The position numbers were made by a program, and so were the translations under genes. From contig NC_049987.1 in NCBI RefSeq assembly GCF_000003815.2, forward strand, positions 9,721,503 through 9,785,502: DNA of 64,000 nucleotides, read 5' to 3'. Origin of the DNA: Branchiostoma floridae (taxonomy: Eukaryota > Chordata > Leptocardii > Amphioxiformes > Branchiostomatidae). Below the pieces are notes generated by a model that was not told the DNA's origin, searched no databases, and saw only the letters and a list, made by a program, of their open reading frames with translations. Shown piece by piece: positions 1 through 64,000 of the stretch (positions within the stretch are counted from its first letter, which is position 1; each line of letters opens with the position of its first letter).

Positions 1-1700
1 TGAGCAATAATAATAATAATAATAATGGTTTATTTGGCAGAAGCATTTCGCAGCCTTTTGGCTGAATTACACTTCGCAGTTTTTTGGCTGAATTACACAC
101 TTCTTTCACAGAGAATCAGAAACTGGCTTCTGTGTTCTCTGACGTCACACACGACTCGGTGAGCAGTGGATCATAAGTTTTGGAACATTTCGTGTTGGAA
201 ATTACAACTTTTCCAAAATGTCTTCTACCAACACATGAAATTTCAAGTTAACAATAAAAATCATCGACAATGAAAATGTCTCATACAATGCACTAGGTAC
301 ATATAGGAATACATATTACACAGAAGAAAGGGGACAAGCGCGCCAAAAAGCGCGCTCATGAGAGCAANNNNNNNNNNNNNNNNNNNNNNNNNNNNNNNNN
401 NNNNNNNNNNNNNNNNNNNNNNNNNNNNNNNNNNNNNNNNNNNNNNNNNNNNNNNNNNNNNNNNNNNGGCTTGAATGGCAGTTCAATGACGTCATTGATG
501 TGGCTTGCCACAGTGTGTATCCTGTACGTACGGCTTCGTGACTGACGTGCCGAGCATGACGTCATTTGTGAAGTGGGAAGACCCCACTTGCGTCTGATTG
601 CAGAAGTTCAGACAAATGAATAACAAATCGTAGTGTTCCGTATCTTATGTGATACTTCGTAGAAGTAGAAATATTTATGTTTACCTTCACTTTGTCTAGC
701 GTGACAAACTACTGCTCTATTGATTCTTACCCAAATAAATTTATATTTATGGTGACCAGCCCCTCCAGCTCTGTCCTCCCCTTACTTCATAATGTTATAG
801 AACTCCACAGTCTACTACTTCACCAATAACCATGCTGACAGCCGTTTAGGCCATGCCATTGAACTTATTTGTTTGGAACGGAAGAATAAGTGGAAGAAGA
901 GAGAAACATAGCAAAAACAATATGTTTCCCTTCCGCAAAGTCGAACATAAAAAAAATACGATGACTCAGAAATAACGACAGTTTGTGAAAGTTTGCAGGC
1001 AAATCTATCATTTTACGCCAAGCATGACTTGGACGATGTTTCACTTCAATAATAATGTTTTATTGTAAATTCATACCCATGGGGCTAATTGCAAGTGAAC
1101 AAAATCAAATACATGGAGTGGTTAAAAACGGGTAAATAATCTAAATTCTAACATACAAAGGTTAACGAGTACGATTCTAACACCTACATTACTATTGCGG
1201 GGTTTGACCTCTTTTTTGAAAACAGTTGAAAATGAAATGTCCCACATTTTCTATGATAGATTGATTCGATGATCTTAGCAGCAGGTTTGTCTTTTGTGTG
1301 TTTAAAAAAAACACAATGACAATCTTCAAGGAATCTTCAACTGAAATCCAATTGTGCATCATATATTGCATATCTATACAGGACGTATATATACAGAACG
1401 TGCATGTATATAACAAGAGGTAATATTAGAAAGCTAAGAACAATGTAGGAATTATTGAAATCTTGTGGAACTTTGTTAGAGATTGATGCATATGTTTTAC
1501 CAAAATACACGCTCGTTCTAGAACAGTGTTTCATATTGATTCATTATTTCGACGTTCCAACACTATTTTGATAGAACAGAACAGAGTTAGGTCTGTTTAT
1601 AAACCTACAGCACTGTTGAAACGTAGCGCTTAGCGTCAAGTGAATTCAGTTTACTTTATTTGCACGAATCTTAACTTGTGTAATTGAAAATCGAATTGTT
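1..1700. other. No gene recognised; repeat-like DNA with gap
   Basis: The stretch opens with an AAT-type microsatellite (about 7-30) and contains a 100-N assembly gap at 368-467. The short ORFs here show no family motif, no splice-site pattern and no coding-like composition that I can support. I see nothing else that can be named. Confidence 0.5.
368..467. other. Assembly gap (100 N)
   Basis: Exactly 100 N. This is the conventional placeholder for a gap of unknown size in a draft scaffold, so distances across it are not reliable. Confidence 0.99.
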
Positions 1701-1704
1701 CGCG

Positions 1705-2094
1705 ATGGCTAGTTTACCAATTTGCCAGTGGGCTTTTACGCGGTTTCGCGGGGTTAGAAAGAAGTTGGACCGCCCAACAGCCTCCAACGCGTCAGGCCAA
1801 CAAGGCCAAGGTCGTTGAAAGGAAACTGACGAACCGGACACACTTTGCTCTGAAGACATGCAGAGGCCAGACAGCTTAACAGAAAGCATGTATTTGTTTT
1901 TGAAGACGTTAACCAAAGAGAAATTCCTGGCAGGAGTACCGTCAGTGTGCTCAGGCCTGAAGTGCCTGCTCTCACAGCGCCATGTGAGCGGGAAGATTTT
2001 GGATGCCGGGTTGACCTACATACCCATGGCAACAACCAACCCTGTCAGGAGGAAACAGTGGATACAAACCTGGAACTCCATCAACGGGAGATAG
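1705..2094 (+). pseudogene. Interrupted ORF of unknown identity
   Basis: An ATG at 1705 (starting MASLPICQWAF) opens a frame that meets one TGA near 1816 and then stays open to a TAG ending at 2094. The second part is about 78 residues from an internal ATG at 1858. Removing the single stop would give about 129 residues, with a basic start and a Lys/Arg-rich end. I recognise no domain. It could be a decayed ORF, a sequencing error, or an exon using the AAG|GTCGTT donor-like site just before the stop. Weakly supported. Confidence 0.25.
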
Positions 2095-2155
2095 CCAAGC
2101 TAGGTATGGACAGAGAATTGGTTTAAACATTTTTTTTTGGTGACATTTTTTTTTC

Positions 2156-2210
2156 CGGGGAGTTGGGCTGGGTGGACTACACCAAGTAGTTCACTCAGCC
2201 CCACTCCCCG
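2156..2210. repeat. Strong hairpin, 25-bp arms
   Basis: Arms 2156-2180 and 2186-2210 are inverted repeats matching at 22 of 25 positions around a 5-base loop (ACCAA). The stem is GC-rich (starts CGGGGAGT). It lies 62 bp after the interrupted ORF. It could be the end of a foldback element or a structured RNA; no family recognised. Confidence 0.7.
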
Positions 2211-3084
2211 ATCCAAGCAGATGTTGGCTCAGATTGCTTTGTCGCGCTTTGTATCTTGATTGATCTTGTCAGGTTTTCTTCGTTAGGCCTTTTTTTTTGT
2301 TGGCGGGCAAAGAGAAATCCTGACAAAAGCCCTACAAAAACGCCCATAAATACGTATAAAAGAAGACAACTGGAACCGAATCTCTGCTTGGAGAGTATGG
2401 GCGGACGCAAGATGATTGGTCGAGATTTTGAATAGCATATTTGGCATTATACCAACGTACGTGGCCTGGTGGCCTCTGATAAGGTTATCATATCTTGACA
2501 GAGATGTCATGGGTGGAATGGGATCGCACTACTAAGATCCCTGAAGTAACTTTAATACAGGTGTATGCCTCTTGCAATGGTTACATACATGCTAATACAT
2601 TAACAACGTCATCGTCCCTTAAATCTATAACGTTAACGTTACTTCCTGAAGATGAGACAGAAATCAAACGAAAATGTTTCATGAAAATCGTTTTCCATGC
2701 CGCCTTATATTGTGTCGTTTGGTTATGAATTGAGGTTCAACGAAACATTGATCCCGGACAAGGCTGTTTAACTGTGGCTGTTTACAGTCAGTCAATGTGT
2801 ATCTAACGCCTCCTAGCGGTTGTCAACGCCATGACCTAATTTGGAGGTAACCGGAGGCTACCTTAGGAGTTTTCATGCTCCAGATTTAACCATCTATTTA
2901 GCCACATAGAAAATAAAGTTGGCAGTCAAATATTAAAATTCTCCTAAACTTTATGGTACAATATTAACATATGAAATTTTTGACGAAAAATCACACAGAT
3001 TTATTTGCGAAGGTGAGTCGTAAACCCTAAAGTAACCTTTTGTAACCCGAATACGACACAGTCACCAGTGCACAAGAATCCAAG

Positions 3085-6000
3085 ATGGCGATGCGCGTAC
3101 CAAAAGCGCCGGGTCTGGCGCAAATGCTAAAAGACGGCTCCAAGGTAAGGTATTTGCCTTCAAAAAGGACTCTAAAAGAAACCTGAACATGTATTTAATC
3201 TTGATGTGTGATCTTACAGGTCTAGGTCGCCGTATTTTGTCGTCTCTCTTTGTGACTTTTGTGGGTATGTGATCTGCACGTGCAGCTTGCTAGAACATTC
3301 TACACAAATCGTGGGAGGGGGGCACAAATTATTCCCCCTTACATTCGTTTTATTTCGGGCAATATGGGCAAAAATTGTCCAGAGTATGGACCTGAACAAG
3401 AACAACATATGATACAGTTATCAAAGGAAGTACCCAGCTTGAGAAGTCAAACTGATAAGCAAGTATCAGACCATGAAGTCATGTCATTTTTTTTGCAAGT
3501 CAGGCATATCTGCTCGTTCTTCTGTATCTTTTAACATTTTAAGTTTTATGTTGCAAATCGTTGAAGACATCTTCCGGATGGTTCATCGACAGTAGACAGT
3601 AAAACCACTATAAGGGCTTGAAAGACAGAGTCGAATAAAATTTACCTACCATAATTTTCTCTCGTGAATAGAATGTAATTATATTATATTAATGTACATT
3701 GTTCGGTTCGACAGATCCCCTAAAGAAAATTCAATTTACCAGTACATGATTTTCACTAAGCGAAGCTGATCAGCCTGATTTGACTGAAATATGAGCAGAT
3801 TTTCTCTACACATTAGTCATTAACTTGATTAAGCATGTGTGTGAAATTTCCATCTTCAGACATACCATGGTCTGGAGGAGGCTGTGTACAGGAACATTGA
3901 TGCCTGTCGTGAGCTGGCCAAAACGACGCGGACTGCCTACGGACCCAACGGTAAGGTTATGAAACAGTCTCCTGGGAATCGAACCCAGGTCCTCCAGCTT
4001 ACATGTACTAACTCATCACCAAAACCATTAGGCCAAAAGGTTCTGACCAGTTGGACTGGTCAGTTGGTGGTGCTTGAGCCACACTGTTACACTAGGTTCC
4101 AAAAATATTTCTGTTAGTACAGGTAGAGTTAGGTTTGAAAGATTTAGATGTAACATTTAGTTATAACCAGGTGCCACCATGTGCCTTTGAATATATTGAC
4201 TGTATTGTGTTATTGAGTAGAGCAGTCATAGTTATTCTGGTTGACTAATTCAGTTTTTGACCTTCGTATTTGCTTCAAAGATAATTTCATTGTTTTTTTT
4301 TTTCATTATGAAATAAGGTGTTATTTTACTATTTTTAGCAACACTAACATTTAGCTCAACTGTGACCACCAGTTTGAGCACGTATTGTAATGTCATGGAA
4401 ATAAGTAGATTCTTCTTCATTGGTTTATTGGTTGTTGAAAGCCAAGAAGCTCACACTTAAAGGGGCATTCCACTCCAGAAGCGGGTATCATAATTCATCA
4501 GAGAATAAATTGTTATGCTTGAATCAACCTCCTTGGTCAAATGTACCATGAGTTGAAGCCTGAACGCAGGGTGTGCATTATAGCGATCGACTTCTTGAAT
4601 TCCCCGCTAGTCCCTTACCAACAATCCCAGAATTCAATGCGCATGGTGTGTTACGGACGGGCTGGATCGACAAAGCCGCCAAGGACTCTTCCAGTTGAAA
4701 AGGTTGGTACTGGCATGAATTTCGATGTTAGATGCTCAGAATTGCTTTTAGGGCTAGAATAAATATGTGTGCACAACCTCTATCAGAACTGGTAGGCAAA
4801 CGCGTTCCAATCATTATTTGCGGGCCATTCTGTAGCGATCTGCCAATATGTAGATAGTCATTTTTAGATAGCAGAATGGTCCGTAAAAAGTTGCCAAATT
4901 TCTGTATTCCGAGGTTCGCTGAGCATCAGACTTTTTGTGTACCTTCCTAAATGTCCGATAGTAATTTTACCGTTTTCGGTTTGCTCTCACTCACTCAGCG
5001 TACCGAGATATTGGGCCCGAAACTGACCATGAAAGTAGCGTGTTTACTGTTAGCGGCGTCATTTTTAGCCTCCACCAGGCCTTGCTACGGGGGTGCGTGG
5101 ATCGTACAATTCGGGAAAAAAATCGGGAATTGGCCAAGGGAATCAGTCCACGATTAGATTCACATTTCCCCTCCACGGCCGACCAACCTCTCTGGTAGCA
5201 AACCCTTGCCTTTGGCAAATTATTCTCCTTATGAAACCAGCGTAGTCAGTCTGGTATTGAGGCTATCCATTTTTTGTTTTGACATACGTCACATGCACGT
5301 GTATGGCGACAAGCGACTACTTTCAGCTCTCACTACAGTGCTAAAATCTCTGCATCCCGGAAAGCTAAGGTCTTCAAACGTTTTGTGTACATTCCTTAAC
5401 TGTTTGATAGTAACTCGACTGCTTTCGTTAAATTTGTAGTTATACCGTTTACGAGAAATTGGGCCTGAAATTGACCTTGCATTCAGAGTGTTTTCGGCTA
5501 GCGACGCCATTTTTTGTTGACATGTGATGACCTAGTTTACTACAGTGATAATATCTCTGCATCCTGAAAAGCTAAGGTCTTCAAACTTTTTATGTGCATT
5601 CCTAAATGTTTGATAGTGACTCGACTACTTTTGTTAAGCTCGTAGTTATACCGTTTACGAGAAATCGGGCCCCAAAATCGGCCTTGCATTCAGAAGTGTT
5701 CACGGCCACGCCATAATTTTTGTTGACATACGATTACCAAACTTTTACATTGTATTCAAGTGCTAACATCTCTGTATTCCCCAAAACTACGGTCTTCAAA
5801 CTTTTTGTGTACATTCCAAAATGTCTGGTAGTCACTCGACTGCCTGTAGTTGTACAATTTACAAGAAATTGTTCCCAAGGTTGGCTAAGATAGCAGACAC
5901 CACCGGAAGTGCAGGATTTGCAGAATTCCATAGCATGCAATAATGTCATAGAGTTCCATGTCTTTAAAATTATGCATGAACTGGTGCATAACTGCCACTT

Positions 6001-9000
6001 CTGTTTTTGTTTGATAGAAAAGAGAAGGACGTGGTTGAGGAAAAGCCCAAGTCAAAAGGTAATTAATTTTTAATTTCATTACTAGTAGAAAAGTGTCCTC
6101 ATGTGCCTACTTACATGTATGTATATTTATTTCTTAAAATGACAACACTGGATTTGTCAAGGGACATGATATGTTTGGTAAGATTACTTGTTCTGGTAAA
6201 AAAGATTGACAGAAGTATATGATTTGGGCTAATGGACTAGGCACTGGTATACCTTAAAGTCAAACCAAAATATTTACTGCACTAACAGATTTTGTAGTGC
6301 ATGCCAAATTTAATCATTATCATGACAAGCTTATAATTGCTTCTTTCCTGGGAGTGACTCTGAAATTAATATAAGAAATGTTCTCTGTTTTGGCATGTAA
6401 AAGAATATGTGGCTACTATACTGTATAGTAGCTAGTGTAAATCTATATTTAAAACCTTTCAAATATCCGATTTAAGAATTATAGTCAGTACAGTAATATA
6501 TATTGGGTGCAGAAATGTGCTAAGCACTGTTATAAGTGATATATTCTTTTGTAGGCAGCCCAGAAGCCATTCTTGCTTGCTTGCATGTTTTGTGTTTTGC
6601 ATGCTTGATGGATGTTATATTCAGAAAAGCCATCCTGGAGTTGGGTGATGTTGTAATACTAAGATCATACTAATAGTTCATGTATGGTCGATTTCAGCAA
6701 AAGGTTGACATGGAAGAGTCAGTTTTTGCATGGAAAGGGAGATGGAGTTTGTAAATTTCAGCCTCTCTTGTTATTCATGATTGTCATTTTTAACATAGAT
6801 GCAAATGTGGCCTAGTATTATTTTGTCATCAATGAATATCTTAATCACAAGAACATTGTTGACTTCAGAATATATTCTTTGCAGTTGACCTAAGGCAGCG
6901 GTTGGACTACAGTAAGAGGCTAGGAGACTATGTGGTCAAAAACATCTATGAGAAGAAACAGGACTACACTTTCAAAAAGAAAGGTGTTGAAGGCTGTCAT
7001 ACACAGGCGTCGGGAGTTTTGTGGTGGCTAGGTGCTCCAAAAGCCTGACTTTCCAGGCCAGACAATGAAACTGCAATTGCACAGTACCGTTCAAGATTTA
7101 CAGGCTAGTAAACGAGTCTCGTTTGGAACTCTACTGTTTTCATGGTCATGTTTTCTCATTTTTGTTATGTTTTTTTTAGCATACATGCTTTATATGACAA
7201 AACTACATGTAGTTTCTGTTTTGAACGTTTCAAAACTGCTGCTCCTATTTCTCTTAGACACAAGAAATGTGAAAATATAAATATTAATTCATGAACATGC
7301 AACTTGAACATGTTGGCAGTATATGTACTGATTTTATATGACAGGCTATATTATTATGTCAATAACTGAATAAGGACAAGTTCACATTGTATATCCAGTG
7401 GATCATTTTATTCATAAATATCCTGCCTACATATGTCAGAAACAAATGCTGTTTTACAACAATATATGTGTGTCCACCAAAGTTTTCCCTACCTATTTTT
7501 GAAAATTACACAGAAATGTAATTGTATATTGATATAATATACATGTCTTTCTTGCTGTATATCTAGTTCAAAGGAATATGAAAATAAGGATACTTAATAT
7601 GTTCAAGGTTTCTATTTGGCCTGTTGTATAAACCATAAATAGGTAGATAAATTTATACAGGTGAGGTAGATAGATGTCCGCATTTGGTTGAATGCACCTG
7701 TTATAGTGCAAATGATGTGGAAACTGTGTAACACTGTTATCAAGATTGTTTTATTTTAGCAGTAAAGCCTCACCCTCATTCTAATTCTAACCCCAAGCTT
7801 AACAAGAATGGATAACCCTAACAGTAAAAAGTTAGTACAATACAGATTTATAGATCACTCTCTGGTTTAACGTCAGATCAATTTAGCAATTGAACATGTG
7901 GTGGCGAAATATCTTAACAGGAAAATGTCCTATGTAATTAGTCTCATCTTTATAGGGATAAGTCTGTCTTATTTTGGTGACTGCACAGGCTGGAACCACG
8001 CGCCACACTGATCTCCCAAGATGATTCTTGTGGACCCAGCACGAAAACTGTCTGTACGCTGACAGTTGTAAGATTCTGGGAGAAACAAAAATGCATGTAA
8101 ATTGTAATGTTATATTTTTTTTGTATTAAAAGATTGCAACAAGTACACTGCTTGCCATTTTGTTTCAATCTGGTTATTTTCAGATCTTGGTATTGCCCTA
8201 ACAGCCCCCCCTCCAAACATTTCCAACTTTTCACACTAAATTGGTGGCACAAGTTATCACAAAACTGTCCATTTCTTCACACAAAAAGTACCGGAAACGA
8301 GGTTTAAAAACTTTTAGGTGCACAACATATCAGGTAATATACTGTAGTGAAAAAAGGTTCCTGAAAAATTTTAGTATGATTCATACTTACTAAGTTCAGA
8401 ATGGTGCAGGTAAAATTTGTCTGGTGCAGGTAATTTCCAATGTTACCTGCACCAGTGCAGGTATACAAAAAAACAGTATTTCGAGTCCTGCTAATAGATT
8501 TATATACAGGTCACAAATTCGACCACATGCGGCTATGTTTCCTTAAGCTCACCATCGTGCGACCCCACACACAGATCGTGCAAAATAAATGGAACAGAAA
8601 CACAAAATCTACATTTACCTATTTCTCAATAGCTCCCTGACATCTTCCAGTCCAAGTCATTTTGTCACTGTAGATAATATAAGTGCAGTTTTCAGTGCAG
8701 ACCTCATGAGACGGGATGGAATTCCTCGTGTAGCTTGACGCATTTCAGCTGGCTACGGCCGCTCCCGACGCCCATACCGCTGCGATCGGGGTTGCTGTGG
8801 TCCACGGGATCTGTCAGCTCACGAAGGTCGTGGCAACACATACACTCACACACTGTAGGCTGCAGTTGTAGTCTCGCATCTGCACCATATGCTTCTTGGT
8901 GCTAGCATGCATGCAACCCTCCGTCTCGTAATCCCGGCCGTCTCATGCCGCCTCTGGTTGCGTGGCGGTCCCAGCAAAGGCTTCTGCAGGCTGATTGTTC

Positions 9001-12000
9001 TCATCGCTACTCTCCGACTCTTCAGAATCACGTTCAGGCTCATATGCGTATGGCATAATGTAGTCTGGGTCGAACTAGTCTGAGCCACGGCCGCCTGAGT
9101 CCGCCATGACACTTTGTCGTCTGCTTCGTGTTTTGATCTGTGCGGATGCCCATATTTGGAAAACCCGTGACGTCAGGTCAAAGCCGAGAATTGGAAGCGG
9201 TCCCGTATGGGGGTTCATAGGTTTAGAACAGTGTTTGGTCGAAAAGTCAGTCGTGGTGATTTAGTCAAAAGTCGGGTGCATTTGTATTCCGAAGAGTGTA
9301 ATATATATGGGAAAAATACCCGTTTCATGAGTGGAATCCCCCTTTAACCAATCATAATGTGTTTTAACAGGAATGAATAAGATGGTGATCAACCATCTTG
9401 AGAAGCTGTTTGTGACCAACGATGCAGCCACCATCATGAAAGAACTAGAGGTGAGTCGGCTGGTCCCATCTTTTTTTGAAATGATGCTTTTTTTAAATAC
9501 AATTTTGAGCAGACAGGTTTAGCACACTATTAGCAATGGGAGCTACAAACGTAAGAATATACATTTGTGATATATGTGAAAGGTCCTTCTGTCAAAATTT
9601 GACCACAGTCTATTCCTTCTGATTTTCTTGCAAACAGTAACCTTCCTAAGATGCATTTACTTGAAATGTAGACATTGTCACCTTTACTGTAGACTAGCTA
9701 AAATACAACCAAACATGATTTTCAGAGGTTTCTGATAGTATGGTAGCATTTAACATTTATCTACTAGTTTGTAAAGATCTATGACGTGATGATGATACAT
9801 TGACATGGTATACCAAAGTTATGTCCAAAGTCTATTAGAATTTGTCATAGTTAATCCTTTTCCCAAACCTTGTCAGAATCATGTATAAATGATCCCATCT
9901 TTCTGTCATGTTTTCCCAGGTCCAACACCCCGCAGCTAAGATGATCATCCTGGCCTCACAGATGCAGGAACAGGAAGTCGGTGATGGCACCAACTTTATC
10001 CTGGTGTTTGCCGGCGCCCTCTTGCACAATGCTGAGGAACTGCTCCGAATGGTGGGTGGTTTTACAAAACTGAAAAAAACTCATTTTGTAGTGTGTTTAA
10101 CTTTGTTCTCTTTTTGTTGTGATCATCACAGGTTTAAGTGTAGGTTCTTTTTCTGCACAGGGTTTGTCTCCAACAGAAGTCATTGATGGATACAACATGG
10201 CAGCAAAGAAAGCCCTTGAAATCTTGCCAGGTAAGAAAAATAATTCTCTGGTCATAAAATCTAAAATTTTGCAGGTTTCTAGATCTTCAGATATATGTAT
10301 TGAAAAAATAGATAATTTAGTAATATTTAGTAATATTTTTATTATTCTAGTCTTGATGATTTGGCAGAGTCAACAATGATAACATGACTGTAATGGGTCA
10401 TGTGACCACATGTTAAACGTGTTCTTTAATTTTAATGTCTTGTTCATCTTTAAAAGATCTGGTGTGCGGTGAAGTGAAGGACCTTCGGAAAAGTGAGGAG
10501 GTTTTCAAGGTCATTCGAACGGCGGTTGCCGAGCAAGCAGTACGGAAACGAGGACTTCCTCTCTAATCTCATCACCAAAGCATGCAGTAAGGCTTTTACT
10601 GTTGATTTCTTGCCACTTAAATGTTTTACTTGTAACTACATTTGTATGTATTGGTAGTTTATGTATGTATGTATAAACATGTATCAGAATATAAGTCTAC
10701 AGAAGGAACATTTGGGAAACATGGGAAGTTATTGACATTTTCCTATTATTATTCATTGCATGACTACAGTATACACTATGAAGAAATTAAGGTATTTATG
10801 TAGCATACACTGCACATTGCTATCTGTAGTGATTGTTAAAGCTGCTCTGACATGTCTTGTGTTTTCCCTTTAGTTATGGTGCATCCCAAGAAGTCAGCTT
10901 TCAATGTGGACAGTGTCCGAGTCTGCAAAATGCTGGTCAGTGTTTAAGACCTTTTGGTCCCTTTTTCAGCTTGTTGAATAATTGCATTGTAACTCGTGTC
11001 TTTTGCTGTCACTATATTTTTTTTTGGTCATCATTTTAAGTGCATAGACTGAAAATGGAACAAAAGGTGTAAAGCCTATCACCTGTGTTACCGCAGGGCT
11101 GTGGAGTTTACCAGTCCACAGTTATCCAGGGCATGGTCTTCAAGCGGGAGGCAGAAAGCGACCTCGTCAAGGCCAAAGATGCCAAGATCGTTGTGTACAC
11201 GTGTCCGTTTGACATGGGGAACACAGAGACCAAAGGCACGGTCCTCATCAAGTCTGCCAAGGAGCTGATGGACTTCAGCAAGGGGGAGGAAGGTCTGATG
11301 GATGCGGTAAGTTGGATTGGGTACATTCTACATAGAAAGTTTATTTGCAAGTTCATGCCCGTAGGCTAATTGCAAGTACATGGTAGAAACAAGATATGTA
11401 TGTAACAATGAACTGTGATAAATATAATTATACAAAGAGACTACTTGAATACTAGTGTTGACTATATCTAGATAGGTTGGGTTTGACTTCTTTTTTGGAA
11501 GCAGAGGAAGACAAAGTGTCCCACTGTTTTTATAATTTGTAGGTTTTGTGATTTTAAGAGGAAAGTCAAGTTCTTAAGTACAACTACAACCACAGTTACA
11601 AACTGATCCATCTACTTGAATAACGTTATGTATCTTACCTCCTGGATGACTTTCTTAGACGATTTATAATCTGTTACGATGAAAGGAACTCTGCTTCTTC
11701 TTACTGTGTGAGATTTGTGGATTAGGTATTATTCTTTGGTTGACTATTCCTTTGCTGGTTGCTATGTGATGAAATGTTGCCATATTGAGAAACATAGAAT
11801 GTTAATCTTGTGTAGGAATCTTTGGTAGATCTTTCTTTAAAAAAATGTTTTATTACTTTTGCATTAAAAATCATAAAGGAAATTTTGAATCATTGAAATC
11901 ACCAAGCCCTGCAACAGTAACACTAAGAATATACTTTGCTTCTTCACACCTTAAGATGGTAAAATCGATAGCAGATACTGGCGCCAAGGTTGTCGTGTCT

Positions 12001-15000
12001 GGCGGGAAAGTGGCGGACATGGCGCTCCACTACGCCAACAAGTACGGCCTGATGGTGGTCCGGCTCAACTCCAAGTTCGACCTGCGCCGTCTGTGTAAGG
12101 CCGTGGGAGCCACCGCTCTGCCCAGGCTGGTAAGGATTATCACTGTGTCAGTACTGTACATGATGTAGTTTATCTCACTGTATGACACTGAGTGAGTTTG
12201 ACTCCTTCTGGTCCAATGAGTGATTTTTTGAAAGCCTTTGATAGTTGTAAATGTAAGACTAAGAGTAAAAATTTCAGCATCTATCCTAATCTGCCCATAG
12301 GTAAAATCGTTACTGTTCAGAAGCTTTTATATAACCAGTGGTTATGAATTATGATGAGGAGTTTTCAGGACCTGGTTATGTAGTTTGAAGTACTGATAAT
12401 CAATGGTTATGTTCTGTTGTCCATCCAGACCCAGCCCACAGCTGAGGAACTGGGCCACTGTGACATGGTCTACTCTGACGAGATCGGCGAGGACAAAGTT
12501 GTCGTCTTTAAACAAGGTTAGCAGTGTACCAACTTTAACAAACAACTCTAGATTACTGTGGACTTGAGTGTCAAAATCGACCATTCTTTGCATTGCTTTT
12601 CATGTAAATAAAGAAAATAACAGTATGTTAAAAACTTTTAGTTTTACTTGTCCCTCTGCATACATGAGTGCTTGTGAAAAGTAGTTGGTTTCAAGATTGA
12701 TATTTTGCTGTTTTGTGTTCTGGTATATAGAATTCATGTATAAAACTACTCTTAAAAAAGCCTGTCCCAAAATGTTTATCCTATCAAATCTTGAGAGACA
12801 TAGATAGAATGTGTGCCATGAGCTAAAGTACCTATTGCTTCACTGTTGCTGTACAGAGAAAGAAGAGAGTGCCCTGGCCACCATTGTCATCCGGGGTTCA
12901 ACAGAGAACATCATGGATGATATTGAACGTGCCATTGATGATGGTGTGAACAACTTTAAAGTCATCACGAGGGTAAGACTCTTCTATATTGGTGTATGAT
13001 TTTCACCCGAGAAATCTTTTTTCAACAGAAGATACCATAACATGTTTATGTTGATTATGCTCAGTGTCTTTATATGCTCCAAAAACTGCACTGGAGATAG
13101 CATAATCAGGGTTCTCCCCAGAATTTTTTAGTATAGTGGAGGGGCTGGCAAAAATAACCTGGACCAACGCGCTGCGCTTTCATGGAAATGGGTTCATTTT
13201 GCAATGACAGAGGGTGTCAAATACTACAAGTACAATATATTGTTGTGATTCCTTTGTTGTGAAGTGGCAAAACGACTATTGTTTTGATCATGGCTCATTC
13301 ATAAGTTTTTGCAGACAACGCTGACTGGAAAAGTGATGCCACTTGGCACAAAAATCTGTGAATTGTCATTAATTTTAGCAAAACAAAGAAAATAGGGAAG
13401 AAACACACTAAATTTGAAAAGTAGTATAGTGGAGCTGGCTAGGAGTATAGTGGAGGGCCTCCCTTATTCCATCCTCTGGGGAGGACCCTGCATAATTCAG
13501 GATTATTAAAATTGATGCATAAACATATCATAATCAATCTATGAAACAAAGTTCCATTGATAGTTTCTTTCCATTTCTACACTGATTCTATCATAACTAT
13601 TTCATGTCTGAAAAAGGCCACTCATAGTTTATGATAGTTGATGGATGATTCTAATTGAAACCTTCCTCTCCGTGATACCAGGACCAACGGCTGCTACCTG
13701 GTGCAGGGGCTACAGAGATCGAGCTGGCCAGGCAGCTAGCATCGTATGCAGAGGTAAGGGCTGTAGCATTTCAGTAACAACTCAACGCTAGACTGATTGC
13801 TTCACGGATGAGGTAGACGCTGATAAATGTACAAGTCTTATTACTCCTCTCTGTATTTGTTGGAGGAAATTATTCTGAACACTGTGTGTCCAGTATATAG
13901 ATTTACATGTTGCTGTTGTTGTTCACCCTGTAGTGCCAAGTGGCTCATAAGTCAGATATGTTTCCTGCTGTTTCTGTAGCAGCGTATATTTTTACGGGGA
14001 GGGGTTACTAACCCTTCCCCTTTAACGTGCTCAAAACACCTCTTCAAACACAGAATCCCCATTTTACTTCCCTTCTGAAAGAGGGTTGGTCTCCATTTTA
14101 ACGAACTAATTAGAACCAGAGGTTACACTGTGAGGTTGCTACCAGTTGGGCTACAGGGACATCCCAGCAGATTATATACTGTTACAATATTTGGTGACTG
14201 AAACAAATTAAATTTTCACACTCCTATTTATGTCTATTACCTAAGAAGACACCTATGTGTCCCTTGAATCTCCCTACATTAAAATGTTGCTGCCCTGTGT
14301 TCTGACTTCCCTATTTCTCCACAGACTTGCCCAGGTTTGGAGCAGTACGCCATCATGAAGTACGCTGAGGCATTCGAGTCACTCGTAAAAGCATTAGCAG
14401 AAAACTGTGGCATCAAGGTAAGCTTCCTGTTCCCTCAGCTTAGCATTAATTACTGGTAGATGTACATTAGGTTTGTTTATCTATTTCATCAGGATATTCA
14501 GGTCTCTTACTGGTGCTTTTCAATGATTTCTGGTGGGAGACCCCAAAAATACACGAGCACAGTAAAAACAATGGTCAACTAAGGCCCACTTCAAACAGAC
14601 AACACTTATATAGTCGTGCGACTGTTATTGACTATTCGTTGTGGGCAACTGTTGTCTTTAGACATGCGTTCAGAGTATTGCGGGACACCCGCGGTGCAGG
14701 ATTCCACTGCGGTGCGTGCGTGCGTGCGTGACCCACAGTGACCCCTTGCTTGCAAATTAAAAATGGCAGGAGAATTCTTCATTTTCGTCATGCAGCAGAT
14801 TACTATTCTTTTGCTTGCAAACAAACATTGTCCCCAACAAAGAATGACACAGAGACGGGAAAATCTGGAATTAAAGCCGGCGTTCGTGGCCGCCGGTGGT
14901 ATTACAGATTACTACTAGTATCATGAAGGATGTAGCCACTGGTGGTGGGGCATTGCGCTGGAACAGGCAGTTTCTGATGACAAAAATACGTTTCCATTAC

Positions 15001-16690
15001 TGACTGCATGTATATTTACAGAGAAAAATGCCCTTTCAAATAGAAAAAAACATGCTTCAGGCTTATTAGCATATGATCCAGTCCCGTCACCGGCGACGAT
15101 TTTTCTTTAGACATGTGAGGAATAGTCGCAGACCCCCCGCTGAAGGGTCGCGCGACTGGGTCCGAGGTGGTCGCACGATGATTCCATAAAAACCCTCGCA
15201 CGACTATTTTGATCCTCTTTAGACAGCCTAAAAATATCGTCGCCGGCAACGTTGTCGACAACAACAGTCGCACGACTATGAAAGTGTTGTCTGTCTAAAG
15301 TCGGCCTAAAATGAACTGCATGTATTAGTATTGATCTTCGTGAACCTGGAGCATAGTCTAACTTACCAGTGTAACAATATAATTTGAGTGCCACTATGGA
15401 GTGGTTAAGTTTGATGTTACCAGTAGATGTTGTTGTAAATGTTGTAACATGTTTGCTTATTGCTTTCTCCAGAGCCAGGAGCTGATAGCCAACCTGTATG
15501 CTGAACACCAGCAGGGCAGGAAGAACGTTGGCTTTGACAATGAGGTAAACTTCTGTTCTCTCATGTGGGTTAGTCTGAGTAATTCATGTTTCTAACAGCC
15601 CCCAAGTTTGTGGTTCTTCAAGGGGTCCCAATTGACAGTAAGAGATTGTGTAAAACAGGCTAAGAGTTTGGTAAAGTTTGTGCAGGATGTTTGTACTGCA
15701 TAAGCTGTAAACTGCCTCATGGCATAACACACCAGGTTTGTACTGAAGGGTACAAGCTGTACATCTGTACAGACTTATTTATCCACCCACACTGGAATGG
15801 GCTGACAATATAACATACTTTGTATATTAGAACTAATAACATTTGACCATACGTTGGTTTTATGTCTCATTACAAGCATTAAGGGAATACGATATCAGGT
15901 GCCATGAATACAATAGAAGCTGTCAATATGAATGTATGGGGACTTACTCAGATGTTATGTTACTGTGTCCCACAGGGGGAGGGAGTCGCAGTTAAAGATG
16001 TTGCTGAGGCCAATATCCTGGAGCCGTTCCTAACCAAGATGTGGGGCATCAGACTAGCCTCTAACGCCGCGGCTACGGTACTGAAGGTGGACCAGGTAGG
16101 GGAACCTTTTCTTTCATACAGAACTGGCCACATCTGCCAGATGGACAAAGTCACATTGATATTCTTAAGGTTTGAAACTTGCAGGTCTGGAGGATAAACA
16201 AGACCATGTATCTCTAAATCTTGCTGCTTCGTTTGCAAAGATCACAACTCTGAAGTTTATGTGCCGGTCCAAAAAACAAGTGAATTTGTACACCAAAAAG
16301 CAGTTACTCAAGCAACTGCATATGATTTTGGAAACGGCCAGATGTTTCAGACAGCCATCTGGTGTCTTTTATTAGTGACACTGAACAAAAACTTCTTTGA
16401 GATAGTTTTTATATCCTAGCTTTGAATGGATATGGAAAAGAGATCTAGTTGGAGAACAGATTTATCCTAACAATGAATTAATATGCAAAAGGGGAGGGGG
16501 GGAGGAAGACAAATTTTTGATAGACCAAGTGGATTTGTCATGGAAAAGATTTGGATCCTGATTTGGGAATGCATCAGTGGAGTGATTTAGTTTTAACCTT
16601 GTTTCTGTTGTTTTTCCACAGATAATTATGTCCAAGCCAGCGGGAGGTCCCAAACCCAGAGAGAAGGCAGACTGGGATGATGATGACTGA
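3085..16690 (+). CDS. CCT8: T-complex protein 1 subunit theta (chaperonin CCT8)
   Basis: CCT8 is one of eight paralogous subunits of the cytosolic TRiC/CCT chaperonin, which folds actin, tubulin and other proteins in an ATP-driven cycle. Coding exons, all with AG/GT borders: 3085-3144, 3860-3950, 9371-9450, 9920-10051, 10161-10230, 10457-10586, 10874-10935, 11097-11306, 11956-12129, 12429-12516, 12857-12972, 13682-13753, 14325-14417, 15473-15544, 15976-16095, 16622-16690. Sum is about 545 residues, against 548 in human. Start MAMRVPKAPGLAQMLK aligns with the vertebrate N-terminus. Group II chaperonin motifs seen: TAYGPNG (exon 2/3), NDAATI (exon 3), GDGTN (exon 4), and GAGATEIEL (exon 12), where vertebrates have GGGATE. 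The end is an acidic tail DWDDDD, typical of theta. Odd: exon 6 is one base too long. The frame breaks at about 10524-10531 and reaches TAA, while the correct residues (SKQYGNEDFL) continue one base over and the exon 7 phase fits only if one base is removed. An assembly error is the simplest reading. Confidence 0.97.
3957..4090 (-). mobile_element. tRNA-derived SINE fragment
   Basis: Read on the minus strand, a tRNA-like B box (GGTTCGATTCC, plus 3975-3985) sits in a T-arm-like hairpin CCTGGG...CCCAGG. An A-box-like TGGCCTAATGGTT lies upstream at about 4023-4035. No acceptor-stem pairing typical of a real tRNA is seen, so this is a SINE head, not a tRNA gene. It starts within about 10 bases of the CCT8 exon 2 donor. 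Confidence 0.6.
4900..5900. repeat. Degenerate tandem repeat, about 4 copies
   Basis: A unit of roughly 180-250 bp recurs with the core 'aagctaaggtcttcaaac', then 'ttttgtgtacattcc', then 'gatagtaactcgactg', then 'gtttacgagaaattgggcc', then 'cgccattttttgttgacat'. Cores start near 4915, 5365, 5575 and 5785. Copies differ by many substitutions and small indels, so the array is old. Non-coding. Confidence 0.7.
6018..6058 (+). CDS. Unassigned coding-like exon A inside CCT8 intron 2
   Basis: A 41-nt segment follows a strong acceptor (long T-rich tract then GATAG) and ends at AAAAG|GTAATT. Its third frame reads KEKDVVEEKPKSK and joins in frame with exon B at 6885. If spliced into CCT8 after exon 2 it would instead be read in another frame and reach a stop at the start of exon B, so it is either part of a separate nested gene or a stop-introducing exon. 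I recognise no family. Confidence 0.35.
6885..6983 (+). CDS. Unassigned coding-like exon B inside CCT8 intron 2
   Basis: A strong acceptor (TATTCTTTGCAG) precedes a 99-nt open segment reading, after the junction codon, DLRQRLDYSKRLGDYV and then VKNIYEKKQDYTFKKKG. The possible donor is AAAG|GTGTTG. If there is no donor the frame stops at a TGA near 7048. The basic, aromatic, helix-like residue mix looks coding. I found no convincing start exon upstream or further exon downstream. Function unknown. Confidence 0.35.
8704..9107 (-). pseudogene. Decayed cysteine-rich ORF, P2X7 C-terminal-domain-like
   Basis: From an ATG at 9107 the minus strand reads MADSGGRGSD, a stop, then an acidic stretch (FDPDYIMPYAYEPERDSEE). 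After a frame change it reads WCRC and then CECMCCHDLRELTDP, followed by LKCVKLHEEFHP. The spaced Cys/His pattern resembles the cysteine-rich P2X7 'ballast' type domain found in many invertebrate proteins. Internal stops and at least one frameshift mark it as broken. It lies next to the right end of the TTAA-flanked region, so it may be element cargo. The family call is from motif memory only. Confidence 0.4.
10457..10586 (+). other. CCT8: CCT8 exon 6 carrying a 1-base frameshift
   Basis: The exon is 130 nt; 129 nt are needed for the flanking phases. Reading from the acceptor gives DLVCGEVKDLRKSEEVFK then VIRTAVA, and then the frame is lost. Shifting by one base restores SKQYGNEDFLSNLITKAC, matching the family. 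The extra base lies at about 10524-10531, near residue 169. Confidence 0.9.
13107..13490. mobile_element. Foldback element, hAT-like ends
   Basis: The ends are CAGGGTTCTCCCCAGA and its near-inverse (CTCTGGGGAGGACCCTG), flanked by the direct repeat CATAAT at 13101-13106 and 13491-13496. The interior repeats 'agtatagtggag' near both ends. It has no coding capacity, so it is a non-autonomous (MITE-type) insertion in CCT8 intron 11. Confidence 0.8.
14010..14170 (-). repeat. Possible old tRNA-derived SINE
   Basis: The minus strand shows an A-box-like TAGCCCAACTGGTAGC and, about 25 bases later, a weak B-box-like CTGGTTCTAATTAG. The pattern is degenerate and I see no flanking duplication. Confidence 0.25.
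14583..15306. mobile_element. Foldback element, Harbinger-like, TAA target site
   Basis: The left end is GGCCCACTTCAAACAGACAA and the right end its inverse; the inverted match runs about 45 bases. Direct repeats TAA flank both ends (14580-14582 and 15307-15309). GG-starting ends with a TAA site fit PIF/Harbinger. It lies in CCT8 intron 13 and encodes nothing I recognise. Confidence 0.75.
16290..16372 (+). repeat. Fragment of a dispersed foldback family
   Basis: The stretch containing 'gcagttactcaagcaactg' and 'gattttggaaacggccagat' recurs at 38411, 45304 and (inverted) about 51880. This copy is half a hairpin, in CCT8 intron 15. Confidence 0.65.
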
Positions 16691-17801
16691 TCTGGTAGCA
16701 ACGTGCCTATCCTACAGGACTTTGTAGTCTAGCTTTCACCCGTGTATGTTTGAATTGGTATTTAATGATAGTACATGTAGCAGGGGACCACAAAGATGGA
16801 ACGGAAAGGTGAAAAAGCCGTTAGTGTCCTGTGCGATTATTGTCCAGTTTTGAATCCACTGCAACTGTGGAAGAAGTTTGATGATAAACTGTCTGCCTTT
16901 TCACAATTCTGGGGACTGTGCAGAGAGATGGATCGAAGGAAGTATGAGATTACCAAGACATTATTTGCAAGAAACCGAAATGCCTCTGTGTTACTTTACA
17001 TTTGCAAGGATTCCCTATATCTACTAAACATTTATTCATAGTTTCAAACGGGTGGTCGATCAATGGACATTAAAGTTCTTTTTTCATGACTAAAAGTGAA
17101 ATACCTGCTGACATTTTGCAAACAATAAGTGCAGCCTTGTGTCAAACAGTGAATGAGGCCTTGTCTCAAATATTGCGTGGGATCTTGTCTCCTACTAGGT
17201 TAGAAGAATACAGTCCCAGACAGGATGAGGGGGCTAAAAACTCAGTCATGATTGGGACTGTATTCTTCTTGATGCAGCGCTGGTAGTCAGAAAACGTCAC
17301 TATTACCCTCATGTCTTAGGAAAGTATCATATGGACTATTGAAATATTGCAAGTATGCCTTTGGTTGTTTGAAAAGAACTCTAATATCTCCTGTTCTGAA
17401 CTTTGCATGACATTGGAAAATTTGATAGCATTAGCAACATTGAATTTTCTGTTTTTGTCACAAGTAATGTTATGTGTACAAATTGTTGAATCTCTATGAT
17501 AGCAACTTTTGTATCATATTACATGTGTACTTCTCGTGGGGAAATATCGCATTCCAAATATGAAGTAGAACTTTTCAAATGTGCACATGAAGTTGTTCGC
17601 AGCATCGAAAGCCATACAGGTGCTAGATGTAGATCATTAGCTTTTCTACTTATTACATGTACTTTCTTTTCTATCAAAGGTGCATTTCCCCAGTTATATT
17701 GTGCTGTGTGTGTTTGTGTGATTATGAATTGTGACACCAAAAGACTTGTTAAGTGCAAGAACATCTTATGATGAATATTCAATGCTATTTGAAAGATTGA
17801 A

Positions 17802-17807
17802 AATAAA
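17802..17807 (+). terminator. CCT8 poly(A) signal
   Basis: AATAAA about 1.1 kb after the CCT8 stop; the first canonical signal I noticed on this strand. Confidence 0.5.
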
Positions 17808-17911
17808 TGACAAAATAACTGTCATATGGATTATTGTCAGTGTTTTTTTTACAGGAATATCTTCTGTAGTCAATCTTACACATAGATATACAACCAGTTT
17901 TATAAGCAGGT

Positions 17912-17917
17912 TTTATT
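17912..17917 (-). terminator. Poly(A) signal for the minus-strand orphan gene
   Basis: AATAAA on the minus strand (TTTATT on plus), about 125 bp past the stop of the 326-residue ORF. It faces the CCT8 signal about 105 bp away. Confidence 0.5.
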
Positions 17918-18042
17918 TAGTCTTTCATTGATTCCAACCTCAGATATTTATATAGTAGAAATTGAGTTCAACATTGAGGAAAATGTAAACTTTCTCACTT
18001 TTTAAAAATTATTACTGAAAATAACTGAATTGTAACATCATG

Positions 18043-19023
18043 TCACACCCGTGGGACCAGATTCCTATTCAGCGAGGATCCTTTAACCAGTGGTCGAGTC
18101 AGTGGTAGCAAGGGAAAAGGAATAGTCTTTTTATGCCTGTACATTAGACTAGACAACACTTCCGATCGCCTTTCATCTTCTACAGCCTCGTACCAGCGCC
18201 CCCATGCGACCCATGGCGCTCTGTGCAGGACTTCGGGTGACGACTGCTTTGAAGTTCGGTTGACTTGAGAAACTCCAGATGAGGAGACCACCTTCGCTTC
18301 TGGGGTATTAGGCTCTGTATTTCTTCCTCGTCCAGATGCAACACTTGTCCTAGGATTCACTGGTATTTTGAAGGGCAGCAAAACTAGTGAAAAAGTTGAC
18401 ACTGATGTTCTTTGCGGTTTTGCGACGTTGCACGGTGAAATTGCCTCAGGTATTACACTTGTACGCACAGAACTGCCTAACTTGTCTGTCACAACGTCTG
18501 AAGATGTTGAAGACTTTCTTGAACGCCTACTTGATGACTTCTTGTGTTTCTTTGAGTCAGTTTTTTTCGTGGTTTTCCATAGTTTAACGTTTTCTTCTGT
18601 TCTACGGTGTGCCTCTGCGGCGTTGTCACGGTCAGAATTCAAAGTGCGCCGGCGTTCCGGCTTGTCGTCAACAATTGTGTCACTAGAGAGCGCTTTTTCT
18701 TCTCCGTTTCTCCCTTGTGGTTTCAGGTTAGAACTTGACGCCCTCCTAGAAGTTGTTGCAAACGATGGCTCGCAAAATGTGTCTCCAGCACCGTAATCCT
18801 CGCATATTTCCCGCGGTTGGTTCAAAGTGAAGTACCGAACTTTGACCTCCAGACATTTCTTCCAGTCTTGGCGGACTGGAGTCGAACTGTTCCCGGTACT
18901 TCTGTAGATGAAGGATGGAGGCGTTGACCGGTGATACATCGGACTGTCACGAGAGTCATAGGATAAAACTGTAACCTTGATGTTGGTAGGCTCGGACTTT
19001 CGACGCATCCTCAAGCCTGACAT
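18043..19023 (-). CDS. Hypothetical Ser/Arg/Lys-rich disordered protein (326 aa)
   Basis: A single uninterrupted frame of 326 codons, far longer than background in this AT-rich window, starting MSGLRMRRKSEPTN. I recognise no domain. There is no signal peptide or membrane segment. The middle is low-complexity and basic, with a cluster KKTDSKKHKKSSSRRSRK at about residues 153-170 that looks like a nuclear-localisation or RNA-binding type basic patch. Ser, Arg and Thr are abundant, so many phospho-sites are possible. A minus-strand poly(A) signal follows at 17912-17917. It is convergent with CCT8. It may be intronless, or the last exon of a longer gene. Function unknown. Confidence 0.55.
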   Translation of the reverse strand: MSGLRMRRKSEPTNIKVTVLSYDSRDSPMYHRSTPPSFIYRSTGNSSTPVRQDWKKCLEVKVRYFTLNQPREICEDYGAGDTFCEPSFATTSRRASSSNLKPQGRNGEEKALSSDTIVDDKPERRRTLNSDRDNAAEAHRRTEENVKLWKTTKKTDSKKHKKSSSRRSRKSSTSSDVVTDKLGSSVRTSVIPEAISPCNVAKPQRTSVSTFSLVLLPFKIPVNPRTSVASGRGRNTEPNTPEAKVVSSSGVSQVNRTSKQSSPEVLHRAPWVAWGRWYEAVEDERRSEVLSSLMYRHKKTIPFPLLPLTRPLVKGSSLNRNLVPRV

Positions 19024-20707
19024 TGCGCCAATCCTTCAATAGATCTCGATAAAGTTAACTTTCCTCGAACCGGAAAATATAAAGATCAAGAGATCAAGAT
19101 CAAGCCATTAGATTGTTGGTTATACAAGTAAGCAAGTTGTTTGTTTTTAACTGTTCCTTAGTAACTTGATTCTTATTATTAATTCTACGAAACGGTATTC
19201 TATAGACGCACTGACGTAGGATGTATAACATAGCGATCTTTCTTGCCTTTACAATTAACAGGTGAGTTGAGATAAAGATACTGGACCCACACAAGCATCA
19301 TGTATATGTGCAACCCGTATATGTACGGGCTCAGCAGGACAAGGGTTAAGTTGCGGGACACAGAGTAAGTGTTTTACTTGTTAGCTTATCTATATATTCT
19401 ATATTTTGCAGGTACTAGTATGAATTTGTTACATTAATTCTTATTTGGCGCCGACCTTTCATTATACAAACGGAAGAATTAAAACAAATGTCCCCATAAT
19501 TCCATATCTACCCGTTACGAACAAGAAATTATGTACTAGCATACATGAATGTAGGTGGCGCTTTGACAGGGCACAGAGTTACACTGTGGGGATTTTTCAG
19601 GTCAATGGACAATGCCTCTTGCACACTATTGTCGTTATAAGAAAACACTGTCACAGAACACCTTACTACACTTAGCAGTCCACTAGTTCAAGCGAATAAA
19701 CAACAGCTAATAAACAACAGCGAATGCATATCATATTGGTACATGAACAATATATTCAGTCTTAACTACTGACTGAACTACGTCAACTTGCTACACGAAA
19801 TGGAATCTTATCTTTAAGCACACGGGAAGCACTCTTGAAGCTTTATACGCAAAGCATAATTTCATAAAAACAACGCAAGCTTTACGCATGCTTCGTGCTT
19901 AGAGACTGTCGGATTTTCGTGCAGTGAACGATCTTTATATTGATTCATTTGAGAGGGAAAACATATCTTCTTTTCATGGGAAAAACATGTCTCTCAATCT
20001 CAACATTTCCATCCGAGGTGCGAACGTGATCAGATGTTATCTGCTGCAATTAAGTGCAAATTTAGCCATTCTCTTTGTTCGCGGCCTCTGCCGGCTGTTA
20101 CCATGTCGCCGATGACGCACTGATGACGTCAATGGATTATCCATCAGCCTAGATTTACCCGCGGCGTCTGTCAATTTCAGCACAATTAGATCTGTAATGT
20201 GAGCCCCGGGCAAAAACAAACCTGCATACAGTATAAAGGAGTATATTCACGTTCTAAATAAACAGAACATCTTATTGAGATAGCTTGCTAGATGATCCCA
20301 AGAACTAGTGTTTTATCATAGAGTTCATAAGCGCCCAGTACACTCAAGACTCAAGACAGTAGAATTTCAATACTAGTATACGCGCTGCTTGACAGAAAGC
20401 GTGATATTGGGGTTACGATTATAGCAATACATTTTACGGTAACAGGCCTACGTGGTGCAAAGGTACAGTAGCACATTGTGAACCCGAGGTGCAGTACGGT
20501 ACTTTGAGATCTCTGCCATTTCACTTTTGGTTACAACTTAAGTATTTCATTCCACATCTGCAAATATTACGTGCAACGATGAGGACGGTGAGTGATTTTT
20601 TTGTGCATTCACGCTGACATAACGTTATGACCTGGTTCGTTGTGAATACGGGCGTTCTGCCACGTACAGTACAGCATGTACATGTACAGGTAATTTCGCT
20701 ATATACT
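19024..20707. other. No gene recognised
   Basis: AT-rich DNA with only short ORFs, no splice-linked coding signal and no inverted ends that I could pair. Confidence 0.5.
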
Positions 20708-20715
20708 CGCTCAGA

Positions 20716-21225
20716 ATAGACTCCGTTGCAGTCTTCGAAAGGGGCTGTTTTTTTTATTTTTTGGGTGCGTTGGTTCGCGATTTTCAACGTTGGTCGGGTT
20801 CTCTTGAACCCCCAAAGGGCCTTTGCCCAGGAAGATATATTGCTGAGAAAAAAAGGGCCCAAAAACCCCAATTTTGGTGATTTTCAAAGTGATGGCCCCC
20901 CATAAGCCTTTGAACGTCCTTTAAAAATACTTAATTCCTGAAATAATGGAAANNNNNNNNNNNNNNNNNNNNNNNNNNNNNNNNNNNNNNNNNNNNNNNN
21001 NNNNNNNNNNNNNNNNNNNNNNNNNNNNNNNNNNNNNNNNNNNNNNNNNNNNCACGATATAGTATCATCCTGAAAAAAACTCATTATCAAGGCAAACTCG
21101 GTTCCTCGGCAAACTCCCTTACCCGGCACAAGAGAACCCAGCCCAACGTTGAAAATCGCAAACCAACGCAACACCCCCCCCCCCCAATAAAAACCAGCCC
21201 CGTTCGAAGACTGCAACGGAGTCTA
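20716..21225. mobile_element. hAT-like foldback element, 8-bp target duplication
   Basis: Ends TAGACTCCGTTGCAGTCTTC and its inverse match for about 30 bases. Perfect 8-bp direct repeats CGCTCAGA lie at 20708-20715 and 21226-21233. The interior includes a 100-N gap (20953-21052), so true length is unknown. The same ends occur at 63493-63701, and part of the interior (near 20870-20940) recurs at 26775-26885. Confidence 0.85.
20953..21052. other. Assembly gap (100 N)
   Basis: Exactly 100 N inside a repetitive foldback element, which probably caused the gap. Confidence 0.99.
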
Positions 21226-21508
21226 CGCTCAGACTAGTCGTTTCGCTACACACATGTATGGGGTTTGCCATGTGAGATGTACATGTTTCTATAGCTCCTT
21301 GTCTGCACATCAAGGTCGTCTGGTGTTGTCACCTCGGTAAAGACCCCTGTTATTGATAATTGCCATAATCAAGTAGAATATATCGGGGACGTACATCTAT
21401 TCAACTCACTGAGGAATACGCCTGCATCGTTTTCTTTTTTTCTCCTTGCTTGGCAGCTCACATCCAGGGTTAACAGACAACACCACTACCCGTTATTCTG
21501 CATCGAAC

Positions 21509-21688
21509 TAGTCTCCAAGCAGACCCAACGGTGCCTAGAGATGGTATCAAAGCTGGCAAAGGAGTATAGCAGGCCAAAGGGAGATAGCCGGCTAAGGGAG
21601 TCAAACGGACACTTGGTGCCGCTATACTAAGTCCCTGGCCAGCTTTGATACTATTTCTAAGGCACCGTAGGGTCTGCTTGGAGACTAG
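21509..21688. mobile_element. 180-bp foldback element with 8-bp target duplication
   Basis: Ends TAGTCTCCAAGCAGACCC and its inverse pair along about 48 bases, including a shared 'tatcaaagctgg' stretch. Direct repeats CATCGAAC lie at 21501-21508 and 21689-21696. Non-autonomous hAT-like. A related 'ctccaagcagatgtt' end is seen near 21746. Confidence 0.85.
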
Positions 21689-22177
21689 CATCGAACCCCA
21701 TTTAGGCTTAGGTCCCAAATAGAAAAAAGGGCCCTCAGGGTATTCTCCAAGCAGATGTTAGGCTACGGCTGTTTTTTAAACGTTTTTGTAGGCGTTTTTA
21801 TCGGGCTTTCTATAGTGAATTCTGAAAGACACTGGTGCAATTGGGACCCAAGCCATTGGGGTGATATACACTTCTGTTAGGGGCCACATGCGTCATACTT
21901 GGACGGTGACGCAAAGGCGGTAATAGCATCAGGTGTGGAACGCAAGCACGTAAATGAAATCAACAGACATGATCTAGAGGAGAAGAAGTTTGGAAATGCC
22001 GCGCTTAATTGCCACTAGCGAGATGAAAAAGCATAATACTGGTGAAGGCTGAGGATGACTTTAGTATCAAATTTTTACCCTTACCCATCTACATGCAGTT
22101 AGTATGAACATGTCCAGAGACAATGGTACTTAGTATCTAACAACACTAATAATCTGTCTTCCCCCATTTTCCTACAG

Positions 22178-23086
22178 GTGTCAATACTCGTTCTTGTGTT
22201 GTTGGCGGTGGTGAATGCCAGTTTCAACCAAGAAGATAGCATGAGAAGCGGTCTTGGCAAGAAAAAGACAACAAACTTCACAACAAAGCAAGATTTGCGG
22301 GATATGAACTCAGCAGTACGATGTAACGGAAGTGTGGACGGGCACGATGGTCGGGAGATACATCGGAGCATGCCGACAGTTTTCGGACATTTCATGGCTC
22401 AGGAAGAACGAAATGAGACCCTGCCGCATCCAAAAGGTCAAGAAATACAAGCTGGGTGCTCATTTGTCACAGTGAAGAATGTCGCAATATCATTAATCTG
22501 TTCACACAAGCAGAGTGATCGGTACAACACAGCAGCGCTTCTATCGACTTGTATGGAAACTGCAGGGCAACGGTTGACGGAAGAGCGACAACATTTTGGA
22601 GGAATGCCATGCCAAACAAACTCTGTGACGACATTTGCTAGATACCTACCAGTACCGCACCTGTTTTACTTCAGCAAACTCCCCATGCTTTGCGCCTTAT
22701 CGATGAAAGTTGCTTTTCTCCTCCCGAGTTCTATAGTCACTTTACTGATTTTCATTATGTTAGTTCAACTCCTTTTTCGCTCTAAATATATGGAGTATGT
22801 TCTGGACCAATGCTTTAGCCGTTTCGTGCTACGTTTTCTCTTAATTTCTGTAGGCATTCTCGTACTCAATGGAGTGTTCCTTTTAATTGGATTTACAGCA
22901 TGTTTCGTCTACGAAACGACGACCCTTATTTGTCAGGAACACAGTTCGAAGTGCCGTGTTTACAAGTGCGTTTTTGAGTACCCGGTCAAAGTACTGTGGT
23001 TGCTATTACGGGAGCTGAACAACACCAAAGGACAACCCCCATTTGCACACTCCTCTTTGCGTATAAGATGTCGGAGAAATGGGTAG
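22178..23086 (+). CDS. Orphan membrane-protein exon (about 300 aa)
   Basis: A long open frame begins right after a good acceptor (TTTTCCTACAG) with a GTG codon, not ATG. I read it as the last exon of a gene whose start exon lies upstream and was not found; the first in-frame ATG is near 22241. The first residues (SILVLVLLAVVNASF) look like a signal peptide or membrane segment. An extracellular-like part with Asn-X-Ser/Thr sites (NASF, NFTT, NGSV, NETL) and scattered Cys follows. Two hydrophobic segments lie at about residues 178-200 and 215-245, then a Cys-containing stretch and a basic end (RIRCRRNG). A poly(A) signal AATAAA follows at 23273-23278. No family recognised. Confidence 0.55.
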   Translation: MSILVLVLLAVVNASFNQEDSMRSGLGKKKTTNFTTKQDLRDMNSAVRCNGSVDGHDGREIHRSMPTVFGHFMAQEERNETLPHPKGQEIQAGCSFVTVKNVAISLICSHKQSDRYNTAALLSTCMETAGQRLTEERQHFGGMPCQTNSVTTFARYLPVPHLFYFSKLPMLCALSMKVAFLLPSSIVTLLIFIMLVQLLFRSKYMEYVLDQCFSRFVLRFLLISVGILVLNGVFLLIGFTACFVYETTTLICQEHSSKCRVYKCVFEYPVKVLWLLLRELNNTKGQPPFAHSSLRIRCRRNG

Positions 23087-23272
23087 CAGACTTCGTTAAC
23101 TTTGAAAATATTGTAACAACTGTTATAAAGTTACCTGTATAAGAACAAAACGTACCGAGTTGTATTGTTTAGGTCTTGTTGATACGTTATAATATAAGGG
23201 GCTAGTATCAATGATATTTATCATAAGAATCGGGATGATCAACAATATTTTGTATACCATGCTACGACGGTG

Positions 23273-23278
23273 AATAAA
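23273..23278 (+). terminator. Poly(A) signal after the membrane-protein exon
   Basis: AATAAA 187 bp past the stop codon; supports this being a real terminal exon. Confidence 0.5.
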
Positions 23279-24207
23279 AAAACAACACCTGAAGCGATTT
23301 GTCTACGAGGTCTTTGCTTTTATACCACTTACAGGGTAACCTTTTGCAACCATAAATATCTGTACGTTAGACATGCGCCATGGTGAGCCTACAAAAAAGA
23401 CACGTTGTATGTCGCATGTGGCGTGGTATTGATATATGGGGAATATTGGTTTCTCCGAATGAAAGCTCATCTGTGTTGGTAAATTAAACTTTTTCAATAT
23501 TGGTTTCTGTCAGTATTTGATTGCATCTGGATATTGATAGACTGCTGACACAGTTTGAGATAATTGTCTCTTTCGTTTTACAACCCACACATATTTCCTC
23601 ACACATATGTACATATAGATAAATACTGAAAGAACAGCAGTACCAAACGTAAAAACAGACATTGATCGACGTAATTTCATTGATTTTACTCTTCTAAACA
23701 CTGATAAAAAAAGAAGAAGCTCTCGTGAGCCAAAATATCTGTGTCAAGGTATCGGTATCTCATCACATGGATGTAGTATTACCGATCCGTTCTCCCAGAC
23801 AGACAATTTTCATAGAAAATGCATATCATTTGTCCTTCTTGTTTCTGAATATCCGATGTCCAGTCTCATATAGATGTAAGTCCTGACTGCGCAGGCAATC
23901 TCCCACAGAACTTCTCAGAAGCCGCACACGTCTACTGCAGACTCTGACAGCGTTCGACTGACCGGACCCATCTTTGGCACAAAGCTAGGTCCCTTTTTAT
24001 GATCCTGTTGTAACACATAGAGTAGTAGCAATAAGTAGCAACACGATCGTTACGAGACAGAGGCGTTTTTTTCAATAAATGCCTCTGTAAGAAGCGTCAC
24101 CCTGTGATCTCACTGCGGCTCATGTCGCAACAAGAGCTTTTTCATCTTGGTCGCTTCCTGTATCATCCTTTGGCCAGACCGTTGTTTCAGTAGAGCGCAC
24201 CTCAGCA

Positions 24208-25704
24208 ATGATGAAAGCTATTGTCATCTTGTGCGCACTTCTTATCGTTGTGTGCGTGGCTACACCCGCCAAGAGTGAGACCCTGCCTAAAGACTGTATC
24301 CAGTCAAAAACAACGCCATCGGGTAACCGCCTTGTGCTAGTTACCTGTACCGACAGAGGGTTAACCAGCTTCCCTGACGACATCCCATCCGATACTTATA
24401 ATTTGAAGCTGATGGACAACAAAATCCGCCATGTCCCCCATATTCCACCGCTAAAAAACTTGAGGATATTCGGCCTCGGTAGGAACTTGATCGAAACCCT
24501 GTCGTGGTCTTCACTCTGTAACTTGTCGGCAGTGAGTAACATCTACTTAATCTCTAACAGGATCACAAACGTTAGATTTGAGAGCTGTATCAATCAGCTG
24601 ACAAATCTCCGGTATGTAGATCTGTCACGAAATAGGATTACAACCTTGGCTGAAAGCGACCTTGCGCTACCCTTGAGCACAGCAAAAATCTATTTAGTTT
24701 CCAACCCGTTCCACTGCGACTGCAAACTGGCATGGCTAATCAAGAAAATGAAATGTTTGCAAGACAGTGAAGACAGGGAAGCTCAATCATGCGACGCCTC
24801 CTTCCTTTCCAACGCGTACTATCACGTAGCGAGCGAATTCTTCTGTGGCTCACCAGTTCAGTTACATAAAAGGCCCCTGTCATTAGTTTCTGTACCTGGG
24901 TTGGGCTGTGCTGCCACGACCCCTCCATCAACAGCATTTGAGATTTCAACGCACCAGCAAATAAGTGGAAATACGGATATTGATATCATCAGCCTCAATC
25001 CACAAAATCATCATCCCAATCCACCAAGTACCCAACAGAGCGTTCGTGTACCGGCTGGTACAAGTGTTCACCCCGTGACCCAACATACAAGTATTACACA
25101 AGGTAATGCTGTATCATCTCAGGGTATCGCTGCATTTGACAACAGCGCAAAGCATGGGGGTACATCATCGGCAGTCGACGCTGAGATAGAGAAGAGGGAT
25201 GAACCAGCGTTCGGAACCGTCCACATCATCATCATGATATCAGCCGGCCTTCTCGGCTTGGTCTTCGTCGCCTGTGTGATCTTCAAGTTGATCAAACACC
25301 GTCGGAACCTTGAGCTCCGCAACAGGGCAGCAAATGTCCTTCAGCACCAGAACACCGTTCCGTTTCAAAACCCTGTTTACGGACACGCCAGCGACAGCGC
25401 CGACCCAACTGGACCAACACTCGCCATAGAACTGTCACAGCTCGTACCGCCGATACAAAACGTATCATATCATCATAACAACCCAGCTCGCCTCCAAACT
25501 TCAACTAACATAGAACTGTCTCAGCTAGTCCCACCTATCGCAAACTCACTGTATTGCAGTGATAACCCAGCCACCATGCCGAACCAGCCACACCTCCAAA
25601 ATCCCCTTCCTCCCATACAAAATGTGTGCTATCACAGCAACAAGTCTGGCGGTTTGCCAACCGAGGCACAGAAGCCTGAACATACGTACAACTACATACC
25701 GTAA
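24208..25704 (+). CDS. Leucine-rich-repeat type I membrane protein (498 aa)
   Basis: Start ATG ATG AAA gives a signal peptide (AIVILCALLIVVCVATPA). A short LRR domain follows (about residues 45-165), with units such as LRYVDLSRNRITTL and NLRIFGLGRNLIETL. A C-terminal LRR cap begins NPFHCDCKLAWL near 166 with its paired cysteines. A Ser/Thr/Pro/Gln-rich stalk runs to about 335, and one membrane helix covers about 338-362 (IIIMISAGLLGLVFVACVIF) followed by the basic stop KLIKHRR. The cytoplasmic tail (about 135 residues) repeats a motif three times: ELSQLVPPIQNVSYHHN, ELSQLVPPIANSLYCSDN and PLPPIQNVCYHSN, plus NPVYGH. Only one exon. The architecture is that of LRR receptors and adhesion proteins that are numerous in lancelets; the ligand is unknown. 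An orthologue cannot be named. Confidence 0.85.
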   Translation: MMKAIVILCALLIVVCVATPAKSETLPKDCIQSKTTPSGNRLVLVTCTDRGLTSFPDDIPSDTYNLKLMDNKIRHVPHIPPLKNLRIFGLGRNLIETLSWSSLCNLSAVSNIYLISNRITNVRFESCINQLTNLRYVDLSRNRITTLAESDLALPLSTAKIYLVSNPFHCDCKLAWLIKKMKCLQDSEDREAQSCDASFLSNAYYHVASEFFCGSPVQLHKRPLSLVSVPGLGCAATTPPSTAFEISTHQQISGNTDIDIISLNPQNHHPNPPSTQQSVRVPAGTSVHPVTQHTSITQGNAVSSQGIAAFDNSAKHGGTSSAVDAEIEKRDEPAFGTVHIIIMISAGLLGLVFVACVIFKLIKHRRNLELRNRAANVLQHQNTVPFQNPVYGHASDSADPTGPTLAIELSQLVPPIQNVSYHHNNPARLQTSTNIELSQLVPPIANSLYCSDNPATMPNQPHLQNPLPPIQNVCYHSNKSGGLPTEAQKPEHTYNYIP

Positions 25705-27674
25705 AGATGCACCATCGGATGATCTAGGCCGGTGACAGAAACGACCCAGTACAAAAACAAATGGCCACAAAAGTGTATTGTGATAAAAAAGAGCCCAAAT
25801 AGCTATAGGGCCCAGAGAGCCTGCTATTGAGGCAAATTATAGGCTGCCAATGCATGCAACCCAGCTTTTCTGCCAGCTCACGTTTACATTCAAGCCTTAA
25901 AAATCATCAAAATCGCTGAACATTTTACAGGCTTTCTTAGTGATGATAAAATTTAACGATGACTTGCATGGCAAATTTGCGCGTGCGCATGAACAATTTG
26001 CGCGTGACAAAACAGTTCTTGAAACATGTTAGATACTGTGCAGTGAAGACTTTTAAGGCAGAAAAATGTGACCACATGATATGATATTCCATCTGTTACC
26101 TCAATTTTTTGGTTGAAAAATTCCTGATTTTAGGTCCCCTGGGAATCAGGGAATTTGCATATTGTCACGCGCAAAATTTTCACGCACACAAAAACCCATC
26201 CCTTCCGACGTCGACGACCACTTGTTGGAAAACAAGTTTTCCAAACGATCATTGGTTTATCAGATATTCTACCTCTTGAATCTTGTGACCTACCGCCACA
26301 AAAACAAAATCGTAGACAATGAGGTAAATTCTAGCTGCAAATCTGTTGTATCAGTATAGGTGCTAGCGCTGGCTGTGTTTGATGTAGTTGTGCAGTTATT
26401 TCAAGTACTATTAAGTTTGGAAAGTAATATCAGTGCTAGTGTCTCTGTGACAAGTCTCTTGTCATTCTCATTTAGCATGACAGAATAAAGTGTATGTCAG
26501 TTGTGTCGAGATGGATCTAGAAAGCAATGTCAGTGAGAGAGGATGTTCTGAGACGTTTTTTTTTCTTAACTGTTTTCGTAATCAAATCATAGTACGATAT
26601 GTATCCTAAGTATTGTGAATATTCATCGAGTAGTAGATCTATGTCTTGTAGAAATTTGTTGTTTGGGTAGTTGGCATTATAAAGGCATCGATGAGGTAAG
26701 CTATTAGTATGTTATTTTTCTGCTAAATTCCAAAGCATAGAAAATTTGTAAATGCTTATTCGAAAGTGTATCTTACAGTATTTCAGGAATTAGTATTGTC
26801 AAGGACGTTCAACGCTTATGGCGGACATCACTTTGAAATCATCAAACTTGGGATTTTTGGCCATTTTTGCATCACGATATGATAGCCAAATAACCTGGGG
26901 ACATGGGTAGTTTTTTTAGTAGAGATAGAAAATTATAACCTAGAAGGGTCCATTTTGTATAAGGGTGTTCCGGATGGGGGTCAAATAAAAAGAAAATGAG
27001 TAAGACCATTTTGGATTGCTTATTTCTAAAAACGTTTAATATGGAATAGTCCATTTTTGTATTGGTATGTTGATGGAATGAAATATGCTGTATTCGCTCG
27101 CGCGCTCCTAAGCAATGTCGGCCTTCTTGGTTTCCTACTATATTTAGATGAAGTATTTACTGCATGTAACATACTCTGTATATCCAAAAAGTGTGTGGGA
27201 TCAAGATACCTTAAGTCACTATTTATTATCTATGTATTAGCTTGGTGTATCTCAGAAATATAAAAATAAAATGCATTGGTCGATGCGAAAAGGGTCTCTT
27301 TCTTGCCTTATTCTGACTTGTTAAACAAACAGGAGGGCGTAAAAAGGAGGGAAATTGTTTGTGAAAGGTAGCACGGTCACTCTAGAAATTATGGATGTTA
27401 CTTTGATAAAAGCAAAACGTGTATGAACGTGTCAAATTGCAGAAGTAAGGGACATATAATACGTGTATTGCTAGTAGTAACAAGATGACAACTGTATGAA
27501 GATTGTTCCGTGGCCGTGATAGTGCTTGCCTGTTTGTTAGCTACCATTAACGTTATATGGACAGTCAAGGAGCTTTAATTTGAAATTTTGTAAGGAGGTT
27601 TAAATGCGAAAATCAGTATTCAGTGTGCTATTGCCTTTTCATGTTCTATTGAAATGTTGAGATAAAAAGGGTGA
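25705..27674. other. Mostly unexplained, with one element fragment
   Basis: Segment 26775-26885 matches, inverted, the interior of the foldback element at 20716-21225 (shared 'ttcaaagtgatg' and 'aacgtcctt' stretches). A canonical AATAAA at 26484-26489 could end the LRR transcript. I see no coding signal elsewhere here. Confidence 0.45.
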
Positions 27675-27877
27675 AAAAGAGTTGGGTCCCACTATATTGG
27701 CCGGGCTGAGACGCAGTGCCTATTCACGGGCGCGATCCCGCTACTGATCGACACGGGGACTTTTGCCTGCTTTGTTTCCAACCTGGGCCGGTGCGTCCCT
27801 CCTTAGACGACCTGGTTGCCCTGGGCTCCCCCAGCCTCCAGGTAGCTGGATTACAGGCGCGCGCCACCACGCCCAGC
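27675..27877 (-). ncRNA. Internally deleted 7SL (SRP) RNA gene copy
   Basis: On the minus strand this is a 203-nt version of the 7SL gene at 61092-61390. Bases equivalent to 61141-61236 (96 nt) are missing, with the junction in a GGGG microhomology. All remaining transcribed bases appear identical to the full gene. The 5' flank (CACGTG at 27919-27924, TATA-like at 27905-27910) and about 50 bp of 3' flank beyond the T-run are also shared but with several differences, so this is a DNA duplication, not a retrocopy. The upstream CRE seen at the full gene is not kept. The 5' Alu-domain part and the 3' end remain; the lost part is the 5' side of the central stem and the start of the S domain. Transcription is possible; normal SRP function is unlikely. 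Confidence 0.9.
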
Positions 27878-27904
27878 TGAGCGCTGCGGCCAGTTTCTAG
27901 GAGG

Positions 27905-27924
27905 ATATAGCTAGCAGTCACGTG
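27905..27924 (-). promoter_or_regulatory. Upstream element of the short 7SL copy
   Basis: A TATA-like CTATAT about 30 bases and a CACGTG about 45 bases upstream of the RNA start are kept at the same spacing as at 61045-61064. Confidence 0.55.
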
Positions 27925-28321
27925 GGTGGGTGAAAGCATCACGGGAACCCGCGAAATTTGAGTATGCAATGTTTTAACTCGATGATGTCAATTTTAACCT
28001 CCTTGAACAAACACACACACTAGTAACCCCGTTAATCTATTATAATGTTTTTTGCGCCGATTTCCCCACTTATGGATAGGGTAAACCGAACAATGTAAAA
28101 TTTGCAGATACATAACGTTATATATATTAGTCTTGATTTGCTAAACAATTGCTATAGTTCCATTTCCATTGACATCATGTCATACATGTGAATATAGCGT
28201 TTGTGCGGCCCATGGTGAGTTTTTGAGAGTAAAAGAACACTTTGAAATTCACTTTCTATGGCACCACGCCCCCCATATTTCCCATGGTCCATTGCGTGCA
28301 GACGACAACACAGCCTCAGCC

Positions 28322-30821
28322 ATGTCGTACACTTCTGTGGACTTCGAAGTTCACGGCCGAGTTCAAGGTGATCAAATCCGTTTGTGAGAAATTCGGTGAC
28401 ATTTCAAGGTAGTTGTTGAGCCAGGGATATTCCAGATATCTTTTGATTCTAGACAAAATTGTTTGTCGCTAAGATAGCTACAGTCGACGTCATGCAAGAG
28501 GGAGGGGGGCGGATGTTGAAGCTTCTAGAATGGATCATAAAAACATCGGTACATGATGGAATTTCAAACTAGCTTTGGATGCAAATCGACGTAGAATGAT
28601 CTACGAATATGCAGCTACGAATAGTGTATAAGACACCGTGTCATATGTCAAATATCAGCTTCTGAGTCAATAAATTTAGAACATGCACACACATTATTAA
28701 TTAATTAGTAACAATTTGTTACTGCAAAAAGTCAAACTCAATTGCTATCTAAGTTAGTGCCTAACTTCCTGAACTCTTTTTTCCTTTTCCAAGGCGTCTG
28801 CTTTCGAATGGTGAGTACAACATTGTTATCACGTTTTTTCATTGGTGATGATGACATTGTTCCAATGATAAATGTCTTTCTAAATGTCTGATGTCTGTCT
28901 AAATGTCATTATGTCTTTCACAGATCCCGTGACTAGTATTGATGCATGCATATCAAAGATGTTGGGTGCTTGGACCCTTAACACTTGGCCCATGGCTTAT
29001 CAGACCCACTCAGACTGGTCAACTATCAGGTCAACTGTGCCCACACCCTAACCCTACTAGTATCGTCAAGTTGACTGGGATGCCGGACCGAGTTTACCAG
29101 GGACAGGCCTCGGTGTTGGGTCAAGTTGACTGGTTGTAGTTGGTGATTATAAGGGGCCTAATCGTCTTGATCCTGACAAATAATCAACCCCATGTAACCT
29201 ACATTGTACTTGAGTAATTGCTGTTTGGTGCATCTGATTACCTGGATGTCTAGTCTTCATTGATGGTCTGCCGTAGTTCACTATAAAATTGCACATCATA
29301 CCATTACCATGCAAGTTGCAGTATGCTGTGTGCCCATGTAGTATACAGAGGATGAGGCCCGTAAGCTGGGTGTGGTTGGTTGGGTGAGGAACACCCGCCA
29401 GGGTACTGTGGACGGACAGGTACAAGGGCCTACTGATAAAGTCCGACAGATGTGAGTACCTCCCTATACCTCTGATTAGGGGTGGGTACCGGTACAGAAA
29501 ATTTAGATCCAGGTCTGGTTCAGGTCCAGAGGATCAGGTCCAGGTCTGGACCTGAACCTGATTCAGTATGTGAAAACTTGTGAATTGACTGTACTCACAA
29601 CAATGGTCCATTTCACTACAAAAAAACCTGTTTGGTGGAGTATTCGACTCACACTGGTGTTCTAAAATCCTACAGGGCTAACAGCCTCTGTGCGATTGAC
29701 GCCAAACCTTGGTAGAAATGACTATAAACTTTTCTCTCCTTTTCTCCTGTTATTTTCTTCGACTGGTAAGCGCCCAAACGTGAATACCTGATCAAGTAAC
29801 TTGTACATTTTCTAATAGGTCCAACATTCGGTCCAGCTGATTTTTTCAGGTCCGGTTTTTCTGGACCGGTCCAAAATGAAAAAAAAAAAAAAAGTTTTGT
29901 ACCGGTACCCACCCCTACCTCTGATTGATCAGTTCATGTTACAATGTTCAGTGAACAGGCTTTTCCAATAGTTGAAGATTTTTTTGTTTACTTCACTCAA
30001 CCTGAAAGTTTTTGAGAGCCATGTCATAGTCTCGAGATTGTGACTATGCTTGAAATACTTCTAAAATCAGACGCATTTTCAACACACAGGAAGCAATGGC
30101 TGCAGCACGAGGGAAGTCCCTCCAGTATTATTGACTACGCCACTTTCAGGAATGAGAAGACGATCAGCAAGCCTACCCAGAAGGGGTTCTTCACCAGATA
30201 CTGACTGTTCTGTGCAGGTGTCTGACAAAGTTGGGTCATTCAAGGTTCAAAGCATGGCTGCCGACACTAACAAACTGAAGTTTGTTTCTCTTCCAAAGCA
30301 GTGCTATGGCAGAAATGATGACACATGTAACCTGTGCTGTACAGGTAGAACATCAGCTTCAAGACCGCCAGGTTTTGCTAAAAGGATGCCTTTCTATGTG
30401 CAGTTTTAGAAGTGTTTTCGTGTGCATCTATAAAAGTAACTTAATACATAGACATATGGCGTCAATGATTGTGTTGTGCTGTAATGTCTCCTAAAGATAT
30501 ATATATGGATTTTGAGGACCTGACATTGATTATTTTTTTATGCATATGGCATGTTGGATTTGTTGTATGTGCCACCAAGTGGTATGACCCAAGAGAAAGC
30601 TGGGCAGATATTTGCATTGAGTCTCTACAATTACTGGTGAACAGAATTATGTTACTTTTTGTTACACTTATGTCTACTGTGTGGTAACTTTGAACCTGTT
30701 TTTTAGGCAGGAGTGGTTAGCCAAGAAAGGGAGTCCATCCTCACATATTACAAAATGCAACTTCAAGAACGAGAGACAAGTGAGACAGCTGGACTTTGGA
30801 GATTTTAGAACCAAATACTGA
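28322..30821 (+). CDS. ACYP2: Acylphosphatase (ACYP2-like), 95 aa
   Basis: Acylphosphatases are small cytosolic enzymes that hydrolyse acyl-phosphate bonds (for example 1,3-bisphosphoglycerate). Exons: 28322-28367, 28794-28810 (17-nt microexon), 29342-29451, 30707-30821; all have AG/GT borders and phases agree. The product starts [20 protein letters not shown]. The signature GRVQGVCFR holds the phosphate-binding Arg20, and GWVRNT holds the catalytic Asn38, 18 residues apart as in the family. The end is GSPSSHI...DFRTKY. The length fits the usual 95-100. Exons 1-3 look closest to vertebrate ACYP2 ([17 protein letters not shown]). An alternative last exon lies at 30090-30204. The symbol is given for best match; lancelet may have one gene before the ACYP1/2 split. 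Poly(A) signal at 31296. Confidence 0.95.
28794..28810 (+). CDS. ACYP2: 17-nt microexon of acylphosphatase
   Basis: An acceptor (TTTTCCTTTTCCAAG) and donor (GTGAGT) enclose 17 nt that complete Gly16 and encode VCFRM, including the active-site Arg. Without it the frame and the active site are lost. Confidence 0.93.
29477..29917. mobile_element. hAT-like MITE, 441 bp
   Basis: Ends TAGGGGTGGGTACCGGTAC and its exact inverse, flanked by perfect 8-bp repeats CCTCTGAT (29469-29476 and 29918-29925). The interior has 'caggtccag'-type short repeats and an A-run. It lies in acylphosphatase intron 3. Confidence 0.9.
30090..30204 (+). CDS. ACYP2: Alternative C-terminal exon of acylphosphatase (4a)
   Basis: An acceptor (CAACACACAG) opens a 115-nt coding segment in the phase needed after exon 3. 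It encodes [15 protein letters not shown], then a middle with NEKTISK, and ends FFTRY then TGA. Exon 4b (30707-30821) has exactly the same length and phase; 14 of 37 residues are identical (W, L, GSPSS, F.NE, final Y). There is no AATAAA before 4b, so a transcript ending in 4a would carry 4b as 3' UTR. From memory, 4a looks more like the vertebrate ACYP2 end and 4b more like the ACYP1 end. Confidence 0.85.
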
Positions 30822-31295
30822 CTTTGTGAACTACTGAAACCCCATTCAAGGCCTCTGGAGATTTGTTTGGTTTGTCATTGTTGCATGGACTAAGGAAAGC
30901 AACCAAATTACCTTGGTAGTTAATTGGACTGTTTCTTGTTGCATTTGATTGAACATGACATACAATGTATTTATTTTAATGTTAATGTGTAAAGAATTTT
31001 GTCAGGCCATCTTAAGTCAAATATTTTGTGCATACAAGAATGCTCTTAATTCGTCTTTCAAGATTAAGTGTAGAGTGTGTGGCCTAGTCTTTGAAGTCAT
31101 CTTGAGAAGTCAAATTGATCCTGTGTGGTCTAATCCAGTCAGTGAACTTCTGAGGATTATCTAGATTAGAAGTACTTCATAATCTTAAATCTCAAAAGTG
31201 TTGCTGCTATATGCTACTACATATTTGTTATGGAATGCTAAGAGTGTTGCCGGCCAAAGCCTCAATGGAATGTTTCTATGGCCTTTATTTTTTAC

Positions 31296-31301
31296 AATAA
31301 A
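31296..31301 (+). terminator. Acylphosphatase poly(A) signal
   Basis: AATAAA 475 bp past the exon 4b stop. Confidence 0.7.
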
Positions 31302-31336
31302 AAAGTAAATACATAAAGAATTGAGATGTTATCATA

Positions 31337-31342
31337 TTTATT
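31337..31342 (-). terminator. Likely distal NCKAP1 poly(A) signal
   Basis: AATAAA on the minus strand, 1.6 kb past the NCKAP1 stop. A nearer candidate lies near 32099. This signal faces the acylphosphatase signal with 35 bp between, so 3' ends would abut or overlap. Confidence 0.4.
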
Positions 31343-32572
31343 CCAAGCCCAAATTTATGTTTAGATACTGTAAGCCAAATAATGTACAAGAGATAGCCTA
31401 AACATTGCTCGATATCTTAGTAATCCCTATTACTAGTATTAGATGTACCTCAGGAAAGATACATATTTGCTCACACCAATTTGACACAGATTCTCCAACC
31501 ACCAGCCATCATCCACATATTCAAACAGACATCAAATCCATCATTATGGAACCTATATACATGAATACAAAAATTTCTTACAAAATATGGAGATAATATC
31601 ATACAAAAAGAAACTACAAGGCAAATGCATAACCAAACTCAATGCCTCTTGACTTCCATGGTTTTTAAATCTTCTACTCAAACTGAACACTTAAAACAAA
31701 ATATGCTACCATATGATGTGTGTCTTGAATGTTGGAAGTCAACGCTATATGAAAGTATGGGAAGATAGCATGTCAATGCAGCATGCTTTAGACACATCAC
31801 ATTTTGGCATGATACAGTATATTCTTGTCATATGGTGTCATGTTTGCCATTATTTGGAAAAACTGGTTCTCATCTTTCATAGTACAAGTCATACATTGGA
31901 TGTAGGATTTTTTAGGACTCCTCTTTAGTTATATCCTTTGACACTAATTGTAGTTCTATGCACACTTGTATAAAAATGAGTTCATTAGGTGTATATTTAA
32001 TACAGCTGTTATCACACATTGTGCATTTACTTGACGTGCACAAAAAATGAATTCTATCCAAATCAAAAGAATAACCCATATTCATTCCAATTGATCTTTT
32101 TATTCTATGATCATCTACTTGCAAAGGAATGATTTACTTCAAATATCTCAGTTTTCTCACAGTGGAAATGATTGACCATCTTATATATAATTAAAAACAA
32201 TAGCATTCTGGAAATAAAACATATTCACAGTCATCCAAACCGTGAAAATCAACCTGTGAATTCATCTCTGTCAGTACAAAGTTAGCATTGATTTAGTTGG
32301 TAGATAAGATACCCAAGTCATCTACATAGGGTGACCCCAAATCTGATATTGACAAGTTTTCCATTCTGCAGATTAACAGTAAAACAATTTCATAGATTAA
32401 TATCTTGCGTTTTCACAGGTTTCAATGCTCTCGTTGTGATGTACATGTACATTTGTACATGTACATCTTGAGTGCATGCACACAGTGCATTTCAAAAACA
32501 ATTGGCAACATCACCATGCAACTACTCATGACGGGGAATGTCAGAATGCTGCTCTGTGTTTTTAGTCTGCAT

Positions 32573-32935
32573 CAGGGTTGTAGCCAGCCTGAAATCATTT
32601 TCAGTCCCCTTGATTTTGAATGGGAATCCTATTGAGCACGGAAGGCATGGCGTGACGTTGCACGTCATTTCTAGGGGGTCTGGGTCCCAGAAAATTTTTT
32701 AAATCAAGACCCTCTGAAACACTATTTTCTGCATTTTGAGGTGCAAATTTTGCGTGTAGACTAAGCTGTTCAATGGCATCTGTTTTGGTGAAGAAGAACA
32801 CACGGGTTTCAGTTTTTTTATATCTTTACATATCAATTTCTGTGTCCCAGGGGACGGAATGGGGAAAACTTTTTTCAGTCCCCAGCTGCAAAATTCCTTC
32901 AAAGGACTGACGGACAGGTTCTGGCTACAACCCTG
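32573..32935. mobile_element. hAT-like MITE in the NCKAP1 3' UTR
   Basis: Ends CAGGGTTGTAGCCAG and CTGGCTACAACCCTG are perfect inverses. Flanks GTCTGCAT and GGCTGCAC match at 6 of 8 positions, a worn 8-bp target duplication. The insertion ends 10 bp beyond the NCKAP1 stop codon, so it forms the first part of the 3' UTR. Confidence 0.8.
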
Positions 32936-32945
32936 GGCTGCACCA

Positions 32946-35900
32946 TTACAGCCGGTTGTCCTGCCTCAGTACTGCATGGTAGGAGTTCCGCAGGAGAGCG
33001 TACGGGAAACAGGACTCCAACAGGTCCATGGTCAGGAACGGGGATTCCCTCACAATCTGGAGGTAACAGAGATTGAAAACACAGAGAAGGGAATCCTTAA
33101 AAAAATCAGATATAGCTGCCTGTCTTTCTTGACACAAGTACCTACATTCAGGATGCATACATGTATAATCTATGACTACAAACAAGGCAGAGTAAACCTA
33201 AGAGCTACAGAATGGCATGCAAGAGTCATACTACACATACAAGGATCTCTACCAACTACAACTAAATCATTGGGGCAGTGTTATAGGACAAACCACAAAG
33301 GAACAAATGTATTTGTATCAATGCTAGAAAAACTTGCATTCACTGCAATTCAACCAATGGGGGGAGAGAGAGAGATTGCTTTTCAATAGCTGTAAGACAC
33401 TTAAGAATGATCGTTCTTTTGAGGTCTGTCCACCATAGAAAGCAATTACAGTGAGCAGGGATGATGCAGTCAATAGAGCTCAACATATGGACATGGCAGG
33501 TTTAGTTAACATTTTTAGTCACAAGAATCATGCCTGCTCTACTGCAATGAGCAAGGGTGTCACTAGGGGGCTCTACACACATCCATGCAGGAGTAAAGTC
33601 AGTAGTAGTAGCTGCAGTACCAGAATGCCGTATCAGCACCTAGGTTTCAAGACCTAATAAGTAAGATAAGAAAAGGGCACAAAGCAGTAAGAAACACTAG
33701 CTGTACAGAAGCCAGCACTTAATTCTATAGAGTAGCAGTACAGAGTGTAAAAGGAGCAGTGGTGGGGTCCTTACCATGTGGGCAGAACACACTGAGGAAT
33801 TAGAATTGGAAAGGAAAGCCAAGAAGGAAACAAAATGGCTGCACCTGGTCCAGAAGCAGGTAGACTGATTCGCGGGACCGCAGGGCCAACTTGTCGGTTT
33901 CCTGTCCCAGCTTCAGAAGGCTGGACGAGGCCAGCTGTAACAATGACAAGTTGTGAAGAGGTTACTGCATCAGGAAATTATAGTCCCCAGAAGTCTCAGG
34001 ATATCTATGACTTTAAACTTTACATCTACATTGTACGAGTACTATCGAGGTGTTCTTTAAATGAAACATAACCAAATTTTCTGCTCTTCCAGAAACGATT
34101 GTGTGCACGACGTACGTACAATGGTGCATGCCATTAACATTGTTAGTTTACATGTATACGTTTCCCTAACTGTATTACAGATATACATGTAAAAACAAAC
34201 ATGCACGAAGAACCCTTTATATTTGCTAACACAAATGTTGGCTAGACAGATAACATGCTGACATACCGCCAGGAACTCCTTCAGCCTCTCCTCTATGGTC
34301 ACCCTGCCTTTGCCATATATGGTAAACATGGCTGCTGCAATGCTGTTGACAGCCTTGGCCAGGCAGTGGATGTTGTTTGTATGTCCTGGGAAAGGTAAAC
34401 AAGCAAACGTAAACAAAACAATCAACAAATTACATACAACATTCCAAATCACCTAACTTTCGAGCACTGATGCACAAATTGAATGCTAATACATTTAAAC
34501 ATTGATATACACTACATATACAATGTACAGTTGCTAACGGCTTGGTCATCATGAAAGGACATACATGTACATGTTGTATACATGCAATTTCAAAAAACAA
34601 TGTTGTCACTGATTTTTCAATCAGCTCATCAAATTTTGACATGAAGCCCCTATACTAATTAGAATGTTACAACATTTATGCCATCACCAATGCATTTCTG
34701 TTCCATTTCACAAATTACATTATAATTTATGATTTCTGAATCGAAAAACAATTGACTGCACTGTCGAATACATATCAAAATGAAATTTCCTACCCTCCAA
34801 ATCTGCTCTGAAGGATGACTGGGAGTCTAGTGACAGCATGGGCAAGGATACAGCAATGAACACCATCAGCAGACACGCTATCTTGTAGTCCTCGTCTGGA
34901 TTCTCTGTAAACACAGTGTCACAGGGTCAACAAACGTTTTAAAAACTGAACACAGCCCTGTTAGTGTTAAATGAAGTACTTGTCACAACATATGAATACA
35001 AAACACTGTGACCCAAAACACAATACAACTGAAGTCATGAAGGAAAATCATGAATAAAACATGGTCAGTGCTCACACTGTGCAGACACTCATGCACCCTT
35101 GGAAATTTTGTGTCAATTCATAGAATCTAGCTGTTTGCATTTTTTTATTGTCTGCTTTGGAAACAATCAAAACTAAGGCATTAACCTTAAATTCTTTTCT
35201 TGACGTTTTGCATATAGAATTATTCAAACAGGGTATCTGCTTCATACATGTATGACTCAATGTAGGGCAACTATATACCCAGACCAATCAAAAAGCACAG
35301 CGTGATACTCAACCCAATTGTGCAGTTGTACACAATGGCATGAAATATGGTTGAAAAATAAGAAGAAAAAAACACAGATGAAAAATTGTGCAACGAAAAA
35401 ACAGTTAGTGTGAGCCAACCTGCCCAGATCTGTCGTCTCATATGAAACGGTTGAGGAAGAAAGTATTCAGCACCAGCTCCTGTAAGGTTTCCAACATGAC
35501 CAACACACAAAGAAAAATTCCTCCATGTAGGCTTCTACATGTAATGCTACTTCACCTTTATCCGTGGGTAAATCTGTTGTTTTAAAACCAGGGGTTGTTT
35601 AGGGATATCAAGTCGATGGACAGTGGTTTCAAAGTGCAATCTTTGTAAAATACAGCTTGTTTACAAATTTAAAACCACCGTCCGTCGCATTGACATCCTT
35701 AAATACCCAGTTTTTTTAAACAACTGATTAAGGTTACCCCGCGGATAAAGGTGAACTAGCATTACATGAGGTGGACAGGAGTATGCAGCTTGATATAGAT
35801 TATAGAGGGATTTTAGTTAGTAGCTTTAGTTAGCATGGATTAAAGGATAACATTTGCCTACATGGAAGACAACTCTAAAAAAAGGACGTAAAACATAACA

Positions 35901-38900
35901 ACACATGGGAGGGCTGTAGACACTCTAATTAAAAAATGAATGATTGTGTGAGTATTGTTATGTAAAGCTTGGACACATGACATTAAATTGATGAAAAGGG
36001 AACAAAAACATTCTCCCCGATGGGACAAAAAAGCAAAAAAAAAAAAATGCCAATGAAAACAACAACAGAAAACTGTTTTTGTAGTTGTTTTACCTGACTT
36101 CTGTACTCTGAGAGCAGCGCACAAGGCTGGGTCTACATCGCAGGGGAGGCCAGCTGCAGAGGCCATCTCATTCACTATCTCAACACGGACCTGAAACAAA
36201 AAGCGTTCAATAGAGGGTAAAAATAAATACAAACGTCATGATGAAATAATGAAAAATGCCTGATTTCAAACACATGCACACACAGCAAAGATCTGTAAAT
36301 GGAAATGGCACTGACCATGTTGTTCTCAGGTGTCTCGGGAAAATGCTTCTGGAAATCGATGATGGAACTCATCAAGAATGGGATGCGTTTCTTCAGAACC
36401 TTTGGAAATTCAAGTACAAGCATTGATCATGGTTATCCAATGTGATAGGCTGGCTTACAGTGATGTAGGAGTAAAATACTGCTATGGTGCCCAAAGTTGT
36501 CATATTTCATCGGCATCTCAGTAACTATATGTAAACAAAGAATCAATATGCCAAATTTCAAACTAATCAATCAAAAGGATTTAAGTAATAGGTGTGTAGG
36601 TGTGAGCACAAAAACACAAGAAAAAACACGATCCCCTTTGGAGATGAAACTCCTTCCTAGAAGTAATAGCCATGCAGTAGCTGCAATCTATGTCTACATG
36701 TAGATGTTACATCAAAATCACTCAATGAAAAAAAGCAAACTTTAAGTTTTTTGCATCTTTTACTAATTAAAAGTATTAAGAGCCTTACATCATTCAAAGC
36801 ATCTTGAGCCAGTGTCTTGAAGGACAGGATGACTCCAACAATGGTGACTCTCTTCAGCACGTTGTCAACATCTAGAGCGGGCACAGACATCAGATACATT
36901 TGATATAAGGATGACTTCCATTCATTTTTTTCATCAAAATGTATGACTTAAAATTTAAAAAGATGGCCTGTGTTGAAAACATCTCTTGTAGGGAAAAATC
37001 CATCCGATTTCCATACCTACAATTCACTTTTAACCGACATAGTTACTTGAGGTACAGTTGTACAACTGAAGAATTCAAAATTAAAAGGAGAAGACACTAC
37101 CTCTCAGCCTGTTGAAATGCTCTGCCATCAAGGCTGGCTTGTCAAAGTGGGTCCTCAGAGTAGTCAGCACATCTTTGTTTTGAGTCACCAATTTCTGTCA
37201 TACATTAGATACAGATACATTAAACCATGATGATATAACATTTAAATGTCCAATACACACTGACAGGATCACAGAGATGACTTTTCACAACAAACCCTTC
37301 CCACACCTGTCAATGTATTTGTGAGGTGCTCATCTTAATTTCTTAAGCCCTTGGGCCACAAAGGCCTTTTTTGTAGGTGTAAGTCCACTGGTAACAATGT
37401 TTGTTTAACTCATATTTTCCCCCTGAGTCATAAGTTCTGAGTCCTAAACAGAGAAAACAGTAAGCAACATTTCAAAAGGCTTTGGTATAACCAAGGTGGA
37501 AAGATGACTTTACTTTTTACTTTCTTATTGTTTGGTCAAGTCAAGACAAAATGAAGACAGCAGAGTGCTCACCTTGAGTTCTGCCACCTGACTAGAAATG
37601 TGCCACATCAAACTCTCGTTCAGGAACTTCATTCCGTAAGGCCCCAACAGTTCAGCAAGGGATCTTAGTTCTGTAGACAAACCAGGTCATATGAGGTATG
37701 TAATAATATGTAAAATTTACATACATTGCCGAAAATTTTTGAAACATCATTCTGTATAGAGAACTTAAAACCAACTGATGCTGATATCAAATACTAAAAG
37801 CAAATTCAGATGTGATCTTTCATTGGCAATCATGCTTGCTGTGAAAAGTTTGGTGTGACAGGTCATTCAGTGTTATATAACAAGCTGCTGCCGCGCTGCG
37901 TGCCTGCGAAGCTGGCGTGTTCGCCATAGGGCGGTTATACTAGGTACAGATACAGATGGCTACATGTAAATCATCTGATATGTAGTTAAAATTTTATAGA
38001 TTTATGCTATGGTTACATTTGAATGAAAAGTACATGTATTGCATACAAGACAACAAAACACTCAAAATGTACCAAAGTCAGTCGTGAGAATAATTTGTGT
38101 ACATTTCTTGATACACACTTTTATTTTTAATTTCCCACAAACAGCCTGACCAGTCCCCGGTTTGTAAATGTGATGCTAGTGTCAGAGAGATATTCTCATA
38201 TCCTCACCACTGATGTCTGAGAACTCCTCAGCATTGACAGCCACTTGGTTAGGATCCACCCCAACATTGACGAAGGCATGTCTGTTAGGGGAGAACATGA
38301 TCTGTCCTGTACTGACTCTTCTCAGCAACACCTCCAAGTACCTGGACAGGAATTTAACATCATTATACATTCTGTAAAGAAACCAAGCATACATACATGT
38401 ACATGTACACTGCGCCAAAAAGTAGTTACTCAAGCAACAGGATATGCTTTTGAAATTCAACTGAATATGGTTTTGGAATCCAGTTGCTTGAGTAACTACT
38501 TTTTGGTGTATCTTATTACTGTAAATGCAGGAATGTTCGCGGTGGATTAATGTTTGCGGTTTTCGCGGTGGCCGCTTCACCGCGAATTTAAAACCACCGC
38601 GAATATTTTTCCATAACAGTAAGAGATTACAGTGCATGGTGCTACCGCGAAATTAAAACCACTGCGAAAAGTCCATTTTCCTGCTACCGCGAAATTAAAT
38701 CCCCGCGAACTTAAATGCATTTACAGTACCTGGATGTCTAACCTACATCGACGTACATGGACACTAACCCTCTGGTGTTGCTTAACCCTAAATCCAACAC
38801 AAGTTTGGTAACAAAATTCTACATGTACCTCAGCAAAGAGTATGTAAATTCTTCTACTTAACTCTTAAGTATGTCAGAATAATGGTAAATCACAAAAAAA

Positions 38901-41900
38901 GCAAATAAGAAGATCATCTTTGCTAATAATCAATGGAATGTTTGCTTTGTGAATCCACATTCTGCAAGATGTCAGCTTCCGATTAAAAGTTTAATAATGA
39001 AGGTGTAATCATAATGTTAGCAATACTAGTATTTGTACCAGGCTTCCCAGCAAAATTCAAACTATGTTGTAAATTGAGTTACCAGTTAGTATAGAGAGCT
39101 GTGATGGTCTTGTCTCCATGGCTATCCTGGGGCTGAGTCTGTTGTAGCAACACATTGTTGAACACCCTGGTGATGTCCAGGTGAACTGCAGGTTTAAAAC
39201 ATCAAGGTTAAAACATACACTCAAGTTGAGTAGCACTACACAGTGCATTTGTCAAAACACCTTAGTAACAGTGATATAATGTATGCCTAAGAAAACCAAG
39301 AATTCATTCTATGAAATGGACAGACTTAGGGACCTACTTTTGTATTGACTGTGTTGTTGCTAGGTTCATTGTGTGTTTGTTTGTTTGTTTGTTTTATTGG
39401 GATCTCCATTAGTGATACTAAATGAACTATTCTTCCTTGAGTCCTACAATTCTGTGTGTTAACAGAGCTCACTGTATAATGTACATGGTAGTTACAACCA
39501 AATGTACAATGTAGCTACATACACGTACAGGCTTGAAGTTGTAGGGAATTTTTGTGTTCATCTTGAAAGATTGTAGTCCTATTCAGGGGTATGCAGTGCA
39601 ACATTTGTATGCATTGTACAAACTGAGCATGTTTTTAGTTGCCAGAACAAGTGCTCACCATAGTTCTCTATGGTCTGCGCTGTTCACTAGTAGGCCTCCA
39701 CACTGTTGAGGAGTTCGGAAGGCTTGGCAATCTCACCGGAGTCAGGGTTGTACATCACCATCCCTACAAGGGCTCTGAAATAGGGCAAACAAATGGTTCA
39801 ATCTCAGGGCAGAGGCTTTGTGTTCTTCCCCTAACACAAATTCTGATAACGAGGACCAGACTGATTATTGTGCTTGCTGAAAAAGAGCAGAATTAATTCC
39901 TCCAGTACATGAATTTGTATTCATTGCACTTAAGACATTATTGTCTGTCTTTTCTGTCATGACTAGTGAAAAAGCAGTCCTCTAGTGAGCTAAACTGGTT
40001 TTAGATACTTCTGGAGTTAAAAGAAATCATAGTCTCTTCCAACATATCTATTTACTGTTGGATTCTTCATTGTTTTCTAATAATGTAGAGAAGAGAAAGG
40101 AAGGTGTGAGGCTTACTTTGTGAACCTGGACTCCAGGTGCTGTGTCAGGTACTCCCTGGGAGCAAAGGTGTGCTCCCACACCTGTATGGATGGGGTGTAG
40201 TTGATGGCAGAACACAGCTCTGTCAGCATCAGGTACAGCTTGTCCATGCTGGGGAAACAAAAACTCTACTGTTAACAAATAACATGTAGGGACATGAAGG
40301 GTGGTACATATTTTAAATGTGACAGATCCAAACATTCGTTCTGGACAATCTACACACTAACCACTACAATTATCTGCAAACAGTACAACTGGGTGTTGTG
40401 TACATGTAATATTGGTTGGACAAAATGTTTCCCTTTCTGATGATACTAGTAATAGAAACTTTGTCTTTGAAATACAAGGTTTTAAAATGCTGGTTCTAGT
40501 CACACAGACAAGTATATTGTAAGACAACCCTTAAATTTTCTTTCTTTTCAACCTTTTGTTACTTAATTCTAAGGATCTTGAAGTCCCTGGAAATCCTCCG
40601 GCTGGTATGGTTTGCTCACCTTGTGACGTCAGTGCGAGAGCGCCTCATGCTCTCCCTGCCGGGCTTGTCTGGTTCTTGTGGCAGTTTCTTGGCTTTGTTC
40701 TGGTTTCTCTTCCTCTCTATGGCAATACTGATCGTCTTGGCAGCGTTCTTGGGCAACAGCTGAGAAACAAAACACTTTGTTGTAGTTTGTTGTTGTTTCA
40801 GCATGGACTGTGGGGAATCCAGTCCCTCTTTGTGCATGATTTCTGGGCAAGTAGTGACAAGTGGCAATATGTATCTTTGCGCCAGAAAAACATTTATAAC
40901 AGTATTCAGGGCTCGAAATACTGGGTGCATGTGCACCCAGGTGCACCCAAAATTGGAGCTGTGCACCCAATTATTTTCTGTGGGTGCACAGGTTGCACCC
41001 ATATATTTTCTTAGGTTTATGTACGTAAAGATATCAAAGTACTAGTATACAACATATTCTTGACATCTAAGTTAGAAAGATAATAAAAATGTCTGTCATG
41101 GTACTTGTTTAAGAATTTGATAGCTTGTAACTAAGTTTTATTATTAGGTTATTACTTAAATTTAAGTGGTGCACCCAAAATTTTTTTGGTGCACCCAATT
41201 TTTTAAGCTGGGTGCACCAGTGCACCTAATCCCAAAAATGAATTTCGAGCCCTGGTATTGTACATGAAGACAGTAGGGATTATCAAAATCACTCTCCTCC
41301 TGCTACATACATGTATAAGTACATTTCGATGCCTCAGTACTCTTGACCATACATCACAAAAGTTCGAGGGTCCCATACAAGAACATACCAAAGTTTGACA
41401 TTGTTAAAATTCTTCTGTACAAACACATTCTCATCCCATACTACAGCCTTTTGTAAGGTACATTAGTTGTGCAATGAATAATGCTTACTGTGCATTATTC
41501 CCAACTGGTCTGCTTACATGGTAAGTTCTCTCTTACCTGATCTCCAAGCTTACACTGCTCATCACAGATGGAGGTGATGATGTTCTTGGCTTCCTTCGCC
41601 ATCTCATCCAGGAAGAAGTTGGCCTGCGATAGGCTACGGTCCCCAATATGGTGTCGCTGTAACAAATGTATGGACAGCTATAAGTTACAAAATATGTACT
41701 TCCTCTAAGCTGGGTGTTACATGTACATGATGTAGATTCGTAATAGTAGGATATGAATGCATGCACATGCATGCTGACTTCTCTTCCTCTCTATGCATGC
41801 TGACTTCTCTTCCTGGTCTGACTGGAGGGCTGCAAGTCATTTGAGTTAGTTTCATGCTCGAAAACTGCTGTAAAACAAGTTTTCTCTCCTTTCTAGAAAT

Positions 41901-44900
41901 TCCTAAGTGACTGTCTCCTAGTAGACATTATCCAGTTATACATATTTATATTTCTAATTAAGTCTGATGTAAGTGTATTTGCAAATTCATGCCTTACAGC
42001 TATCACTACAGTTTGGCTTTTGTGCACCTTGGACTGAAGTTCACAGAAACTCGTATCCTGACTTTTTCTCTCTCTTGTTGAACCCCCAGTAGTTCTCAAC
42101 TGTGTGGTTCAGTCATATTATGATTAATGAACATCCTAAAGCTGGCTTACAAAATCCATTCTGCCTTCCAGAGCACTTGTACAAACTCTGTGTTTGTATA
42201 CATCGTATACAATATGCAGCGTATACATGGTAACATTACATCCTCATTTCAGCTGAAGGTTTCATTCATAGATCTGTCGTTGTGCAACATTGTAGCATGC
42301 AGACATGAAGCCACAAGAAATATCATGCACTAGGAAAAGATGCATTTGTTTGAACCACTCTCAGCTCTTTGCAGTCATGAACACAACAGCAACAAGACTG
42401 CCAGCCTTCAGATCACTTCATACACTGTCCATGCCTTTAACACATACAGCAGAGCTTACACAGGCTGACCAGAATGGGAAAATACAGTGCATCTCTGCTG
42501 CCACTGTTTGCCACGAGCGAGTGCTACCAAGCTTGTACATAAGAAATATGAATGCATACATTTTGCTTGTATGACAGCATTGGTTTCTGAAAGGCACATC
42601 ACAAAAGATTAGTGAAAAGTTGGTGGCAGTTCAGTAGGGAGACAAAATGCGGAGGCAAATCATAGGGAATGGCCAGGGGAAAATGTACGCACCTATCAGT
42701 GCAACACCTTGGGGCTGGAAAGTTTTAGTGGTAGCTCTTTTGTTCACATTATTACATTTCATTACATTCCATTAGCCTTTTTTTGATATTGATAGCTTTA
42801 CATGTATCAGCCATACAGTCGTTTCAACATACATGTACATTTATTTTGATAGAATGCTAACTTCTAGAAATCTTCAACAATTTTTTTATTACAAACATGA
42901 ATTTGACACCTCAAGAAATGATAATGATCAAATAACACAAAGTTGAGCAGTGAAATCCACCAGCAAAAAGGAAGAAAACTTCAGCAAATCATCTTGCAGC
43001 AAAAGGAAATGACAGGCAAATTAAAACTCCGAGCAACCAATGAGGGAAAAGTATAAAAATCTTAAATGAAAAAAAGAGAAAGGGTGATAGCAGTCAAATT
43101 CATTACAGCCTGCCCCTGAAGGGTTTGCATTGATAGGTCCACTCAGAAGGGAAGGGATAATATAAGTAAGGACCCCACCACTACCTCCTCAGGACAGATT
43201 TCGTGGGTGCAGTTCATGAAGTGGGAACAGATGAGTGGGAAGCTGATGGAGTAGCGCATCTGGGACGGGGTCTCCAGGCACCACTGGAAGTACTGCTCAA
43301 ACAGACGGCCATAGAAACTGGGGGGAGGAAAACATCACTCAGTAAACGTCAACTATCCAAATATGTTGAATTCAAAGAAGAATGAATTCTAAAAAGTTTA
43401 AATCATGAAGATAACAGAACAGATTGTTATCCACAACTTGCATGAAATACATAATTAGAAATAATGATGACAAATACTTCAACTCTCTTTTGCTTGCATG
43501 ATACTGCAGTCAGTTACAAGTTTAAGTACATCACACTAATATTATAAACAGAACATTTCTGTATCCATGTGGGTATGTATATAGCCAGTATAACCAACCT
43601 TTGGAGTAACACGATGGCTTTGTAGGCACACGGCTTGGCTAATAGACAATTCCATAATCAGTGAGTGCAGTACACTATTAGTTAGTGTGAGCCATAAAAC
43701 ATTAGGCTGCTGTTGTCACAGTAAACATCAGAAACAACAGAAGGTTTGTACCAGAAATTGGAGAGGTCGGAGGTCTCCTTGGCCATCTCGTCCAGACTGT
43801 CCACCATGTAGGTGTGGAAGGTGATGGTGTTCATGAGCCGTGCTAGGTCAGGGTTCTCCCTCAGAACCAGCTGGGCCCGGCTCACACTGGTATAAGCCTG
43901 GTGGGGAGGGAACAAGGGCACAGTTTGAACTAATGTAACTAAAACTGAAGGTGTTCATGAGCTGTGCTAGGTCAGGGTTCTCCCTCAGAACCAGTTGGGC
44001 CCGGCTCACACTGGTATAGGCCTGGTGGGGAGGGAACAAGGGCACAGTTTGAACTGAAAATTGATGATATTATGAACTGTGCTAGGTCAGGGTTTACATG
44101 TAGAAAAGCTGGGTCCGACACACTGGTGTAGGCCTGGTGGGGAGGGACCAAGGGCACAGTTGGAACTAAAAACTGATGATATATACTGTAGAGGCCAGTT
44201 AATTGCACAATGGATAGCTGCACACTTCTGTTAATTGCACAAAATCCCAAAATCTCAAACCGGTGTGGTCCAGCTGGATAACCATGCATTACTGCACCAT
44301 ACAGATAATTGCACGAAATAAGCTGGCAGATGGGATGTGCTTTTACTGTATCTATGAACTGTGCTAGGTCAGGGTTTACATGAAGAAAAAGCTGGGCTCT
44401 ATCACACCGATATACATTTTGTACATTGTCGGCCTAATAGGGAGGGAAAATCAAACTTCTTTTAACAAATGTTACTAAAACTAATGCTAGAACTGTGATT
44501 ACTACAACCATGTTCATAAACCGTGCAAGGTCAGGGTTCTATTGTAGAACTAGTTGAGCTCAACTCACACTGGTGTTCGACTGGTAGGCAAGGGACAAGT
44601 ACTTACATATGTAACGTTACTGACATCACTGAAAGTCAGATTTAATGTTTGTTTAAATCATTTTTATCACACTATAAAAAAAAAGTGGTATCATTGCTTT
44701 TTCATTTCAATAAAATGAGATGACTACATCCAACACTGGTTAGAAACTGTCAATGAAGCCCATGGTACATTTATGCCGTCTAATCGTCTATTTCCTATTT
44801 GATTATCAGGAAAGTGAAGTACCTGTAGTCTAAACCAGTCCAGTCTCATGCCTCGGAAGTCAAATATCTCCCCCTCCTCAACTGTAACATACAAACACAT

Positions 44901-47900
44901 GTATAATTTGAAACATAATCATTTCTGAATTTCCACTTCATGCACAATAGCTCTTTTCCCTCTTTAATACATTTCTGGAACAGATTTTAGAATGGATAAA
45001 CAAGTGTGCCAGATCACAACAGCGTTAACACTTCTACCTCAACCCCATGTACATGTAGACGAGCTACATTAAGATGTAAATAAAGGACAGGAGAGTACTG
45101 ATTTGATGTTCAAAACTCACAAAGAAGAGTTGTCCCTATGATAACGAAGCAAGGAGAAAGAGTGGTGATGTCAGATGTAAACAGAGCTTAGATATTACCT
45201 ACATTTGTCAGTAGTTGTCATAGTTTAATATGTTTTTACTCAAGTGAACGAAATGTTTCTCAAAGTCTAGCATACCAACCTTTGAAATATAGACAAGGAT
45301 ATCGCCCAAAAGCAGTTACTCAAGCAACTGGATATGATTTTGGAAACGGTCAGATGTTTCAGACAGACACTGACGAAAGAACTGACGAAAGACACCAGAT
45401 GACTATCTGAAACGTCTGACCATTTCCAAAATCATATCCAGTTGCTTGAGTAACTGCTTATTGGCTTATCTTATTACCTGGATGTCTAACCTTCATCAAT
45501 GTGAGAAGGATATCATCTGGTCTAAAATCTATAAAGAAATGACTTCTAATACAATCCTCTCATGCAGCAACTAATAAACAACTCTATTTATTTTGCAGCA
45601 TGCAAAAGTAGCATTGTCTTTGGTTTTTATACTTGTATCTGGTAACATGTATACATGTAGTACCTTGTTTGACAGAGAGCCCGTTCATAGTGTTGACAAA
45701 AGATGACATGATGATAGACTCGTCCTCTGGGCACACGGACAGATTCTGGAAGGTGTAAAACAAGGCAAACAATGCAGAGGCCAACGTGGCAACTAACAGC
45801 AGTGCTGGGAACGCACAGTACAACCTTACTATGTCACACTTACAGAAACAGGGGACACACAGGCAAAATGGATGATACTCTTGAGTCTGCCAAACAAGAA
45901 GTACTTTGAGGTACAGGCAGAATAAAATTTTATCAATCAATGATACATGACAGAAATTTTACATTGCAGTTAAAACTCTCAATATGTTTAAAATGTCTTT
46001 GGTGCAATTATACAGTTCTCTTGTTTCAGGATCTTGAAATCTTAAGAAGCCTCCATGTACCAATGATGTATACACTGCCACAAAATTTAAATTTAACATT
46101 AGATTTCAACAAGATATATTGTTTGTACATGCAGCACTTCAAAAGGATGATCTCAGTTCCACAATGCCTGTATACCACCTGGGGATTGGATTAGTACTTA
46201 GATACTAGCAAAGAATTGGTTAAAGGGTTAGTAATTTAACAGGGAGGGGACACAAATACACCACTCAGTACTTTATATTGAGAGTGCTCATAGAAACAGC
46301 AAGTTTGAATACAAAAAGGGGAATCAGGGGGAGAGGGGGGACTATTTCACCATTCCATGGATGCTTCTTTTGACAAATTTTTGGAGACAAAAAAAAGTTG
46401 TGGAGTATGATTTCCTTCCAGAAACAAAAGATTGGTGAAGTCTGTGCCAAGGAGAAGAACAAACCAACTTCACAGCCAGGCGAAAGTTATTTCTGGTGGG
46501 GAACGTCAACTCCAAGATAGACTGGCTTACCCAGTCCTCCTGGCACGTAGGGTTACGTTTGCTGTTGAAACTTTCTCTCGCACGCAAGCGAGGCTTGCAT
46601 AGGCCGCAGGAAAACACAAGAGAACTTTGGTTACCAAAAGAGTGACAAGCTCAAGGGGGTAGGAGCATATACAATATCAGGGTACACCGTCTTTTTTATG
46701 TGTTCTTGGTCAATATTCTTGCAGTTGAACCACTTTATATATCAGAAACTCCTGTGTAGAAAAAAATGTTTATAAAACTGAGCTTCAAGGCAAAAGTAAA
46801 TGTCAATATTTCAGCATGAGCAGCTGATTAATTGCCGTTTTGATCAGCAAAAATGGCAGCCAAATTATGAACATGCCTTCTGTGCTCAAACATTGATGCA
46901 AACACAAAAAAACTTTCCTAATACACAGTACATTCAATCTGAAACCCTTCATGACAATAGAACAAAACGATACCTGCATATATCTACTACTTTATTCACA
47001 AAACTACAGTTGCATTTCCAATAATTTGTACAAGCAGATTTTAAATCTTTGACAGCAGTTTTCTATGGTACCATGACAAGTCTCTACAGAGTAATTCTAG
47101 TAGCATCTAGCACACTAAATCGCATGCAGACAAAAATATCAAAACTCAAGCAGATTTTACAAGTTAGGTCTACCTGGTGCAATCCATTCTTTGGTGGGGA
47201 GAGCATTACAAGAGAGGAAGAAGAAGTCCACAAGAAAATTTCAACCACCTCTTGCCAAAAATGATCCTAAAGCCTTACATGTGATGGAGTTAGATTATGG
47301 CAGAAGCAGAGCTGAGAGGTTGAGATGCACTTGGAATTTGAAATGTACTTGGAAGTGAACATTGACTCAGAGTGGAGGGTAAGGTGGGAGACTGAGGCAG
47401 GAAACAGGTTAAGGTCTACAGTTTTCTATACTACAGTAGGAAATTGACCATGCCACTGTGCAAGATATAAATGTTACGCTGAGAAGAAGCAGAGGTGTGA
47501 AAAAGACAAGGCATATACTAGAGGTACTTTACAGGGGAGGGGTGTGTTTTTCATCAAACATGAGTGAGAAGGATGTGGGAGAGAGGGTATGATGTACAAT
47601 GAGAATATGGGAATCATAAGAGCAGAAATGCAGAGTGTTAGATCCATATCTATGACAATTCTATGACTATTACATATCTAGAAAGACAATGCAACTGGCA
47701 TGCTAGGCAATGGTGTTTTTAAAGGAAGGTTATTAAATGGGTTATTACAAAGAGCTTTGCGTGCATTGATCATGTTTTACTACTGCCATCCAAATACAAA
47801 TAGTAACATCTAATTTCACACCTTTCATGCAATTGACTCAATTAATATACATTGGAGCATGCAATTTTAAATTCACATGGTGGTACAATGTATCTGTGTG

Positions 47901-50634
47901 GTCATGCTTTATCATTTTTCATGCAAAACAACTCAAAACATGGCGTTCTGTTAGATCCAACATTTTGGTACTGACTTTGTAAAACCAGCAAAATCCTCAC
48001 AATTCTAGAAACAAGTTAAAATCACAGCACTTTTTTTTACTTAGAAAGCGTGGCCATGTTATAAGTTGTACTGCCAGCAACAGAGTCGTGCTGCAGAGAA
48101 AACCTACCTGCACAAGGTTGTTGAGCACAATGGAGTCAAAGCCGTTCAGGTACTGTACGTAGTACCGCTGCATGACCTGGTTGTACTTCCGCAAAAGTCC
48201 ACGCAACTCCTCCATGTAATACAGCAACTCTGGCAGTTGTCTGCAGAAACAACAGATTATGATAGTTTCATACAATATATATTATGAGGAACTAAAACAT
48301 GTAAGCTTATCCAATTGTTGGACTACGTAGAAGGAAACATTATGTTGAAATTGCGATGAAGCACAGATAAAGGCTACCCACCTGTCTTCGTAGTCCACAG
48401 GATTGGGCCGCTTGTTGAGTTTGGGCGCAGGGTTTTCTGAGTGTCTCAGTAGCCAAAGTACCTCGTCTCGGGCAAACGACAGGCCCATAAACACAAACAA
48501 AGCCTGCAGAAAAGGTAAAAACAAACAAACCTTTAGAAATACTGCCACATTTTAACATAATTTATACAAAACTTGTATGATTGTTTTAGGTCTTTAAAAG
48601 AATTTGCGGAAAATGGAGTGTTCACAGTGGTTTTGAGATCGCTGTAGCATTCACAGAAGTGCCATCCTACGAACTTAAATGCATTTACAGTGCTGTACTG
48701 TGGTCACATGCAGTAATGAAAAACCGAGGGCTCGACAAACCACCAGTCAGAATTAAATACTCAGCAAGGGTGCTACAATTTACAAATGGACAGAGCAGTC
48801 CGCTTCTGATTTTGACAAAGCTAGCGTGATCAACCGCAAAATTTTCTACATTTACAGTAATGGGTAAAATCTAAAGTTAGAGTGTGTAAGAGCCCTACCT
48901 TGGGCCCCAGTAAACCAGGCTGGTCGGCCAGAATCATCACCAACTCCTTCAGAGCTGTGCGCAGGAACGCTCGTCTCTCTCGGTGAAACGGGCCCCTGCA
49001 CAACAGATTCAAATAAGTTCATCAAAAACATCTGATTTTTAAAACAAAAGCAAAATATTATTACATCATGTTTACTGTGAAAATGTATCTTTCAATGCTG
49101 AGATTACATTCTAAAACACAGTTAAAAATTTCTTTTTATGCCCTTAAGTAGTAAATTTGTCTATTTCAATCCCAGTTTGATAACTCTGGTTACTAGTACT
49201 TACGCATTAACAACAGCATAATTGGCACACTCCTTTGTTTCAGTCACTCGCTTCCCGTATCTGAAAGCAAACACAAGTTACATTGTAACAAACGAGACAG
49301 AGCAACATTTCATTTACAGCTTAACCACAAACACATGATACACATCATGTGGGGAATAACCACACTACACGCTAGTAACAAAGAAACAACCCTTGAACAC
49401 ACAATGTAAAATTTGTCATTAAATTTTAAGCTTATGAAATCATGTTCCATCCCAGGACGGAGAGACAGGTCCTGAAGACAGTCCCCGGTTTAACATGACA
49501 AGGAAAAAAGAAAGTATGACAGACTTACCCCTTGATCCCCTCAAAAACCCCCTCCACAGTCTTGTGAATATACAGCACCTCGTCTCTGAACAGCGTGATG
49601 ACATAGTTCCCAGACAGCGCTAGTCGCCACAGCTGGACAGCAGAGTCCGACTGTGTCAGCTGTCCATGGCACAGCAAGAAACCAACTAGGGAACAGCAAC
49701 ACTGTCAACATCCATTTACAATCTTTTTCCTCAATACATCTGATTAGAGGCTAGAAGAGGAACTTTGAGAAGCTAAGACTATCTTTAGTAAGGAGAAGAG
49801 GAACTTTAAAAGACAGGTCAACCTGTAGAAGTTACGACTATCTTTAGTAAGGAGAAGGAGGCCATTTTGCTCAGTTTGACTTCTTGGCGGCATTACTGCT
49901 CATTCTTACTAATATAGTATGCCAATAGAACAACTTTCTGATTCAAGTCTTAAGCTATACTGTAAGGAATGAAGTTCCTTTCCTTGAGGATACTTACAGA
50001 TGATCCATTTCTCCATGGTCTCCACTGACAGGTACTCACAGGGCATCTTTAAGGAACAAAGAAATGTCTTATATAAATGTACAACACTTGTGAGGCCACC
50101 GGTGGCAACAACAGTTCAGTTCAGTTCAGTTAAATTCATGATCTTGCAACAACAACAATGGCAGAAATTATCTGTTATTTAATGTCAGGATTGTTCATAG
50201 AAATAACCTTGCCCAAATAGGTTTGCTAGGCACAGCAATCATAATATAACAAACTTCAGCACTACAGTCATGGAGTTGTGGGTCCAGAATGACTCTGACC
50301 AATACATGTTTTCTAGGCCAAAGTTTATGACAGTTTTACGTTTTCAACATTGATGCACCTCATTGTGTCTTAAATAGTCAATCTACTTGAAACATGAAGA
50401 AATAGATCCCCATTGTGTTGTAGAATGGTAATATTCCTCCCAATCCATAATTTTAGTAGCCAAGCTTGATGTCTTTTCTCTTAAAGCTCCTGTGTGTGTG
50501 TGAGACCAATAACGACTAACATATAGAGAATGTCTTACAGTTTCGCTCTGTGCAGGGTTGAGCATCTGTCCTGGTGCACTGACCAGACTCAGCATCTGGG
50601 CCTGTGTGTTTGTGCGTGTGTCTGTGTGTGTGCC

Positions 50635-50669
<35 letters not shown>

Positions 50670-50748
50670 CTAAGAGAATATCTTACAGTTTCACTCTGTG
50701 CAGGGTTGAGCATCTGTCCTGGTGCACTGACCAGACTCAGCATCTGGG

Positions 50749-50789
<41 letters not shown>

Positions 50790-50922
50790 ATGTGTCTGTG
50801 TGTGTGTGCGTGTGCGTGTGTGAGAGAGAGAGAGACTAAGAGAATATCTTACAGTTTCACTCTGTGCAGGGTTGAGCATCTGTCCTGGTGCACTGACCAG
50901 ACTCAGCATCTGGGCCTGTGTG

Positions 50923-50955
<33 letters not shown>

Positions 50956-53900
50956 CTGTGTGTGTGAGACTGAGAGAAAGTCTTACAGTTTCGCTCTGTG
51001 CAGGGTTGAGCATCTGTCCTGGTGCACTGACCAGACTCAGCATCTGGGCCTGTCTCCACTGCTCAGCTGGGAGGTTCCTCCGGGGGTAGACTTGGTGCAG
51101 GGACAGCAGGGCGCAGGCAACCAGCTAATATACAATAACGCAAGATATGATGTGATGATTTGATTTATTATTTCACAAGCAAAGTTTAACAGTTTCGCAG
51201 TGCACCCAAACACATGCACTGAACTGCACTGGAAAATACAATCAGATTGACAACCTTACTACAATACATTTATTGTCTACTTACTGCTATTTAAAAACAA
51301 CTATGCTTATCAAAATATTGTCGATATTAAACTTTGTACAGCACAATTATTCTTTTACAAAGGCACATTTGTGCCATAGTACAGCACTTCAGTACACAGA
51401 AACCCCACTAAACTCTCATCAATAGATGTTCTTGCCATACCCGGTAATTCTTACCGCATTAGTTAAAAATTCCTGCCGTTCTTAGTAATTCTTTATGTAC
51501 TTGGTGCTTTTGTGCCATAGTAGACATTGCACGACTTGACTGAACGTGGTCACTCTTAAGTCCTCTCTAAATACATGGTACGGCAGTGATACACAGTCTC
51601 ATATACCTTGCTGTGAGGGGTGAACTCCTCCTGTAACTTCTTCAGTGGCTGTTCGTAGTCCAGTATCATCTGGCCTAGACGGGCAAAATTCTGATCCCTG
51701 TAAAAAAAGGTAAGTCCTTAAGCCCTTATCCATGACCAACAACATTATAAAATTAAGTCTGATAAATACAACTGGTGTTTCATTTGTTGAGCAATAGTAA
51801 TAATCAGAAAGCAAATGTCTGAAATAATCAAATTTGTCAATGAAGGTTAGACATCCAGGTACTAGTAATAAGACATGCCAAATAGCAATTTCTCAAGCAA
51901 TTGGAAATGATTCTGGAAACAAAGAATGTCTTCCAGTTACGCGTTTTGAGATATGCTGTTCAAACTGACATAAAACTGACGCAAAACTATTATTCTTTGT
52001 AAAGGCACTGAACAAAACACAGGCTTGCATTTAATAAGGAAACGCATTTTGTGTATGCACTGCTGTTGAAAACTAGAATATCGGGCATTGTAATCAATGT
52101 TATTTCAATTTTTTGTTCAAGGATAGCAGATTTTCTCAGCTTATGGCACATCTTTCAATGAAATAAGTGCATTTTTTCGGGTGGACATGGCATAAAAAGA
52201 ATACAACACAGTATATTCCACATCAGGCCTAGCCTTTGGCCAATTCTACTGCTGGTCGAGCTAGTACAGAATACACCGTGAAGTACATTTTGTACTCTCT
52301 ATTAGTCTACATGTATGTATCCCACAGAACACCATGTATTAGTCTTACTCACACTTTGCCATGTGTGAGGTCGTGGGCATAGTTGTAGAGTCCCAGCACT
52401 GCCTTCCTGTCATCGATACGTGCCAGGAGGAGCATCAGCGACACGTACGAGATGATCAGGTCCAGGTAACCTTTTGTCAGGTCATAGTTCGTCGTCTGTA
52501 TGTGGTGGGAGGAAAACCAGTTATTACAAATTGAATGTAAACTGCGATGATGGATTCAAAATGTGTGAATTTTTGTAGGTGCAATGTATGCAATAAGATA
52601 TGATTATCATTATGTAAATATAGGCAAAAAAGGTAATGATGACTTCAGCACAAGCTGCATAAAAACATTCCATTCAAGACGTGAGTCATGTGTATACAAT
52701 ATATGACAAAAGACATGGGAGGGCAAGTATTGGATTGTACATTTCATAATAATCAGAACCAATTTTAGCTAACTGCATGAATCTTTATAGTTTATGGCTT
52801 TAAACTTGTCTAAGGATAGTTTTACAGTACTTACAATGTCAAAATGAACATTGCAGGCATCCATTGTTGTCAGCAGCTCACTGACATGGTCCTATACATT
52901 ATACAAGACAAACACGGAGTGAAAATAAATATGTCAGTCCACAATAAAACTCAATATCAAAATCATTCTCACACATGAATTACCATCATTAAGACCCATG
53001 TTCCTTTCATGCAATTTCCTTATCTTTGTGACTGAGTAGAGACCGATCTTCTTTTGTATATCTGCATACATACATGTAGTGCAAGTATTTTGTCAATTCC
53101 AATTTTATGAATGAAAGGATTTTGATAAGATACACCGGATAATGTTTAAACAAACCAGCTGTGTGCATGTACCTTGAAGTCCATAACGTCCACGAAGGTG
53201 AAGTAGTAGAGTGAGAGCTGCTTCATGATCTCTCCCTTGATGTTGTTGACCTGCTGCAGCTGAGACTTTGGGGGCAAAGGTCATAGCAACAAGGTGAACC
53301 AAAATTTCTATGATACAGTGGACGTTTCACTCACTCCAAATATTCTATGTATGAAGAAAACACCATATTCCAAAACTACAATGTACATGCTTTTGAGTCA
53401 TAGTTCACCCTATGTATATACATACATATTACATAGCAACCAGACGGACAGAAATTCATATAATATAGGTGTATCAAACACAAGAACATATCATAATTTA
53501 TAGTTCTTGACCAAACTATTTCAGATTCTTTGTTTGTTCAATGTATGACGCAGAGGCTACCAATTGTATGATTGACCACTGTTTAGGAAGGATAAACCAT
53601 AGGAATATAATTTCTAGCATACCCCTTGCTAAAATGGTAAATGGGCATACAGAAATGTCAAATAAGAATTATTCTGAAATTAGATTTTCTTTACAATAAT
53701 TCTTTAAAGCCTACTTGGAGGTTCCACATTTCTTAAAAGAAGAACAAGGTTAATGTTCAATGAAGATGCTCTCCCAGTATCTGCTTTGAGATGGGAAAGA
53801 TTGTGCATTATCAAACATGCATAATTCAGTGTGTTTACTCCCTCCCGATTTTATCTGGAATATGTGACAAAACAACTTGTTAAGTGCAAATTAGGTTCTG

Positions 53901-56900
53901 CGTATACCAAGCAGACTATTCTCACATGGCCATTGTTGTTGTCTTTTTTGACAAACTTGAACCAGCTTTATTTCAATTTCAATTTGAGCGAGGACAGAGA
54001 CTGAGGGAAGCTCATGACAGAACGTTGAATCTGAAGAAAGACACTTAAGGGAAAATGTGAAAAAAAGATTTTTGCAACAAGATGTAAACTGGAACAAGTT
54101 AGCACAAAGTTCATGTGTATTGTACTTGCTGCAAATTGTCCCAAGTTTTACTTATTTCAGTGCTTATAAACCACATGCTAGGTTGGTATATATATATATA
54201 TATATGGAGGGTATGCAGTGATATTTGAAATAATGTAAAAAGTGGACTTTCAAAATGTAGTGAAACAGTCCCTGTTTCAAATCTGACATTTTCAGCCACT
54301 ACTCTCACTTTTAATATTTGGTTTCATTCAAGTGCTAAATTTTTGACAAAAAGTTCCCATTTTCTGAGGATATCATACAATGGATGAATGGTGACATGTA
54401 GATTTAGAAATCATAAATTCCTCTCATAACAAATGCCAAAATTAGTCCACAAAACATTAGTCAGGAAGATTGAGTTGAAAGATGCAGAGAATGCAAGAAT
54501 GAAAGAGAAAGGAGTAGAGAAGACAGAGTAATTAGGCATGTGAGTGATACCATACTAGTGTGCAGTGTGATCTACCTACATACCATTTTAACGCTGTGCT
54601 TTGTGGTAGTGCCATTCTACCTCACATCGAAATGCAAGTGTATTCAACAGAATACTACATGTGACCAAAATTTATCAGAAAAAAAAAGGTTTAAGAAAAA
54701 AATAAAAGCCTGACCACACCAAAGTGCAGTGCAACAGTGCGTACATGTAAACCTCTCCAGAGCAAAAGACGACTCAACTAACCTGCACAAAAGGCATTGT
54801 CCACTGCACATGCAAGGATAAGATATGGCAAAAAATTGTCATGGTTAAAAAAGCGTACTGTTACATCTAACTCTACAGCACTTAGTGGCAAATACATCTT
54901 AATTTGATTAAAATGATCATGAGCAAAATTGCAGGCACGTGGGCAATTAAAATTAGAACACAGGTGGAAGGGGTGAAAAATGAAAATGAATTTAACTAGA
55001 AAGGCCGACATTTGCTTGAGAGCAAATACAGCATATTTCAGCCATCTCCTTCCCCAAGCAACAATGGACTATTCCAAAATCACCCATGTGCAAAAATGGA
55101 ACTCTTCTGCTTAAGATGACTAAGCATCCTAAGCTACTAATTACACGTATGAGCAAAAATGAATCGTACAACCCCCTTCCCTGCAAGAATGGACTCAAGT
55201 GCACCCAATGTAGAAGGGTAAGATAGACCAGTCCAATAACACTTCCGCTAAGAAATGGAATTTTGAATCATCAGCCGTCCAAAACTGAATTTGAAAGAAA
55301 TCCCCCCCCTTTGCAAGAATGGAATCTACCTGTTATACCCCTGTGCAAAGTGGAGCGATCCAAAAATACATCCGCTAAAATAGGACTTTGACATAATCAC
55401 CAAAGTCCAGAAATACATGGCCTTTTCTATAATAAGCAACCCAGTCCAAAACTGAATTTTTTTAATAGTCCCCTGTGCATGAATGGACTCATCCATATTA
55501 CATCAGGCTTGCTGATTGGCTGTCGAATCCTCAGGTACAGTCTTCAGGTGGGGTCAAGTTCCATTCAACAAATGGAATTCGGAATCATCACCCATGTCCA
55601 AAAATGAATTTTTTAAAAATCCCCCCTATGTGCAAAAATGGACTGTCCCAGCAGTAGCCTTATGTCAAGTGGATCAGTGCAAAAACACTTCCGCTAAAAA
55701 AAGCATTGGCATTATCACCAAAGTCTTGTTGAAGAGGTTCATCAGTCACGTATGTTTAAGTTACTATCAATTTTCTTCGAACAATGACTGTTTATTAAAG
55801 GTAGAGAACGTACCTCCAAATTTTCGATGTCTGTCAGTACATCTTGGACGCGGAGAATGGTCTAGTCTCAATCTCGTGAGAGAATACGAGACTAGACCAG
55901 GCTTGATTAGATCATCTGCCCCCTCCCCCCGCCTCCTTGCGGAGAAGAGGCACCAAAGTCTTAAAGTAAATTTTAAAAAACACCCCCCTGACCAACAATG
56001 GACTCTTCCAGCAAAATAACCTTGCTCATTGGCTAATAATTAATTAGATTTACCTTGTCCCCCCCAACCACCTGGAGGAACATGGACTAGGTAGGTATGT
56101 AGATGATTGGATCTACCAGAAACACCTGTGGCTTCCAGAATGACCTAGAGGTCGTTGACATGGGCACTTCCACCTCACAAATCCAAAATTCTCCCACAAA
56201 AACCTCCATAATGAGCCATTTTGAAGTGATTTATACCAAATATTATGCATGGATCCTTTGAATAAGTACCTAGGGCACCTCTGTGCTAAATTTCAGGTCA
56301 TTTGGATGTAATACCATGGTACAGGGGGCCTAAATATAAAGTTGTGGTCCAAAAATTGCAATAAAACCTCAATAAAATCATTTTAGAAGCAGATATGAAT
56401 AAAATGAAAAAAACACCTAAGGGTATTGGCCCACTCTACCCTTGTGCCAAATTTCAAGTCATTCGGTCCAGGAACGACGGAGTTGATTCGATTTGAAGAT
56501 TTGACAGGAGAAAGAAAGAAAGAAAGAAGAAAGAAACACTAGAAAGGCCGACATTTGCTTGAGAGCAAATACAGCATATTTCAGCCATCTCCCTCCTCAT
56601 GTAACAATAGACTGTTCCAAAATCACCCATGTGCAAAAATGGAACACTTCTGCTTAAAATGACTTACAACTACTAAACACATTTATGAGCAAAAATGAAT
56701 CTTACAAAACCTCCTTCAAGAATGGACTCTTCTAGCGCACCCCATGAAGAAAGTTAAAATAGACGACTCCAAAAACACTTCCGCTAAGTAATGGAATTTT
56801 GAATCATCAGCCGTCCAAAACCAGATATGAAAAAAACCTCTGTGCAAGAATCGACTCTTCCTGTTATACCCCTATGTAAATTGGAGCGATCCAAAAATAC

Positions 56901-59900
56901 ATCAGCTAAAATAGGACATCGGCATAATCACCAAAGTCCACAAAATGAATTTAAAAGAATACCCCCTTCGTCGAAGAATGGAATCTCCCAGCACACCCTG
57001 ATTGCACAATAGTCCAGAAATACTCACAGTACATGGCCTTTTGTATAATAAGCAACCCAGTCCAAAACTGAATTTTAAAAAAGTCCCCCGTGCATGAATG
57101 GACTCTTCCATATAACACCAGGCTTGCTGATTGGCTGCCGAATCCTCCTCATGTGCAGTCTTCAGGTGTGGGTCAACTTCCATTCAACAAATGGAATTCG
57201 GAATCATCACCCATGTCCAAAACTGAATTTTTTTTAAATCCCCCCTATGTGCAAAAATGGACTGTCCCAGTAGTAGTCTTATGTCAAGTGGTTCAGTGCA
57301 AAACACTTCCGCTAAAGAAACATTGGCATTATCACCAAAGTCTAAAAGTAAATTTTAAAAAACACCCCCTGTCCAACAATGGACTCTTCCAGCAAAATGA
57401 GCTTGCTCATTGGCTGGTCATTAATTGGATTTACCTTGTCCCCCAACCACCTGGATATCTATGGACTAGGTAGGTAGGTAGATAATTGGATCTACCTGGC
57501 ACACCTGTGGCCCTGACACACCAGAATGACCTAGGGGTCGTTGACCTCGGCACCTCAATCTCACATATCCAAAACTCTCCCACAAAAACCTCCTTAAGGA
57601 GCCATTTTGAAGTGATTTATACCAAATATTATACATGAATCCTTTGAATAAGTATCTAGGGCACCTCTGTCCCAAATTTCAGGTCATTTGGATGTAATAC
57701 CATGGTACAGGGGGCCAAATTATACAGTTTTGGTCCAAAAGTTGCAATAAAACCTTAATAAAATCATTTAAGGAGCAGATATGAAAATAATGAAAAAAAC
57801 ACATTTTGGTATTGGCCCACTCTACCCTTGTGCCAAATTTCAGGTCATTCGGTCCAGGAACGGCGGAGATGAATCACTTTGAAGATTTGACAGGAGAAAG
57901 AAAGAAAGAAAGAAACATTACGAATACAATATATTTCACCATACTATGTATGGCTGAAATATAAAAAAAACAATGAACTGGTGGATTCTGGGAGGGATAA
58001 ATACAGGTATGAACTTTGTGAAAACTATGGATTAATGCAGACAAGTACATGTAATAAGAGGGTGGTGCAAATGGAAAAATACTTACAAATAAAAACCTCT
58101 GGAAAATAATAAGATAATCATTGCATTTGGCATGGCATGTTTAGAATTTGAGAGTAAAAAAACACTCCAAGACAGCGAAAACTAGTACTATCACAAGAAG
58201 ATTTGTCTCAAGCCCAAATATTGATACAAAAAACCATATAACGTTATGAGTGAAAAGCAAGCACTTAAAAAAAAAGATTTGTAAGGGTTTATAAACCTTA
58301 CCTGAACAAAACCCAAATAAGCAAAAAAAGACAATTTTGGGAAGTTAGTGTTTCAAGGAAACTAAATTCTGGAAATAAAACTGTTGGGTAGTGATTGCAA
58401 TTTGAATAGCTTATTCTGCTGGCAGAGATAGTGACCAGAGTCTCTTTCAGTAACCAACAATCAAGAGTTCTGCCAGAACAATCAGTGACTCTACCTGTAG
58501 AGATCAGAGTCTATATATGTTTCGTGTACATTTAATAAAAGATGGTCAGAACTTTCCAACATTGATTCATGTAACTTTACATCAATGGACTGATTTGAAA
58601 CTCATGATCAGGATTTATAAATGGGAGACCACCCAACCATAGAGACTAGATAATCTTGGTCTCTACTATTAGTAGGATCAGCATTCTACCATATCGCAAT
58701 CTCTATCTCAACAAATATGTCAAATTATGTGCAACAAGTAGAACATACTTGTGCCAAAGTAAAAATGGAGACACTACTAGCTAAGTCATGTGATAAGAGG
58801 AAAGCTGGCAAAGGGAAGGACAGGAGTAGAGGATAGGATCTAGTCTAGTGTTGGAGGGAAGGAGGTAAAGATTTCATTTCAACAAGTAACTTATGATTAA
58901 CTACTAACAGAAAAATCTGATATTTACATTCATACAGATTTACATGTAAATTGTGGTATATATTAGCTATGGTATGTACATGCTTAATATATCACAATTT
59001 ACAGACAACTCCATCTATTCCAATGACAGGCAGATAAAATCTAAAATACCAAGAGTGCCATCAGTTGCTGGAATGGAAAGGGTTGATATATTGTAGACAT
59101 ATAAATTTGACATAACCTATCCATGTGAGTGTAACACATTGCTTGACTACATGTACATGCATGTATATGAATTCCCAAAGTTACCAAATGCTAAACTGTT
59201 AAAAATGCTCTGAGTCACTGACATGCATTGCCCTATCCTGTTCAGCAGACAAGGCACAAGCCTTCCTAAGCACATGCCGTGACATGGGGATGTATACGGA
59301 TCAAGGAATCTGCGTAGAAACTCCAAAATCCTACTGTATGTCTTGAACAAGATGCATATACTGTATATGTCAATTTATATTCAAAGTGAACTAGCCCCTT
59401 AATATGGATCTACCTTGATACATGCACAAATGATCATATGAATAACTTTAATTCACCCGCCCCCCAAAAGAAAACCCAATTGTGGAATAAGAAAGAAATT
59501 CAATATTCAAAGTAATACTCGACAGTCTTATGATTATAAATCTTCTCTAAGTAACAAAGACCCTTCTGATGTTCTTACATAGTTGTTCTTGGAATCGACA
59601 TGTGGAAACTTCCTGACGATGAACTTGATGGCTCCCTCCAGGTTCTTATCAGAGAGGAAGGCAGGCTTGGACTTCACATCTCCACAGGCCTGAGGTGTCG
59701 ATAGAGCAATATGTTAATAGTAATATTTAATACAGGTAGCAATAGAGCCATTAGACTCTTTAGAAATTAGAGGTTAGGTAGGAGCCTCCTCATTTATGTA
59801 TCTGTACCCACCCCTACAGTACTTACTAGCACTCACTCACCGTACGGTAGTAGATTATACTGTAAACATGTTACATTTTGGTGTGTTTTGTTGTTTGGGG

Positions 59901-60613
59901 CAATGCATCGCTAAACCCATATTAAATTTAAACCAACAGTGAACTTATACTTATATAATTATATACTATAGTTCAAGTTGAACTGCAACAACTTACATGT
60001 AACGTTAAAATCAAAATGCAATATTCAAATCTAGTTAAAAGTCAAAACACTGCAAATCCATTACTTGATTTTGAGGCAAATACTATACAAAAGTTGCGGG
60101 TTCCTTTCTATTAAAGCACTGGTTTTCCAGTTGTCTAGAATAGCTGAGAAAGTCGTATATTTGCTTATTTGGGAGTTATTGGGGAAATGTATAGCACTCT
60201 GAGGAAGTAGTGTGCAGTTCCAGGATTACTTTCAGGAACAGATAATTTTGACATTTGAAAATCAAATTAGGCAATAATTTTATCATCTTGTGTCCCTGCC
60301 CTGGACCCTCGCCCTTTGTTCGTTGAGCACAGTACTGTGGTCAATTATTTCAATTTCTACAGCCATCTTACCACCATTGTGTTGCCGTGTGGTTCGGTTT
60401 TATCTAAAATATGTCAACACACGACAAAAATCGTCTGATTTCCCCAAACCAACCTGACAAGTCGCCCCCTCATGATAATAGTTCCCCCGAGAGAAGCCTC
60501 ACCTTTTTGATGTTGTATATTCTCGTCAGCATGCCCATTGCCCGATCGTTCAGCACTGTAAGCTTCTCCGCCAGCTTCTGTTGGCTGGGGATGAGCTGCC
60601 CCGTCCGCGACAT
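32946..60613 (-). CDS. NCKAP1: Nck-associated protein 1 (NCKAP1/HEM-2, WAVE complex)
   Basis: NCKAP1 is the large helical scaffold that pairs with CYFIP in the WAVE regulatory complex and links Rac signalling to Arp2/3 actin assembly. Exons from 5': 60503-60613, 59579-59689, 53173-53265, 52835-52891, 52353-52495, 51607-51697, 50987-51124, 49998-50046, 49529-49685, 49204-49260, 48899-48995, 48382-48503, 48108-48240, 45664-45745, 44823-44881, 43752-43897, 43185-43317, 41537-41656, 40620-40759, 40117-40248, 39659-39774, 39083-39185, 38208-38341, 37573-37670, 37101-37194, 36789-36871, 36316-36399, 36094-36190, 34794-34904, 34267-34385, 33845-33934, 32946-33056. All borders are AG/GT and phases agree; the sum is 3411 nt, 1136 codons plus stop (human 1128 aa). 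Start [18 protein letters not shown]; family blocks [38 protein letters not shown] and [17 protein letters not shown] are clear. Odd: two adjacent stops in exon 21 (39684-39689), and exon-derived repeats beside exons 7 and 16. Confidence 0.97.
35546..35760. mobile_element. Foldback element in NCKAP1 intron 28
   Basis: Ends GCTACTTCACCTTTATCCG and the near-inverse CGGATAAAGGTGAACTAGC pair; the pairing continues into flanking 'catgtaat'/'attacatg'. The interior also pairs partly ('aaaaccaccgtcc'). MITE-like; family not named. Confidence 0.7.
38411..38750 (+). mobile_element. Dispersed foldback family copy, split by a nested MITE
   Basis: The hairpin arms 'gccaaaaagtagttactcaa' and 'ttgagtaactactttttgg' (38411-38508) are followed by 'tatcttatta'. 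After the nested insertion comes 'cctggatgtctaacctacat'. The intact relative at 45304-45507 shows the same tail without interruption. Confidence 0.75.
38517..38728. mobile_element. TA-flanked MITE nested in another repeat
   Basis: Ends TACTGTAAATGCA and TGCATTTACAGTA, with interior blocks 'ccgcgaa(a)tta' in both orientations. TA borders both sides. The related repeat at 45304-45507 reads TTATTACCTGG at the insertion point, i.e. the empty site with one TA, which shows the TA duplication directly. Tc1/mariner-type target choice. Confidence 0.88.
39659..39774 (-). other. NCKAP1: NCKAP1 exon 21 with two in-frame stops
   Basis: The exon reads [19 protein letters not shown], then ELLNSVEAY, then TAG TGA (39689-39684), then TAQTIENY, and splices on in the right phase. 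The family has two ordinary codons at this point (codons 753-754 here). The length is unchanged, so this is substitution-type damage, not an indel. Confidence 0.9.
40907..41254. mobile_element. Foldback MITE, CAGGGCTCGAAAT ends
   Basis: Ends CAGGGCTCGAAAT and its inverse ATTTCGAGCCCTG, flanked by GTATT at 40902-40906 and 41255-41259. The interior contains many copies of GTGCACCC/GGGTGCAC near each end. This end type is common in hAT-like elements of marine animals (recall). It lies in NCKAP1 intron 18. Confidence 0.85.
43898..44600 (-). repeat. Tandem partial copies of NCKAP1 exon 16
   Basis: Upstream of exon 16 (toward its 5' side) lie further copies of the acceptor plus the first part of the exon. 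Copy 2 has an acceptor at 44021 and reads [16 protein letters not shown] then DLAQLMNTF. Copy 3 has an acceptor at 44133 and is diverged. Two more worn copies lie near 44340-44440 and 44515-44600. Spacings are 124 and 112 bp for the best ones. No copy has the exon's donor. Use of the copy 2 acceptor would shift the frame and reach a stop. Confidence 0.85.
45304..45507. mobile_element. Intact copy of the dispersed foldback family
   Basis: Long inverted arms ('agcagttactcaagcaactg' ... 'cagttgcttgagtaactgct', continuing through 'gatatgattttggaaac') enclose a short centre with 'actgacgaaag' twice, followed by the tail 'cttattacctggatgtctaa'. NCKAP1 intron 14. Confidence 0.8.
50533..50980 (-). 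repeat. NCKAP1: Tandem copies of NCKAP1 exon 7 end with splice sites
   Basis: Three extra copies of the last 63 nt of exon 7 lie at 50539-50601, 50687-50749 and 50853-50915; the native segment is 50987-51049. On the minus strand each copy is preceded by CA-repeat ending CACAG and followed by GTAAGA, so each has an acceptor and a donor. Each is 21 codons in phase 0 ([20 protein letters not shown] + T), so inclusion would keep the frame. The middle two differ from the native copy by one synonymous change (AGC to AGT). CA and GA microsatellites of different length separate the copies (periods 134-166 bp). Confidence 0.9.
51836..51925 (-). repeat. Worn copy of the dispersed foldback family
   Basis: The inverse of the family tail ('ggttagacatccaggta') followed by 'caatttctcaagcaattgga' and 'gattctggaaac'. 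NCKAP1 intron 5. Confidence 0.65.
54183..54204. repeat. TA microsatellite
   Basis: About 11 TA units in NCKAP1 intron 2. Confidence 0.9.
54996..57916. repeat. Two tandem copies of a 1.4-1.5 kb repeat
   Basis: Copy 1 (54996-56538) and copy 2 (56539 to about 57916) both begin 'ctagaaaggccgacatttgc' and end in a GAAA microsatellite after 'gaagatttgacaggagaaag'. Inside each is an array of worn units with 'gcaaaaatggactcttcc' and 'cacttccgctaa'; the last 350 bp ('gccaaatttcaggtcattc', 'taataccatggtacaggggg') look like the 3' end of a non-LTR retroelement. No protein is encoded. They fill part of NCKAP1 intron 2. Confidence 0.8.
55716..55962. mobile_element. 223-bp insertion with 12-bp target duplication
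   Basis: In copy 1 of the 1.5-kb repeat, CACCAAAGTCTT occurs at 55716-55727 and 55951-55962 around 223 extra bases; copy 2 has the site once (near 57335) without them. The insert contains a 11-bp palindromic arm pair (GGTCTAGTCTC ... GAGACTAGACC) and, on the minus strand, an exon-like stretch reading [15 protein letters not shown] before GTACGT. Origin unknown. Confidence 0.75.
57917..59578. other. NCKAP1 intron 2, nothing recognised
   Basis: AT-rich intron sequence with no paired ends, no coding signal and no RNA motif that I can support. Confidence 0.5.
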
Positions 60614-61028
60614 CTTGTGTTTTTGAGCTAAAATGTGCTAAAAAGGCTCACATTTGTCGGAGGAAACAAAAACACAGGAAGGAAAGGGCTGGGCCACTTC
60701 CTGAAACCGAGGCTGGCGCCGAGCATTGTGGGAAAATAAAGGTCAGAGGTTACATACACCTGTCAACCTAAAAAATATGAAAATTTCATGTTTTGGTGTA
60801 TTTTGTTGAAAAACAGGGTAATGTTGGGGATGTTGTGAAATACTTTCATGCACCAAGTCATACTGTGTATTGTCGAAGATTTCACTGCAATTCATAATTG
60901 GTAAAACCAAGGAGGTTTAATTACAGCTTCGTTGTCTTTGGTTTTGTCTTTTGGATCAACTTTATATCTACATGTTGGATATTGTATCTGAAATACCAGT
61001 AATCCACCTTCTGAATGACATTGCATGG

Positions 61029-61064
61029 TGACGTCATGCTAAGTCACGTGACTGCTAGCTATAT
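61029..61064 (+). promoter_or_regulatory. External promoter elements of the 7SL gene
   Basis: TGACGTCA (61029-61036, a perfect CRE/ATF site), CACGTG (61045-61050) and TATA-like CTATAT (61059-61064) lie 63, 47 and 33 bases before the RNA start. Human 7SL genes also use an upstream ATF/CRE site with internal pol III elements. Confidence 0.7.
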
Positions 61065-61091
61065 GCTCCTAGAAACTGGCCGTAGCGCTCA

Positions 61092-61390
61092 GCTGGGCGT
61101 GGTGGCGCGCGCCTGTAATCCAGCTACCTGGAGGCTGGGGTTGGTGGACCGCTTGAGGCCGGGGGTTCTGCGGCGTGCTGTCCTATGGCGATCGGGCGTC
61201 CACGCTAAGTTCGGCATCGATATGGTTACCCCGGGGGAGCCCAGGGCAACCAGGTCGTCTAAGGAGGGACGCACCGGCCCAGGTTGGAAACAAAGCAGGC
61301 AAAAGTCCCCGTGTCGATCAGTAGCGGGATCGCGCCCGTGAATAGGCACTGCGTCTCAGCCCGGCCAATATAGTGGGACCCAACTCTTTT
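61092..61390 (+). ncRNA. RN7SL: Signal recognition particle RNA (7SL), full length
   Basis: This is the RNA scaffold of the signal recognition particle, which pauses translation and targets ribosomes to the ER. The 5' end GCTGGGCGTGGTGGCGCG and the following TGTAATCCAGCTACC match the Alu domain. Internal blocks GTTCGGCATCGATATGG, GGAAACAAAGCAGG and GATCAGTAGCGGGATCGCGC match the S domain and helix 8. The 3' end runs GGGACCCAACTCTTTT with a pol III T-run at 61387-61392. Its length, about 299 nt, equals human 7SL. It lies 478 bp from the NCKAP1 start codon, head-to-head. Confidence 0.97.
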
Positions 61391-61624
61391 TTCACTCTTT
61401 TTATCTCAATATTTCATTATAACATGAGAAGACAGAGTACATTTCACATAAATTTTGACATTTCACCCCCTAAAATGCATTTTTTTAAGAACTCACTATG
61501 TACATCTATCAAGTACCATGTGACAGCCAAGCGATATCATGTACACAGAACGATCGCAGCCAATCGATATCATGTGCACCGAACAGACTTTCCTTGTTAC
61601 TTATGAGCACTAGTATCATGCGTC

Positions 61625-61956
61625 CTTTACTTTCGTATTTTGACTGTGTTCGTACTCGTTTTGCATTTATAAAACACCCCTTCACACTTTTTTAATTCTA
61701 CCGTTACACTGTTCAACTAAAAACGAAAGCGCAGACACACGCTACTGAAACCACAACCTTCTTGACGAAGGTAATAAGCACACAGAAGCCCTTTACTTTC
61801 GTATTTTGACTGTGTTCGTACTCGTTTTGCATTTATAAAACACCCCTTCACACTTTTTTAATTCTACCGTTACACTGTTCAACTAAAAACGAAAGCGCAG
61901 ACACACGCTACTGAAACCACAACCTTCTTGACGAAGGTAATAAGCACACAGAAGCC
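61625..61956. repeat. Perfect 166-bp tandem duplication
   Basis: Units 61625-61790 and 61791-61956 appear identical throughout. Such identity means a very recent event or an assembly artefact joining two haplotypes. Non-coding. Confidence 0.9.
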
Positions 61957-63492
61957 GAAATTTTACGTGCAAATAAAGATCCATATATTACACCAAGTGA
62001 AGAAAAATTGAACTGTTACATGCAGTCTGCCGACTCCAACTCTCAGCCATTCTTTGTTTTTGAGCTTGATTGCCTTTGCAGTGATTCTGCGCTAACTTTG
62101 TACATTCGTCATTTCCAGACTACCAGTTGAACATCACCTTTCCTTATCATTATTATTACATTTCTAAGCAACTGAACATCAAACAAATCAACACCGCGCT
62201 AGTGATACTCCCCTAATTAGTACACTTACTTTGATAAAGAAAACTGGACTACGATTGTATATTCAAGACAACTATTTGCCACTCCAGTTTTGGAAATAAG
62301 AACTTCAAATGATTCCCAGTAATGATCAAGTTGGCATTTGTTACACAACGCGTAACGACATCTCAAAGTGCTTGTGGCACCGAAAATACTACATTTTCCT
62401 GATTACATTCTACTATGATAAGTAATATTGAACAAATACAGAACATACACGTCTCTGATGTTATTGAACATCGAATCCTACAGATTCAGTTCTTGATTCA
62501 TGCCTAATCAAATCAAAATCCTTTCGCTGACGTCACAAAGTGAACGCGAAAGCCGCTTCAGAAGCTAGCTGGATCCGCAGCTTCTGAATTTCTGGTCTAA
62601 AACTATTAATGATATTATGATAATACAATTATTTCAATGCACCATATGGGCTACTCCTACACTTTTTTGTATTTCAAAGCTCGAGCACAATGAAAAACAC
62701 ACTACTACGAAAGGTCAGCAGCGTTACAATTACAACATTCTACTTGCTTTATCCCGCCTTGCAACTCAGCCTTGGCAGTTACAATATACATTTCATAGGA
62801 TATTTATCAGCCCTCATTTACTCCCTGTCTGATGTGAGACATATTCTGGCCAATGTCAATAAGGCAAACCAAGGATAATCGATTGCTCTAATGTAATGCT
62901 TTGACAATAATGGTTACAAACCAATTTACAAGTATGCTTCTAGAATGATGTCGATCTGATTTGATTAGAATCTTCTCAAAAGGCAATTATTGAAATATGC
63001 TAGTATATGTACAGTACATAATTTTCTGCCTCAATCATTCATGCTCAAATAATCTTAAAGTGTCTTCCTTGTATTAATAGTCTGACAGACACGGTTTATA
63101 TATCTCCTTACTTTTACCTGCCTCCCGCAGGATACTATAATCCAGAAAAAGTACTACTTCTTGCATGAGTTTTTAAAGATTCATATGGTACTTATATGTT
63201 TATAGCTCTAAACAAAATAAATATGATGGTAATACTGATAATGTAACTGCCTTTTCCTAATAACACACATTTCTAAAAACATTACGAGTTCTACGCTGGA
63301 TAACGACATCCATGTCCTTCTTTCAACGCAATCTCGATGAAATGAATGTCCTACTTGTAGGTCTATATTGAACATTGACACAATAGAATTTGAAATCATT
63401 GAGATTTGCATGTAATGCATCAATGCAGCCTATTGTCTGCTACTGGTGGATACCTTGTATTTTTGCTCAAATAAGCCGGCCATTGAGACATT
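61957..63492. other. No gene recognised
   Basis: AT-rich, short ORFs only; no paired ends or RNA motifs that I can support. Confidence 0.5.
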
Positions 63493-63701
63493 GTAGACTC
63501 CGTTGAAGTATTCGAACGGGGCGGGGCGTCTCGGGACGGGGCAGAATCGCTGTCACGGCAATCTCGCTTTCACAGCAAACTCCCTTCCTCGGCAAACTCC
63601 CTTTCCCGGCACAAGAGAACCCAGCCAACGTTGAAAATCGCGAACCAACGCTCCGCCCCTCGATAAGAACCAGCCCCGTTCGAAGACTGCAACGGAGTCT
63701 A
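63493..63701. mobile_element. 209-bp hAT-like MITE
   Basis: The same ends as the element at 20716-21225 (GTAGACTCCGTTG ... CAACGGAGTCTA), flanked by perfect 8-bp repeats GAGACATT at 63485-63492 and 63702-63709. Confidence 0.9.
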
Positions 63702-64000
63702 GAGACATTGAAACAAGCGCTCTTACCTCGCAGTAAAGGCCATTCTCATCGGCTAGTATTTCACATTGGGCCCTATTGGCACTCTAACGGATCGATCTCA
63801 ATAACTATGTACACGTTCTTAACAGATTGAAAAAAGTTGTCAACGATTTCTGGTCGACATTCTTTCATAAATTATATACTAGTATTCTCTGCTATTTTCT
63901 ATCTTTCTAATCTCATTCTATCAGCATGTGATTTCCATGCAACTAGCAAAGATTTTGCATAATTTGAAAGGCTAAAAAATATAAGCTCATTTTAATTGGT

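Follow-up and report, generated by a model that had tools for sequence, protein, structure and literature searches.

Within the 64,000-nucleotide stretch of Branchiostoma floridae DNA that was analysed as a whole (the window), a short 7SL copy carries the same sequence as a full-length 7SL gene except for one missing block of 96 nt. Does such a copy encode a shortened RNA that is maintained for its own sake, or is it what remains of a gene that was complete until recently? The initial annotation favored an independent, Alu-like shortening of 7SL, in which either constraint on a short RNA or gene conversion kept the transcribed part uniform. We consider it probable that the short copy is instead a second 7SL gene, kept uniform until recently by selection and/or conversion and then turned into a young pseudogene by the loss of 96 nt between two GGGG runs. 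The features on which the argument rests are collected in Table 1.

Table 1. Coordinates of the 7SL loci, their flanks and transcription signals in the window
Feature	Position	Strand	Basis or remark
Full-length 7SL (SRP) RNA gene	61092..61390	+	RF00017 match; fold z -2.19
Shared 5' flank of the full gene	61045..61091	+	alignment to the short copy's flank
CRE-like TGACGTCA, -63 to -56 of the full gene	61029..61036	+	octamer present 8 times in the window; suggestive only
B-box position (GGTTCTGCGGC), absent from the short copy	61164..61174	+	assigned by 7SL alignment; human and hagfish B boxes in the available part of PMC7245038
96 nt missing from the short copy	61141..61236 (equivalents from 61137-61232)	+	5' strand of helix 5 and apical hairpin (helix 6/7), B-box position; GGGG at both ends
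Short 7SL copy, 203 nt, RNA +1 at 27877	27675..27877	-	identity to the full gene; partial RF00017
Shared 5' flank of the short copy (-47 to -1), with CACGTGAC and TATAT	27878..27924	-	2 differences from the full gene
Proximal 3' flank of the short copy	27629..27674	-	9/46 substitutions (6/43 trimmed) and a one-base T-run difference from the full gene
Distal 3' flank	27402..27532	-	homologous to 61557-61674; 89/116 identical (27/116 differ), 17 gap columns

Two 7SL loci and their flanks

The full copy is a 7SL, or metazoan SRP, RNA gene with a complete match to the Rfam family RF00017 (Metazoa_SRP; 61092-61389 on the plus strand, 287.2 bits, model positions 1-299 of 299). The second locus is inverted and some 33 kb distant; it corresponds to the full gene without a single 96-nt block; none of its 203 nt differs (0/203), as the initial annotation had already noticed for some 200 bases. 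The short copy also gave a partial RF00017 match on the minus strand (27729-27865, 74.8 bits against a gathering score of 70). Because the alignment, which spans model positions 105-246, places the 5' domain of the short copy on the helix 5 strand, we rejected this match as a sign of an intact domain. The same 5' domain matched mir-1268 with 38.2 bits, below the gathering score of 83; we take the mir-1268 family to be Alu/7SL-derived. Searching the window by blastn with either copy as a query revealed no third 7SL copy, the remaining matches scoring at most 26.5 bits, and pattern scans of viral and prokaryotic contigs returned 0 matches.

The flanks are more diverged than the transcribed part. 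Upstream, the two loci differ at 2/47 bases, at -27 and -9, which is a weak contrast to the 0/203 differences in the transcribed part (Fisher p = 0.035). Past -47, we found no homology above chance over 600 bases, for which 81/200 randomised sequences aligned equally well. Downstream, 9/46 bases are substituted, and the T run differs by an indel of one base. Trimming reduces this count to 6/43, as three of the nine differences are the final three aligned bases at a ragged end, and the difference from 0/203 is significant with either count (Fisher p = 1.3e-7 for 9/46 and 2.1e-5 for 6/43). Beyond a poorly aligned stretch, homology resumes in the distal 3' flank with a match that 0/200 first-order randomised sequences attained. 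These counts bear out what had been reported from the first inspection, namely 2 differences in about 47 bases of the 5' flank, several in about 45 bases of the 3' flank, and a transcribed part more conserved than either.

Because homology is found on both sides of the gene, the alignments show the two loci to be related by what would be an old duplication at the DNA level that included the proximal promoter and the 3' flank. The earlier proposal of a 7SL derivative duplicated with its promoter attached is thereby supported, as far as the proximal promoter is concerned. The flank divergence suggests that this duplication is not recent. We rejected an origin as a retrocopy because homology continues through both flanks.

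Other repeats were observed in the window. Downstream of the full 7SL gene, there is an exact tandem duplication of 166 bases (61624-61956, 100% matches), either very recent or an effect of assembly. Within 54995-57914, several stretches are duplicated; they are about 80 to 585 bases long and share roughly 72-92% identity with one another. A sequence of ~134 bases occurs in both orientations around an N gap (20953-21052, within 20717-21225) and again at 63568-63701, and is perhaps a short inverted-repeat transposon. A further repeated sequence of 65-77 bases at 16293-16369 and 45305-45464, with copies 91-94% identical in both orientations, is perhaps a MITE. On the plus strand, the window also contains a long open frame with leucine-rich repeats (PF13855) at 24091-25704 and an exon-like match to T-complex protein 1 subunit theta (CCT theta) at 11953-12129 (PDB chains, best E 2.7e-27).

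Position of the deletion in the RNA and its consequences

With GGGG at either end of the block, the 96-nt gap has five equivalent placements, from 61137-61232 to 61141-61236; the last of these is the one given in the initial annotation. The short copy accordingly lacks RNA positions 50-145, or their equivalents down to 46-141. The single gap is accompanied by a 4-nt GGGG microhomology. At least 4 matching bases are found at 116/26274 start/length combinations in the full gene; such GGGG pairs are common there, and the microhomology is therefore suggestive at most.

To locate the loss in the structure, we mapped the Rfam consensus pairs onto the full RNA, which gave 120 pairs, 99 of them standard; the helix names used here are those we assume for the mapped pairs. 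Depending on the placement, 85 or 86 of the 120 pairs have lost one side. In each of the five placements, all of the helix 5 pairs (67/67) are without their 5' base. The apical hairpin is hit in 15 to 18 of its 18 pairs, while the closing pairs 46-49 correspondingly account for 4 to 0. As the bases lost are those of the 5' strand, the deletion is one-sided relative to the stem, and the earlier label of a "central deletion" is misleading. In sequence, the 5' domain retains both bases of its 14 pairs, and the same holds for 17/17 pairs on the 3' side of the apical hairpin, of which 15 map as helix 8 and two in a small hairpin. The short copy is thus 7SL-derived and has lost essential structure, as would be expected of a 7SL pseudogene, which should also make no functional product.

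Folding predictions gave the same picture. Whereas only 3/200 shuffles folded at least as well as the full RNA, the short RNA had a z of 0.18, and 107/200 shuffles were at least as good. When 96 nt were removed from the full gene at other positions, 173/197 deletions gave an RNA at least as stable as the real one. As many as 121/202 deletion positions would spare the 5' domain together with 13 proximal helix 5 pairs, which the actual deletion does not. In predictions that omit the SRP proteins, the pair probability drops from the full to the short RNA in all five retained groups tested, with mean values falling from 0.76 to 0.0 for helix 3, from 0.566 to 0.048 for helix 4, from 0.664 to 0.12 for helix 8, from 0.76 to 0.0 for the closing pairs 46-49, and from 0.097 to 0.0 for helix 2, which is poorly predicted even in the full RNA. 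We rejected a stable new fold of the short RNA on the basis of the shuffle z, the pair probabilities and the deletion comparison.

Transcription signals are partly preserved. The short copy retains the A-box region, TATAT, CACGTGAC at -47 and a T-run terminator, with five T compared with six in the full gene. The B box was judged lost by its alignment position, with no consensus score; in a scan of the full gene with the tRNA-type B-box consensus, even its own 7SL B box falls outside the five best matches, the highest of which (9/11) is retained in the short copy. No exact TGACGTCA lies within 300 bases upstream of the short copy, where one-mismatch matches occur at -300 and -113. For mammalian 7SL genes, the accessible part of PMC7279448 places a CRE at -51/-44, mutation of which in the human gene cut in vitro transcription 2.5-fold, and a TATA-like box at -31/-24, an interval that includes the -27 change of the short copy. 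Because the proximal promoter, the A-box region and the T-run terminator remain, transcription of the short copy would be possible, but it is likely weakened.

Explanations for the complete identity

How can a copy with a broken stem be free of any other change? The following course of events would account for it. An old DNA duplication would have produced two full-length 7SL loci in opposite orientations. Both copies would then have remained nearly identical through selection on each working gene and/or gene conversion, while their flanks drifted. Recently, the minus-strand gene, presumably intact until then, would have lost 96 nt between the GGGG runs, probably by microhomology repair or slippage. 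By removing the B box together with the 5' strand of helix 5 and the apical hairpin, this deletion would have turned the gene into a young pseudogene, whose RNA, if made, would be non-functional. Selection on the then intact gene would have preserved the 203 nt, and too little time would have passed since the deletion for decay. If the copy has been neutral and unconverted, 0/203 changes place the deletion within at most the last 11-19% or so of the branch after the duplication, the range depending on the flank count. That the deletion is recent is inferred from a single copy in a single assembly, which shows zero changes, and the short copy most likely no longer works.

The absence of changes would, however, also be expected from gene conversion or from constraint on a short RNA, the two explanations offered in the initial annotation. 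The main rival is gene conversion across an older deletion, by which full 7SL genes would keep the 203 nt uniform while the deletion persists. The contrast between 0/203 and the 3' flank with its 9/46 (6/43 trimmed) differences is in line with conversion, and a full gene in the opposite orientation is available as a partner ~33 kb away in the same window. Conversion would nevertheless require tracts that repeatedly homogenise ~49 nt on one side of a 96-nt heterology and ~154 nt on the other without ever restoring it, and we regard this explanation as possible but unlikely. The remaining half of the earlier alternative is the least supported biological reading. A 203-nt RNA that is made and constrained, for instance as a partial SRP RNA binding SRP proteins, would fit the retained proximal promoter, A-box region and terminator as well as the 0/203 changes. 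Its fold is no better than that of shuffled sequences, the predictions leave little of helices 3, 4 and 8, the B-box position is gone, the exact TGACGTCA is missing from the 300 bases upstream, and the -27 change falls within the mammalian TATA-like interval given in the part of PMC7279448 seen. Moreover, a sequence fully identical to the parent shows no trace of having adapted to a new structure. As folding argues against constraint, what speaks for such an RNA is its identity and the retained parts of the promoter, and we consider it improbable. The more specific idea of a transcribed ~200-nt 7SL variant, composed of the 5' Alu-domain and helix 8 without helix 5 and selected as a decoy or regulator of SRP proteins, is very improbable. 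Misassembled or misplaced 7SL sequence, to which the two 100-base N gaps of the window (368-467 and 20953-21052) and the exact 166-base tandem repeat mentioned above might point, is hardly credible for a short copy that lies >6 kb from both gaps and has distinct, diverged flanks.

The recently intact gene, a simpler third option beside constraint and conversion, was missing from the initial annotation. It also carries a general caution: a shortened copy of an RNA gene that is identical to its parent does not prove constraint on the short form, because the copy may recently have been a working full-length gene. If confirmed by population data, the locus would provide a clean example of a 7SL gene lost recently through a single deletion, which is perhaps still segregating.

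Comparison with SINE1 families and other 7SL copies

The initial annotation likened the short copy to primate Alu and rodent B1, and the likeness to SINE1 elements (Alu, B1 and hagfish SINE1-1_EBu; PMC7245038, as far as its text was available) lies in a 7SL sequence with an internal deletion. According to the same part of that source, SINE1 families of Euarchontoglires have the human 7SL regions 1-63, 76-83 and 267-299 in common and keep the Alu domain together with the A and B boxes while lacking the S domain, and the hagfish SINE1 has an independent but very similar central deletion, with an Alu domain that is predicted to form. The short copy lacks 50-145 (or 46-141), so that the segments 50-63 and 76-83 of the SINE1 families are deleted, in a numbering slightly off that of human 7SL. 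It is neither devoid of S-domain sequence nor equipped with both internal boxes. While Alu and B1 keep both strands of the Alu domain, the short copy drops one strand of the Alu-domain stem; it retains the S-domain helix 8 sequence, which is the reverse of the SINE1 pattern, and has kept the A-box region without the B-box position that SINE1 possesses (PMC7245038, same part). SINE1 elements are dispersed, retroposed multicopy sequences; within the window, there are two 7SL loci only, with homologous flanks on both sides, and one shortened copy, whose promoter and flanks were duplicated along with it. An Alu-like central deletion was rejected by the mapping of pairs against this SINE1 definition, and the short copy is not Alu-like, whether by membership or by design.

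Extra 7SL copies offer a second comparison. In the accessible part of PMC11893794, 7SL is described as typically multicopy, with most copies inactive and with copy numbers that vary among vertebrates, such as one in the elephant shark and 24 in the miiuy croaker. A literature search at the level of titles and abstract openings yielded no comparable copy in an invertebrate. Retrocopies, as portrayed in the available text of PMC7245038, consist of full-length 7SL with a poly-A tail, whereas the short copy arose, to judge from its flanks, by DNA duplication. The short copy resembles known 7SL gene copies and pseudogenes in being an extra, damaged 7SL copy, and differs from them in that its damage consists of one deletion and no other change.
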